NCBI GenBank assembly: GCA_963693285.1
Contig: OY848923.1
Location: 5,598,920 to 5,662,919 of the forward strand
DNA: 64,000 nucleotides
DNA from: Xestospongia muta
Lineage: Eukaryota > Porifera > Demospongiae > Haplosclerida > Petrosiidae
Direction of reading: 5' to 3'
The notes under the pieces were generated by a model that made no database searches, was not told where the DNA came from, and saw only the letters and a program-made list of their open reading frames with translations. Shown here in pieces: positions 1 to 64,000 of the stretch (its first letter is position 1; the number at the start of each line of letters is the position of its first letter). Position numbers and translations under genes: made by a program.

Positions 1-81
1 CATTTCTTTTGTAGACAGTTTGAATTGAGATTTATTGTCATTCAAGACAGATATGACACCACTAAATTCCAGGTATTTATA

Positions 82-327
82 TGTGACCATAAATGCGAAA
101 AAGGTACTTAACAAGCAAACGAATTTTGAAGAAACGGTTGCTATGCGGCCATCTTGAACAGGAAGTTATTAAAATTCAGTATGTGACAAGCCCCAATAAT
201 TGACCTATATGAATACCAAATTATATTGATTTCCTTCTCAACATGGCCGCGTAGCAACCGTTTATACACTAGCGTTTCTTTGAAGTTCGTTTGCGAGTTA
301 AATACCATTTTCGTATTTATGGTCACA
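82..327. mobile_element. Fold-back MITE with TA target duplication
   Basis: The ends are inverted: the left arm starts TGTGACCATAAATGCGAA and the right arm ends with its near reverse complement, TTCGTATTTATGGTCACA. The match continues inward for about 75-90 bp on each side with small indels, and an unpaired centre of roughly 80 bp separates the arms. TA dinucleotides at 80-81 and 328-329 flank the unit, as expected for Tc1/mariner-type insertion. No coding capacity is seen. It lies in an intron of the DMAP1 gene, just upstream of its first visible exon. Superfamily assignment rests only on the TA duplication and the long fold-back arms. Confidence 0.7.
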
Positions 328-434
328 TAATATGAAGTCCATTCCTTCCTCAACACTCCTTCTTTATTTTCTCTTGTCTTTTCTCCTTCTTTCCTATCCT
401 CTTTTTACCTCTGTTTTTTCTCTCCCTTGTAAAG

Positions 435-2677
435 AAACGTTCAGTAGAGGATCTTAAGGAGCGATATTACAGTGCATGTAATAGACTAACAAAGCTACGT
501 AATTCACTTATAGATGACAGTGCATTGATTGCATTTGATGGTCCTCATGAAACTAAAAGAAAAATACAACTTGAGAGATTATTGAATAGAACAAGAGAGC
601 AAGTAAGAATGGACATAACTAATCATAGGAGGAAATTGTTGTTAAAGAACTAGTGATATTGCTAGGCAGTAGGATATTGTAGAGGAAATTAATGTCTATA
701 TTGTATGGTAGGTAGAGGAAGAGGAAATGTTAGTAACAGAGTTAAAGAAGATAGAGTTAAGGAAAAAAGAGAGAGAAAAGAAACAACAAGATTTACAGAA
801 ACTTATTACAGCTGCTGAACAAAACACAGACAGGTAAATTTAAGAGAATAGTTACTCTGAATTGTCTGCTAGTCACTTTTGTTCATATGATAAATCATAA
901 CAGATGTTACCATAACACACTCTGAATTGTGTACTCTTATTACTAGACAATTCTATTATATATTTATTTAGACACATCTCTAGCAAACATACCTTCTAAA
1001 GCATTACCTTTAGAAAAGGGATTTTATAGTTTTACTTTATATCTCTACATGTAGTATATTAATTGATATGTGTTTTCTGTTAAATTTTAGTACTCGTAAA
1101 AGTCAAAAGAAGGCCAATCCTAAGAAAGTCAAGTCTTTTGGTGGTATAGCCACACCCAAACCTCCATCTGAAGCTGCTATGGTGTTCAAAACATTTGACA
1201 AATCTAGTGGCGCTAATTTAAGGAGCAGCAAAACAAAGTTTCCTCTCACATTAGGACAAAAGAAAACTAAAACAATAGAACAAGTCCTTGAAGAACTTGG
1301 AGTAGGTAAGTCATATATATATATTGTATTATTACTATTATCATATTATATATAATATTATTATATTCATTAGAGTATTATATACACACATATATATTAT
1401 TGTTATTATGTACATGTAGATATACGTCCAATGCCGACTGAACAAGTGTGTCTACAATTTAATGAACTGAGGTAAGATTGTGTCATATATAATATCAACT
1501 AAATTAGTTGGTAATAATCACAATAGTCACATACAATAGACATAGTATTATTACAATAGCCACATACAATAGACAAAATGCTATTAATAATATACAATAG
1601 CTACATACAATAGATATGATGTTCTGATATTCATTTGTGGATCAGATTTACTAGAGATAAATATTAGGAGCACAAAATGAGAAAAGACAGGAAGGAATTT
1701 TGAAACTCACATGTGATTAATTAAAATCTCCTGCAGTGCTGGTAGTTGTATTATTATATTTAAGTTATAAATATTAATATTATGGTTGTGGGCGAGGCCT
1801 GTGCAAGAATGTCATCTGCACAAACTTGCTTCAACTACACTCACTGTCATACAAATTAAGATTTGCCTCAAGACAGACTTTGCTATACTATCACAGCTTA
1901 TAACAGAAGCTATTTATAACTGTTTATAACTTATCATCATCATTATACATGCTTACTTTATTTGTCTAGTCTAAATATAATAGCAGAATTAAACATCTGA
2001 AATCTCTATTTGTCATTTTAATCAAATGCATGGGAGCTTCACACTTCTTTCCGTCTTTACTCAATATACACTCCTGAATATCCTTACATTGACTTATATT
2101 TTCATTTATGATATCATTTATTTATAGAAACGACTTACTACTATTACTAGAACTCAAGTCAGCTTGTGATGTGTGTGACTTTGAACTACAATCTCTTAAG
2201 TAAATACATTAATATAATATACATGTACATGTATTATTAATACATGTAATGTAGACATCGTCATGAAGCACTTCCACCTGATAAACAAAGTAGAATAGTC
2301 CTACCAGGTATTGACTTAAATAAAGTAATATTGTTTAATTGTTTTATTAATAGATCCTGCTGGTCCATCAACTCCTAAAAAAGTAAGCAGTACAGACCTA
2401 GTGTGACATGTTCTGTTTTATTGTCCATGTCTCTTCTACTTTAGTCTACTTTACAGTTTATGGAGGTAGTCAGTCAGGCAGCACAAGGAGTAAGTACTTT
2501 ATTGCTAGTTAATGTAAATGACGAGATAGTTTTAGATAACACTTTATTTTGTAATAAAGTAGTATTTTGGTTGTAGTTTTAATGAGATCTTTTATAAGTT
2601 ATTGCTTTATTTTGTTCTTTCAGCGTAAGAGACGTACTACAGTATTGGAGTCAGCTTTAAAGAAAAAGAAAACATAA
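435..2677 (+). CDS. DMAP1: DMAP1 (DNMT1-associated protein 1), 3' half, 9 exons
   Basis: DMAP1 is a nuclear subunit of the NuA4/TIP60 and SRCAP chromatin complexes. Exons read in phase: 435-602, 712-833, 1091-1305, 1430-1471, 2128-2199, 2255-2307, 2354-2382, 2445-2489 and 2624-2677 (TAA). The first two encode the signature RSVEDLKERYY, a basic helix with FDGPHETKRKIQLERL, then ELKKIELRKKERE and QDLQKLITAA. The last exons give a C-terminal segment ending in a lysine-rich tail (RKRRTTVLES...KKKKT), a likely nuclear signal. The start and the SANT-like region lie left of the window. No lesion is visible, so this appears to be the functional copy; two truncated copies lie at 9.3-11.3 and 58.5-60.6 kb. 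Confidence 0.85.
1500..1625. repeat. Minisatellite in DMAP1 intron (CACATACAATAGACATA-like)
   Basis: Several degenerate copies of a unit close to CACATACAATAGACATA, alternating with TATTATTA spacers, sit in the intron after exon 1430-1471. The DMAP1-derived copies carry the same tract with different copy numbers (about 10135-10270 and 59390-59520), so it expands and contracts between duplicates. Confidence 0.55.
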
Positions 2678-2935
2678 CAAAACTACTTTATTTACATAAT
2701 TCACTTAACAAAGTTAACAATATTATATGTATACATAATTCAGTTAATTGATTATTTCATCATTAATTGGTAACTATGCCTCAAGCTAACCTCTTAAGGA
2801 AGTACAAAACTGCATGGATACAACTGTGTCCTATTGGATTGCTTGATTTATAAAGAATTACTTTGTTTAAGAAAGCATGTGACAATAGTTATTAGTTATG
2901 AATTTATTTATTTTCATTACTAAAAGGTGTGGCAG

Positions 2936-3973
2936 ATGTTATCACATGTTGTTATAGGGATGAGGCTCTGTAGTTATAACAAGGTTGTGGTTGGAGTACT
3001 GTCCAGGAGACTCTATGTTACATTGCCAGAGAAGGGAAGACAATATATTAGGGAACTCAATAAGAGGATACAGGCTGTGTTACCAGTTGCTCTGGAACTG
3101 TTACAAACCACTCGATACAAAGTGGAGAGTATAAAACAACACACTAAATATTTAGAGAGTGAGTTTGAAAGAGCTAGACAAGATCTTAGTGAAGCAACTA
3201 AAGTTCTTGACAAAACTAAGACTGATTTACAGGACCTTTATTTTCGACGTGAACTTGAGTATCGTAAGACAAAATCAGACGTTCGTGTTATTCGAGAAAT
3301 TAACGAGGAAGAGAATGTTTTGAAGGAGAGAGAAGAGAAAGAACAGTCAAAAGTTGATGAGTTTTTGAAGAGAGAGACAGAACTGTTTGAGTCAACTCGC
3401 TCATCAAATGAAACATTATATAAAACAGCACGAAATTATGCAAATCGTTTTATAGTCCTTGGTATTAGTATTGGTACTGTGCTAAGTTTATGGAAAGCGT
3501 ATCGCTACTTTAAACCTCATGATGTAATATTCCCTAATGATCCTACTAACACGTCAGCATTAGTTGATGGAGTTAGAAGACTGGATACACGCAATGAGTC
3601 TTTAACTAATAGTGTCCTTTATGAAGTAAAGTCTCAAAGTCAATGTTTGAAAGACGTTCAAAAAGATCAGGAGATAACATTAAAAGGTGTGAAGGACATT
3701 TTATCTGCTCTTCAAAGTCAGACCAAGTTCTTAGAGAATATATCGTCTAGTAAAGAGAGTCATGAGATATATTCTGATATCAAAGATCTACAAAATGAAG
3801 TACGTGATAATACAAAACTTTTAAAGGACTCACTTCATCAAAGAGATATCTGGTCATCTAATAATAATGTATTCTCTTCTGATTTTGTACTGACAGTTAG
3901 TATTGCAATAACTGCTGGTATTGTCAGTGCTACAATACCAGTAGTTGGATATCTAGTGTATCTTTATAGGTGA
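2936..3973 (+). CDS. CCDC51/MITOK-like mitochondrial coiled-coil membrane protein
   Basis: Single-exon frame of 345 aa from ATG 2936 (an earlier in-frame GTG at 2927 is not needed). The first ~30 residues are basic, hydroxylated and free of acids (MLSHVVIGMRLCSYN...VLSRRLYV), as in a mitochondrial presequence. Residues ~45-165 form a heptad-like coiled coil rich in E, K and R. A membrane segment follows (FIVLGISIGTVLSLWKAY, ~180-200), then a second helical stretch and a C-terminal membrane segment (VLTVSIAITAGIVSATIPVV) ending VYLYR. This order of presequence, coiled coil and two membrane spans matches CCDC51/MITOK, the pore subunit of the mitochondrial ATP-sensitive potassium channel; the assignment rests on architecture, not alignment. 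An intact near-copy is at 60857-61894, and broken ones at 11589 and 52211. Confidence 0.55.
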   Translation: MLSHVVIGMRLCSYNKVVVGVLSRRLYVTLPEKGRQYIRELNKRIQAVLPVALELLQTTRYKVESIKQHTKYLESEFERARQDLSEATKVLDKTKTDLQDLYFRRELEYRKTKSDVRVIREINEEENVLKEREEKEQSKVDEFLKRETELFESTRSSNETLYKTARNYANRFIVLGISIGTVLSLWKAYRYFKPHDVIFPNDPTNTSALVDGVRRLDTRNESLTNSVLYEVKSQSQCLKDVQKDQEITLKGVKDILSALQSQTKFLENISSSKESHEIYSDIKDLQNEVRDNTKLLKDSLHQRDIWSSNNNVFSSDFVLTVSIAITAGIVSATIPVVGYLVYLYR

Positions 3974-4182
3974 ATGTACTTATTGATTAATTCATTTATA
4001 ACAAGAGAAAGGAACAATACTTACTAGTTGCATTACATTCCATAAAAGAAAGAGAAAGTTATATCATGTGGAGTGACTAAACCTGAAGTTTTGAATTATC
4101 TCTATTTTATGTTCGCGAGATTAATTAAGCCCCCCCCTTGAAAAAATGAGGTGTATTTTTATACATAAAAGCCTGTTTGAAA

Positions 4183-4279
4183 GTCACGTGATATGAGCAC
4201 CACCCAAGAGTATATAGGCTAAAGACGTTAAGGTGTGGCCATCTCTCTGCTAAACTGAGAAGACACATAGACACAACCT
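4183..4279 (+). promoter_or_regulatory. Putative core promoter: E-box and TATA box
   Basis: A palindromic E-box CACGTG (4185-4190) is followed by a TATA-like TATATA (4211-4216), 64 bp upstream of the ATG at 4280. The same arrangement is kept in the paralogue (CACGTG 53107-53112, TATATA 53133-53138, ATG 53202). Conservation between copies partly reflects recent duplication, so it is weak evidence of function. Confidence 0.4.
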
Positions 4280-4385
4280 ATGGCTGGTTTCTTTAGAAGA
4301 CTAATATTTGGGGCAGGAGGTAATATTACTAGATGTCATGTATTACCATAAGTAGTAGTAGTGAGTGAAATATCTACACTTGTAG

Positions 4386-4416
<31 letters not shown>

Positions 4417-7400
4417 CACTTCTAATTATATTAGATGATCGTGACAAAATTCCTGACTGTTATTATGAAGCTTGTATCTACTATAAACGTATGGGTCCTA
4501 AGAAATGGCATATGTATTTAGTTGTTACAGGAGATACCGAGTATTCAAAAGTAATAAAATTATTTTAAATTTATGTCTAACTACACACACTGCATTTATA
4601 GTGCCTTCCTAGTGCTGATTTTGGAGAAAAGCATTCTAGTTTTCGATTTTGTTTTTCCCCTAACACACTAAGAGAGGAAACAGCTTTGTTTCTTTCAGGA
4701 TTCCCTGCTGATGGTGTTGTGAGTACAGGTTGGAGAGTACAACCTCTACGTATACCTCCTTTAGTAAGTAAACAATGTAATATTATAATCAAAATAATTA
4801 TGATATTTATTTTATTTATAGATCAATGAAACAGATGTTGATGATTATCATCAATCAAAGAGTGCTAGTCCTCCATATATTCCTGTACTAATATGTGCTC
4901 ATCCTAACACTAGTGACTTTAAAAAGCGACTACAGTACCCTCTAACTATTGAAGGTATTAAAGTTGGAGATGAACAGTCAGATTCCACCAGTCACCCTAA
5001 AATTGTCCTTGATGTATCACTGGATGATTACAGTAAGTATCTTCGAAATGTTTCACATGTAAGCATTTAATCAGGTTCACACAATACTCACAATGAAGAT
5101 ACAAGGTAGAGAACTAGAGTCAACTATAGGTTTGTACTAATGTCAGATTATTTTTGTAGTATATGATAATTTGATATCCAAACATGTTAAAGAGAAGTAG
5201 ACTCAATAGGAGACATGTTGACAACACTCATTAACCCAATAATATACAGTATTTAATTTTGATTATGTTAGGTATATAAATAAGTACATATGTTTTAGTA
5301 ATAACTCAAGTACAAATGTAGACATTACATAGTTTTGGTATGTGTCTATTTAGGTATAGAGGATGTTGAATGTATGTATATAAGGTCAATGGATAGATAC
5401 ACAGATAGTGTATGGATGAATGGACAGATGTATTGACAGATTGATGGATGAATGTTGTTATTGTGTTAATTCAATCATTTCATTATACTATAGTACTTTG
5501 TACTTGTAACATTTATCTTTTCTTCCTTTTGATGCTTTTGTAATTCTAGTAAACAGATTGGTGAAAATTAGACTTTCTAATAATTCCTATATGTGTTGCA
5601 TTTAAAATCCCAAGTTAATAAAATTTATTAGCCTACATGCATTTTTGAATATAACATAGTGAGAGAAATTTAATTTTACAAGGTAGAAGCCAGTTGTACA
5701 CCTTACTACAGTTTATACTAGATTTATCAAACCATTAATTTGGGGTATAACTAGTTTTACTACCTTGTTACAGAATAAATCTTATTCATAAGGTAACCTG
5801 TTTCTCTCTGAGTCTATTGATTTATTTGTCAATTCTGTATTCACTGTTAACAAGATCTAGTGTCTTGCTTTAGAGTAGCACTATAGCGACACCAAGAATG
5901 AAATGCACAAATATCAATAACTTTATGATGCTATTTATTTATCATATAGTTTCCTCACAAGAGATATTAAGACGAAACCTCCAAGAGGGATATGTCCTTC
6001 TCACAATTATAAAACTGATCTTGATTGGACCTCCTGGTGTTGGAAAAACGTCTTTAAAGCACCTCCTTTTTAATTGGCCTCCAGTTTTACAATATCGTAG
6101 TACTAGTATAGCTTGTCGTCCTGTACAAGCTGTAGAAAGAATAATTAGCCAAGGTGAGACAATTTGGGAGAAAGTCTCAGCTGAGAGATTATTAAATATG
6201 CTGGCAGCTGCTATGAATATACTTCCAACTGAGATACTAATTAGTTCTGAAAATAGCCATCACAACACTTCGAGTCATAGCAGTTTAGTGGAAGATTCAT
6301 CCAGCTCTATACAAGTGACAACCACGGTTTCAGTGCAGGAGGCATCTGTCGTACAACCTGATCCTTCATTATATCCAGAAAAAATTATAAAGGAAATTGA
6401 AAAAGGAGAGGTGTCTGATGAGCTCTACAAGTCAACATGGATATATCTTCTTGATAGTGGTGGTCAACCACACTTTGCTGATGTATCCCGAGCTTTTATT
6501 CGCTCTAATACAGTTTATTATATTGCAATAAAACTAACTGAGAAACTATCAGATAGACCTCCATTTCTCTACTCCCTGGAAGGCAAACCACTCAGCATTT
6601 CTAATACTGACCTTTGTATGACCAATTTACAACTTATCAAGCATTTTGTTCGCTCCATAGTATCATCAAAATCTTCTAAAACAGGTTCTAAACCTTTGAT
6701 TTTTATTATTGGTACGTATTTTGATAGATATAACTATGAGAAATCAAAGATGGAATCTATTGAAGCAAAAAATAAACAACTTGTAGCTGAGTTAGATCAA
6801 TTTTGTGATTACTTAGTTTTTTTCAATGTGTCTGAGGAGGAATTAATTCATCCGGTGAATAATATATGTGAAGGAGAAGAACGTAAAGAACTTTCTGCAA
6901 AGCTGAGAAAAAGTATTATGATTCGTATGAAGAAAATGAAGATACAAGTACCTAAAGTACCTATCCGATGGTTTGTATTTGAGATTATGATGAAAGACGA
7001 GGTGTCAAAGGAAGGAATGGTCTCATTGGATGAATGTTACTACATCAGCAGAAAATTAGGCATGAATGAATATGATGTAACAGAATGTTTGAAGTACTTT
7101 GACTCTTTGTCTTTGGTCCTTTATTTTCCTAATGTACTTGATGAAGTTATATTTACCAATCCACAATATCTGCTTGACATGCTTTCAACCTTGATAAGCA
7201 TATCTTTTGTTAATTATTATTTATGTCCTAATGTTCAACGTATACTACGACAAAAAGGAATATTTGAAGATTCATTATTGGATGAATTAGCAAACTTGAC
7301 CTGTATAGATTTGCGAGATGAACAAGCCACAACTCCGAATTTTGTTCCACCACTCTTCACAAAGAAAGAGTTTATAAAGCTACTAATATATCTTCGTATC

Positions 7401-9116
7401 ATTGCACCTATCTCATCAACAGAATACTTTATTCCAACTGTTTTACCAGTGAAAGAGAAGAAGAGAGCAGAACTACCTAGTAGTGATACTGAACCACTGG
7501 TTCTTCAGTTCAAATGTGGAGTAGTACCACAGGTGAGAATAATCATTATTGTTATGATAATTATTTATATCTTATCTATAGGGTGTATTTCTGTCAGTGG
7601 TTGTTGGATTACTAAACAGAGAAGAATATCCAAATTTTAGTATTAATGGTAGAGCAGAGCAGCTACGACATGCTATTGATCTCTTCTCGGAAGACCTCTC
7701 TGCTTGGATTTTATTAATCGAAGAATTTGAATGGATTGAAGTACATTTCTGGGGTGACAGAAACAATTGCCTTGACTTAAAAGCTGCTATAATTCAAGCT
7801 ATATCGTCCTGTGCTGAGCTACTTGATTATGATTCTTCTGTGCTGGAAGTTAACACTAAAGTGCTTTGTCAGCTACAACATCAAAGGTCTTATCCTTTGC
7901 ATCCTGTTATCATCAATGAAAAGAAACGCATGATAAATTGTCCGTATGAACGTAGTCTACGTGAAAGTTTATCACCCAGTCAAAGCTGTTGGCTTAATGG
8001 TAAGTTATCATGTCTACTTAAATTCTTGATATGGTTTAAATAATGCACTACAATAAGTGGTAGTGACTCAAGATAACTAGTAATTTGTTGTGAAGTTTTT
8101 AAAATGTAGGTTCTTGAGCATTATTAACCCTCACTGCTCTCTGCATGTGTGAGAATTAATATTACTCTGTTTGTTTGTCTGTCTGGCTGTTACCTTGCAT
8201 AGCAAAATACTTAAAGAGACTTTAAGTTGAATACTTGACAATTTAACCTAAGCACAGTTGATCATTTCAATACAGAAGGATATGCTGATTGTTCAGGTGT
8301 GTAGATAATTAATTTAGTTAGGGAATATTGATACAGTACTGTTTATGGTCTAAACTCATGGAAATTTGCTGTCGTTATACTATTTATCATAAATTTAACA
8401 TTTAATTTAACATTGCCTTTAATCTGTATAATTCTAAATTTTCCTAGTGCAAAATCATTTAAATAGTAAAGAGAAGCATTCAATAGAAATTGAAGCAGAA
8501 CATTTTATTTAAAACCATCTGGTTTTCTAAAGTAATCTTAACATGAGAAACGTTTTTGATGAGCTCAAATTCTGTACTGTATATTCTTATTTAAATATTT
8601 CACTCTAAATAAGTCAATTCAGATTAGGCTAACCCAGAAATGGTTAGGTGGTAATAAATAAGAGATACTCATGGCTATAATTATTACTTACAGGAGAGAG
8701 CCAAGAACAACTAGTAATAATGGAGAGTGTCACTATGAGTTCTACTAACTTTAGTAAGTTGTCAATAGTGGAAGTCATTGTCTTATCCTTTCATTATAGA
8801 GAACACACCTACAAAAAAAGCTGTGTTAGAACAACTAGTTTGTATTGATACAAAATGGCGTGAAATTGGTAACGGTTTTGGATTAAGTTCAAATTTTCTG
8901 GATGGCTTAGCTCAGTCTAGCGATTCTTATCAAATAAAACTTGAACACGTTATCCAGAGATGGATAGAGTTGGATGGTCAATCTACTTCTTATAGTCAAG
9001 CTAGTCCTGTCACTTGGGAGACAATTCTAGATGTTGTGAAGGGGCCTGGTCTTCAGAACTATGCCCTAGCAGAGAATATATACAAGCACTTAAATCCACA
9101 AAGCTGTAAGCTCTAA
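4280..9116 (+). CDS. ROCO-type GTPase with novel N-terminal domain and C-terminal Death domain (CARD lost)
   Basis: Exons 4280-4319, 4435-4550, 4602-4763, 4822-5032, 5950-7532, 7582-7999, 8276-8296, 8694-8753 and 8800-9116 join in phase for 975 aa. The N-terminal ~176 aa is a domain repeated in this cluster (core YKRMGPKKWHM, later SASPPYIPVLICAHPNTSDF). A Roc-like G domain follows: P-loop GPPGVGKTS (6026-6052), G3 DSGGQP (6453-6470), degenerate G4 GTYFD (6711-6725). Then a COR-like region (from VPIRWFVFEIMM) and a Death-like domain (W.EIGNGFGL... RWIELDG...SPVTWETIL). A microexon (5075-5105) matching a paralogue exon has a 1-bp insertion and stop; the model stays open only if it is skipped, or if translation starts at ATG 5898. 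The paralogue at 53.2 kb has a CARD exon that is missing here. Likely a cytosolic signalling GTPase; partners unknown. Confidence 0.7.
4387..4414. repeat. (TA)n microsatellite in intron 1
   Basis: An uninterrupted TA tract of about 14 units lies in the first intron. The paralogous intron at about 53306-53326 has a shorter tract. Confidence 0.8.
5106..5949 (+). other. Long intron without coding signal
   Basis: No gene was found here. It holds a degenerate GATG/GACA-type simple repeat at about 5388-5456 and an ATG at 5898 that is open into the GTPase exon and could serve as an alternative start. The sequence is almost identical to 54764-55585 in the second copy. Confidence 0.5.
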
Positions 9117-9282
9117 CAATATGATAAATATTTTCCAAATTGTATTTAACTGGTTAATTGGTTTTGGAGAGGCTGTCAAACCAAATTTCATCTATACACT
9201 CTTTCACAGAAGTACATTATATAGTGCATATTATTACAATGGCATATTAGATGATATGCTGATATTTCATTCTTTTTATGTA

Positions 9283-11330
9283 GCAGACACTAGAATTCCA
9301 GCTATACCAGTTAGTCAAGACAGTAGATCTATTGTACCACAAAATATTGTTATGTTGCCAGAGTTAAAGAAGATAGAATTTAAGGAAAAAAGAGAGAAAG
9401 AAGCAACATGATTTACAGAAACATATTACAGCTGCTAAACAAAACATCGATAGGTAAGTTGAAAATTGTTATCATAAAAATGTTTGCTAGTCCACTTTAT
9501 TTATACAGAAAATAATAATGTAAATTGTATACTCACAATTATTTGGAGCATTGTGGTCTCATTGCTAGACATTTGTACTACTTATCAAGTACATCTCTAG
9601 CAAACATACCTTCTAAAGCATTACCTTTGGAAAAGTGGTTTTACAGTTTTACTTTGTATCTCTACATGTAGTATATTAATTGATATGTGTTTTCTGTTAA
9701 TTATTAGTACTCGTAAAAGTCAAAAGAAGGTCAATCCTAAGAAAGTCAAATCTTTTGGTGGTATAGCCACACCCAAACCTCCATCTGAAGCAGCTATGGT
9801 GTTTAAAACATTTCACAATCTAGTGGCGCTAATTTAAGGAGCAGCAAAACAAAGTTTCCTCTCACATTAGGACAAAAGAAAACTAAAACAATAGAACAAG
9901 TTCTTGAAGAACTTGGAGTAGGTAAGTCATATTATATATATTGTATTATTACTAATATCATATTATATATGATATTATTATATTCATTAGAGTAGTACAC
10001 ACACATATATATTATTGTTATTATGTACATGTAGATATACGTCCAATGCCGACTGAACAAGTGTGTCTACAATTTAATGAACTGAGGTAAGATTGTGTCA
10101 TATATATTATCGACTAAATTGGTTGTTAATAATCGCAATAGTCACATACAATAGACATAATATTATTACAATAACCACAAACAATAGACACAATGCTATT
10201 AATAATATACAATAGCCACATACAATACACAAAATGTTATTAATAATATACAATAGCTACAAACAATAGATATGATGTTATGGTATTCATTAGTGGATCA
10301 GATTTACTAGTAGATAAATATTAGGAGCACAAAGTAAGAAAAGACAGGAAGGAATTTTGAAACTCACAGTGATTAATTGTAGTGCTGTTAGTTATATTAT
10401 TATATTTAAGTTATAAATATTAATATTATGGTTGTAGGCGAGGCCTGTACAAGAATGTCATCTGAACAAACTTGCTTCAACTACACTCACTGTCGTATAA
10501 ATGAAAATTTGCCTCAAGACAGTCCTTGCTTTACTATCACAGCTTATAACAGAAGCTATTTATAGCTGTTTATAACTTATCATCATCATTATACATGCTT
10601 ACTTTATTTGTCCAGTCTAAATATAATAGCATAATTAAACATCTGAAATCTCTATTTGTCATTTTAATTAAATCCATGAAAGCTTCACACTCCTTTCCTC
10701 TTTCCATCTTTACTCAATATAGACTCCTGAATATCCTTACATTGACTTGTATTTTCATTTATGATATCTTTTATTTATAGAAATGACTTACTACTATTAC
10801 TAGAACTCAAGTCAGCTTGTGATGTGTGTGACTTTGAACTACAATCTCTTAAGTAAATACATTAATATAATATACATGTACATGTATTATTGATACATGT
10901 AATGTAGACATCGTCATGAAGCACTTCCACCTGATAAACAAAGTAGAATAGTCCTACCAGGTATTGACTTAAATAAAGTAATATTGTTTAATTGTTTTAT
11001 TAATAGATGCTGCTGGTCCATCAACTCCTAAAAAAGTAAGCAGTACAGACCTAGTGTGCCATGTTCTGTTTTATTGTCCATGTCTCTTGTACTTTAGTCC
11101 ACTTTACAGTTTATGGAGGTAGTCAGTCAGGCAGCACAAGGAGTAAGTACTTTATTGCTAGTTAACGTAAATGACTAGATAGTTTTAGATAACACTTTAT
11201 TTTGTAATAAAGTAGTATTTTGGTTGTAGTTTCAATGAGATCTTTTATAAGTTATTGCTTTCTTTTGTTCTTTCAGCGTAAGAGACATACTATAGTATTG
11301 GAGTCAGCTTTAAAGAAAAAGAAAACATAA
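9283..11330 (+). pseudogene. Truncated DMAP1 pseudogene (copy 2)
   Basis: This copies the last eight DMAP1 exons. The first retained exon (9283-9453) has an altered 5' part and a TGA stop (9409-9411) inside the ELKKIE...KEREKK coil. The next exon (9709-9921) has a 1-bp deletion in the stretch encoding FDKSSGAN. Later exons and splice sites are still recognisable and end at the same KKKKT tail. The chromatin-binding N-terminal half is absent. It follows the ROCO Death-domain stop by only about 170 bp; the identical junction at 58.4-58.7 kb shows the truncation predates the block duplication. Confidence 0.75.
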
Positions 11331-11588
11331 CAAAACTACTTTATTTACATAATTCACTTAACAAAGTTAACAATATTATATGTATACATAATTCAGTTAA
11401 TTGATTATTTCATCATTAATTGGTAACTATGCCTCGAGCCAACCTCTTGAGGAAGTACAAAACTGCATGGATACAACTGTGTCATATTGGATTGCTTGAT
11501 TTATAAAGAATTACTTTGTTTAAGAAAGCATGTGACAGTAGTTATTAGTTATGAATTTATTTATTTTCATTACTAAAAGGTGTGGTAG

Positions 11589-12619
11589 ATGTTATCACAT
11601 GTTGTCATAAGGATGAGGCTCTGCAGTTATAACAAGGTTGTGGTTGGAGTACTGTCCAGGAGACAATATGTTACCTTGCCAGAGAAGGGAAGACAATACG
11701 TTTCAGAACTCAATAAGAGGACACAGGCTGTGTTACCAGTTGCTCTGGAACTGTTACAAACCACTCGATACAAAGTGGAGAGTATAAAACAACACACTAA
11801 ATATTTAGAGAGTGAGTTTGAAAGAGCTAGACAAGATCTTAGTGAAGCAACTAAAGATCTTGACAAAACTAAGACTGATTTACAGAACCTTTATTCTCGA
11901 CGGTAACTTGAGTATCGTAAAACAAAATCAAATATTCGTGTTATTCGAGAAATTAATGAGGAAGAGAATGTTTTGAAAGAGAGAGAGGAGAAAGAACAGT
12001 CAAAAGTTGATGAGTTTTTGAAGAGAGAGACAGAACTGTTTGAGTTGACTCGCTCATCAAATGAAACATTATATAAAACAGCACGAAATTATGCAAATCG
12101 TTTTATAGTTCTTGGTATTAGTATTGGTACAGTGCTAAGTTTATGGAAAGCATATCGCTACTTTAAACCTCATGATGTAATGTTCCCTAATGATCCTACT
12201 GACATGTCAGCATTAGTTGATGGTGATTAGATACACGCAATGAGTCTTTAACTAGTACTATGCTTTATGAAGTAAAATGTCAGAGTCAATGTTTGAAAGA
12301 TGTTCAAAAAGATCAGGAGACAATTTTAAAAGATGTGAAGGACATTTTATCTGCTCTTCAAAGTCAGACCAAGTTCTTAGAGAATACATCATCTAGTAAA
12401 AAGAGTCATGACGTATACTCTGATATCAAAGATCTACAAAATGAAGTATGTGTTAACACAAAACTTTTAAAGGACTCACTTCATCAAAGATATATCTGGT
12501 CATCTAATAATAATGTATTCTCTTCTGATTTTGTACTGACAGTTAGTATTGCAATAACTGCTGGTATTGTCAGTGCTACAATACCAGTAGTTGGATATCT
12601 AGTGTATCTTTATAGGTGA
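11589..12619 (+). pseudogene. Broken CCDC51/MITOK-like copy
   Basis: Collinear with the gene at 2936-3973 but interrupted. Where the intact gene reads CGACGTGAAC this copy has CGACGGTAAC, giving a stop (TAA) after codon 105 in the coiled coil. A second lesion, a short deletion near 12224, shifts the frame and gives TAG just after the VDGD residues. The first membrane segment and the C-terminal membrane helix remain readable in separate frames. A Gypsy remnant abuts its 3' flank. Confidence 0.8.
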
Positions 12620-12992
12620 ATGTACTAGCAACTTATTGATTAATTCATTTATAATAACTAAATTATAGAGACAATACTTACTAGTTTACATTGTATGCCC
12701 TTGAAGAGAAAGAAAGTTGTTTTATTACGGGCAATTTTGAGGACTGAATTATCTATATATCCTCCAAATTTAATTTAAAAGAAGACCAATCCTGCCAAAT
12801 ATTTATTTACAGTAATTTTACTTGTTTAATTTTCCATTCATAATTTGAAACAATGACTACATTATTACATGATATACATCAATAAAAAAAGACTAGTACT
12901 TTAGTGGAGACTGTGGCCTATACTATAATTGCGTCAATGAATTGGATACCTACACTAGCTAATTAATAACAAGAATGAAGCTAGTGATGAGA
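12620..12992. other. Intergenic, 3' flank of the duplicated block
   Basis: No gene seen. It is similar, with more divergence, to 61895-62277, and the similarity stops abruptly after the shared string CTAGTGATGAGA, where retroelement sequence begins. Confidence 0.5.
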
Positions 12993-14545
12993 TCACCAAG
13001 ATCTAAGGAGACTATTTGCACAAGATGTAGGAAACGTTCTCCTCATGGGAGATTTCACTATTCTGCCTCAGAAGCCAAATGCCACAAGTGTGGTAAAAGG
13101 GGACATTTTCAGAGAATGTGTAGAAGCATGGTGAATGCAATTGAGAGTAGATATACTTTGAAAGATGATAAATTTCTTGGGAGTATAGGACACAGTTACA
13201 CTTCAATAGACATCCAATGACTTTTAAAATTGACACAGGAGCCAAAGTTGGTTTAGAGAGAGTGTATCAGATATCATGAGATGGACAATTAGATCAACCA
13301 AGTAGAGAATTAAGAGGACCTGATAAGCATCCATTGACAGTAATTGGACAATTCACAGCACAACTAAGAAGAACAGGAGAAAATGTTAAGGAGACAACGG
13401 AGACAGTTTATGTAGTGAAGAGTTTGCTGACTCCATTAGTGGGACGACCAGCTGTAGAATCACTCCAGTTAGTGTCAACTCAATTATCAGAAGAAGTACA
13501 TGTAATATCTTACTTCTTACAAACCCCTTGCCATGTACCAATATCCTTCTTCCAAAAGTCAAGGCTAAGTTAGAAAGAATGGAAGCATTGAGAGTAATAT
13601 CAAAGATAGACGAACCAACAGACTGGTATGCAGGCATGGTGTTGGTGTCCAAAACAGATGGTAGAGTGAGAATTTGTGAAGACTTAACTCATTTAAATAA
13701 ATGTGTGAAGAGGGAATGACATATGCTATCCTCAGTTGATCACATTTTGGTTCAGATGGGAGATGCTAAAATCTTCTCAAAATTGGATGCCAACTCAGGG
13801 TTTTGGCAAATCCAATTAGCAAAGGAGTCTGCCAAGTTAACCACATTTATAACGCCCTTTGGGAGATATCAGTTTAATAGGGTTACCCTTTGGAATAACC
13901 TCAGCACCAGAATACTTTCAGAAAAAAATGGGTGAAGAATTAAGAGATTGTAAAGGAGTAGTATGTTTGATGGATGACATTTTATCAATGGTAGAAATCC
14001 AGAGGAACATGGAGAGACTGAGAAAGGAAGGTATGACATTGAATAAGGATAAATGTCAGTTTATGTCAATTGTATTACATTTCTAGGACAGGTGCTAAAC
14101 AAAAAGGATATATCCACAGACCCAAACAAAATACAAGCAATCCAGAACTTAACAAGCCCAACTAACGTATCAGAACTATGATGATTTCTGGGAATGATTA
14201 ATCAATTAAGTAAATTTTATCCCAATTTAGCTAACAGCTCAAAGCCTCTGAGAGACTTATTGAATACCATGAATCACTGGTACTGGGGAACTAGCCAACA
14301 AAAATGTTTTGATGATCTAAAGGAAGAATTGAACTCAAAGTGTTTGTTAACATTATTTGAACCTAACCGCTTATTTATTGTCTCAGCAGATGCTTCCTCA
14401 TATGGATCAGGTGGAGTGCTATGTCAGAGACAGCCAGATGGAAAGTTAAACCCTATAGCATACGTATCCAGGTCCTTAACTCCCATGGAACAGCGTTGTG
14501 TACAAATTGAAAAGGAAGTGTTGACTGTGACATGGCACGTGAATG
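12993..14545 (+). pseudogene. Ty3/Gypsy retrotransposon remnant (gag-pol, decayed)
   Basis: Pieces lie in gag-pol order: a CCHC zinc knuckle (CHKCGKRGHFQRMC, near 13083-13124), an aspartic-protease-like DTGA (about 13233), reverse transcriptase blocks (RVISKIDEPTDWYAGMVLVSK; KLDANSGFWQI; RYQFNRLPFGITSAPEYFQK across a frame change; CLMDD near 13970) and an RNase H segment (FIVSADASSYGSGGVLCQ, ending LTVTW). Stops and frameshifts separate nearly every block, and no LTR, integrase or 5' gag is visible. It begins abruptly at the edge of the segmental duplication. The MULE insertion site is about 70 bp downstream of its last recognisable codons. Confidence 0.85.
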
Positions 14546-14620
14546 GGGCTATTGCCTCACCAGCCCCACCCGCTGTGCCGCCCTTGATATAGTAACCAAT
14601 GCAATGATTTAATTTACTAT

Positions 14621-14660
14621 ACTCTGTTGAAGTTAGCAGCACATTCGTGCAGCAGCACAT
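14621..14660 (+). repeat. MULE left terminal inverted repeat
   Basis: 40 bp, perfectly inverted relative to 31803-31842. Just inside it (to about 14745) are further palindromic copies of the GTGCAGCAGCACAT / ATGTGTTGCTGCAC motif and TGTGCTGCTGCA, which could be transposase-binding sites. Confidence 0.9.
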
Positions 14661-15049
14661 ATTTGTAGGCGGACCTTAAAACCGCGGTATGTGTTGCTGC
14701 ACTTAATGTACATTCCTCATTTGAATGTGCTGCTGCAGAAGCCTAATTAATGTCCCATCACCACACGACACTGCAACAAGGAAACTTGTGTTATTTTGAA
14801 AAGACGTCTGAAGGTCAGTGTTTTTGTTAGAACACGTAAGAAGATTTAGAAGCATATAATTTACAAATGAACTATTTTTCAATAAGTTGCTTAATCTAAA
14901 ATCAATAATTTTGTGTTTATATAGAGGGAAGTTGTCTTTGTAGAAGGCGCTTAACAGCTATTTCGTATGAAAAGTGAAATTTCTCCATTATTAACAAAGT
15001 GAGAACCTACAAGTATAATTCAATGAGGTTATGTCTTGTAATTATTATC

Positions 15050-17159
15050 TGGAATTACCTCTGGCCAGATGATTGATTTCATAAAATCACTTAAATAGAA
15101 TGCAGGTTTTTTTAGACAATCACTCACCAAAGCAAGTAAATAATAATCGATTTCCATTAGCTACATGAAACTTGTATGAAATAATTGTTTGTTAGACTGA
15201 TATTCTCACCATATCATCAAGGTCAATTGGCCAGCCATCATCTAAATACTTCACTTTACCAAAATCACTGCAACATTCTCCATTTATTAATTGTCTGATT
15301 GTGTGCTGTTTGTATATCATAAACACATGATTTTTTAAATTTTAAATGATAATTGTAAACATACTTCATTTGCTTTGATTGTTGTTCTAATGAACCTTCT
15401 TGTAAATATGCTGTCACTGATACAATGATAGAGTATTAGATATAGTATTCACATATATGAATAACATACTGATCTGATTTGTCACGTCTAAAATTCGGAT
15501 AACTTTTAAGGTAAAACTCCTTCCCCCATTTTTGTTTAGTACAAAAGATGTCATCCTTATCTGTTACTGGTTGAGATGTAAATGATGGAAGTAGTATGTC
15601 ATTGTCCTCTAAATCTTCTTCTAAATATCAATAAACATAGAATTTATAGAACTATATGCTTACGATCCATTATATAATTAACTTCATTTTCTCTATCACA
15701 ACCTAAAGTTAACAAAGATTGGAATTACAATCATTCAGTAATCATGTAGTTTATAATGTACCTGGGTTGACATAAGTTTTAATGGTTTCTACGTAATCTA
15801 GAGGAACATTTTCCATATGCACTTCTGCTACTGAACAGCTAGGAATTAACAGACAATGTATTAATATACATTATTTCATGGACAACATACCTTATTTTAA
15901 GGATCCACTTCTTGTAAGTTGTCAGCTATTTTTATAGATAATGTCAACATGTAATAAACAGTCTCTACCTCAAAATTATCCTCATCGTATGGTATTCTGA
16001 GATAACTTGCCACATACTGTTAAATTTAATTATCTGATGTAAATGTTAAATCTTAGCTATGCTTTTCACGTACCTTACATATATATACATTTCTGTACAT
16101 GTCAGGGCATGTGTCCTTATGATTAAATATGTCAGGGTACCCATTTTTGATTAAATCGTTTACCAACCTTCACCACATTAATTTTCCAATTGTTATATCT
16201 TCTTGCTTCCTTCATTACTGTTGCCCTCCACGTAGCAACTGCTTTCCTGTAAGTTTGTCTCAATCATGTGCAGTATCACATGTGAATATACCTGAAAGTT
16301 TCAATGAGTTCATTTGCTTTATCACTTATTTTGTCATGAATAGTATATACCAATACATCCTTATTCTCATGTTGGCTGAACTGTAATAGATAAAGTGATG
16401 ATAGTGCATGTGTTTTATTAGTTTTCACTCACTAGAACCATGTCCTCTTCCAAAATAGGACAAATTATCAGGAATATCTCTCCATATCGTTGGTGTCCAC
16501 TAGACCTCTGTTGTATATATGGTACATAGTCAAGACTTCTTCATTACAAAACTTACTTTCATGTAAAAACATGGATTCACTTTATCAAATTCTGACATGG
16601 ATTTTCTTGTCATGCAAATTTGTAAGTCAGCACTGTTTATGACTTCAACATAACCCAAATCCTTTATAATAGAGTATTGTTCAAACATGACATATTTGAT
16701 TATTTCAATTACTGACTGTATAAAAGGTTTCAAATTTGTTGTTACTAATTGTCTTCAAAACATTTATAAAAAAGTATACTGTCTACATTTATTTGAGTGT
16801 ATTATTAATGATTAGGCATTTGAGATGGACTGTACCTTAGATGAAATAAATTTTTCACTGTTTGTTAATTTTTTTTATGTATTTTAAATTGAGGTTTACA
16901 TCATCCAATGACAACACAGTCAAACTATCGTCAATGGATAATATTGTTTTAAGTGCCAAACCATTGCTCTTATTCAGTGGGATTTTGTGGGCATTAATAA
17001 CTGACATTTGTGATTGCATTGTTTCACTTGTCTCTGTTTTGGTGTTAACTACTAAATAGAACAAACTGGAATGGAATGTTTTGTGTTTAACAACTCACAA
17101 TTAGAGTTAAAGTGTACTGGTGGAAATTCATTATCATCATCGCTGTTGCTTTCAGACAT
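15050..17159 (-). CDS. MULE second gene, unknown function, multi-exon
   Basis: I do not recognise this protein. A convincing first exon begins at ATG 17159 (MSESNSDDDNEFPPVHF, strongly acidic) and splices to an exon encoding TETSETMQSQ...LKTILSIDDSLTVLSLDD (about 17056-16870). Further minus-strand open exons include about 16730-16555 (IIKYVMFEQYSIIKDLGYVEV), 16381-16293 (FSQHENKDVLVYTIHDKISD), about 15620-15475 (KWGKEFYLKSYPNFRRD) and 15330-15210 (IRQLINGECCSDFGKVKYL, DDGWPIDLDDM). The start is only 59 bp from the stop of the upstream transposase-protease gene, an operon-like spacing. Exon borders left of 15475 are uncertain. A homologous set occurs in the deleted MULE at about 39.9-41.98 kb. 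Confidence 0.5.
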
Positions 17160-17217
17160 AGTGTACAAGACTGGTTATCAACAAGAAATGACTTATCTAA
17201 GCATTTTGTGTGAATCA

Positions 17218-18420
17218 CTAACTTTCTTGCTTATGAAGATTATTTAGCTCCAACAAGATCATTGTTCGAGCTATTTGAGCTTCACTCTATGATTTATGTA
17301 ACCTGCCTATGCAAGTAGGCATTTTTTACACTTACTTCTTTAAAATTTAATTTTCTCTTCTCGATGAAACACTTTGCTGCCTGTAAACGTAAATGAACAT
17401 TATACAAGTTAACGAAGTCTTACCATGCAGACAAATACCCCACAATCACAGGCATTACTCTGTGTTGGACTGTTGCACATCTATGGATGTACAAGTACTA
17501 TAAAAATGAATTAGTGTAACATACTTTGGAATCACAGTATCTCCACTCACGAATGGATAGTTTAAACTTTGACAGTCTACACAAATATAGCCTGCTTTTT
17601 TCAAATGTTATCTTATGCAATAATTCCTTACCATATGCTATTAATTGAATGAGGCCGACTATTATGATATGAATCGACTTCATATATGATCTTATCATTT
17701 ACATCAACAATCTGTGTAATTAATGTATCCCAAACATATATTATGTTGATTAAGGCACTGACAATGAGAATCCAATGTTGTGGACGATGAACTGGAAATA
17801 TGATCATGTCTTTCTCTAACAGATTTTTGCCCTAGAATTTATTACTTTTTGTTTAATTTTAAAGTTATAAAATACTTACATATTTTGTGACACCACTAAA
17901 GCCTCTTGCTTTTAATAATGGAAGGAATATGGAGTCGACAACAGCAATATTCCTCTAGTTTTAACAATTTCTGTGACATGCATGTAAAATTATTTGACTT
18001 ACATCCTTTGCTAACAATATTAAGTAATTCATTATTACCTACACAAGTAGATACTATTATATAATATATACAATGATTATATATGTATATGTATATGTAT
18101 ACTTATGTGTGTGTATGTATATATAATAATTTATGAATACATATATATAGTTTACTTCTGCAGTTAGCCACACTCCTGGCTGTAAGGTGTTGTACGGTGC
18201 CTTGATCTCTTTCCAGTCCTTTATCAAATATATAGAATAAATTCTTTGCTAGCAATGCACTTACTATTTCCTTGTCTTCATTAACAACTAATGGACTCTG
18301 ATAGAAATATATTGTAACAGTAAAGCATGCACATTTTAACAACAGACTGACTTCTCTCCATGATAAAATTGGTGGACAATCATCAATCACTTTCAATACG
18401 GTCTATACAAGTTTAGTTAG
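17218..18420 (-). CDS. Ulp1-like (C48) cysteine protease module of the MULE
   Basis: The catalytic set of the Ulp1/SENP family is visible. The N-terminal part has LQPGVWLTAE (about 18165), like the WL-D region of Ulp1. DMIIFPVHRPQHWILIV carries the His-Trp pair (His codon 17775-17777), and VWDTL 16 residues later carries the Asp (17727-17729). SPTQSNACDCGVFVCM supplies the Gln and the catalytic Cys (17442-17444). The terminal exon reads SEAQIARTMILLELNNLHKQES before TAG 17218. Ulp1 enzymes cleave SUMO or related conjugates; ULP1-like genes are known from plant MULEs (KAONASHI). All four catalytic positions are kept here and in the second copy (about 42.04-43.2 kb). Confidence 0.78.
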
Positions 18421-21400
18421 TATAATTAATTACAATATGTATTATGTGATATGAAATAATTTCATACTAACCTCCGACTCATCCGACTTGTATATAGCTA
18501 GACATATATTTCTCTAGAGGCAATCATAATGATGTATTGTTTTCATTAGCTTTACTCACAGAAATATAGTCTATATTTTTGTTGTAATCATAGTTAGTAA
18601 TTATGTTATTGTCATCATATTCAATCCACTCTCCACCAGGTGTTTTCACTAATGCTGTGTCTATTGTTTTTGTTTGTTTTAATATAGGTAACTTATAGCT
18701 TTATAATAACTTACAATGACCTGTATCTACAGATGTTGGACATCCATGATGAACCTACACAGCGACAGGATTAAATGGAAACTTTCATTGTAATCAGTAC
18801 TAACAGCTATTCCAAGTAATCGGTAAGTTCTTGAGGTGTAATCATGTTTGGTAGTATTTTCAATTGTAATTGTCCTATTAGATATAATGTCAGATTGATT
18901 ACATTGCTTACAACTTACTCTTGTAGCAACAATGGCTGGTTTGATTTTTTACTTGAATATGTGTTTCGAGAAACGCCTAGTATCTGTACATCTGGTAGTG
19001 AAGCAACATTTGTGCTAACAGTCATTAGACGTTCATTGCAAAGTATGCATCTGTAGGCTTTATTATGGCATTATTGTCCACAATATATAGCTTACAAATG
19101 ATGGGATGTTTCATCTGAGTAGCAAGATATTTTCTTTCGCCACAATTCTGATATACAGTCTTCTTTTTGTCCAACCACTGAAATTAATAGTATTTTTGTG
19201 TACTCTTCTCCAACATATATCTAATTGTTAATATAAACAACACTGTCATCGTCACAATAACAGACCTCCTTGCAGATAGGACATTGTTTCTTAGTGATTG
19301 TATGTATGTTAAACAGTTTCTGTTTATTAGACAAACATTCTTAGTAGATTACAGTTGTACATTGCTTAAATTTCCATTACCTGCATTGATTGAACACTAA
19401 CAGCATCAATAAGTAATTCTATTCCTTCTATTACATCATTCTGGCCACCAAAAGCTATGTGTGTTGATGTCATCAATGCCTATTAAATTACATAAATCAT
19501 ATCATATTGCCTGAAATAAATGAATACTGTTATCATCTGTGAATTAGCAACATTATCTTCTACTGTGCACTCAATGTTTAAGTATTCTTTTTGGACTGGT
19601 GTTAATTCCACTTGTGGTATACCTATTATAATAATTCATCAATACTTCAAAGTTTGGGGTTTCTAATTACCACATAGATGTTTTGCCAGGGGGGTTACAT
19701 GCAATAACTGGAGGACGCTGTTTATCCAACATAGGTTGCTGGTTTGATTTCCAAAACCCTTGTTGGGTGTATAGCATAACTCCAGTGGCGCTCCAGTCTC
19801 ATAGATCTGTCATATATATACAAACACCTTGTCAAAGATGAGTGTTTATTAACTCACAGGTTTTGATGGTAACAAACAAGGTTGAAAAGATGTTATAATG
19901 ACATCATCATCATCATCATTGTGTTCATCACTCCTAGACAATTTCAACTTTTCACTATCATTAATGACTTCTTGTTTTTCCTGCATTAAAGTGAGTACTT
20001 AGTACATTAAACACTTAATTAATCATACATTGCATTCTACGGACAATGTTTCATCACAGCCTCCCCTATAGAAGATTATAATATGTATTTGTGTAAATAT
20101 CGTTAGTCATCTGACTTTGGTTTGATGGACACTTGAGATAATTTTGTATTGCTAACTTCATCATATTGGGACCTAAGTGAGAAAACTGAAAGTTATCTCT
20201 AAACATATTTCTGTGCATACAGCAATATAAAATCCTTCTTTGGAGGCTTTTGGTAGTGACCCATTAGGTTTTGTCCTGGCTTCTTAGATCTTTTTGACCA
20301 CTTCTCCTCAAGCAGTTTTGTTTTTGGTTTATCTAGCTGTTTCTGAATACATGTATATATATATATTGTATATATAGACAAATAATGTACTTTACCTTTA
20401 GCCTCTGTCTGTCTTTAGTAGAAACATTGTCAATATAAGCCAGCTGCCTTCCAAAGTGAATTGAGTAGTGCTCCTTTAAAAAAAGATCTGGTTGCTTTCT
20501 GTGCTTTGGATGGTCACTTCTTTTCAATATGAGGTTCCAGGCCTCAATTGTTCCAGCAGTTCGATTTCTGCTTGTTGACATATCTCCTGAATTAACACTC
20601 CTCAGTATATTTGTCCAAAAAGGAACCATAGACAACCATTTCCGTTCCATTGTTTCGATCCATTTAGGTTGAAAAATTGGGTTTGGAGGACATGTTTTGT
20701 CAGTACAATACTTCAAACTTGACAACTTTTGCTTAAAAAAAGCAAAGAATGGCTTCTTACATGATGAAAGGATCATTGCTTCTTCTGAATTGGTAGTACT
20801 TTCCAGTATATTCTCTGCTAGCTCTTCGTTAATGTTGTCAATGTTGCTGTCGATTAACTGGGGAACCTCTCCAAGTTTTTTGAAAGTATCTTCAAGCTCA
20901 TTAATTGCACATTGCACTTCATTGTTGACATACTCCGAGCCAAAGATTAGAGCACATCTCTTGAGATTTATTGAAAAAATTTCAATTGATGTAGAATTTA
21001 ACAAAACTGAAAAGCAGTACATTGAGAAGCTGTACTGCTCTTTTATGGCACTAAAGTAATGTAAATATACTGACAAATTGTATGCTGTGATAAACTTACA
21101 ACAATTTTTTCATGTCATACTTGGCACTCTTCATAACATGACTTATGCATGCGTGTACGAAACACTTGTTGAAATCTGAGCTTGTTGAGCACCTGTTTGC
21201 CACACGAAAACAGCGGTGTAAATAATCTGATAATGCCTCCAAGTTAAAAACTCTTAAAAAGCTGAGAAGAAGGACTAGGCTTCTATCAATAATGATGTAC
21301 TTAGGAACAACGATGTTTTGATACCCATACAACAATGCTTCATGTCGTTGGAAGTCTTCAAGAAAATGGGAAATGGCCATTACAGAATGCTCTGTCGAAA

Positions 21401-23803
21401 TAAGTTCAGCCACAGCAACAGGTGGCTGACCTTTCTTTGGGTGTCCAACAACAAGAGCATAGTATAAGGATGTGTTAGATTCATAGTCAGTACCCTTTAA
21501 ACTAATAACTGTACCTGTCGCATCCAAGTACAAAACTTGGTCTTTGGCAAAATTGTGATATATTCTTACTCCTTCCTCAGTAAAGAAAGAAACACTAAAT
21601 GGTTTTGCTACAATCCGTTGAATGTATCCGCAAATGTTTCTTTTGCAGCCAAAGGATTCTGTGATCTCTTTGTCTATAACTTTCAGAGACATAACAAGAT
21701 CCAAGTGTGGAAATTGGTCTCTTCGAAGAACGTGCTGGCTGCTGCCAACCTTGTCCCTCTTTCCTGACTCCAGCTCTGCTAACGTTAAAGACGAAAACTT
21801 TTTGTTATAAAGACAAGATGGTGTTAAGGAAAGTACTTCTTTTTTGGCAATTGTTCTATTGCCTGAGCGTATTTGCCTGGATCGTCTCTCGTCTGTGGCA
21901 TGCTTAACCAAGGGGGATGTAAAATTTATAAAGACATTTAATGTTATTGGAGGATTACTCTGACAAAAGGACATTATCTTGAGATGAAACTGTACAGGAT
22001 AATCAGTAAATGTACACTTTCCTGAACAACGAAATGAATAATGAGATGACTTTCTTGAATGTTTTCTTTTCATCCAACGGTTTTTCATAGCAAAAGAGCA
22101 GTATGGATTGTGAGGAGACAGAATATTGATGATTGGGTTTTGCCAGTCAGTCTTAGTAGATAACTCTGGCCATATACTTGATGGTATAGTAGTCATCACA
22201 TTTGCAGGAACTGAAGCATAAAAGAAACAACTGTTTTGATTCCCTCCCATAGTTGACATCTACATAATAATAGACAATGCTTTTGAGCTTGAGTAGATGC
22301 AGCATATTTTACCTGAAGTTGTCGTTCTGTCCAGTATGCAGGCGAAACAATGAAACTAGGCAACTCTTTCCTTTCCTGTTTTATTGTAATAGTATCCTCT
22401 TAAAAATGAACTTTTCACATACCTGCTGTTCTCCAAATGCCAGTTCAAGAGCTCTCTTTTGTGGATGTTCTATTTTGAAGTTTGTATGTATGTAGCACGT
22501 TTCCAATTTCAAACTTACCTTCTTCATACATAAGTTCATCCATCCCTTTACTAATGCATACTTGACATTTATATGTATCAATGCCATTTGCTAAGACATC
22601 ATCAATACCTACACAATCATAATGATACCAATCTCCACAATAATCACATATGATCATGTCCCTAGCAGGAAAGAAAAAGTTAACATTGAAAAATTATGTA
22701 TACATAATATAAACACACACATATATACCTAGTCTCATTATATCTTTTTTTGCATATGCAGTATATTGTTGTAGAACCCTATTATGTTTTATGTAAGAAA
22801 TGTTACAACAGCGCTTTTAGACTTACAAATAAAGATGCTGTTGAAGAGAGAGGAGTGACAGCATTGGTAGTCTATAAATGTCCAGGTAAACATTTCATGT
22901 CATTAACATAATTATAATTTACTATGGTGTCATGACAGAGAGAGAGGGAAGTTTCTTTTGTGGCAAGAGCCTACATGTTATACAAGTACATGTCAAAGTC
23001 AATGCATCATTTCCTTAATCTTACATGATTGGAATTATGAGTACACGATAATACTGTGTTTCGGATTGAATATGAACATAACTTGTCATCCTATTAAGAA
23101 TGGTTCATGGACAATTTGAACTAGTTTATGACACTTACGGAAAGTTGTTCAAATGTATCATTAATAAGCAATGATGTGTCTGCATGTTTGTGAAGGCCAT
23201 CTTGTGTTGGAGAGTTAGCTTGCATCAGCTCAGTGATAATGTGAGTGTCCTATTTTAAATCGTTAATAACTGCACATGTTGTCTACAGGTCCACTTACTG
23301 TGTTGAGACCTTGTTGGGGTGAAGTAGTAACTTGCGATACCTTAGGGAGAGTATAATCATCCTATATTAAATACTCAACTGTACCTTGTTATTACATGTC
23401 TACTTACCTTGTTGAGACATTGTTGGGGTGAAGTAGTAGCTTGCGATTTATTAGGGAGAATATATCCATCCTATTATATATATATTAACTATATTATGTC
23501 ATCTACAGGTCCACTTACTGTGTCAAGGCCTTGTTGAGGTGAAGTTGCAGTAGCAACAGGAGTAGCTTGATAGTTGGTAATCTATATAATATAGTTGAAG
23601 ATAATGATGTATGTACATTTATATAGAAAGTGGATGTATGTATCATATAAATATGCTATATATCTGTTATCTTACCAGCTTTATAATGTTAGTCCTGAAC
23701 TTGTTTACATTTTTATACCAATGATTGCTTACAGCTTTGATAAGTCTTGGCGATGGATTGGTTTTACCACATGCACTGATTGCGGCCTGGACCCAATAGT
23801 CAT
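17218..23803 (-). CDS. MULE main gene: repeat exons, PHD finger, DDE transposase, zinc finger, Ulp1 protease
   Basis: One long minus-strand gene is inferred because consecutive exons keep phase. From its 5' side: a truncated exon (23803-23676, YWVQAAISACGKTN); three 63-bp exons (23581-23519, 23470-23408, 23361-23299); 23249-23139; 22871-22827 (TTNAVTPLSSTASLF); PHD exons 22778-22729 and 22661-22519; 22469-22423; 22396-22313; transposase exons 22259-21100 and 21050-20396; a basic linker near 20340-20215; a CPICKEVCYCDDD zinc-finger-like exon near 19260; and the Ulp1 exons ending at TAG 17218. The 5' exon is cut by the satellite array; a fuller version (36287-36066) lies in the neighbouring fragment. 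Exons between 20.2 and 18.4 kb are only partly resolved, so two genes are possible. Role: transposition, with a possible chromatin reader and SUMO/ubiquitin-like protease. Confidence 0.7.
20396..22259 (-). CDS. Mutator-type DDE transposase core
   Basis: Two exons (22259-21100 and 21050-20396, intron 49 bp, phase 2) encode about 604 aa without interruption. The MULE-type catalytic pattern is visible: first Asp in VLYLDATGTVISLKG, second Asp in YIIIDRSLVLLLSF, a Cys-x2-His motif (ACISHVMK) after the second Asp, and Glu in NRTAGTIEAWNLILKR, resembling the Mutator TxxxxEsxNxxLK block. The 9-bp target duplication agrees. The upstream exons (22396-22313, 22469-22423) read in phase from the PHD finger, so ATG 22257-22259 is probably an internal Met. 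The deleted element keeps only the second exon, with a frameshift in an A run (A6 versus A7). Confidence 0.82.
22519..22778 (-). other. PHD finger (two exons) fused ahead of the transposase
   Basis: Spliced exons 22778-22729 and 22661-22519 give YCICKKRYNETR followed by DMIICDYCGDWYHYDCVGI and YKCQVC: the C4HC3 ligand order C-x-C, C-x2-C, H-x2-C, C-x2-C, with a Trp just before the His as in histone-tail-binding PHD fingers. PHD fingers usually read H3K4 methylation state; a role in chromatin targeting of insertion is inferred. Confidence 0.8.
23299..23581 (-). repeat. Three tandem 63-bp exons
   Basis: Exons 23581-23519, 23470-23408 and 23361-23299 are each exactly 63 bp, in the same phase, with consensus (D/I)xYxLPxxSQxTTSPQQGLxT. 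The separating introns (48 and 46 bp) are also related, showing exon-plus-intron duplication. In the neighbouring MULE fragment the equivalents are 35971-35909 (63 bp) and 35860-35801 (60 bp, one codon lost). Confidence 0.8.
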
Positions 23804-23805
23804 GT

Positions 23806-26800
23806 ATAAATACTATCGTCAGTTGTTATGATGTGGGTGTGACTTTCTCGCCCACCAATAAGACCATTTATTCATTTTTCAGTACATTTCTTCTTATTGC
23901 TGGCTATTGAGAGTACAGATGTAAATGACAATATGATATTCAAGTGTGTCAAGTTAGTGCAAATACTATCGTCAGTTGTTTTGATGTGGGTGTGTCTTCC
24001 TCGCCCAGCAATAAGACCATTTATTCATTTTTAGTACATTTCCTCTTATTGCTGGCTATAGAGACCTTGAATGTAAGCGACAATATGATATTCAAGTGTG
24101 TCAAGTTAGTACAAATACTATCGTCAGTTGATTTGATGTGGGCGTGTCTTCCTCGCCCAGCAATAAGACCATTTGTTCATTTTTAGTACATTTCCTCTTA
24201 TTGCTGGCTATAGAGACTTTGAATGTAAACGACAACATGATATTCAAGTGTATCAAGTTAGTGCAAATACTATTGTCAGTTGCCTTGATGTGGGTGTGTC
24301 TTCTTCGCCCAGCAATAAGACCATTTATTCATTTTTTAGTACATTTCTTCTTATTGCTGGCTATTGAGAGTACAGATGTAAATGACAATATGATATTCAA
24401 GTGTGTCAAGTTAGTGCAAATACTATCGTCAGTTGTTTTGATGTGGGCGTGTCTTCCTCGCCCAGCAATAAGACCATTTGTTCATTTTTTAGTACATTTC
24501 CTCTTATTGCTGGCTATTGAGACTTTGAATGTAAACGACAACATGATATTCAAGTGTATCAAGTTAGTGCAAATACTATCGTCAGTTGCCTTGATGTGGG
24601 TGTGTCTTCCTCGCCCAGCAATAAGACCATTTGTTCATTTTTTAGTACATTTCCTCTTATTGCTGGCTATAGAGACCTTGAATGTAAGTGACAATACAAT
24701 ATTCAAGTGTGTCAAGTTAGTACAAATACTATCGTCAGTTGTTTTGATGTGGGTGTGTCTTCCTCGCCCAGCAATAAGACCATTTATTCATTTTTTAGTA
24801 CATTTCTTCTTATTGCTGGCTATTGAGAGTACAGATGTAAATGACAATATGATATTCAAGTGTGTCAAGTTCGTGCAAATACTATCGTCAGTTGAGTTGA
24901 TGTGGGCGTGTCTTCCTTGCCCAGCAATAAGACCATTTGTTCATTTTTTAGTACATTTCCTCTTATTGCTGGCTATTGAGACTTTGAATGTAAACGACAA
25001 CATGATATTCAAGTGTATCAAGTTAGTGCAAATACTATCGTCAGTTGCCTTGATGTGGGTGTGTCTTCCTCGCCCAGCAATAAGACCATTTGTTTATTTT
25101 TTAGTACATTTCCTCTTATTGCTGGCTATAGAGACCTTGAATGTAAGCGACAATACAATATTCAAGTGTGTCAAGTTAGTACAAATACTATTGTCAGTTG
25201 TTTTGATGTGGGCGTGTCTTCCTCGCCCAGCAATAAGAACATTTGTTCATTTTTTAGTACATTTCTTCTTATTGCTGGCTATTGAGAGTACAGATGTAAA
25301 TGACAATATGATATTCAAGTGTGTCAAGTTAGTGCAAATACTATCGTCAGTTGTTTTGATGTGGGAGTGTCTTCCTCGCCCAGCAATAAGACCATTTGTT
25401 CATTTTTTAGTACATTTCCTCTTATTGCTGGCTATTGAGACTTTGAATGTAAACGACAACATGATATTCAAGTGTATCAAGTTAGTGCAAATACTATCGT
25501 CAGTTGCCTTGATGTGGGTGTGTCTTCCTCGCCCAGCAATAAGACCATTTGTTTATTTTTTAGTACATTTCCTCTTATTGCTGGCTATAGAGACCTTGAA
25601 TGTAAGCGACAATACAATATTCAAGTGTGTCAAGTTAGTACTAATACTATTGTCAGTTGTTTTGATGTGGGCGTGTCTTCCTCGCCCAGCAATAAGAACA
25701 TTTGTTCATTTTTTAGTACATTTCTTCTTATTGCTGGCTATTGAGAGTACAGATGTAAATGACAATATGATATTCAAGTGTGTCAAGTTAGTGCAAATAC
25801 TATCGTCAGTTGTTTTGATGTGGGAGTGTCTTCCTCGCCCAGCAATAAGACCATTTGTTCATTTTTTAGTACATTTCCTCTTATTGCTGGCTATTGAGAC
25901 TTTGAATGTAAACGACAACATGATATTCAAGTGTATCAAGTTAGTGCAAATACTATCGTCAGTTGCCTTGATGTGGGTGTGTCTTCCTCGCCCAGCAATA
26001 AGACCATTTGTTTATTTTTTAGTACATTTCCTCTTATTGCTGGCTATAGAGACCTTGAATGTAAGCGACAATACAATATTCAAGTGTGTCAAGTTAGTAC
26101 AAATACTATCGTCAGTTGTTTTGATGTGGGTGTGTCTTCCTCGCCCAGCAATAAGACCATTTGTTCTTTTTTTAGTACATTTCTTCTTATTGCTGGCTAT
26201 TGAGAGTACAGATGTAAATGACAATATGATATTCAAGTGTGTCAAGTTAGTACAAATATTATCGTCAGTTGATTTAATGTGGGTGTGTCTTCCTCGCCCA
26301 GCAATAAGACCATTTATTCATTTTTTAATACATTTCTTCTTATTGCTGGCTATTGAGACTACAGATGTAAATGACAATATGATATTCAAGTGTGTCAAGT
26401 TAGTACAAATATTATCGTCAGTTGATTTAATGTGGGTGTGTCTTCCTCGCCCAGCAATAAGACCATTTATTCATTTTTAGTGCATTTCCTCTTATTGCTG
26501 GCTATAGAGACCTTGAATGTAAACGACAATATGATATTCAAGTGTGTCAAGTTAGTACAAATACTATCGTCAGTTGTTTTGATGTGGGAGTGTCTTCCTC
26601 GCCCAGCAATAAGACCATTTGTTCATTTTTTAGTACATTTCCTCTTATTGCTGGCTATTGAGACTTTGAATGTAAACGACAACATAATATTCAAGTGTAT
26701 CAAGTTAGTGCAAATACTATCGTCAGTTGCCTTGATGTGGGTGTGTCTTCCTCGCCCAGCAATAAGACCATTTGTTTATTTTTTAGTACATTTCCTCTTA

Positions 26801-29800
26801 TTGCTGGCTATAGAGACCTTGAATGTAAGCGACAATACAATATTCAAGTGTGTCAAGTTCGTGCAAATACTATCATCAGTTGTTTTGATGTGGGTGTGTC
26901 TTCCTCGCCCAGCAATAAGACCATTTGTTCTTTTTTTAGTACATTTCTTCTTATTGCTGGCTATTGAGAGTACAGATGTAAATGACAATATGATATTCAA
27001 GTGTGTCAAGTTAGTACAAATATTATCGTCAGTTGATTTAATGTGGGTGTGTCTTCCTCGCCCAGCAATAAGACCATTTATTCATTTTTTAATACATTTC
27101 TTCTTATTGCTGGCTATTGAGACTACAGATGTAAATGACAATATGATATTCAAGTGTGTCAAGTTAGTGCAAATACTATCATCAGTTGATTTGATGTGGG
27201 TGTGTCTTCCTCGCCCAGCAATACGACCATTTGTTCATTTTTTAGTACATTTCCTCTTATTGCTGGCTATAGAGACTTTGAATGTAAGTGACAATATGAA
27301 ATTCAAGTGTGTCAAGTTAGTGCAAATACTATCGTCAGTTTTCTTGAATGTGGGTGTGTCTTCCTTGCCCAGCAATAAGACCATTTATTCATTTTTTAGT
27401 ACATTTCTTCTTATTGCTGGCAATAGAGACTTTGAATGTAAATGACAATATGATATTCAAGTGTGTCAAGTTAGTGTAAATACTACTGTCAGTTGATTTG
27501 ATGTGGGCGTGTCTTCTTTGCCCAGCAATAAGACCATTTATTCATTTTTTAGTACATTTCTTCTTATTGCTGGCTATTGAGAGTACAGATGTCAATGACA
27601 ATATGATATTCAAGTGTGTCAAGTTCGTGCAAATACTATCATCAGTTGTTTTGATGTGGGTGTGTCTTCCTCGCCCAGCAATAAGACCATTTGTTCTTTT
27701 TTTAGTACATTTCTTCTTATTGCTGGCTATTGAGAGTACAGATGTAAATGACAATATGATATTCAAGTGTGTCAAGTTAGTACAAATATTATCGTCAGTT
27801 GATTTAATGTGGGTGTGTCTTCCTCGCCCAGCAATAAGACCATTTATTCATTTTTTAATACATTTCTTCTTATTGCTGGCTATTGAGAGTACAGATGTAA
27901 ATGACAATATGATATTCAAGTGTGTCAAGTTAGTACAAATATTATCGTCAGTTGATTTAATGTGGGTGTGTCTTCCTCGCCCAGCAATAAGACCATTTAT
28001 TCATTTTTAGTACATTTCCTCTTATTGCTGGCTATAGAGACCTTGAATGTAAGCGACAATATGATATTCAAGTGTGTCAAGTTAGGACAAATACTATCGT
28101 CAGTTGTTTTGATGTGGGAGTGTCTTCCTCGCCCAGCAATAAGACCATTTGTTCATTTTTTAGTACATTTCCTCTTATTGCTGGCTATTGAGACTTTGAA
28201 TGTAAACGACAACATGATATTCAAGTGTATCAAGTTAGTGCAAATACTATCGTCAGTTGCCTTGATGTGGGTGTGTCTTCCTCGCCCAGCAATAAGACCA
28301 TTTGTTTATTTTTTAGTACATTTCCTCTTATTGCTGGCTATTGAGAGTACAGATGTAAATGACAATATGATATTCAAGTGTGTCAAGTTAGTGCAAATAC
28401 TATCGTCAGTTGTTTTGATGTGGGAGTGTCTTCCTCGCCCAGCAATAAGACCATTTGTTCATTTTTTAGTACATTTCCTCTTATTGCTGGCTATTGAGAC
28501 TTTGAATGTAAACGACAACATGATATTCAAGTGTATCAAGTTAGTGCAAATACTATCGTCAGTTGCCTTGATGTGGGTGTGTCTTCCTCGCCCAGCAATA
28601 AGACCATTTGTTTATTTTTTAGTACATTTCCTCTTATTGCTGGCTATAGAGACATTGAATGTAAGCGACAATACAATATTCAAGTGTGTCAAGTTAGTAC
28701 AAATACTATCGTCAGTTGATTTGATGTGGGTGTGTCTTCCTCGCCCAGCAATAAGACCATTTATTCATTTTTTAGTACATTTCTTCTTATTGCTGGCTAT
28801 TGAGAGTACAGATGTAAATGACAATATGATATTCAAGTGTGTCAAGTTCGTGCAAATACTATCATCAGTTGTTTTGATGTGGGTGTGTCTTCCTCGCCCA
28901 GCAATAAGACCATTTGTTCTTTTTTTAGTACATTTCTTCTTATTGCTGGCTATTGAGAGTACAGATGTAAATGACAATATGATATTCAAGTGTGTCAAGT
29001 TAGTACAAATATTATCGTCAGTTGATTTAATGTGGGTGTGTCTTCCTCGCCCAGCAATAAGACCATTTATTCATTTTTTAATACATTTCTTCTTATTGCT
29101 GGCTATTGAGACTACAGATGTAAAATGACAATATGATATTCAAGTGTGTCAAGTTAGTACAAATATTATCGTCAGTTGATTTAATGTGGGTGTGTCTTCC
29201 TCGCCCAGCAATAAGACCATTTATTCATTTTTAGTGCATTTCCTCTTATTGCTGGCTATAGAGACCTTGAATGTAAACGACAATATGATATTCAAGTGTG
29301 TCAAGTTAGTACAAATACTATCGTCAGTTGTTTTGATGTGGGAGTGTCTTCCTCGCCCAGCAATAAGACCATTTGTTCATTTTTTAGTACATTTCCTCTT
29401 ATTGCTGGCTATTGAGACTTTGAATGTAAACGACAACATAATATTCAAGTGTATCAAGTTAGTGCAAATACTATCGTCAGTTGCCTTGATGTGGGTGTGT
29501 CTTCCTCGCCCAGCAATAAGACCATTTGTTTATTTTTTAGTACATTTCCTCTTATTGCTGGCTATAGAGACCTTGAATGTAAGCGACAATACAATATTCA
29601 AGTGTGTCAAGTTAGTACAAATACTATCGTCAGTTGATTTGATGTGGGTGTGTCTTCCTCGCCCAGCAATAAGACCATTTATTCATTTTTTAGTACATTT
29701 CTTCTTATTGCTGGCTATTGAGAGTACAGATGTAAATGACAATATGATATTCAAGTGTGTCAAGTTCGTGCAAATACTATCATCAGTTGTTTTGATGTGG

Positions 29801-31270
29801 GTGTGTCTTCCTCGCCCAGCAATAAGACCATTTGTTCTTTTTTTAGTACATTTCTTCTTATTGCTGGCTATTGAGAGTACAGATGTAAATGACAATATGA
29901 TATTCAAGTGTGTCAAGTTAGTACAAATATTATCGTCAGTTGATTTAATGTGGGTGTGTCTTCCTCGCCCAGCAATAAGACCATTTATTCATTTTTTAAT
30001 ACATTTCTTCTTATTGCTGGCTATTGAGACTACAGATGTAAATGACAATATGATATTCAAGTGTGTCAAGTTAGTGCAAATACTATCATCAGTTGATTTG
30101 ATGTGGGTGTGTCTTCCTCGCCCAGCAATACGACCATTTGTTCATTTTTTAGTACATTTCCTCTTATTGCTGGCTATAGAGACTTTGAATGTAAGTGACA
30201 ATATGAAATTCAAGTGTGTCAAGTTAGTACAAATACTATCGTCAGTTGTTTTGATGTGGGTGTGTCTTCCTTGCCCAGCAATAAGACCATTTATTCATTT
30301 TTTAGTACATTTCTTCTTATTGCTGGCAATAGAGACTTTGAATGTAAATGACAATATGATATTCAAGTGTGTCAAGTTAGTGTAAATACTACTGTCAGTT
30401 GATTTGATGTGGGCGTGTCTTCTTTGCCCAGCAATAAGACCATTTATTCATTTTTTAGTACATTTCTTCTTATTGCTGGCTATTGAGAGTACAGATGTCA
30501 ATGACAATATGATATTCAAGTGTGTCAAGTTAGTACAAATACTATCGTCAGTTGATTTGATGTGGGTGTGTCTTCCTCGCCCAGCAATAAGACCATTTGT
30601 TCATTTTTTAGTACATTTCCTCTTATTGCTGGCTATAGAGACTTTGAATGTAAGTGACAATACGAAATTCAAGTGTGTCAAGTTAGTGCAAATACTATCG
30701 TCAGTTGTTTTGATGTGGGTGTGTCTTCCTAGCCCAGCAATAAGACCATTTGTTCATTTTTCAGTACATTTCTTCTTATTGCTGGTTATTGAGAGTACAG
30801 ATGTAAATGACAATATGATATTCAAGTATGTCAAGTTAGTGCAAATACTATCGTCAGTTGAGTTGATGTGGGTGTGTCTTCCTCGCCCAGCAATAAGACC
30901 ATTTGTTCATTTTTTAGTACATTTCCTTTTATAGCTGGCTATAGAGACTTTGAATGTAAGTGACAATATGAAATTTAAGTGTGTCAAGTTAGTGCTAATA
31001 CTATCGTCAGTTGAGTTGATGTGGGTGTGTCTTCCTCGCCCAGCAATAAGACCATTTGTTCATTTTTCAATACATTTCTTCTTATTGCTGGCTATTGAGA
31101 GTACAGATGTAAATGACAATACGATATTCAAGTGTGTCAAGTTAGTGCAAATACTATCGTCAGTTGTTTTGATGTGGGTGTGTCTTCCTCGCCCAGCAAT
31201 AAGACCATATGTTCATTATTTAGTACATATCCTTTTAATGCTTGTTATTATGACTTTTTGAATGTAAACT
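23806..31270. repeat. 153-bp tandem array 1 (about 49 units)
   Basis: A unit of about 153 bp is repeated near-perfectly for 7.5 kb. Each unit has GATGTGGGTGTGTCTTCCTC, then CCAGCAATAAGA, a 28-nt spacer with a T run, then TCTTATTGCTGG: 12-bp inverted arms. Higher-order periods are visible: 459 bp (three units) around 25.0-26.2 kb and 2,754 bp (18 units) between 26.4-27.4 and 29.2-30.2 kb. Because 153 is divisible by 3, one plus frame stays open for up to 780 codons, but T5/T6 length changes break it and unit types differ by non-conservative changes (ETLNV versus ESTDV), so I do not call it a gene. It cuts the 5' exon of the MULE gene at its left edge. Confidence 0.92.
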
Positions 31271-31802
31271 GTTGTAATGATCTATATTAAGAAATCACAT
31301 TGAATAATGGTGTCATCTTTGTATATGACAAACCATTATAATTTTATATTTGCATGCAAGAGTGTTAAACTTGTCACTGTGAGGTGAACTTAAACTATCT
31401 GTTTCAATTTAGTAATAAAATTCACGTAAATATTTATAATAACCTAACTTTTTAGACTTGTTTGCAAAAAATCTAGTATAAGGAATTAAGGCCAAGTTTT
31501 GCTGGAGGCCAGTGACTGTAGTGCTAGTTTTATTGATTATTAATGCTAACAATTTCATGCTAAAAATTTTGTTCTTAAAATATAAAAAGTAATTGATTAC
31601 AATTTATTAAACGAAGTATTTTGAAAGGAATTAATTGGCTATCATTTATAATATATTAACTAAATGGATGGAATGTTCTGTTCTACACACAATGTTGTTG
31701 TAAGTTTTCAGTATACAGCGAACAGCAACTCCAGCTCCACCCTATCAAAAATACTTGAAACCACAAATATTTAATAAGGCGTGGTTATCTAGTACCTGAG
31801 GA

Positions 31803-31842
31803 ATGTGCTGCTGCACGAATGTGCTGCTAACTTCAACAGAGT
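31803..31842 (-). repeat. MULE right terminal inverted repeat
   Basis: Perfect inverted partner of 14621-14660, followed directly by the 9-bp target duplication ATTTACTAT. Confidence 0.9.
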
Positions 31843-31851
31843 ATTTACTAT

Positions 31852-32703
31852 GAGCACCAGGATGTTGAGTGTGACTGGTTGAAGCTTTAGCATTTTCTAA
31901 TTTGAGAAAATGCTTCTTAGCAGCACTACAGTCACTGTATACTCTATACTTAGTCTATAGTCTAGTTTAATATTAAATGATTTATAGCATAAACAAGATC
32001 ATATTATGAAAAACTGTCCTATGCTTTTTTTATGGTACTGTAGTTGCTGTAAACAATTGTACTTTGCTAAATCAGAGTTGGGAGAATCTATGATGCTATT
32101 TCAAAGACAATTTCTTGGCATTCAGAAAATTTATCAAGCCAAGTTCAGCCACACCCAATTTGAAGCACTCACAGTAACACTAGTTAAGTTCATTAGTTAC
32201 AATGTGCTTACTTTATTTTAGATTAATTGCATTCATTGGCTTCAAAGATCACATACAACAATAAATGATGCGAGTAGATATAGACATTATAATAAGTTCA
32301 TAGCTACTTTATGGAGTGATAGTATAACTTATATTTTTGACCTCTGCAAAGATTAATTTGCCTGTGATACAGTAAACATAAGCTAAGCTAAGGTATTACA
32401 TGATCTTTGGTTTTATAATTTGTTATACGACTTCTAAAGATTGATTATATTGTGTACTGATGTTAATAAACAAATACATATACACGTATTATTTATGTGA
32501 TCATTTAGTGGATGATAATGGACATATCATGTGTTCATGTTATTAGCATATCATTATAGTATCATAATTATTGTAATCCATTACCAGCTTAACTACATAA
32601 GTGAGATTAGAATTATATTTATGTTGTAAAGTCATTACAGTACAGTACTAGTGTTAATAGAATATATACTTGTCAAAACTACTAAAATTAACATCATGTT
32701 ACA
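31852..32703. other. Flank right of the MULE, no supported gene
   Basis: A hairpin AGCATTTTCTAATTTGAGAAAATGCT lies near 31891-31916. A 71-codon plus-strand frame (32006-32221) resembles nothing I recognise and has no clear splice context. Confidence 0.4.
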
Positions 32704-32862
32704 TCTACGAGTGCTCCCGTTAACAGGCAGGTTCTTTCTTCCAATTACATGGATCCACTGCTTTAACACACCTTTTCGTTTAAGGGGAAGTGAAAAAAAG
32801 GAAAGATGTGCTTGTCTCTTGGAATCATTGGAACAGCCATGAACGCAACAGAAGTGAACCAT
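32704..32862 (-). pseudogene. Truncated THAP zinc-finger exon
   Basis: From ATG 32862 the frame reads MVHFCCVHGCSNDSK, then FFSLPLKRKGVLKQWIHVIGR. This is the start of a THAP domain: the C-x4-C half of the zinc site, the FxLP box and the conserved Trp. The second half (C and H ligands and the AVPTIF-type end) does not follow, and the frame runs into unrelated residues after NGSTRR. It lies outside the complete MULE, so it is probably debris of another transposon or a partial host gene. Confidence 0.65.
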
Positions 32863-33383
32863 ACTGTACGACTATAGCATAACTGTTTTCTAATTAACGC
32901 GTACCCCCCTGGACCGTAAATTCCAATTTAGCGTTTCACAAAAATGAATATGTGCCATTGGGCGTAGCCTTTAATTTTAATGAAAATCTCTTCGCTCTGG
33001 GGCGAGACTAGTGAACGAATAGGTTAAAGTTCCTTCAGGTAATGTTACTAGATGTCATGTACTACCTTAATTAGTAGTAGTACAATATCTACACTTGTAG
33101 GTATTATGTAGTCTCACTAACTAGACCCTCTTTCTCTACAGTGAGTGTCTGACTAGTGTAGACTATGGACTACATGTATCATAATATATAGTAGAAGATG
33201 AGGGTTAGGTTTGTGAAGTATATGTCGAGTATATAATTAGTATAGCCTTTTAAGTCTAATAGTAGATGTGATGACATCCATGGTGATGAAATCTGACTTA
33301 TTTTCCTTAACACTCTGTAGGTCCTCACTTAAAATTTGACTACCTATTGTGAAAGTCACTGACATTTTCTTCTGAGTTTTAAC
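32863..33383 (+). other. Damaged first exon and conserved first intron
   Basis: The end of a family first exon (AAAGTTCCTTCAG, donor at 33039) is visible, but a TAG lies in frame just upstream, so no start can be assigned. The first intron (from 33039) is nearly identical for about 200 bp to those beginning at 48532 and 63827. Confidence 0.5.
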
Positions 33384-34448
33384 ATGTCACTTTTAGCTAT
33401 AGTACTTATTAAATGTCGAGCTGTGATTGTATTTGTAGTAGCTGCTGTGGTATTTGTTGTGTTTGGAGGTGTAGCTGCTGTAGTAGGTGGGGTTATGTTT
33501 GGAGGTGTAGCTGCTGTAGTAGGTGGGGTTGTGTTTGGAGGTGTAGCTGGTGTGGTTGTTTTTAGAGAACTTGGTAAGAAATGATTAATTATAGTTAATA
33601 ATAATTTTTAATGATAATATTAGGTGATGGTATATCTCTCAAGCAGTTGTCACTGCTGGCTATAGTGCTCATTATTGCTGGTAGTGCAGCTGCTGCAGTT
33701 GGTGGCGTTGTTGGTGGAGTTGTGGTTGGCGGTTGTGCAGCTGCTGTAATAAGTGGTGCTGCTTTAATAGCACATCGTCATCGTGTCAAACGTCATAACT
33801 GTTACTATCAAGCTTATATCTTCTATAAACGTATGGGTCCTAAGAAATGGCATATGAATTTAGCTGTTACACAAGATACCCAGTATTCAAAAGTAATAAA
33901 ATTGTTTAAAATTTATGTATAACTACACACACTATATTTATAGTGCCTTCAAGATTTGTCATCTAGTGCTGATTTTGGAGAAAAGCATTCTCATTTTCGA
34001 TTTCATTTTTCCACTAACACGTTCCTATCAAGAGAACGAAATGAAACATCTGAGAGGGAGAGTGATACAGAAATGATGTTAAAACTTTCAGGATTCCCTG
34101 CTGATGGTATCATGACTGCAGGTTGGAGAGTACAACCTCTACGTATACCTCCTATAGTAAGTGAACAAAGTAATGTTATAATCAAAATAATTATGATATT
34201 TATTTTATTTATAGATCAAAAGAAGAGATGTTGATGATTACAATCAATCAAAGAGTGCTAGTCCTCCATATATTCCTGTACTAATATGTGCTCATCCTAA
34301 CACCAGTGACTTTGAAGAACAACTACAATATCCTCTAACTATTGAAGGAATTGAAGTCATAGATATTACAAGCCGAACACCACCTGATCACAATCCACCA
34401 AAAATTGTCCTTGATGCATATGTACCATTTGTTGATGAATCATCATGA
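33384..34448 (+). CDS. Glycine-zipper membrane protein with the cluster's N-terminal domain
   Basis: Exons 33384-33573, 33624-33892, 33944-34156 and 34215-34448 join in phase from ATG 33384 to TGA for 301 aa. The first two exons each encode a membrane segment dominated by Gly, Ala and Val with GxxxG spacing (AVVGGVMFGGVAAVVGGVVF; AAAVGGVVGGVVVGGCAAAV), ending in a basic stop (AHRHRVKRHN). The rest is the domain found at the N-terminus of the ROCO proteins (YKRMGPKKWHMN, GWRVQPLRIPPI, YIPVLICAHPNTSDF), ending at DESS instead of continuing to CARD or GTPase exons. An acceptor at 33396 in the family phase suggests the original start was an upstream exon, now broken. Glycine zippers drive helix packing or pore formation in some proteins; any such role here is inferred. 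Confidence 0.6.
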
Positions 34449-35524
34449 CTTAAACACTCATCAACTTACTTTAAGTGACTTACTTCACTTATTTCATTGC
34501 TTTATAAGTATCAAAAAACATTTAAAAAATGCAAAAGATGCATGCAGGGATGGCAATGCCAGAAGGAAGGAAACAGTGTAGGGATGAATGTGCAAAAATC
34601 ATTACATAAGTAGCCATAATCAGCATCAGTTTTATATGCTTTTAATTAAATGTAGGTGCTAGATTAATATTGTAGCAACTTCACTAGATAATTAATAAAT
34701 AGTTACTTACAGTCAATAGCTAACTGCCCTTTTTAATGCGTAGGATCCAGATTTGGCTACTTATATGTATGGATTTTATGTATTCATCTTGGTTGTTTCT
34801 TTCCTTTTTGGCATTAGTATTCCTATATCTTTTTCATTTTTTGAAATGTTTTTTTATTACTTTTATCCTTTTATGTGTAATCGTGTATACATAAATTCAT
34901 TGACTTAATAGATAGTCTTTGACTACATCAGTATGTAAGCTTATTGCATCAGCATATTAAGCATAATTCCTAAGTTGTTCATTATCTCTGTTTCTGGTTG
35001 TTGAAATACAAATATGCTAATTGAATGTCAGCAATATAAAACACATTTATGTGTTAGCTATGGTATTTTGGCCAAGTCTTGAAACACAGATTGTCAGAAA
35101 GAAAGTGTGAAATTTTAATGAAACTTAGATTAGAATTAACTGATATAGGGTCTTTCAACTGTAGAGAAACGCAACAAAATTATTCCAGAAAGCTTCTCCA
35201 TTTTATATGAACTTCTGTCAAAAACTTTAAGTGAACCAAGAGAGAGCAATTGCACAGTCTTGCCTAGCTAGACTCTCACACCAAACAGAAATTTCTACCT
35301 TTCACTACATGTTTACAACTCTGTTCTGGCCACATTAACTGTTCAGCTTACATTGCATGCTGTAATTATTTACTCAATCAGGTGTTGTAGTTGATAATCT
35401 ATCATTGAATGAGACATTGATGATAAGGATTATATCAAAGAGGCTCCTCTTTGCAAATTTTCTAGCCCTGTGATTTAGACTCTTCTTTGGTCTTGTTTAT
35501 TCATATACAAATGTACTGACTTAA
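34449..35524. other. Intergenic, no supported feature
   Basis: AT-rich sequence without a frame, splice pattern or repeat that I could support. Confidence 0.4.
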
Positions 35525-35690
35525 GTCATATATAGCTATTAGTAAATCAGCAAGATGTTCAATGTATTTATTGTTGTGATCTTCACTACTGGGATGTCTC
35601 TGATATAGCATAAGGCACCAATCTCCATAGTCACTGCCTAGATCAACCAAATTAGTTAAGAAGTCCAAAAACAACTTGGATTAATTATGG
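35525..35690 (-). CDS. Unassigned open exon
   Basis: About 50 codons are open on the minus strand (KLFLDFLTNLVDLGSDYGDW, later YIEHLADLLIAIYDLS), with protein-like composition. It lies just left of the second MULE fragment. I recognise no family and cannot define splice sites; it may belong to a gene broken by the MULE fragment. Confidence 0.3.
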
Positions 35691-36065
35691 CAATAAAAAT
35701 TTTCATAAGAACAAAATAGTCAGCATTACCATAAATAGGAAGAGTATAATCATCCTATATTAAATACTTAACTGTACCTTGTTATTACATGTCTACTTAC
35801 CTTGTTGAGACCTTGTTGGGGTGAAGTAGCTTGCGATTTATTAGTGAGAATATATCCATCCTATTATATATATATTAACTATATTATGTCATCTACAGGT
35901 CCACTTACTGTGTCAAAGCCTTGTTTAGGTGAAGTTGCAGTAGCAACAGGAGTAGCTTGATAGTTGGTAATCTATATAATGTAGTTGAAGATAATGATGT
36001 ATGTACATTTATATAGAAAGTGCATGTATGTGTCATATAAATATGTTATATATCTGTTATCTTAC

Positions 36066-36287
36066 CAGCTTTATAATATTAGTCCTGAAGTTGTTTACAT
36101 TTTTATACCAATGATTGCTTACAGCTTTTGTAAGTCTTGGCAATAGATTGGTTTTACCACATGCACTGATTGCAGCCTGAACCCAATAGCCATGTCCTTT
36201 GCAGGACGCTTTTTTGGGTGGAAGCCCATTTAGACAAATGTAATTAGCAAGAGCATTACTGTTAACATGAAACTTCACTTTGGGTGG
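36066..36287 (-). CDS. MULE first-domain exon (untruncated version)
   Basis: Minus-strand exon with good splice sites encoding PPKVKFHVNSNALANYICL and SCKGHGYWVQAAISACGKTN, then SNHWYKNVNNFRTNIIKL, rich in basic and aromatic residues. In the complete element the same exon is cut after its last ~43 codons by the satellite array. Being N-terminal to the PHD finger and transposase, it could be a DNA-binding domain, but I recognise no family. Confidence 0.55.
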
Positions 36288-36299
36288 CTAAAGAAAAAG

Positions 36300-36982
36300 A
36301 ACAGCAATGATTACATGCATGCATTCCTTACCATGCTATCCACTCAGTTATAAGAAACAGGATATTGAAGGTTAGAAAAAGACTCTAAAAGAATTGCTGT
36401 TTCACTAAAAGGACACTCAGAAAGATATATCTCAGTAGAACTGACAAAAGACAACTAAAGTTAGTCCAATTTTATCCCAAGTTTGTCCAATTTATAGACA
36501 TCAATGATGCAACAAATTTCAATTTGTTTGTAGGAATGTAGCAGTGAAATTGTGTTAATGATTCACATGAATAAACTGTTAATTTTGTCCATGTTTAGGA
36601 CCTTAAGTAATAAAAACGGCATGATGAATTAGTGTAAACTAGATGAATACAGACCTCAATTTATTAATATATTGAACAATACACCAGATTGTATGATATT
36701 CAATGTGTTAACACCTATTACAATCAGACCTACTTTATTTCTATAAATGTGCATGCTTGTCAATTGCATTTATGTATAGCACTGCAACTATCATATGTTT
36801 CCAATTAATAGAACAGTTAAAATGAGACAATCATAATTTTAAATGAATGTACTACATGTTGTGCATTGTGTAGGTTATATCTTTGGTTAATTTAGAACAA
36901 CCATATATATATATATTATAAAAAGGCGAATGTTATGTTCTCTCAACTATTCTTGTTATTATTTATGTCTAGTAGTTGTAAA
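36300..36982. other. MULE 5' upstream segment, no gene
   Basis: AT-rich and upstream of the first-domain exon on the minus strand, between it and array 2. This segment is missing from the complete element and might hold the ancestral promoter. Confidence 0.35.
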
Positions 36983-39010
36983 ATTTCCTCTTATTGCTGG
37001 CTATGGAGACTTTGAATGTAAACAAAAATATGATATTCAAGTGTCTCAAGTTAGTACAAATACTATCGTTAATTGTTTTGATGTGGAAGTGTTTTCCTCG
37101 CCCAGCAATAAGACCATTTGTTCATCTTTTAGTACATTTCCTCTTAATTGCTGGCTATTGAAAGTACAGATGTAAATGACAATATGATATTCAAGTGTAT
37201 CAAGTTAGTGCAAATACTATCATCAGTTGATTTGATGTGGGTGTGTCTTCCTCGCCCAGCAATAAGAACATTTGTTCATTTTTAGTACATTTCTTCTTAT
37301 TGCTGGCTATTGAGAGTACAAATGTTAATGACAATATGATATTCAAGTGTAACAAGTTAGTGCAAATACTATTGTTAGTTGTTTTGATGTGGGTGTGTCT
37401 TCCTCGCCCAGCAATAAGAGCATTTGTTCATTTTTTAGTACATTTCCTCTTATTGCTGGCTATGGAGACTTTGAATGTAAACAAACATATGATATTCAAG
37501 TGTGACAAGTTAGTGCAAATATTATTGTCAGTTGTTTTGATGTGGGTGTGTCTTGCTTGCCCAGCAATAAGAGCATTTATTCATTTTTCAGTGCATTTCT
37601 TCTTATTGCTGGCTATTGAGAGTACAGATGTAAATGACAATATGATATTCAAGTGTGTCAAGTTAGTTTAAATACTATCGTCAGTTGTTTTGATGTGGGT
37701 ATGTCTTCCTCGCCCAGCAATAAGACCATTTATTCATTTTTTAATACATTTCTTCTTATTGCTGGCTATTGAGAGTACAGATGTAAATGACAATATGATA
37801 TTCAAGTGTGACAAGTTAGTGCAATAATATCGTCAGTTGTTTTGATTTGGGTGTGTTCTTCACGCTCAAGATAAGACCATTTGCTCATTTTTCAGTACAT
37901 TTCTTCTTATTACTGGCTATGGAGACTTTGAATGTAAGTGACAATATGATATTCAAGTGTGTCAAGTTAGTGCAAATACTATCATCAGTTGTTTTGATGT
38001 GGGCGTGTCTTCCTCACCCAGCAATAAGACCATTTATTCATTTTTCAGTACATTTCTTCTAATTGCTGGCTATTGAGAGCACAGATGTAAATGACAATAT
38101 AATATTCAAGTGTGTCAAGTTAGTGCAAATACTATCGTCAGTTGATTTGATGTGGGTGTGTCTTCCTTCCCCAGCAATAAGAGCATTTGTTTATTATTTA
38201 GTACATTTCCTCTTATTGCTGGCTATGGAGAGTACAGATGTAAATGACAATATGATATTCAAGTGTATCAAGTTAATGCAAATACTATCGTCAGTTGTTT
38301 TGATGTGGGCGTGTCTTCCTCGTCCAGCAATAAGACCATTTATTCATTTTTCAGTACATTTCTTCTAATTGCTGGCTATTGAGAGCACAGATGTAAATGA
38401 CAATATAATATTCAAGTGTGTCAAGTTAGTGCAAATACTATCGTCAGTTGATTTGATGTGGGTGTGTCTTCCTTCCCCAGCAATAAGAGCATTTGTTTAT
38501 TATTTAGTACATTTCCTCTTATTGCTGGCTATGGAGACTTTTAATGTAAACACAATATAATATTCAAGTGTGTCAAGTTAGTACAAATACTATCGTCAGT
38601 TGTTTTGATGTGGGTATGTCTTCCTCGCCCAGCAATAAGAGCATTTATTCATTTTTCAATGCATTTTTTCTTATTGCTGGCTATTGAGAGTACAGATGTA
38701 AATGACAATATGATATTTAAGAGTGACAAGTTAGTGCAAATACTATTGTCAGTTATTTTGATGTGGGTGTGTCTTCCTCTCCCAGCAATAAGACCATTTG
38801 TTCAATTTTTAGTACATTTCTTCTTATTGCTGGCTATTGAGAGTACAGATGTAAATGACAATATGATATTCAAGTGTGTCAAGTTAGTATAAATACTATC
38901 GTCAGTTGTTTTGATCTGGGTGTGTCTTCCTCGCCCAGCAATAAGACCATTTGTTCATTTTTTAGTACATTTCCTTTTAATGCTGGTTATTATGACTTCG
39001 AATGTAAGCT
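36983..39010. repeat. 153-bp tandem array 2 (about 13 units)
   Basis: Same unit as array 1 but more diverged between units (for example GAGCATTTG in place of GACCATTTG). A two-unit block is duplicated: the same frame and sequence recurs at 38063 and 38369 (306-bp spacing). Confidence 0.9.
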
Positions 39011-39859
39011 GTTGTAATGATGTATATTAAGAAATCACATTGAATAATGCTGTCTCATTTTTGTATATGACAAACCGTTATGATTTTATATTTGCATATA
39101 AGAATGTTAAACTTATCACTGCGAGGTGAACTTAAACTACCTGTTTCAATTTAGTAATCAAATTCATGTAAATATTTATAATAACCTAACTTTTTTAGAC
39201 TTGTTTGCAAAACAATCTAGTATAAGGAATTAAGGACAAGTTTTGCTAGAGGCCAGTGACTGTGGTGCTAGTTTTATTGATTATTTGTGCTAACAATTTC
39301 ATGCTAAAAATTTTGTTCTTGAAATATAAAACGTAATTTATTACAATTTATTAAACAAAGTATTTTGAAAGGAATTAATTGGCTATCATTTATAATATAT
39401 TAACTAAACGGATTGAATGTTCTGTCCTACATACAATGTGATTGTTGTTGTAAGTTTCATACTCTTTGAAGTTAGCAGCACATATTTGTAGGCGGACCTT
39501 AAAACCGCGGTATGTGTTGCTGCACTTAATGTACATTCCTCATTTGAATGTGCTGCTGCAGAAGCCTAATTAATGTTCCATCACCACATGACACTGCAAC
39601 AAGGAAACTTGTGTTATTTTGAAAAGACGTCTGAAGGTCAGTGTTTTTGTTAGAACACGTAGGAAGATTTAGAAGCATATAATTTACAAATGAACTATTT
39701 TTCAATAAGTTGCTTAATCTAAAATCAAGAATTTTGTGTTTATATAGATGGAAGTTGTCTTTGTAGAAGGCACTTAACAGCTATTTCGTATGAAAAATGA
39801 AATTTCTCCATTATTAACAAAGTGAGAACCTATAAGTATAGTTCAATGAAGTTATGTCT

Positions 39860-41978
39860 TGTAATTATTATCCGGAATTACCTCTGGCCAGATGATTGAT
39901 TTCATAAAATCACTTAAATAGAATGCAGGTTTTTTTAGACAATCACTCGCCAAAGCAAGTAAATAATAATCGATTTCCATTAGCTACATGAAACTTGTAT
40001 GAAATAATTGTTTGTAAGACTGATATTCTCACCATATCATCAAGGTCAATTGGCCAGCCATCATCTAAGTACTTCACTTTACCAAAATCACTGTAACATT
40101 CTCCATTTATTAATTGTCTGATTGTGTGCTGTTTGTATATCATAAACACATGATTTTTTAAATTTTAAATGATAATTGTAAACATACTTCATTTGCTTTG
40201 ATTGTTGTTCTAATGAACCTTCTTGTAAATATGCTGTCACTGATACAATGATAGAGTATTAGATATAGTATTCACATATATGAATAACATACTGATCTGA
40301 TTTGTCACGTCTAAAGTTCGGATAACTTTTAAGGTAAAACTCCTTCCCCCATTTTTGTTTAGTACAAAAGATGTCATCCTTATCTGTTACTGGTTGAGAT
40401 GTAAATGATGGAAGAGTATGTCATTGTCCTCTAAATCTTCTTCTAAATATCAATAAACATAGAATTTATAGAACTATATGCTTATGATCCATTATATAAT
40501 TAACTTCATTTTCTCTATCACAACCTAAAGTTAACAAAGATTGGAATTACAATCATTCAGTAATCATGTAGTTTATAATGTACCTGGGTTGACATAAGTT
40601 TTAATGGTTTCTACGTAATCTAGAGGAACATTTTCCATATGCACTTCTGCTACTGAACAGCTAGGAATTAACAGACAATGTATTAATATACATTATTTTA
40701 TGGACAACATACCTTATTTTAAGGATCCACTTCTTGTAAGTTGTCAGCTATTTTTATAGATAATGTCAACATGTAATAAACAGCCTCTACCTCAAAATTA
40801 TCTTCATCGTATGGTATTCTGAGATAACTTGCCACATACTGTTAAATTTAATTATCTGATGTAAATGTTAAATCTTAGCTATACTTTTCACATACCTTAC
40901 ATATATATACATTTCTGTACATGTTGGGGCATGTGTCCTTATGATTAAATATGTCAGGGTACCCATTTTTAATTAAATTGTTTACCAACCTCCACCACAT
41001 TAATTTTCCAATTGTTATATCTTCTTGCTTCCTTCATTACTGTTGCCCTCCACATAGCAACTGCTTTCCTGTAAGTTTGTCTCAATCATGTGCAGTATTG
41101 CATGTGAATATACCTGAAAGTTTCAATGAGTTCATTTGCTTTATCACTTATTTTGTCATGAATAGTATATACCAATACATCCTTATTCTCATGTTGGCTG
41201 AACTGTAATAGATAAAGTGATGATAGTGCATGTGTTTTATTAGTTTTCACTCACTAGTACCATGTCCTCTTCCAAAATAGGACAGATTATCAGGAATATT
41301 TCTCCATATCGTTGGTCTCCACTAGACCTCTGTTGTATATATGGTACATACTCAAGACTTCTTCATTACAACTTACTTTCATGTAAAAACATAGATTCAC
41401 TCTATCAAATTCTGACATGGATTTTCTTGTCATGCAAATTTGTAAGTCAGCACTGTTTATGACTTCAACATAACCCAAATCCTTTATAATAGAGTATTGT
41501 TCAAACATGACATATTTGATTATTTCAATTACTGACTGTATAAAAGGTTTCAAATCTGTTGTTACTAATTGTCTTCAAAACATTTATAAAAAAGTATACT
41601 GTCTATATTTATTTGAGTGTATTATTAATGATTAGACATTTGAGATGGACTGTACCTTAGATGAAATAAATTTTTCACTGTTTGTTAATTCTTTTATGTC
41701 TTTTAAATTGAGGTTTATGTCATCCAATGACAACACAGTCAAACTATCATCAATGGATAATATTGTTTTAAGTGCCAAACCATTGCTCTTATTCAGTGGG
41801 ATTTTGTGGGCATTAATAACTGACATTTCTGATTGCATTGTTTCACTTGTCTCGGTTTTGGTGTTAACTACTAAATAGAACAAACTGGAACGGAATGTTT
41901 TGTGTTTGACAACTCACAATTAGAGTTAAAGTGTACTGGTGGAAATTCATTATCATCATCGCTGTTGCTTTCAGACAT
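39860..41978 (-). CDS. MULE second gene, copy in element 3
   Basis: Counterpart of the gene starting at 17159, with start codon at 41978-41976 and the same acidic first exon and downstream exons (41883-41690; 41553-41390; about 40149-39943 with IRQLINGECYSDFGKVKYL). Differences are scattered substitutions. Function unknown. Confidence 0.45.
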
Positions 41979-42036
41979 AGTGTACAAGACTGGTTATCAA
42001 TAAGAAATAACTTATCTAAGCATTTTGTGTGAATCA

Positions 42037-45000
42037 CTAACTTTCTTGCTTATGAAGATTATTTAGCTCCAACAAGATCATTGTTCGAGCTATTCGAGCT
42101 TCACTCTATGATTTATGTAACCTGCCTATGCAAGTAGGCATTTTTTACACTTACTTCTTTAAAATTTAATTTTCTCTTCTCGATGAAACACTTTGCTGCC
42201 TGTAAAGGTAAATGAACATTATACAGGTTAATGAAGTCTTACCATGCAGACAAATACCCCACAATCACAGGCATTACTCTGTGTTGGGCTGTTGCACATC
42301 TATGGATGTACAAGTACCATAAAAATGAATTAGTGTAACATACTTTGGAATCACAGTATCTCCACTCATGAATGGATAGTTTAAACTTTGACAGTCTACA
42401 CAAATATAGCCTGCTTTTTTCAAATGTTATCTTATGCAATAATTCCTTACCATATGCTATTAATTAAATGAGGCCGACTATTATGATATGAATCGACTTC
42501 ATATATGATCTTATCATTTACATCAACAATCTGTGTAATTAATGTATCCCAAACATATATTATGTTGATTAAGGCACTGACAATGAGAATCCAATGTTGT
42601 GGACGATGAACTGGAAATATGATCATGTCTTTCTCTAACTGATTTTTGCCCTAGAATTTATTACTTTTTGTTTAATTTTAAAGTTATAAAATCCTTACAT
42701 ATTTTGTGACACCACTAAAGGCTCTTGCTTTTAATAATGAAAGGAATATGGAGTCGACAACAGCAATATTCGTCTAGTTTTAACAATTTTTGTGACATGC
42801 ATGTAAAATTATTTGACTTACATCCTTTGCTAACAATATTAAGTAATTCATTATTACCTACACAAGTAGATACTATTATATAATATATACAATGATTATA
42901 TATGTATATGTATATGTATACTTATGTGTGTGTATGTATATATAATAATTTATGAATATATATATATATAGTTTACTTCTGCAGTTAGCCACACTCCTGG
43001 CTGTAAGGTGTTGTACGGTGCCTTGATCTCTTTCCAGTCCTTTATCAGATATATATATAGAATAAATTCTTTGCTAGCAATGCACTTACTATTTCCTTGT
43101 CTTCATTAACAACTAATGGACTCTGATAGAAATATTATAACAGTAATGCATGCACATTTTAACAACAGACTAACTTCTCTCCGTGATAAAATTGGTGGAC
43201 AATCATCAATCACTTTCAATACCGTCTATACAAGTTTAGTTAGTATAATTAATTACAATATGTACTATGTGATATGAAATAACTTCATACTAACCTCCGA
43301 CTCATCCGACTTGTATATAGCTAGACATACATTTCTCTAAGAGGCAATCATAATGATGTATTGTTTTCATTAGCTTTACTCACAGAAATTTAGTATATAT
43401 TTCTGTTGTAATCATAGTTAGTAATTATGTTATTGTCATCATATTCAATCCACTCTCCACCAGGTGTTTTCACTAATGCTGTGTCTATTGTTTTTGTTTT
43501 AATATAGGTAACTTATAGCTGTATAATAACTTACAATGACCTGTATCTACAGATGTTGGACGTCCATGATGAACCTACGCAGTGACAGGATTAAATGGAA
43601 ACTTTCATTGTAATCAGTACTAACAGCTATTCCAAGTAATCTGTAAGTTCTTGAGGTGTAATCATGTTTGGTAGTATTTTCATTTGTAATTGTCCTATTA
43701 GATATAATATCAGATTGATTAAATTGCTTATAACTTACTCTTGTAGCAACAATGGCTGGTTTGATTTTTTTACTTGAATATGTGTTTCGAGAAATGCCTA
43801 GTATCTGTACATCTGGTAGTGAAGCAACATTTGTGCTAACAGTCATTAGACGTTCATTGCAAGGTATGCATCTGTAGGCTTTATTATGGCATTATTGTCC
43901 ACAATATATAGCTTACAAATGATGGGATGTTTTATCTGAGTAGCAAGATATTTTCTTCCGCCACAATTCTGATATACAGTCTTCTTTTTGTCCAACCACT
44001 GAAATTAATAGTATTTTTGTGTACTCTTCTCCAACATATATCTAATTGTTAATATAAACAACACTGTCATCATCACAATAACAGACCTCCTTGCAGATAG
44101 GACATTGTTTTTCAGTGATTGTATGTATGTTAAACAGTTTCTGTTTATTAGACAAACATTCTTAGTAGATTACAGTTGTACATTGCTTAAATCTCCATTA
44201 CCTGCATTGATTCAACACTAACAGCATTTCCTCTTTTACATCAGTCTGGCCACCAAAATCTATGTGTGATGATGTCATCAATGTCTATTAATTACATAAA
44301 TCATATAATATTGCCTGAAATAAATAAATACTGTTATCATCTGTGAATTAGCAACGTTATCTTCTACTGTGCACTCAATGTTTAAGTATTCTTTTTGGAC
44401 TGGTGTTAATTCCACTTGTGGTATACCTATTATAATAATTCATCAATACTTCAAAGTTTGGGGTTTCTGATTACCACATAGATGTTTTCCCAGGGGTGTT
44501 ACATGCAATAACTGGAGGACAGTGTTTATCCAACATAGGTTGCTGGTTTGATTTCCAAAACCCTTGTTGGTGTGTAGCATAACTCCAGTGGCGCTCCAGT
44601 CTCATAGATCTGTCATATATATGCAAACACCTTGTCAAAGATGACTGTTTATTAACTCACAGATGTTGATGGTAACAAACAAGGTTGAAAAGATGTTATA
44701 ATGACATCTTCATCATCATCATTGTGTTCATCACTCCTAGAGAATTTGACCTTTTCACTAACATTAATGACTTCTTGTTTTTCCTGCATTAAAGTGAGTA
44801 CTTAGTACATTAAACACTTAATTAATCATATATTGCATTCTACGGACAATTTTTCATCACAGCTTTCCCTATAGGAGATTATAATATGTATGTGTATATA
44901 TCGTTAGTCATCTGATTTTGGTTTGATGGACACTTGAGATGATTTTGTATCGCTAACTTCATCATATTGGGACCTAAGTGAGAAAACTGAAAGTTATCTC

Positions 45001-45855
45001 TAAACATATTTCTGTGCTTACAGCAATATAAAATCCTTCTTTGGAGGCTTTTGGTAGTGACCCATTAGGTTTTGTCCTGGCTTCTTAGATCTTTTTGACC
45101 ACTTCTCCTCAAGCAGTTTTGTTTTTGGTTTATCTAGCTGTTTCTGAATACATGTATATATATTTTGTATATATAGACAAATAATGTACTTTACCTTTAG
45201 CCTCTGTCTGTCTTTAGTAGAAACATTGTCAATATAAGCCAGCTGCCTTCCAAAGTGAATTGAGTAGTGCTCCTTTAAAAAAAGATCTGGTCGCTTTCTG
45301 TGGTTTGGATGATCACTTCTTTTCAATATGAGGTTTCAGGCCTCAATTGTTCCAGCAGTTCGATTGCTGCTTGTTGACATATCTCCTATATTAACACTCC
45401 TCAGTATATTTGTCCAAAAAGGAACCATTGACAACCATTTCCGTTCCATTGTTTTGATCCATTTAGGTTGAAAAATTGGGTTTGGAGGACATGTTTTGTC
45501 AGTACAGTACTTCAAACTTGACAACTTTTGCTTAAAAAAGCAAAGAATGGCTTCTGACATGATGAAAGGATCATTGCTTCTTCTGAATTGGTAGTAATTT
45601 CCAGTATATCCTCTGCTAGCTCTTCGTTAATGTTGTTAGTGTTGCTGTCGATTAACTGGGGGACTTCTCCAAATTTTTTGAAAGTATCTTCAAGCTCATT
45701 AATTGCACATTGCACTTCATTGTTGACATACTCCGAGCCAAAGATTAGAGCACATCTCTTGAGATTTATTTTTAAAAATTTCAATTGATGTAGAATTTAG
45801 CAAAACTGAAAAGGAGTACATTGAGAAGCTGTACTGATCTTTTATGGCACTTAAG
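42037..45855 (-). pseudogene. MULE main gene, 5'-deleted copy (transposase exon 2 to Ulp1)
   Basis: Matches 17218-21056 of the complete element. The Ulp1 active-site exons are intact (SPTQSNACDCGVFVCM on the minus strand near 42250-42300; PVHRPQHW near 42617). The transposase second exon carries a 1-bp loss in an A run near 45534, splitting its frame, and both catalytic Asp residues are missing because the preceding exon is deleted. Any protein expressed would be a protease without a transposase. Confidence 0.7.
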
Positions 45856-45860
45856 TAATG

Positions 45861-47262
45861 CAATAAAAGCATTTGTTTATTTTTTAGTACATTTCCTCTT
45901 GTTACTGGCTATGGAGACTTTGAATGTAAACGACAATATGATATTCAAGTGTGTCAAGTTAGTACAAATACTATCGTCAATTGTTTTGATGTTGGTGTGT
46001 CTTTCTCGCCCAGCAATAAAAGCATTTGTTTATTTTTTAGTACATTTCCTCTTATTGCTGGCTATGAAGACTTTTTATGTAAACATCAACATGATTTTCA
46101 AGTGTGTCAATTTAGTACAAATACTATTGTCAGTTGTTTTGATGTGGGTGTGTCTTCATCGCCCAGCAATAAGACCATTTCTTAATTTTTTAGTACATTT
46201 CCTCTTATTGCTGGCTATTTAGACTTCAGATGTTAATGACAATATGATATTCAAGTGTGTAAAATGAATATAAATACTATCGTCAGTTATTTTGATGTGG
46301 GTGTGTCTTCCTTGCCCAGCAATAAAAGCATTTGTTTATTTTTTAGTACATTTCCTCTTGTTGCTGGCTGTTGAGACTTTAGAAGTAAATGACAATATGA
46401 TATTCAAGTGTGTGAAGTTAGTACAAATGCTATCGTCAGTTGTTTTGTTGTTGGTGTGTCTTCCTCGCCCAGCAATAAGACCATTTCTTAATTTTTTAGT
46501 ACATTTCCTCTTATTGCTGGCTATTTAGACTTCAGATGTAAATAACAATATGATATTCAAGTGTGTCAAGTTAATATAAATACTATCGTCAGTTGTTTTG
46601 TTGTGGGTGTGTCTTCCTCGCCCAGCAATAAAAGCATTTGTTTATTTTTTAGTACATTTCCTCTTGTTGCTGGCTGTTGAGACTTCAGATGTAAATGACA
46701 ATATGATATTCAAGTGTGTGAAGTTAGTACAAATGCTATCGTCAGTTGTTTTGTTGTGGGTGTGTCTTCCTCGCCCAGCAATAAGACCATTTGTTCATTT
46801 TTGAGTACATTTCCTCTTATTGCTGTCTATAGAGACTTCAGATGTAAATGACAATATGATATTCAAGTGTCTCAAGTTAGTACAAATACTATTGTCAGTT
46901 GTTTTGATGTGGGTGTGTCTTCCTTGCCCAGCAATAAAAGCATTTGTTTATTTTTTAGTACATTTCCTCTTATTGCTGGCTATGAAGACTTCTTATGTAA
47001 ACAACAATATAATATTCAAGTGTGTCAATTTAGGACAAATACTATCGTCAGTTGTTTTGATGTGGACGTGTCTTTATCGCCCAGCAATAAGACCATTTCT
47101 TAATTTTTTAGTACATTTCCTCTTATTGCTGGCTATTGAGACTTCATATGTAAATGACAATATGATATTCAAGTGTGTCAATTTAGTACAAATGCTATCG
47201 TCAGTTGTTTTGATGTGGGTGTGTCTTCCTTGCCCAGCAATAAGACCATTTGTTCATTGTTG
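45861..47262. repeat. 153-bp tandem array 3 (about 9 units)
   Basis: Same 153-bp unit, with its own sequence variants (AATAAAAGCATTTG; ACTTCAGATGTAAATGAC). Each unit keeps the CAGCAATAA ... TTATTGCTG inverted arms. The left junction lies inside the former transposase intron (GTAATG|CAATAAAAGC). Confidence 0.9.
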
Positions 47263-48295
47263 ATGTAGGCCACCATCAATTTTCTAAACATGCCTTATTT
47301 CCTGTCCTATGTATTTTCTTTATTTTAAACTAAATTAAAGTGAAGAAAATATCTTATACTGGTTTCTTTGAATTCACAATAACTGTAGATTTGAGAACTT
47401 TGATCACACTAGTGTTATTATAATTCTTCAAATTGCATGATACAATACCTTTGTATATTTATTGGAAAATCAGTGTAAGATCAGTTAATCGTTAGAAATC
47501 TGGCACTGCATGCATCAGTTATTGATTGTTTTGCTATAGTTTTGATAAATGTCCTGTCATAGCTGCTATGAGTGTAATTGTGATAATAGACAAAGTAATG
47601 TTGTGACATGTGTACACTCCCTCTCACATATACACTATTATATAATAATGTGTTAATGTATTATTTTAGCCTTACATTAACTTCAGTTGATTTCTATATT
47701 GTGTATATAAAAACGGACTCAATTTATTTAGATGTAAACATCATATACTCTTATCTATGAAGGAGGATACACTATCCATACCGTTCATAGTGTTGATTTG
47801 TTTATTATCATAATTTAATTCACTAATCAGCTGTTGTGATGATTATAATATGTATGCATACCTAGCATACATTATTGGTTAATTTTAGTAAAATCATTTT
47901 AGCAATTACGACACAATATGTTAATAATAGAGGAAAGTTTATTTTTATAGTTTGTCAATATTCAATTGATGTAGTAAATATAATATAATTATATAGATGT
48001 AGTGATTATTACATTATGAGAGTGTCTTACTAATACATCTATGTAAACACTGCCATATTTGGTAATCTCCAGTTTTGTTATATATTATGTCGTGTCTCTC
48101 TCTACATCTCTATCTTTCTATGTCTCTCTCTCACACCAGATTTGGTGTCTTTTATACAGTTGTTACTAGTATTATATAGATATAATTTGACTCAAAAGAT
48201 TCCAATTCACTGAGCAAACATATTTAGTCAGGCCATTTCATATAGAGTGTGGTTTTACTCATTTCTTAATAATTGTTTTGTTTTGTTCTGATGGA
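47263..48295. other. Segment between array 3 and the right MULE end
   Basis: About 1 kb of AT-rich sequence unlike the matching positions of the other two elements (31270-31670 and 39010-39420). No gene seen. Homology to the complete element resumes for the last ~160 bp. Confidence 0.5.
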
Positions 48296-48485
48296 ATGTT
48301 TTATCTTACACACAATGTGATTGTTGTTGTAAATTTTCAGTATACAGCAAAACAGCAACTGCAGCTCCATCCTATCAAAAATACTTGAAACCACAAATAT
48401 TTAATAAGGCGTGGTTATCTAGTACCTGAGGAATGTGCTACTAACTTCAACAGAGTGGTAGGCAACGCCAGACTAGACACAAACC

Positions 48486-51400
48486 ATGGTTGATTTAAGA
48501 GGTGGCAGTGGAATTGCTGAAGTCCCATCAGGTAATGTTACTAGATGTCATGTAGTACCTTATTTAGTAGTAGTACAATATCTACACTTGTAGGTATTAT
48601 GTAGTCTCAGTAACTAGACCCTCTTTTTCTACAGTAAGTGTCTGACTAGTGAGACTAGTATAATGTATGGACTACATGTATCATAATATATAGTAGAAGA
48701 TGAGGGTTAGGTTTGTGAAGTATATGTCAAGTATATAATTAGTATAGCCTTTGTACAAGTCTTGTAGTAGATGTGATGACATACTGTAGGTATATTACCT
48801 TATACTGTAACCTGATCTCAAGATATGGTACATATCATTCTCTACAGGACAATACAAACTTGATGTAAGAGTCTATCATCATACTCAAGTTATTGGTGAC
48901 TCTCTGTACTTGTGGGGAGGGGACTCAGATGACTTACCTCATGTACATAATAGTGTGGAGAAGATGAAAGTAACTTCACAAGTCCAAATATTTGATATTA
49001 CTACTGGTAAATGGAACAATCATTCTACCAGAGGTACTCCTCCTCTAGGAGTAGATGGTTACTTATGTACAACAAGTACAGTTGATAACAAAATTTATTA
49101 TTTCGGTGGGTATTGTGGACATGATGAATGCTTCCATAACAGTCTCCACGAGTTAAATATTTCTACCCTCACCTGGACCCAACTACAACCTACTGATGAC
49201 AGGATAGCAGTGATGAGGAGATCAAGCGGTGGTATGATATTGAGTAAGGAAGCAGGATGGCATTGTCTTCTGCTTATTGGAGGTTTTGGATCCCCTCCCT
49301 CAACACAATTACCTCAAGCTCAATATCATCAGTTACATAATGGTAGAATAACTACTAATGAACAAAATATTTATGACCTGATAACAGGTAATAACATTAT
49401 TATATCATATTATGCTATCAGATATCACTTATTACAGTCAGTGTCACTACATGTAATTATTGTATGTTATAATAGTGAACATCAGTAATCACTACATTAA
49501 GTACAATGCATTGTGTCACAATTTTTATAAAATAGTTCACTGTTACCAGATATTGACTGGATGTGTTTTGTTTATTCTCCTTTTAGGTCAATGGATTGTA
49601 CCAGAGATTATTGGACAATGTATGCCACCTAATGAGAATTTTGTTATGGAAGCAGTTAACAATACAAGAGCAATCATCTTTGGTGGTAGACTTAAATACA
49701 TGGTATCTAATACACTCTATATACTGGATATCATCAACCATACAGTGGTAAGTTATATTATCATTCATACACTGACTGATAACATGTTATATAATGAGTG
49801 TTAGTTGAGTTCATTTGTCTATCTAGCACTGGCAGACTATAACTAAACCTGACCCAGTAGTACTGTGGCCAGAGCAAAGACAAATGGTAGTACCGTGGCC
49901 AGAGCGAAGACAAAATCATGCTGCCAGTATTATCACTGGATCAATATCACCTATAGTAGTAATGATAGGTGGAGTAGATAACACAAACAAAACAATAAAG
50001 GACTGTTGGATACTGGATATTAATGCAAAGTCATGGACAAAGGTATATCATCTTATCATGTACAATCATTATATTCAGTTTATAATATAGCATATATCTT
50101 ATTTAGATGGTTTTCAGAGTAATAGTTTAAGAATTAAAAACAAAAGTTGAGGTTAAATACATAAAATACAATATAACTCTTTTTAATGATTTTTTATTTT
50201 TAGTAGAAGCACAAAATCCATATAGTTTTATTATAATATGTTACTATTATAGTATCTTACAGTAATAATGGTGTAAGATTTCATAGGTAGTAATTGTTAA
50301 AATGGGTAACCAATGACTTGACCTTATCAAATTAACAAAATATTATGTTAATATAAGTACTACCTACACTAGTTGGGATCTTTCACTATACATCCTCATC
50401 GATCAATTTATGTTTCTACATACTACAGATTGATCTACCTGACTCTGTTACTAATAGATATGGTCACTCTCTATCAACATTTGTAATGGGACCACATTGT
50501 GTATGGTTAGTAGTTGTAGGAGGTCAGATAAATTTCAATAAAGTATCTGTCACAGATCCCAATATAACAATGTTGTTAGAACTAGGTAAGTAAGTCATTA
50601 CATTATGCGCACACAAAATGAATGTCACATCAACATTTATGAATATAGTATAAAGTGATAAATAACTCATTAAGACATGTAGGGTTTTATATTCTTACAT
50701 CTCCAGCATATATATTATAGCATGTACTTGTATTACAAGTAACTTTTTATGTACTACAAATGCTATACTAGTAGTACTACATTGTATACTGACATTACTA
50801 CTGTTGTGTTCTATCATATAGTCCTCAATAATCGTCAATGGTCGGTAGGGTTTGTACTGAATTCTAATGACCTGTCCTCAACTAATATGTACCAACAAAG
50901 AGTGTTAAAACAACTATCAGAAGGAAGGAGAGAATGGAAAGAACAGGTAACAAGACAACAGCAAATCACACAGCAACCCCAACAAGATATTGAACAAAAG
51001 TTATATGAGACCCAACAACAACTACAGGTCTCTCAACAACAGTTTCACCAACACCTACTAAAATGTCATAACACAATTCATACCCAGCTTCACCAAGAAC
51101 AAAGATGTAAGTCCTGTTGTGATACTTGTAACATGAGTTCATGTATATTTTTGAGTAAAAAGTTGTTTATTTTCCTTTCTAGTAGACATTACTGAGATGA
51201 CCGCATATAAAGAAGTAGAAGACATTGATTCTGCAAAAGAAAGTAAGTAAATTATAGTTCTGTAGAAAATCTAAAGTATTAGATTTATAACATTAGAGTT
51301 TTAAATTCTCATTTCAGTAATGCAAATATGCAGTATTTATTATATTCTCTATTATAGGAAATGATATTAACAAAGTACTCGACAAGAAACCTGACAAACA

Positions 51401-51695
51401 ACATGTTGTGGAACTCTTGGCTCAAAATGCATATGAGTATAAAAAGCTAGCCCTTGCACTTGATATTGATGATGGATTTGTGGAAGGACTGAAGAGCAGT
51501 GATGATGACATTGTAAATTTAGACAAAATTATAAGACGATGGATACAAACACGTTGTTCTCCTGTCACCTGGAATGTTATCATAGAATCTGTGGAAAGTG
51601 TCATTTTTGGAACAAATTTTGAACTGGGAGAGAGGATAAGGACTTGGCTGAAAGAGAATGAACATTTTCTTTATTATAGCACGAAAGATAACTAG
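48486..51695 (+). CDS. Kelch-coiled-coil-Death domain protein, intact 8-exon gene
   Basis: Exons 48486-48531, 48848-49387, 49587-49747, 49827-50042, 50429-50585, 50822-51106, 51183-51242 and 51358-51695 join in phase to TAG, 600 aa. Kelch-type repeats run from ~20 to ~375 ([46 protein letters not shown]), each with a Gly pair and a later Trp (KWNNHS, TWTQLQ, SWTK). A Gln-rich coiled coil follows ([29 protein letters not shown]). A C-terminal Death-like domain (~490-600: [33 protein letters not shown]) shares its RWI...SPVTWxxI core with the ROCO Death domain. Exon 4 holds an in-frame repeat (LWPEQRQ/PWPERRQ). It uses the family first-exon/intron cassette and starts 30 bp after the MULE end, so a MULE may have replaced its promoter. 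Confidence 0.85.
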
Positions 51696-52210
51696 TTAAG
51701 TGTTTGAAAATTTTACACTATATATCTTATGTTATGTTTTAAGACTCTATTATGATCTGTAACAAAATTTCAAATATGACCATAAAAAATTTTTTTAAGT
51801 TTATATTTTTGACTTCTTGACCACTTTATTAGTTACAATGGCCTCAACATTAGAAACAAGAGACTTGACAAGCTAAACATCAATGTCATCAAAATAATTT
51901 TAGTCTTCTTTGGTGGCTTCAACAAACATCATGCTCAACAACATAGAACAGTTTCATTCTTAATAGGATTGTGTGGTAGGTAGAGAGGAGGCGACAATGT
52001 CACAGGAAGCTGAATTATGCTATAGGTTGTACAATTAAGTGTTTTTTAAGGTCTAGGTGTAGCTGCCAAGTCTGTCCATGGTATCATTATCTCAGATTAT
52101 GACAAACTGAACAGAGAAATGGACATTGGTTCTACAATATGTCATCCTATTCCTAGTAGACTCATTAGTATCTTGTCCAGCCTATTATTGAACTCGCTAC
52201 CTTGATCTTA
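51696..52210. other. Intergenic, no supported gene
   Basis: No frame or repeat of note; similarity to the MITOK-like gene begins abruptly at about 52211. Confidence 0.4.
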
Positions 52211-52888
52211 CAAATTAACGAGGAAGAGAATGTTTTGAAGGAGAGAGAGGAGAAAGAACAGTCAAAAGTTGATAAGTTTTTGAAGAGAGAGACAGAATTG
52301 TTTGAGTCAACTCGCTCATCAAATGAAACATTATATAAAACAGCACGAAATTATGCAAATCGTTTTATAGTTCTTGGTATTAGTATTGGTACAGTGCTAA
52401 GTTTATGGAAAGTGTATCGCTACTTTAAACCTCATGATGTAATGTTCCCCGATGATCCTACTAACATGTCAGCATTAGTTGATGGAGTTAGAAGTCTAGA
52501 TACACACAATGAGTCTTTAACTAATACTGTCCTTTATGAAGTAAAGTGTCAGAGTCAATGTTTGAAAGATGTTCAAAAAGATCAGGAGACAACTTTAAAA
52601 GATGTGAAGGACATTTTATCTGCTCTTCAAAGTCAGACCAAGTTCTTAGAGAGTATATTGTCTAGTAAAGAGAGTCATGAGATATATTCTGATATCAAAG
52701 ATCTACAAAATGAAGTACGTGATAATACAAAACTTTTAAAGGACTCATTTCATCAAAGAGATATCTGGTCATCTAATAATAATGTATTCTCTTTTGATTT
52801 TGTACTGACAGTTAGTATTGCAATAACTGCTGGTATTGTCAGTGCTACAATACCAGTAGTTGGATATCTAGTGTATCTTTATAGGTGA
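52211..52888 (+). pseudogene. 5'-truncated CCDC51/MITOK-like copy
   Basis: Matches codons ~120-345 of the intact genes from INEEENVLKEREEK to the terminal VYLYR. The presequence and first half of the coiled coil are missing and unrelated sequence lies upstream; no good ATG precedes it. The frame is open across both membrane segments. It marks the left edge of the second duplicated block. Confidence 0.75.
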
Positions 52889-53106
52889 ATGTACTAGCAA
52901 CTTATTGATTAATTCATTTATAACAAGAGAAAGGAACAATACTTACTAGTTTGCATTACATTCCATAAAAGAAAGAGAAAGTTATATCATGTGGAGTGAC
53001 TAAACCTGAAGTTTGAATTATCTCTATTTTATGTTCGCGAGATTAATTGAGCCCCACCCTTAAAAAAATTAGGTGTATTTTTATGCATGAAAGCCTGTTT
53101 GAAAGT

Positions 53107-53201
53107 CACGTGATATGAGCACCACCCAAGAGTATATAGGCTAAAGACGTTAAGGTGTGGCCATCTCTCTGCTAAACTGAGAAGACACATAGACACAACC
53201 T
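53107..53201 (+). promoter_or_regulatory. Putative core promoter: E-box and TATA box
   Basis: CACGTG (53107-53112) and TATATA (53133-53138) lie at almost the same distances from the ATG (53202) as in the paralogue at 4280. Confidence 0.4.
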
Positions 53202-56200
53202 ATGGCTGGTTTCTTTAGAAGATTAATATTTGGGGAAGGAGGTAATATTACTAGATGTCATGTATTACCATAAGTAGTAGTAGTGAGTGAAATATCTACA
53301 CTTGTAGATATATATATATATATATTATCACTTCTAATTATATTAGATAATGGTGACAAAATTCCTGACTGTTACTATCAAGCTTATATCTTCTATAAAC
53401 TTATGGGTCCTAAGAAATGGCATATGAATTTAGTTGTTACGCAAGATACCCAGTATTCAAAAGTAATAAAATTATTTAAAATTTATGTCTAACTACACAC
53501 ACTATATTTATAGTTCCTTCAAGATTTTTCATCTAGTGCTGATTTTGGAGAATTGCATTCTCATTTTTGTTTTCGTTTTGCCACTAACACACTTCCATCA
53601 AGACAAAGAGAGGGAACAGCTGAGAGGGAGAGTGATACAGAAATGATGTTAAAACTTTCAGGATTCTCTGCTGATGGTATCATGGCTGCAGGTTGGAGAG
53701 TACAACCTCTACGTATACCTCCTATAGTAAGTGAACAATGTAATGTTATAATCAAAATAATTATGATATTTATTTTATTTATAGATCAAAAGAAGAGATG
53801 TTGATGATTATCATCAATCAAAGAGTGCTAGTCCTCCATATATTCCTGTACTAATATGTGCTCATCCTAATACTAGTGACTTTGAAGAACAACTACAATA
53901 TCCTCTAACTATTGAAGGTATTGATGTCACAGGTACTTCAAGCCAAACACCAGCTAGTCACAATCTACCTAAAATTCTCCTTGATGTATCACTGGATGAC
54001 TATACACACGGTAAGTATCAAAATTAACTTAGTCTTGTGACTATGTTTATATATTTCTAGACTCATTTCCTATTCATGTAGAAAATCAAAGCAGAGGTCC
54101 ACAGTCAGTCACTGGTAAGTCAAATACATGCAACCTTTCAGGTTATTTGTGTTTCAAGAGATAAATTATTACATTATATGCCATGATTATATTGATATCA
54201 CCAAGCCCATTTATTTCACATGGCCATAATTATTTATAGTCAGACAAACCATCTTTTTATAGCTAAACTTTTCTTCTGACATATTACTAACAAATCTATG
54301 TTTCATTTCTTTACTTTAGATGTTACTCTAAATTGTGAAATATATAGAAGGACATTAGTTAAATGTACTAATATTATTGTTGAGTCAAATATTGACCCCA
54401 TTGCCCTAGCAAGGAGACTGTATTCAAAAGAAATTATTTCTGAAGATGTTTACAAAATTGTTAAAGACAAGAAAACAGGAGATACTAGTACAGAACGTCT
54501 TCATTATATTCTTGATGATCTAAAGGATCATGTCAAACACAATGTTAGTGCCTTCGTGATTTTCCTAGATATTTTGAGAGACGATGATTTAAATCGACAA
54601 GGCTTAGCTGACAAAATAATGTCAAAATATAATGGTATCATTATGCTATCACTGGATGATTACAGTAAGCATCTTGAAAATATTTTACATATATAAACAC
54701 TTAATTTAGGTTCACCCACTACTGACATTGATAATACAAGTAGAGGACTAGAGTCAATTACAGGTTTGTACTAATGTCAGATTATTTTATGTAGTATATG
54801 ATAATTTGATATCCAAACATGTTAAAGAGAAGTAGACTCAATTGGGAGACATGTTGACAACACTCATTAACCCAATAATATACAGTAATTAATTTTGATT
54901 ATGTCATGTATATAATTAAGTACATATGTTTTAGTAATAACTCGAGTACAAGTGTAGACATTACATAGTTTTGGTATGTGTCTATTTAGGTATAGAGGAT
55001 GTTGAATGTATGTATATAAGGTCAATGGATAGACACATGGATAGTGTATGGATGAATGGACAGATGTATTGACAGATTGATGGATGAATGTTGTTATTGT
55101 GTTAATTCAATCATTTCATTATACTATAGTACTTTGTACTTGTAACATTTATCTTTTCTTCCTTTTGATGCTTTTGTAATTCTAGTAAACAGATTGGTGA
55201 AAATTAGACTTTCTAGTAATTCCTATATGTGTTGCATTTAAAATCCCAAGTTAATAAAATTTATTAGCCTACATGCATTTTTGAATATAACATAGTGAGA
55301 GAAATTTAATTTTACAAGGTAGAAGCCAGTTGTACACCTTACTACAGCTTATACTAGATTTATCAAACCATTAATTTGGGGTATAACTAGTTTTACTACC
55401 TTGTTACAGAATAAATCTTATTCATAAGGTAACCTGTTTCTCTCTGAGTCTATTGATTTATTTGTCAACTATGTATTCACTATTAACAAGATCTAGTGTC
55501 TTGCTTTAGAGTAGCACTATAGCGACACCAAGAATGAAATGCACAAATATCAATAACTTTATGATGCTATTTATTTATCATATAGTTTCCTCACAAGAGA
55601 TATTAAGACGAAACCTCCAAGAGGGATATGTCCTTCTCACAATTATAAAACTGATCTTGATTGGACCTCCTGGTGTTGGAAAAACATCTTTAAAGCACCT
55701 CCTTTTTAATTGGCCTCCAGTTTTACAATATCGTAGTACTAGTATAGCTTGTTGTCCTGTACAAGCTGTAGAAAGAATAATTAGCCAAGGTGAGACAATT
55801 TGGGAGAAAGTCTCAGCTGAGAGATTATTGAATATGCTGGGAGCTGCTATGAATATACTTCCAACTGAGATACCAATTAGTTCTGAAGATAGCCATCACA
55901 ACACTTCGAGTCATAGCAGTTTAGTGGAAGATTCATCCAGCTCTACACAAGTGACAACCACGGTTTCAGTGCAGAAGGCATCTGTTGTACAACCTGATCC
56001 TTCATTATATCCAGAAAAAATTATAAAGGAAATTGAAAAAGGAGAAGTGTCTGATGAGCTCTACCAGTCAACATGGATATATCTTCTTGATAGTGGTGGT
56101 CAACCACACTTTGCTGATGTATCCCGAGCTTTTATTCGCTCTAATACAGTTTATTATATTGCAATAAAACTAACTGAGAAACTATCAGATAGACCTCCAT

Positions 56201-56685
56201 TTCTCTACTCCCTGGAAGGCAAACCACTCAGCATTTCTAATACTGACCTTTGTATGACCAATTTACAACTTATCAAGCATTTTGTTCGCTCCATAGTATC
56301 ATCAAAATCTTCTAAAACAGGTTCTAAACCTTTGATTTTTATTATTGGTACGTATTTTGATAGATATAACTATGAGAAATCAAAGATGGAATCTATTGAA
56401 GCAAAAAATAAACAACTTGTAGCTGAGTTAGATCAATTTTGTGATTACTTAGTTTTTTTCAATGTGTCTGAGGAGGAATTAATTCATCCGGTGAATAATA
56501 TATGTGAAGGAGAAGAACGTAAAGAACTTTCTGCAAAGCTGAGAAAAAGTATTATGATTCGTATGAAGAAAATGAAGATACAAGTACCTAGAGTACCTAT
56601 CCGATGGTTTGTATTTGAGATTATGATGAAAGACGAGGTGTCAAAGGAAGGAATGGTCTCATTATTCCAACTGTTTTACCAGTGA
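53202..56685 (+). CDS. CARD-Roc GTPase, COR and Death parts lost
   Basis: Exons 53202-53241, 53347-53462, 53514-53726, 53785-54010, 54082-54114, 54320-54664, 54710-54763 and 55586-56685 join in phase for 708 aa. Order: N-terminal family domain (YKLMGPKKWHMN; YIPVLICAHPNTSDF), a linker, a CARD-like six-helix domain (~200-310: YRRTLVKCTNIIVESN, EIISEDVYKIVKDKKTGDTS, LHYILDDLKDH, VIFLDILRDDDLNRQGLADK), then a Roc-type G domain (P-loop GPPGVGKTS at 55663; DSGGQP; GTYFDR). A deletion of 403 bp relative to the 4.3 kb gene (its 7028-7430) removes most of the COR domain and shifts the frame, ending the protein at SLFQLFYQ. A CARD suggests recruitment of CARD partners; no caspase or other effector is visible nearby. 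Confidence 0.72.
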
Positions 56686-58381
56686 AAGAGAAGAAGAGAG
56701 CAGAACTACCTAGTAGTGATACTGAACCACTGGTTCTTCAGTTCAAATGTGGAGTAGTACCACAGGTGAGAATAATCATTATTGTTATGATAATTATTTA
56801 TATCTTATCTATAGGGTGTATTTCTGTCAATGGTTGTTGGATTACTAAACAGAGAAGAATATCCAAATTTTAGTATTAATGGTAGAGCAGAGCAGCTACG
56901 ACATGCTATTGATCTCTTCTCGGAAGACCTCTCTGCTTGGATTTTATTAATCGAAGAATTTGAATGGATTGAAGTACATTTCTGGGGTGACAGAAACAAT
57001 TGCCTTGACTTAAAAGCTGCTATAATTCAAGCTATATCGTCCTGTGCTGAGCTACTCGATTATGATTCTTCTGTGCTGGAAGTTAACACTAAAGTGCTTT
57101 GTCAGCTACAACATCAAGGGTCTTATCCTTTGCATCCTGTTATCATCAATGAAAAGAAACGCATGATAAATTGTCCGTATGAACGTAGTCTACGTGAAAG
57201 TTTATCACCCAGTCAAAGCTGTTGGCTTAATGGTAAGTTATCATGTCTACTTAAATTCTTGATATGGTTTAAATAATGCACTACAATAAGTGGTAGTGAC
57301 TCAAGATAACTAGTAATTTGTTGTGAAGTTTTTAAAATGTAGGTTCTTGAGCATTATTAACCCTCACTGCTCTCTGCATGTGTGAGAATTAATATTACTC
57401 TGTTTGTTTGTCTGTCTGGCTGTTACCTTGCATAGCAAAATACTTAAAGAGACTTTAACTTGAATACTTGACAATTTAACCTAACCACAGTTGATCATTT
57501 CAATACAGAAGGATATGCTGATTGTTCAGGTGTGTTAGATAATTAATTTAGTTAGGGAATATTGATACAGTACTGTTTATGGTCTAAACTCATGGAAATT
57601 TGCTGTCGTTATACTATTTATCATAAATTTAACATTTAATTTAACATTGCCTTTAATCTGTATAATTCTAAATTTTCCTAGTGCAAAATCATTTAAATAG
57701 TAAAGAGAAGCATTCAATAGAAATTGAAGCAGAACATTTTATTTAAAACCATCTGGTTTTTTAAAGTAATCTTAACATGAGAAACGTTTTTGATGAGCTC
57801 AATTCTGTACTGTATTATTCTTATTTAAATATTTCACTCTAAATAAGTCAATTCAGATTAGGCTAACCCAGAAATGGTAATAAATAAGATAAATTTATTT
57901 ATCTCTTATTTATTGGTAATAAATAAGAGATACTCATGGCTATATTTATTACTTACAGGAGAGAACCAAGAACAAGCAGTAATAATGGAGAGTGTCGCTA
58001 TGAGTTCTACTAACTTTGGTAAGTTGTCAATAGTGGAACTCATTGTCTTATCCTTTCATTATAGAGAACACACCTACAAAAAAAGCTGTGTTAGAACAAC
58101 TAGTTTGTATTGATACAAAATGGCGTGAAATTGGTAATGGTTTTGGATTAAGTTCAAATTTTCTGGATGGCTTAGCTTTGTCTAGCAATTCTTATCAAAT
58201 AAAACTTGAACACGTTATCCAGAAATGGATAGAGTTGGATGGTCAATCTACTTCTTATAGTCAAGCTAGTCCTGTCACTTGGGAGACAATTCTAGATGTT
58301 GTGAAGGGGCCTGGTCTTCAGAACTATGCCCTAGCAGAGAATATATACAAGCACTTAAATCCACAAAGCTGTAAGCTCTAA
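56686..58381 (+). pseudogene. Detached COR-B and Death-domain exons
   Basis: Downstream of the frame-shifting deletion the remaining exons are nearly identical to the 4.3 kb gene: 56666-56765, about 56815-57232, the 21-bp microexon near 57509-57529, about 57960-58018 and the Death exon ending at TAA 58379-58381 (EIGNGFGL, SPVTWETIL). They can no longer be read from the upstream GTPase. The near absence of further lesions suggests a young deletion, or that the Death part is still expressed separately. Confidence 0.65.
57877..57925. repeat. Small inverted-duplication insertion in intron
   Basis: Relative to the first copy, about 40 bp are inserted, forming an inverted pair (AATAAATAAGATAAAT / ATTTATCTCTTATTTATT) beside an existing AATAAATAAGAGATA. 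This looks like a templated, fold-back repair event. Confidence 0.55.
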
Positions 58382-58548
58382 CAATATGATAAATATTTTC
58401 CAAATTGTATTTAACTGGTTAATTGGTTTCGGAGAGGCTGTCAAACCAAATTTCATCTATACACTCTTTCACAGAAGTACATTATATAGTGCATATTATT
58501 ACAATGGTATAATAGATGATATGCTGATATTTCATTCTTTTTATGTAG

Positions 58549-60598
58549 CAGACACAAGAATTCCAGCTATACCAGTCAGTCAAGACAGTAGACCTATTGT
58601 ACCACAAAATATTGTTATGTTGCCAGAGTTAAAGAAGATAGAATTTAAGGAAAAAAGAGAGAAAGAAGCAACATGATTTACAGAAACATATTACAGCTGC
58701 TAAACAAAACATCGATAGGTAAGTTGAAAATTGTTACCATAAAAATGTTTGCTAGTCCACTTTATTTATACGGAAAATAATAATTGTATACTCACAATTA
58801 TTAGGAGCATTGTGGTCTCATTGCTAGACATTTGTACTTATCAGTACATCTCTCTAGCAAACATACCTTCTAAAGCATTACCTTTGGAAAAATGGTTTTC
58901 CAGTTTTACTTTATATCTCTACATGTACTATATTAATTGATATGTGTTTTCTGTTAATTATTAGTACTCGTAAAAGTCAAAAGAAGGCCAATCCTAAGAA
59001 AGTCAAATCTTTTGGTGGTATAGCCACACCCAAACCTCCATCTGAAGCAGCTATGGTGTTCAAAACATTTGACAAATCTAGTGGCACTAATTTAAGGAGC
59101 AGCAAAACAAAGTTTCCTCTCACATTAGGACAAAAGAAAACTAAAACAATAGAACAAGTCCTTGAAGAACTTGGAGTAGGTAAGTCATATATTGTATTAT
59201 TACTATTATCATATTATATATAATATTATTATATTCATTAGAGTATTATATACACACGTATATATTATTGTTATTATGTACATGTAGATATACGTCTAAT
59301 GCCAACTGAACAAGTGTGTCTACAATTTAATGAACTGAGGTAAGATTATGTCATATATAATATTGACTAAATTGGTTGTTAATAATCGCAATAGTCACAT
59401 ACAATAGACATAGTATTATTACAATAGCCACATACAATAGACACAATACTATTAATAATATACAATAGCTACATACAATAGACATAATATTATTAATAAT
59501 ATACAATAGCTACATATAATAGATATAGTGTTATGGTATTCATTAGTGGATCAGATTTACTAGTAGATAAATATTAGGAGCACAATGTAAGAAAAGATAG
59601 GAAGGATTTTGAAACTCACAGTGATTAATTAAAATCCCTTGTAGTGCTGGTAGTTGTATTATTATATTTAAGTTATAAATATTAATATTATGATTGTGGG
59701 CGAGGCCTGTGCAAGAATGTCATCTGAACAAACTTGCTTCAACTACACGCACTGTTATATAAATGAAAATTTGCCTCAAGACAGTCTTTGCTATACTATC
59801 ACAGCCTATAACAAAAGCTATTTATAGCTGTTTATAACTTATCATCATCATTATACTGTCACATGCTTACTTTATTTGTCCAGTCTAAATATAATAGCAT
59901 AATTAAACATCTGAAATCTCTATTTGTCATTTTAATTAAATGCATGAAAGCTTCACACTTCTTTCCTCTTTCCGTCTTTACTCAATATAGACTCCTGAAT
60001 ATCCTTACATTGAGTTGTATTTTCATTTATGATATCTTTTATTTATAGAAATGACTTACTACTATTACTGGAACTCAAGTCAGCTTGTGATGTGTGTGAC
60101 TTTGAACTACAATCTCTTAAGTAAATACATTAATATAATATACATGTACATGTATTATTGATACATGTAATGTAGACATCGTCATGAAGCACTTCCACCT
60201 GATAAACAAAGTAGAATAGTCCTACCAGGTATTGACTTAAATAAAGTAATATTGTTTAATTGTTTTATTAATAGATCCTGCTGGTCCATCAACTCCTAAA
60301 AAAGTAAGCAGTACAGATCTAGTGTGCCACGTTCTGTTTTATTGTCCATGTCTCTTGTACTTTAGTCTACTTTACAGTTTATGGAGGTAGTCAGTCAGGC
60401 AGCACAAGGAGTAAGTACTTTATTGCTAGTTAATGTAAATGACTAGATAGTTTTAGATAACACTTTATTTTGTAATAAAGTAGTATTTTGGTTGTAGTTT
60501 TAATGAGATCTTTTATAAGTTATTGCTTTATTTTGTTCTTTCAGCGTAAGAGACGTACTACAGTATTGGAGTCAGCTTTAAAGAAAAAGAAAACATAA
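58549..60598 (+). pseudogene. Truncated DMAP1 copy (copy 3)
   Basis: Same 5' junction as the copy at 9283, including the TGA (58674-58676) in the first retained exon. Here the later exons (58965-59179 onward to TAA 60596-60598) carry no frameshift and encode the same C-terminal residues as the parent gene with few changes. It cannot encode the N-terminal half of DMAP1; a short C-terminal product starting downstream is conceivable. Confidence 0.7.
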
Positions 60599-60856
60599 CA
60601 AAACTACTTTATTTACATAATTCACTTAACAAATTTAACAATATTATATGTATACATAATTCAGTTAATTGATTATTTCATCATTAATTGGTAACTATGC
60701 CTCAAGCTAACCTCTTAAGGAAGTACAAAACTGCATGGATACAACTGTGTCATATTGGATTGCTTGATTTATAAAGAATTACTTTGTTTAAGAAAGCATG
60801 TGACAGTAGTTATTAGTTATGAATTTATTTATTTTCATTACTAAAAGGTGTGGCAG

Positions 60857-61894
60857 ATGTTATCACATGTTGTTATAGGGATGAGGCTATGCAGTTATAA
60901 CAAGGTTGTGGTTGGAGTACTGTCCAGGAGACTCTATGTTACATTGCCAGAGAAGGGAAGACAATATATTAGGGAACTCAATAAGAGGACACAGGCTGTG
61001 TTACCAGTTGCTCTGGAACTGTTACAAACCACTCAATACAAAGTGGAGAGTATAAAACAACACACTAAATATTTAGAGAGTGAGTTTGAAAGAGCTAGAC
61101 AAGATCTTAGTGAAGCAACTAAAGTTCTTGACAAAACTAAGACTGATTTACAGGACCTTTATTTTCGACGTGAACTTGAGTATCGTAAGACAAAATCAGA
61201 CGTTCGTGTTATTCGAGAAATTAACGAGGAAGAGAATGTTTTGAAGGAGAGAGAAGAGAAAGAACAGTCAAAAGTTGATGAGTTTTTGAAGAGAGAGACA
61301 GAACTGTTTGAGTCAACTCGCTCATCAAATGAAACGTTATATAAAACAGCACGAAATTATGCAAATCGTTTTATAGTCCTTGGTATTAGTATTGGTACCG
61401 TGCTAAGTTTATGGAAAGCCTATCGCTACTTTAAACCTCATGATGTAATGTTCCCTAATGATCCTACTAACATGTCAGCATTAGTTGATGGAGGTAGAAG
61501 ACTAGATACACACAATGAGTCTTTAACTAATAGTGTCCTTTATGAAGTAAAGTCTCAGAGTCAATGTTTGAAAGACGTTCAAAAAGATCAGGAGATAACA
61601 TTAAAAGGTGTGAAGGACATTTTATCTGCTCTTCAAAGTCAGACCAAGTTCTTAGAGAATATATCGTCTAGTAAAGAGAGTCATGAGATATATTCTGATA
61701 TCAAAGATCTACAAAATGAAGTACGTGATAATACAAAACTTTTAAAGGACTCACTTCATCGAAGAGATATCTGGTCATCTAATGATAATGTATTCTCTTC
61801 TGATTTTGTACTGACAGTTAGTATTGCAATAACTGCAGGTATTGTCAGTGCTACAATACCAGTAGTTGGATATCTAGTGTATCTTTATAGGTGA
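60857..61894 (+). CDS. CCDC51/MITOK-like protein, second intact copy
   Basis: 345 aa from ATG 60857 to TGA 61892-61894, almost identical to the protein at 2936-3973 (scattered changes, for example NDPTNMSALVDGG and HRRDIWSSND). Presequence, coiled coil, both membrane segments and the VYLYR end are all kept. Two open copies beside two broken ones suggest selection on at least one; which is ancestral cannot be told here. Confidence 0.55.
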   Translation: MLSHVVIGMRLCSYNKVVVGVLSRRLYVTLPEKGRQYIRELNKRTQAVLPVALELLQTTQYKVESIKQHTKYLESEFERARQDLSEATKVLDKTKTDLQDLYFRRELEYRKTKSDVRVIREINEEENVLKEREEKEQSKVDEFLKRETELFESTRSSNETLYKTARNYANRFIVLGISIGTVLSLWKAYRYFKPHDVMFPNDPTNMSALVDGGRRLDTHNESLTNSVLYEVKSQSQCLKDVQKDQEITLKGVKDILSALQSQTKFLENISSSKESHEIYSDIKDLQNEVRDNTKLLKDSLHRRDIWSSNDNVFSSDFVLTVSIAITAGIVSATIPVVGYLVYLYR

Positions 61895-63768
61895 ATGTAC
61901 TTATTGATTAATTCATTTATAATAAAATGAATTCCAGGGACAATATTTACTAGTTCATATTATATACCTTTGAAGAGAAGGAAATTATTTTATTATGGGC
62001 AAATTTGAGGGATATATCTTTCAAATTTAATTTTAAAAAAAAGATCAAACTTACCTAATATTTATTTACAGTAATTTTACTTGTTCAATTTTCCATCCAT
62101 AATTGGCACACTTCAGCAAGAAACAATTTCTGTACATAATCACATGATAAACATATACTTCAATAAACAAAAAACTACTATTTTAATGGAGACTGTGTGG
62201 CCTATATTATAATGTTATCAAAGAATTGGATACCTACTGCTAGCAAATTGATAACAAGAATGAAACTAGTGATGAGAAGACAATATCATGGTATGTTATC
62301 AACAGAGAACAGGATTTATATAGATCTTTATTATCTTCTATTTATATGTTCCACCTTCTATACACTGAACTACCACAAGTTCAACATCATCAGTAACATG
62401 ATCATGTAGTGCATAGAAATGAACACATGACCTAATCACTGCTAAATCATTAGCTATAGCCAGGAATACAAATAAATGGCACATACCTATCTGGCTAATA
62501 AATACTTCCATGACAATTGTGAATCCTCACCAAATATTTAATATTTATTTTGATGTTAGCAAAGACATTTTTCCTCTAGCTGTGGTATGTACTTATTCTT
62601 CTACAACTTTGCATTTTGTCTTTATAATTCTGCAGTTAACAATACACATATACTCAGAGGTATGTTATATGTCATTGGTATATAGTGTGTCATAGTGACA
62701 ATTAATTCTATAAATATTGTGTTTATAATCTGAGGGTGAAGCTATGAACAAAGTAGTCAGTGAGTTTGCACTTTTTATTTTTAACAATAGCTGTTCCTAA
62801 TTGTAGTATGTTTTACAACTAAAAATAATTGTTATCAAGTCAACCATGTATAATTTTGATGAGTACATGCACCCAAATTTTGTAACTAAAGCTTAACAAT
62901 ATATTCCCTACAATCATTGCCCTCCAAAATATCAACAAGATATGGATTGTGTACAGCATTTTGTAGGAAACTGTAACATCAAACCTACTCAGAAATATTA
63001 CCTCTCTCTTTCTTATCTAACATAACTGTCACTTGTCATTTATGAGGGAGTATATACACACAGTACTACTATAATTCTTTGGTATTCATTAATGTATTAG
63101 TTATGATTGTTAATGCAATAAGACAATAGTCATACATTACTACAACAATAGAAATTTCATTAATTGTGATTAGCTACATGCATACCTCAACATAATATAT
63201 ATTTAGTTATGATTGATAATCCAATTAGACTGTAGTGATTTACATGTGCCAATAATACACATCAATGAAGTCATCTTCTATTATTTAATAAAATCCACTT
63301 ATCTTTATGACAAGTATACATCAAGAAGATAGATGATCTAGTGATATAAATGACAGTATATGTAATGGATGAGTAGTGATTTACACATACAACTAATATA
63401 AACACATCAATGTAGTCACCTTCCATTATTCAGATAACAGCCACTTATCTTTATTACAGGTATATATCAACAAGGTAGATGATCTAGTAAGACAACAGAC
63501 AACAGCTAATCAACTTCTACAGCAAACACTAGCAGTATACCTTATTTAATGTGTTAACATTAAGACTAACTAATGGTCTTTGTAAGGTGACTATTTTAAT
63601 ATGAGTTTTCCACAGCGCAATTGAGTAACTCAATAACACAGTTGTTTTACTAATCCAGTACTATTATATTTATAGTTATATCATTTCTTTATTACTGAAA
63701 TCTTAAATCCACAATTTTGTATTAACATCTGCCAATCAATGAGCCCCACCCATAAGTATGAACTAATC
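61895..63768. other. Mostly noncoding; weak small exons
   Basis: The first ~380 bp match the flank at 12620-12992. Possible small plus-strand exons are MTIVNPHQIFNIYF (62510-62584, donor GTATGT) and, near 63462-63549, VYINKVDDLVRQQTTANQLL ending in TAA, which looks like the tail of a coiled coil. I cannot join them into a gene. Confidence 0.3.
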
Positions 63769-64000
63769 ATGTCAAGTTTATTTAGAAGGCTAAAAGCTGG
63801 AGGAAGAAGTACTAAAGTCCCATCAGGTAATGTTACTAGATGTCATGTACTACCTTAATTAGTAGTAGTACAATATCTACACTTGTAGGTTTTATGTAGT
63901 CTCAGTAACTAGACTCTCTTTCTCTACAGTAAGTGTCTGACTAGTGAGACTAGTATAATGTATGGACTACATGTATCATAATATATAGTAGAAGATGAGG
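63769..64000 (+). CDS. First exon of another family member (runs off the window)
   Basis: ATG 63769 opens a 58-bp exon (MSSLFRRLKAGGRSTKVPS, phase 1) with donor at 63827, followed by the same first intron seen at 33039 and 48532. The FRRL motif matches the first exon of the ROCO genes (MAGFFRRL) and the VPS end matches the kelch-Death gene. Whether it continues as ROCO, kelch or another type lies beyond the window. Confidence 0.55.

What the first reader, a model, noticed from the sequence alone, without database searches (positions are those of the whole stretch)
14612..31851. A 17 kb animal MULE coding a PHD finger, DDE transposase and Ulp1 protease
Seen: 40-bp perfect TIRs, a 9-bp target duplication (ATTTACTAT), and phase-consistent minus-strand exons giving a C4HC3 PHD finger, a Mutator-type catalytic set (LDAT, IIDRS, C-x2-H, IEAW) and an Ulp1 set (HW, WD, TQSNACDCG). 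Known: plant KAONASHI MULEs carry ULP1-like genes. Inference: this is a metazoan lineage combining a histone reader and a SUMO-type protease with a transposase, possibly still autonomous. I do not know of a description of this exact combination.
Basis: partly seen in the sequence, partly recalled or inferred. Interest (0 to 1): 0.87.

Follow-up and report, generated by a model that had tools for sequence, protein, structure and literature searches.

The report
Sponge jumping gene with two proteases
A large, recently mobile DNA transposon in an animal (most likely sponge) genome carries, in one predicted protein, a histone-reading finger, the cutting enzyme that moves the DNA, and two different enzymes predicted to strip ubiquitin and SUMO tags, which makes it a good test case for how mobile DNA manipulates its host's protein-tagging systems.

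Summary
In detail: perfect 40-bp TIRs (14621-14660, 31803-31842), a 9-bp duplication, and minus-strand PHD, D-D-E transposase and Ulp1 exons. The finding does not mention a ubiquitin-specific protease (USP) domain between transposase and Ulp1 (Pfam UCH 6.3e-19), a second gene (443 aa, 17159-14917), or a 7.4-kb, 153-bp-unit minisatellite. I read one 37-exon open frame (1476 aa): PHD, WRKY/GCM-like, DDE, USP, Ulp1. It is a multicopy family: 37 TIR matches against 0 in the control; perfect 9-bp duplications at 9 of 11 copies tested. In an older subfamily (about 50% aa identity) one copy keeps PHD, DDE, USP and Ulp1 in order, with pN far below pS; a model from the sponge Ephydatia muelleri has transposase, a USP piece and a gene-B piece in order. 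So the proteases belong to the transposon. Closest described group by traits: Rehavkus, the PHD-finger, minisatellite-bearing, 9-bp sister of MULEs. New variant of a known kind. No transcript was seen; this copy lacks seven conserved residues and its start exon is unresolved.

The parts
14612..14620 (.). left 9-bp target-site duplication ATTTACTAT
14621..14660 (+). left 40-bp TIR
   Evidence: 37 genome matches with up to 3 mismatches, 0 in control
14917..17159 (-). gene B, 16 exons in the model, 443 aa, starts MSESNSDDD; function unknown, weak RTC4-like C-terminus
   Evidence: conserved in subfamily 2, dN/dS 0.17 and 0.16; RTC4 E 0.033, 0.01 for its C-terminal part and 0.029 for that of C2:6.53, all below Pfam's cut-off
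17218..23786 (-). gene A, 37 exons in the model, 1476 aa, 5' start unresolved
22519..22778 (-). PHD finger (exons 7-8), PHF2/PHF8-like, with Y, Y, M, W at the cage positions (cage positions recalled)
   Evidence: PF00628 3.4e-8; PHF2 2.6e-13
20396..22259 (-). transposase (exons 11-12): WRKY/GCM-like N-terminal domain and RNase H core; D at 21522-21524, D at 21285-21287, E at 20543-20545 (arithmetic from the exon table)
18472..19806 (-). USP (peptidase C19) domain, exons 17-26; Cys box NLCWINSVLQ, His/Asp box TGHYTALVK..WIEYDD
   Evidence: PF00443 6.3e-19; PDB USP matches
17218..18402 (-). Ulp1/SENP (peptidase C48) domain, exons 27-37; QHW, EVDS, TQSNACDCG
   Evidence: PF02902 1.3e-20; SENP2 6.6e-20
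23275..23545 (.). 109-bp tandem repeat over the small similar exons 2 (part), 3 and 4
23808..31256 (.). minisatellite, 153-bp unit, 48.7 copies, 90% matches
   Evidence: minisatellite matches also in 13 of the 15 stretches compared, i.e. in every one of the same subfamily
31803..31842 (-). right 40-bp TIR
31843..31851 (.). right 9-bp target-site duplication

Best explanation
A two-gene cut-and-paste DNA transposon of the MULE/IS256 clan, by traits closest to the Rehavkus branch. Gene A encodes one polyprotein: PHD finger, WRKY/GCM-like domain, DDE transposase, USP-type deubiquitinase, Ulp1-type SUMO protease. Shown: ends, 9-bp duplications, copies, domain matches, order, long-term conservation. 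Inferred: the transposase binds the TIRs, excises the element and inserts it with a 9-bp stagger; the PHD finger holds the complex on H3K4me3-marked chromatin; the two proteases act in cis, removing ubiquitin and SUMO from the transposase and from chromatin or repair proteins at the excision or target site, so that host degradation and SUMO-dependent silencing do not stop transposition. Gene B is a conserved accessory protein of unknown role. The confidence covers the anatomy, the kinship and the proteases belonging to the element (lowered from 0.75 on checking, because the profile match to MULEs is weak); for the specific protease mechanism I would say 0.35.
Against: No transcript. Splice sites were chosen to keep the frame open, so phase consistency alone proves little. 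No Pfam transposase family matches, none of the 95 proteins found by profile at E<=10 carries a Pfam domain, and hhalign against four MULEs has E 0.0094 but a probability of only 4.4% (0.2% against one MULE). Recent copies show no visible constraint: 10.8 against 11.2 substitutions per kb in gene-A exons and introns (window against C1_23.53), whole-gene dN/dS 0.56-0.64, Ulp1 2.52 against C8_1.68 (1 synonymous, 10 nonsynonymous). Gene B of C8_1.68 has four frame-breaking indels. No subfamily-2 copy I saw holds everything unbroken: C1:13.27 shows no gene B and a broken transposase frame, C2:6.53 has Ulp1 inverted, C1:9.12 lacks USP/Ulp1. Neither PHD nor Ulp1 was found in P0072. Ulp1 exons lie within 8 kb of 18 of 34 transposase places. 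Rehavkus sequences could not be compared.
Confidence: 0.72

Rival explanations
1. The proteases are separate proteins: one element, but USP and Ulp1 come from their own transcripts or isoforms rather than one polyprotein.
For: No transcript evidence; exons 14-16, between transposase and USP, gave no alignment with subfamily 2; six deletion derivatives keep the Ulp1 end without most or all of the transposase.
Against: Open frame through all junctions; same order in subfamily 2; the Ephydatia gene model joins transposase and a USP piece.
Confidence: 0.2
2. Passenger host genes: the transposon recently captured a USP and a SENP gene, as Pack-MULEs do, and they have no role in transposition.
For: MULEs tend to acquire host gene fragments (abstract start of PMC6446971 in the listing); recent copies show little constraint.
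Against: USP and Ulp1 kept in order in a subfamily of about 50% aa identity with pN far below pS; USP piece also in Ephydatia. Capture would have to be ancient and then selected.
Confidence: 0.07
3. The protease domains work as maturation proteases that cut the polyprotein itself, as in many viruses.
For: Polyprotein layout with two cysteine peptidases.
Against: Both families normally cut after ubiquitin or SUMO Gly-Gly tails (established knowledge); no ubiquitin-like domain among the Pfam matches of the 4 gene-A segments scanned (exons 14-16 were not scanned).
Confidence: 0.08

Closest known systems
Rehavkus DNA transposons (Repbase; PMC6446971 Table 1 row and section 8)
   Same: 9-bp TSD, TIR within 26-400 bp, PHD finger in the transposase protein, minisatellite inside the element, animal hosts
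   Different: Reported from arthropods and annelids with one ORF; no USP or Ulp1 in the row or section read; minisatellite described before the 3' TIR, here at the 5' side of gene A (3' of gene B in C2:6.53)
Animal Mutator elements with Ulp1 (hydra, lancelet; cited in PMC2836005)
   Same: Mutator transposase with Ulp1
   Different: No USP mentioned in the passages read; sequences not compared
Ginger1 transposons (PMC2836005)
   Same: Transposase with C-terminal deconjugase; Ginger1-9_HM has Ulp1 and PHD
   Different: Gypsy-integrase type, 4-bp TSD; the paper states either OTU or Ulp1 but not both
Trichomonas XP_001314237 (transposase_11 plus peptidase C19, cited in PMC2836005)
   Same: C19 deubiquitinase joined to a transposase
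   Different: Different transposase family, a protist, no Ulp1 or PHD mentioned
Plant KAONASHI MULEs (recalled)
   Same: MULE carrying a ULP1-like gene
   Different: Plant; no PHD or USP that I recall

Membership tests
Rehavkus | 9-bp target-site duplication | tested here: met
   9 of 11 copies perfect
Rehavkus | TIR of 26-400 bp | tested here: met
   40 bp
Rehavkus | PHD finger in the transposase protein | tested here: met
   one protein by gene model only
Rehavkus | minisatellite before the 3' TIR | tested here: inconclusive
   Minisatellite present but 5' of gene A here; 3' of gene B in C2:6.53
Rehavkus | transposase sequence homologous to Rehavkus-1_HR | not testable with these tools
   Repbase sequences are not held
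MULE (canonical) | Pfam PF10551 match | tested here: not met
   No match at E<=1 although the genome has 150 scored PF10551 matches
MULE/IS256 clan | RNase H core with two aspartates on the first and fourth strands | tested here: met
MULE/IS256 clan | C-x2-H after the second D, in register with MULEs | tested here: inconclusive
   motif present; D, D and C-x2-H align in register, but E 0.0094 with probability 4.4%
KDZ/Zisupton | Pfam PF18758 match | tested here: not met
   No match at E<=1; the genome-wide search was uninformative because no control rang
Ginger1 | 4-bp TSD | tested here: not met
   9 bp
Peptidase C19 (USP) | UCH profile with Cys and His/Asp boxes | tested here: met
   6.3e-19; boxes read in the sequence
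Peptidase C48 (Ulp1/SENP) | C48 profile with His, Asp, Gln, Cys | tested here: met
   1.3e-20; aligned to SENP2
Peptidase C19 and C48 | deconjugating activity | not testable with these tools
   needs an assay
H3K4me3-reading PHD | aromatic cage as in PHF2/PHF8 | tested here: met
   Y, Y, M, W aligned; which residues form the cage is recalled; binding not tested

The most novel reading that the evidence does not exclude
An ancient demosponge transposon lineage evolved a chromatin-targeted dual deconjugase: a PHD finger brings the transposase to H3K4me3-marked promoters, where fused USP and Ulp1 domains erase both ubiquitin and SUMO to defeat degradation and SUMO-dependent silencing. It would be the first transposase known to me that attacks both modifier systems from one polypeptide.
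Probability: 0.3. Interest if true: 0.78.

Novelty: new variant of a known kind. Interest (0 to 1): 0.62.

Why it matters
SUMO proteases recur in unrelated transposons, and the Ginger authors suggested that ubiquitin and SUMO pathways take part in transposition (PMC2836005, passage). An element that keeps a deubiquitinase and a SUMO protease together over long divergence suggests that both activities matter to it, and makes the question testable with one protein. If the filing holds, it also extends Rehavkus-like elements, said to be restricted to insect and annelid hosts (PMC6446971), to sponges.

Tried and rejected
Canonical MULE or KDZ by Pfam: no match. Profile search with the transposase alignment down to E 10: 95 proteins, none with a Pfam domain, so no bridge to annotated MULEs (candidates must share short words). 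Full-length 1476-aa search: 7221 candidates, none at E<=0.001. IMG/VR scan with the transposase alignment: 42 pattern matches, none a relative. Foldseek on PDB gave nothing at E<=0.001; VIA-align showed the ISCth4 and WRKY matches, of modest Z, and parts outside residues 229-384 were barely tested. Foldseek on viral models: one match at E<=0.001, a bracovirus protein. Gene B: no Pfam family above cut-off; best PDB sequence match 0.03. One MULE against the profile gave nothing. An automated TIR/TSD scan of subfamily 2 found nothing because the two ends differ; reading the ends found them in two copies. Start exon of gene A: one ATG frame of 15 or more codons near the right TIR, no support. Papers: in seven searches no listed title or abstract start describes an element with both a USP and an Ulp1 domain; only PMC6446971, PMC2836005, PMC13359780 and PMC4298943 were opened, and those in part. 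Subscription papers and Repbase reports are not held.
Full report
CHECK. The TIRs, the 9-bp duplication and the three named domains are really there. TIRs are 14621-14660 and 31803-31842, 40 of 40 complementary; ATTTACTAT flanks both. The TIR occurs 37 times with up to 3 mismatches in the 158-Mb genome and never in the reversed control. Of 11 copies with both ends in hand, 9 have perfect 9-bp duplications (window; 8 of 10 others). Copies whose two ends I did not hold were not tested.

HOST. The genome has Wnt matches at three loci (the 14 control genomes did not ring), so it is an animal.

ANATOMY. Over two fifths of the element is a 153-bp minisatellite, 23808-31256. On the minus strand I joined 37 exons (23786-17218), all with AG acceptors and GT donors apart from the last exon's end, into 1476 aa. 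Segments of it match PHD (3.4e-8), UCH/USP (6.3e-19) and Ulp1 (1.3e-20); the 605-aa transposase segment matches no Pfam family. By sequence the nearest solved structures are PHF2/PHF8 for the PHD finger (2.6e-13), USPs and SENP2 (6.6e-20). The USP exons are only 40-139 bp long, which makes them easy to miss by eye. Upstream of exon 1 the frame runs into the minisatellite and no start was found. Gene B (17159-14917, 16 exons, 443 aa) lies downstream; only a weak RTC4-like C-terminus was found.

FAMILY AND AGE. I compared 15 fetched stretches with the element; two, the distant subfamily, gave no DNA match. Near-complete copies (C1:23.53, C7:6.64, and C8:1.68, whose outer left end does not align) are 97-99% identical over the part left of the minisatellite, about 93% across it and the right end. 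Six others (C12:1.42, C1:3.56, C13:3.90, C1:19.4, C1:3.48, C2:0.36) are internal deletions that lose PHD and most or all of the transposase and keep gene B and Ulp1 exons; three share a breakpoint at 19634-19636, so a deleted form seems to have moved on. C1:23.53 and C8:1.68 have all gene-A exons without stops and with one 21-bp indel each; C7:6.64 has three indels, one of 360 bp, all multiples of 3, and no stop. Of the 12 intron-A indels in the three, 9 are not multiples of 3; some events are shared, so they are not independent. The ten truncated or older copies carry 1-6 stops in the exons they keep. The 21-bp difference is seven residues missing from the window copy next to or within a stretch conserved in 90% or more of 53 aligned sequences.

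AGAINST CONSTRAINT. Recent copies show equal exon and intron divergence and whole-gene dN/dS 0.56-0.64 against the window on 44-53 changes, with Ulp1 at 2.52 against C8:1.68. This is what neutral divergence after insertion gives; it does not show selection.

FOR CONSTRAINT. A second subfamily (C1:9.12, C2:6.53, C1:13.27, C6:2.33) shares the outer 17 bp of the left TIR, has its own minisatellite (spacing about 142 bp, read from alignment offsets) and, in C1:9.12, a perfect 9-bp duplication. C1:13.27 has N-terminal, PHD, DDE, USP and Ulp1 exons in the same order. Amino-acid identity is 0.48 (DDE), 0.42 (USP), 0.54 (Ulp1), and 0.46 for gene B in C2:6.53; pN 0.29-0.38 against pS 0.66-0.87; dN/dS 0.22-0.23 for Ulp1 and 0.16-0.17 for gene B where dS is not saturated. 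These counts come from aligned stretches only, which favours conserved codons. No subfamily-2 copy seen is whole: C1:13.27 shows no gene B and a broken transposase frame, in C2:6.53 about 1 kb with Ulp1 is inverted, and C1:9.12 lacks the USP/Ulp1 part. Genome-wide, Ulp1 exons lie within 8 kb of 18 of 34 transposase places; I picked the 34 by hand from 65 matches and the 40 Ulp1 loci from 140.

SECOND SPECIES. P0072, an NCBI model from Ephydatia muelleri, carries the transposase (38% over 437 columns), then a USP piece (E 2e-4) and a gene-B piece (E 2e-8; E-values for a comparison with four sequences). Pfam UCH on P0072 is only 0.069, and no PHD or Ulp1 was found in it, so this rests on the pairwise matches.

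KINSHIP. [quoted passage not shown]). The window element meets three of these; the minisatellite is present but on the other side of gene A. I could not compare sequences, so I call it Rehavkus-like. For Ginger1 the authors state either OTU or Ulp1 but not both, list Ginger1-9_HM with Ulp1 and PHD, and cite Ulp1 in hydra and lancelet Mutators and a Trichomonas protein with transposase_11 and C19 (PMC2836005, section 5 and passages). PMC13359780 and PMC4298943: passages only.

HOW IT LIKELY WORKS. Shown: ends, target duplication, copies, domains, order, conservation. From established knowledge: DDE transposases cut and rejoin DNA; USPs remove ubiquitin and Ulp1/SENP proteases remove SUMO; PHF2 binds H3K4me3 nucleosomes at active start sites (start of the abstract of PMC11790891 in the listing; cage residues recalled). 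Inference: the PHD finger steers the complex to open promoters; the proteases protect the transposase and counter SUMO- or ubiquitin-dependent silencing or repair signals locally.

Noticed in passing
window 35736-48456: A second, rearranged copy of the same family: piece of the gene-A 5' side at 35736-36195, arrays 36983-39007 and 45860-47258, left part (14651-21064 equivalent, 96.9%) at 39474-45863, and a degenerate right TIR (9 mismatches) at 48417-48456.
   Followed up: partly
window 737-12992 and 52212-62277: The flanks on both sides of the elements are duplicated at 87-99% identity, including a 349-aa frame and a frame with a weak Roc-like GTPase match (0.0036, below Pfam's cut-off); a local segmental duplication around the insertions.
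   Followed up: no
window 23808-31256: The 153-bp unit is a multiple of 3 without stops in several frames, giving a 782-aa + strand frame; each unit folds around an inverted repeat (AGCAATAAGA / TCTTATTGCT). At least 595 unit matches in the genome; many of the listed ones lie in or beside copies of this family.
   Followed up: partly
G000:C1:23529407-23529446 (L009 108-147): An extra TIR end sits 157 bp outside a complete copy (C1:23.53), with right-end sequence between them: a solo or nested end.
   Followed up: no
C2:6.53 (L026, L032): About 1 kb holding the Ulp1 exons is inverted relative to C1:13.27.
   Followed up: partly
G000:C1:10026991-10027070: Two facing TIR-like ends only 80 bp apart, possibly a very short MITE-like derivative.
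   Followed up: no
genome-wide: 150 scored PF10551 matches: canonical MULEs are abundant in the same genome beside this lineage.
   Followed up: no
window 48811-49488: A Kelch-repeat frame (1.9e-18) just outside the second copy, on the + strand.
   Followed up: no
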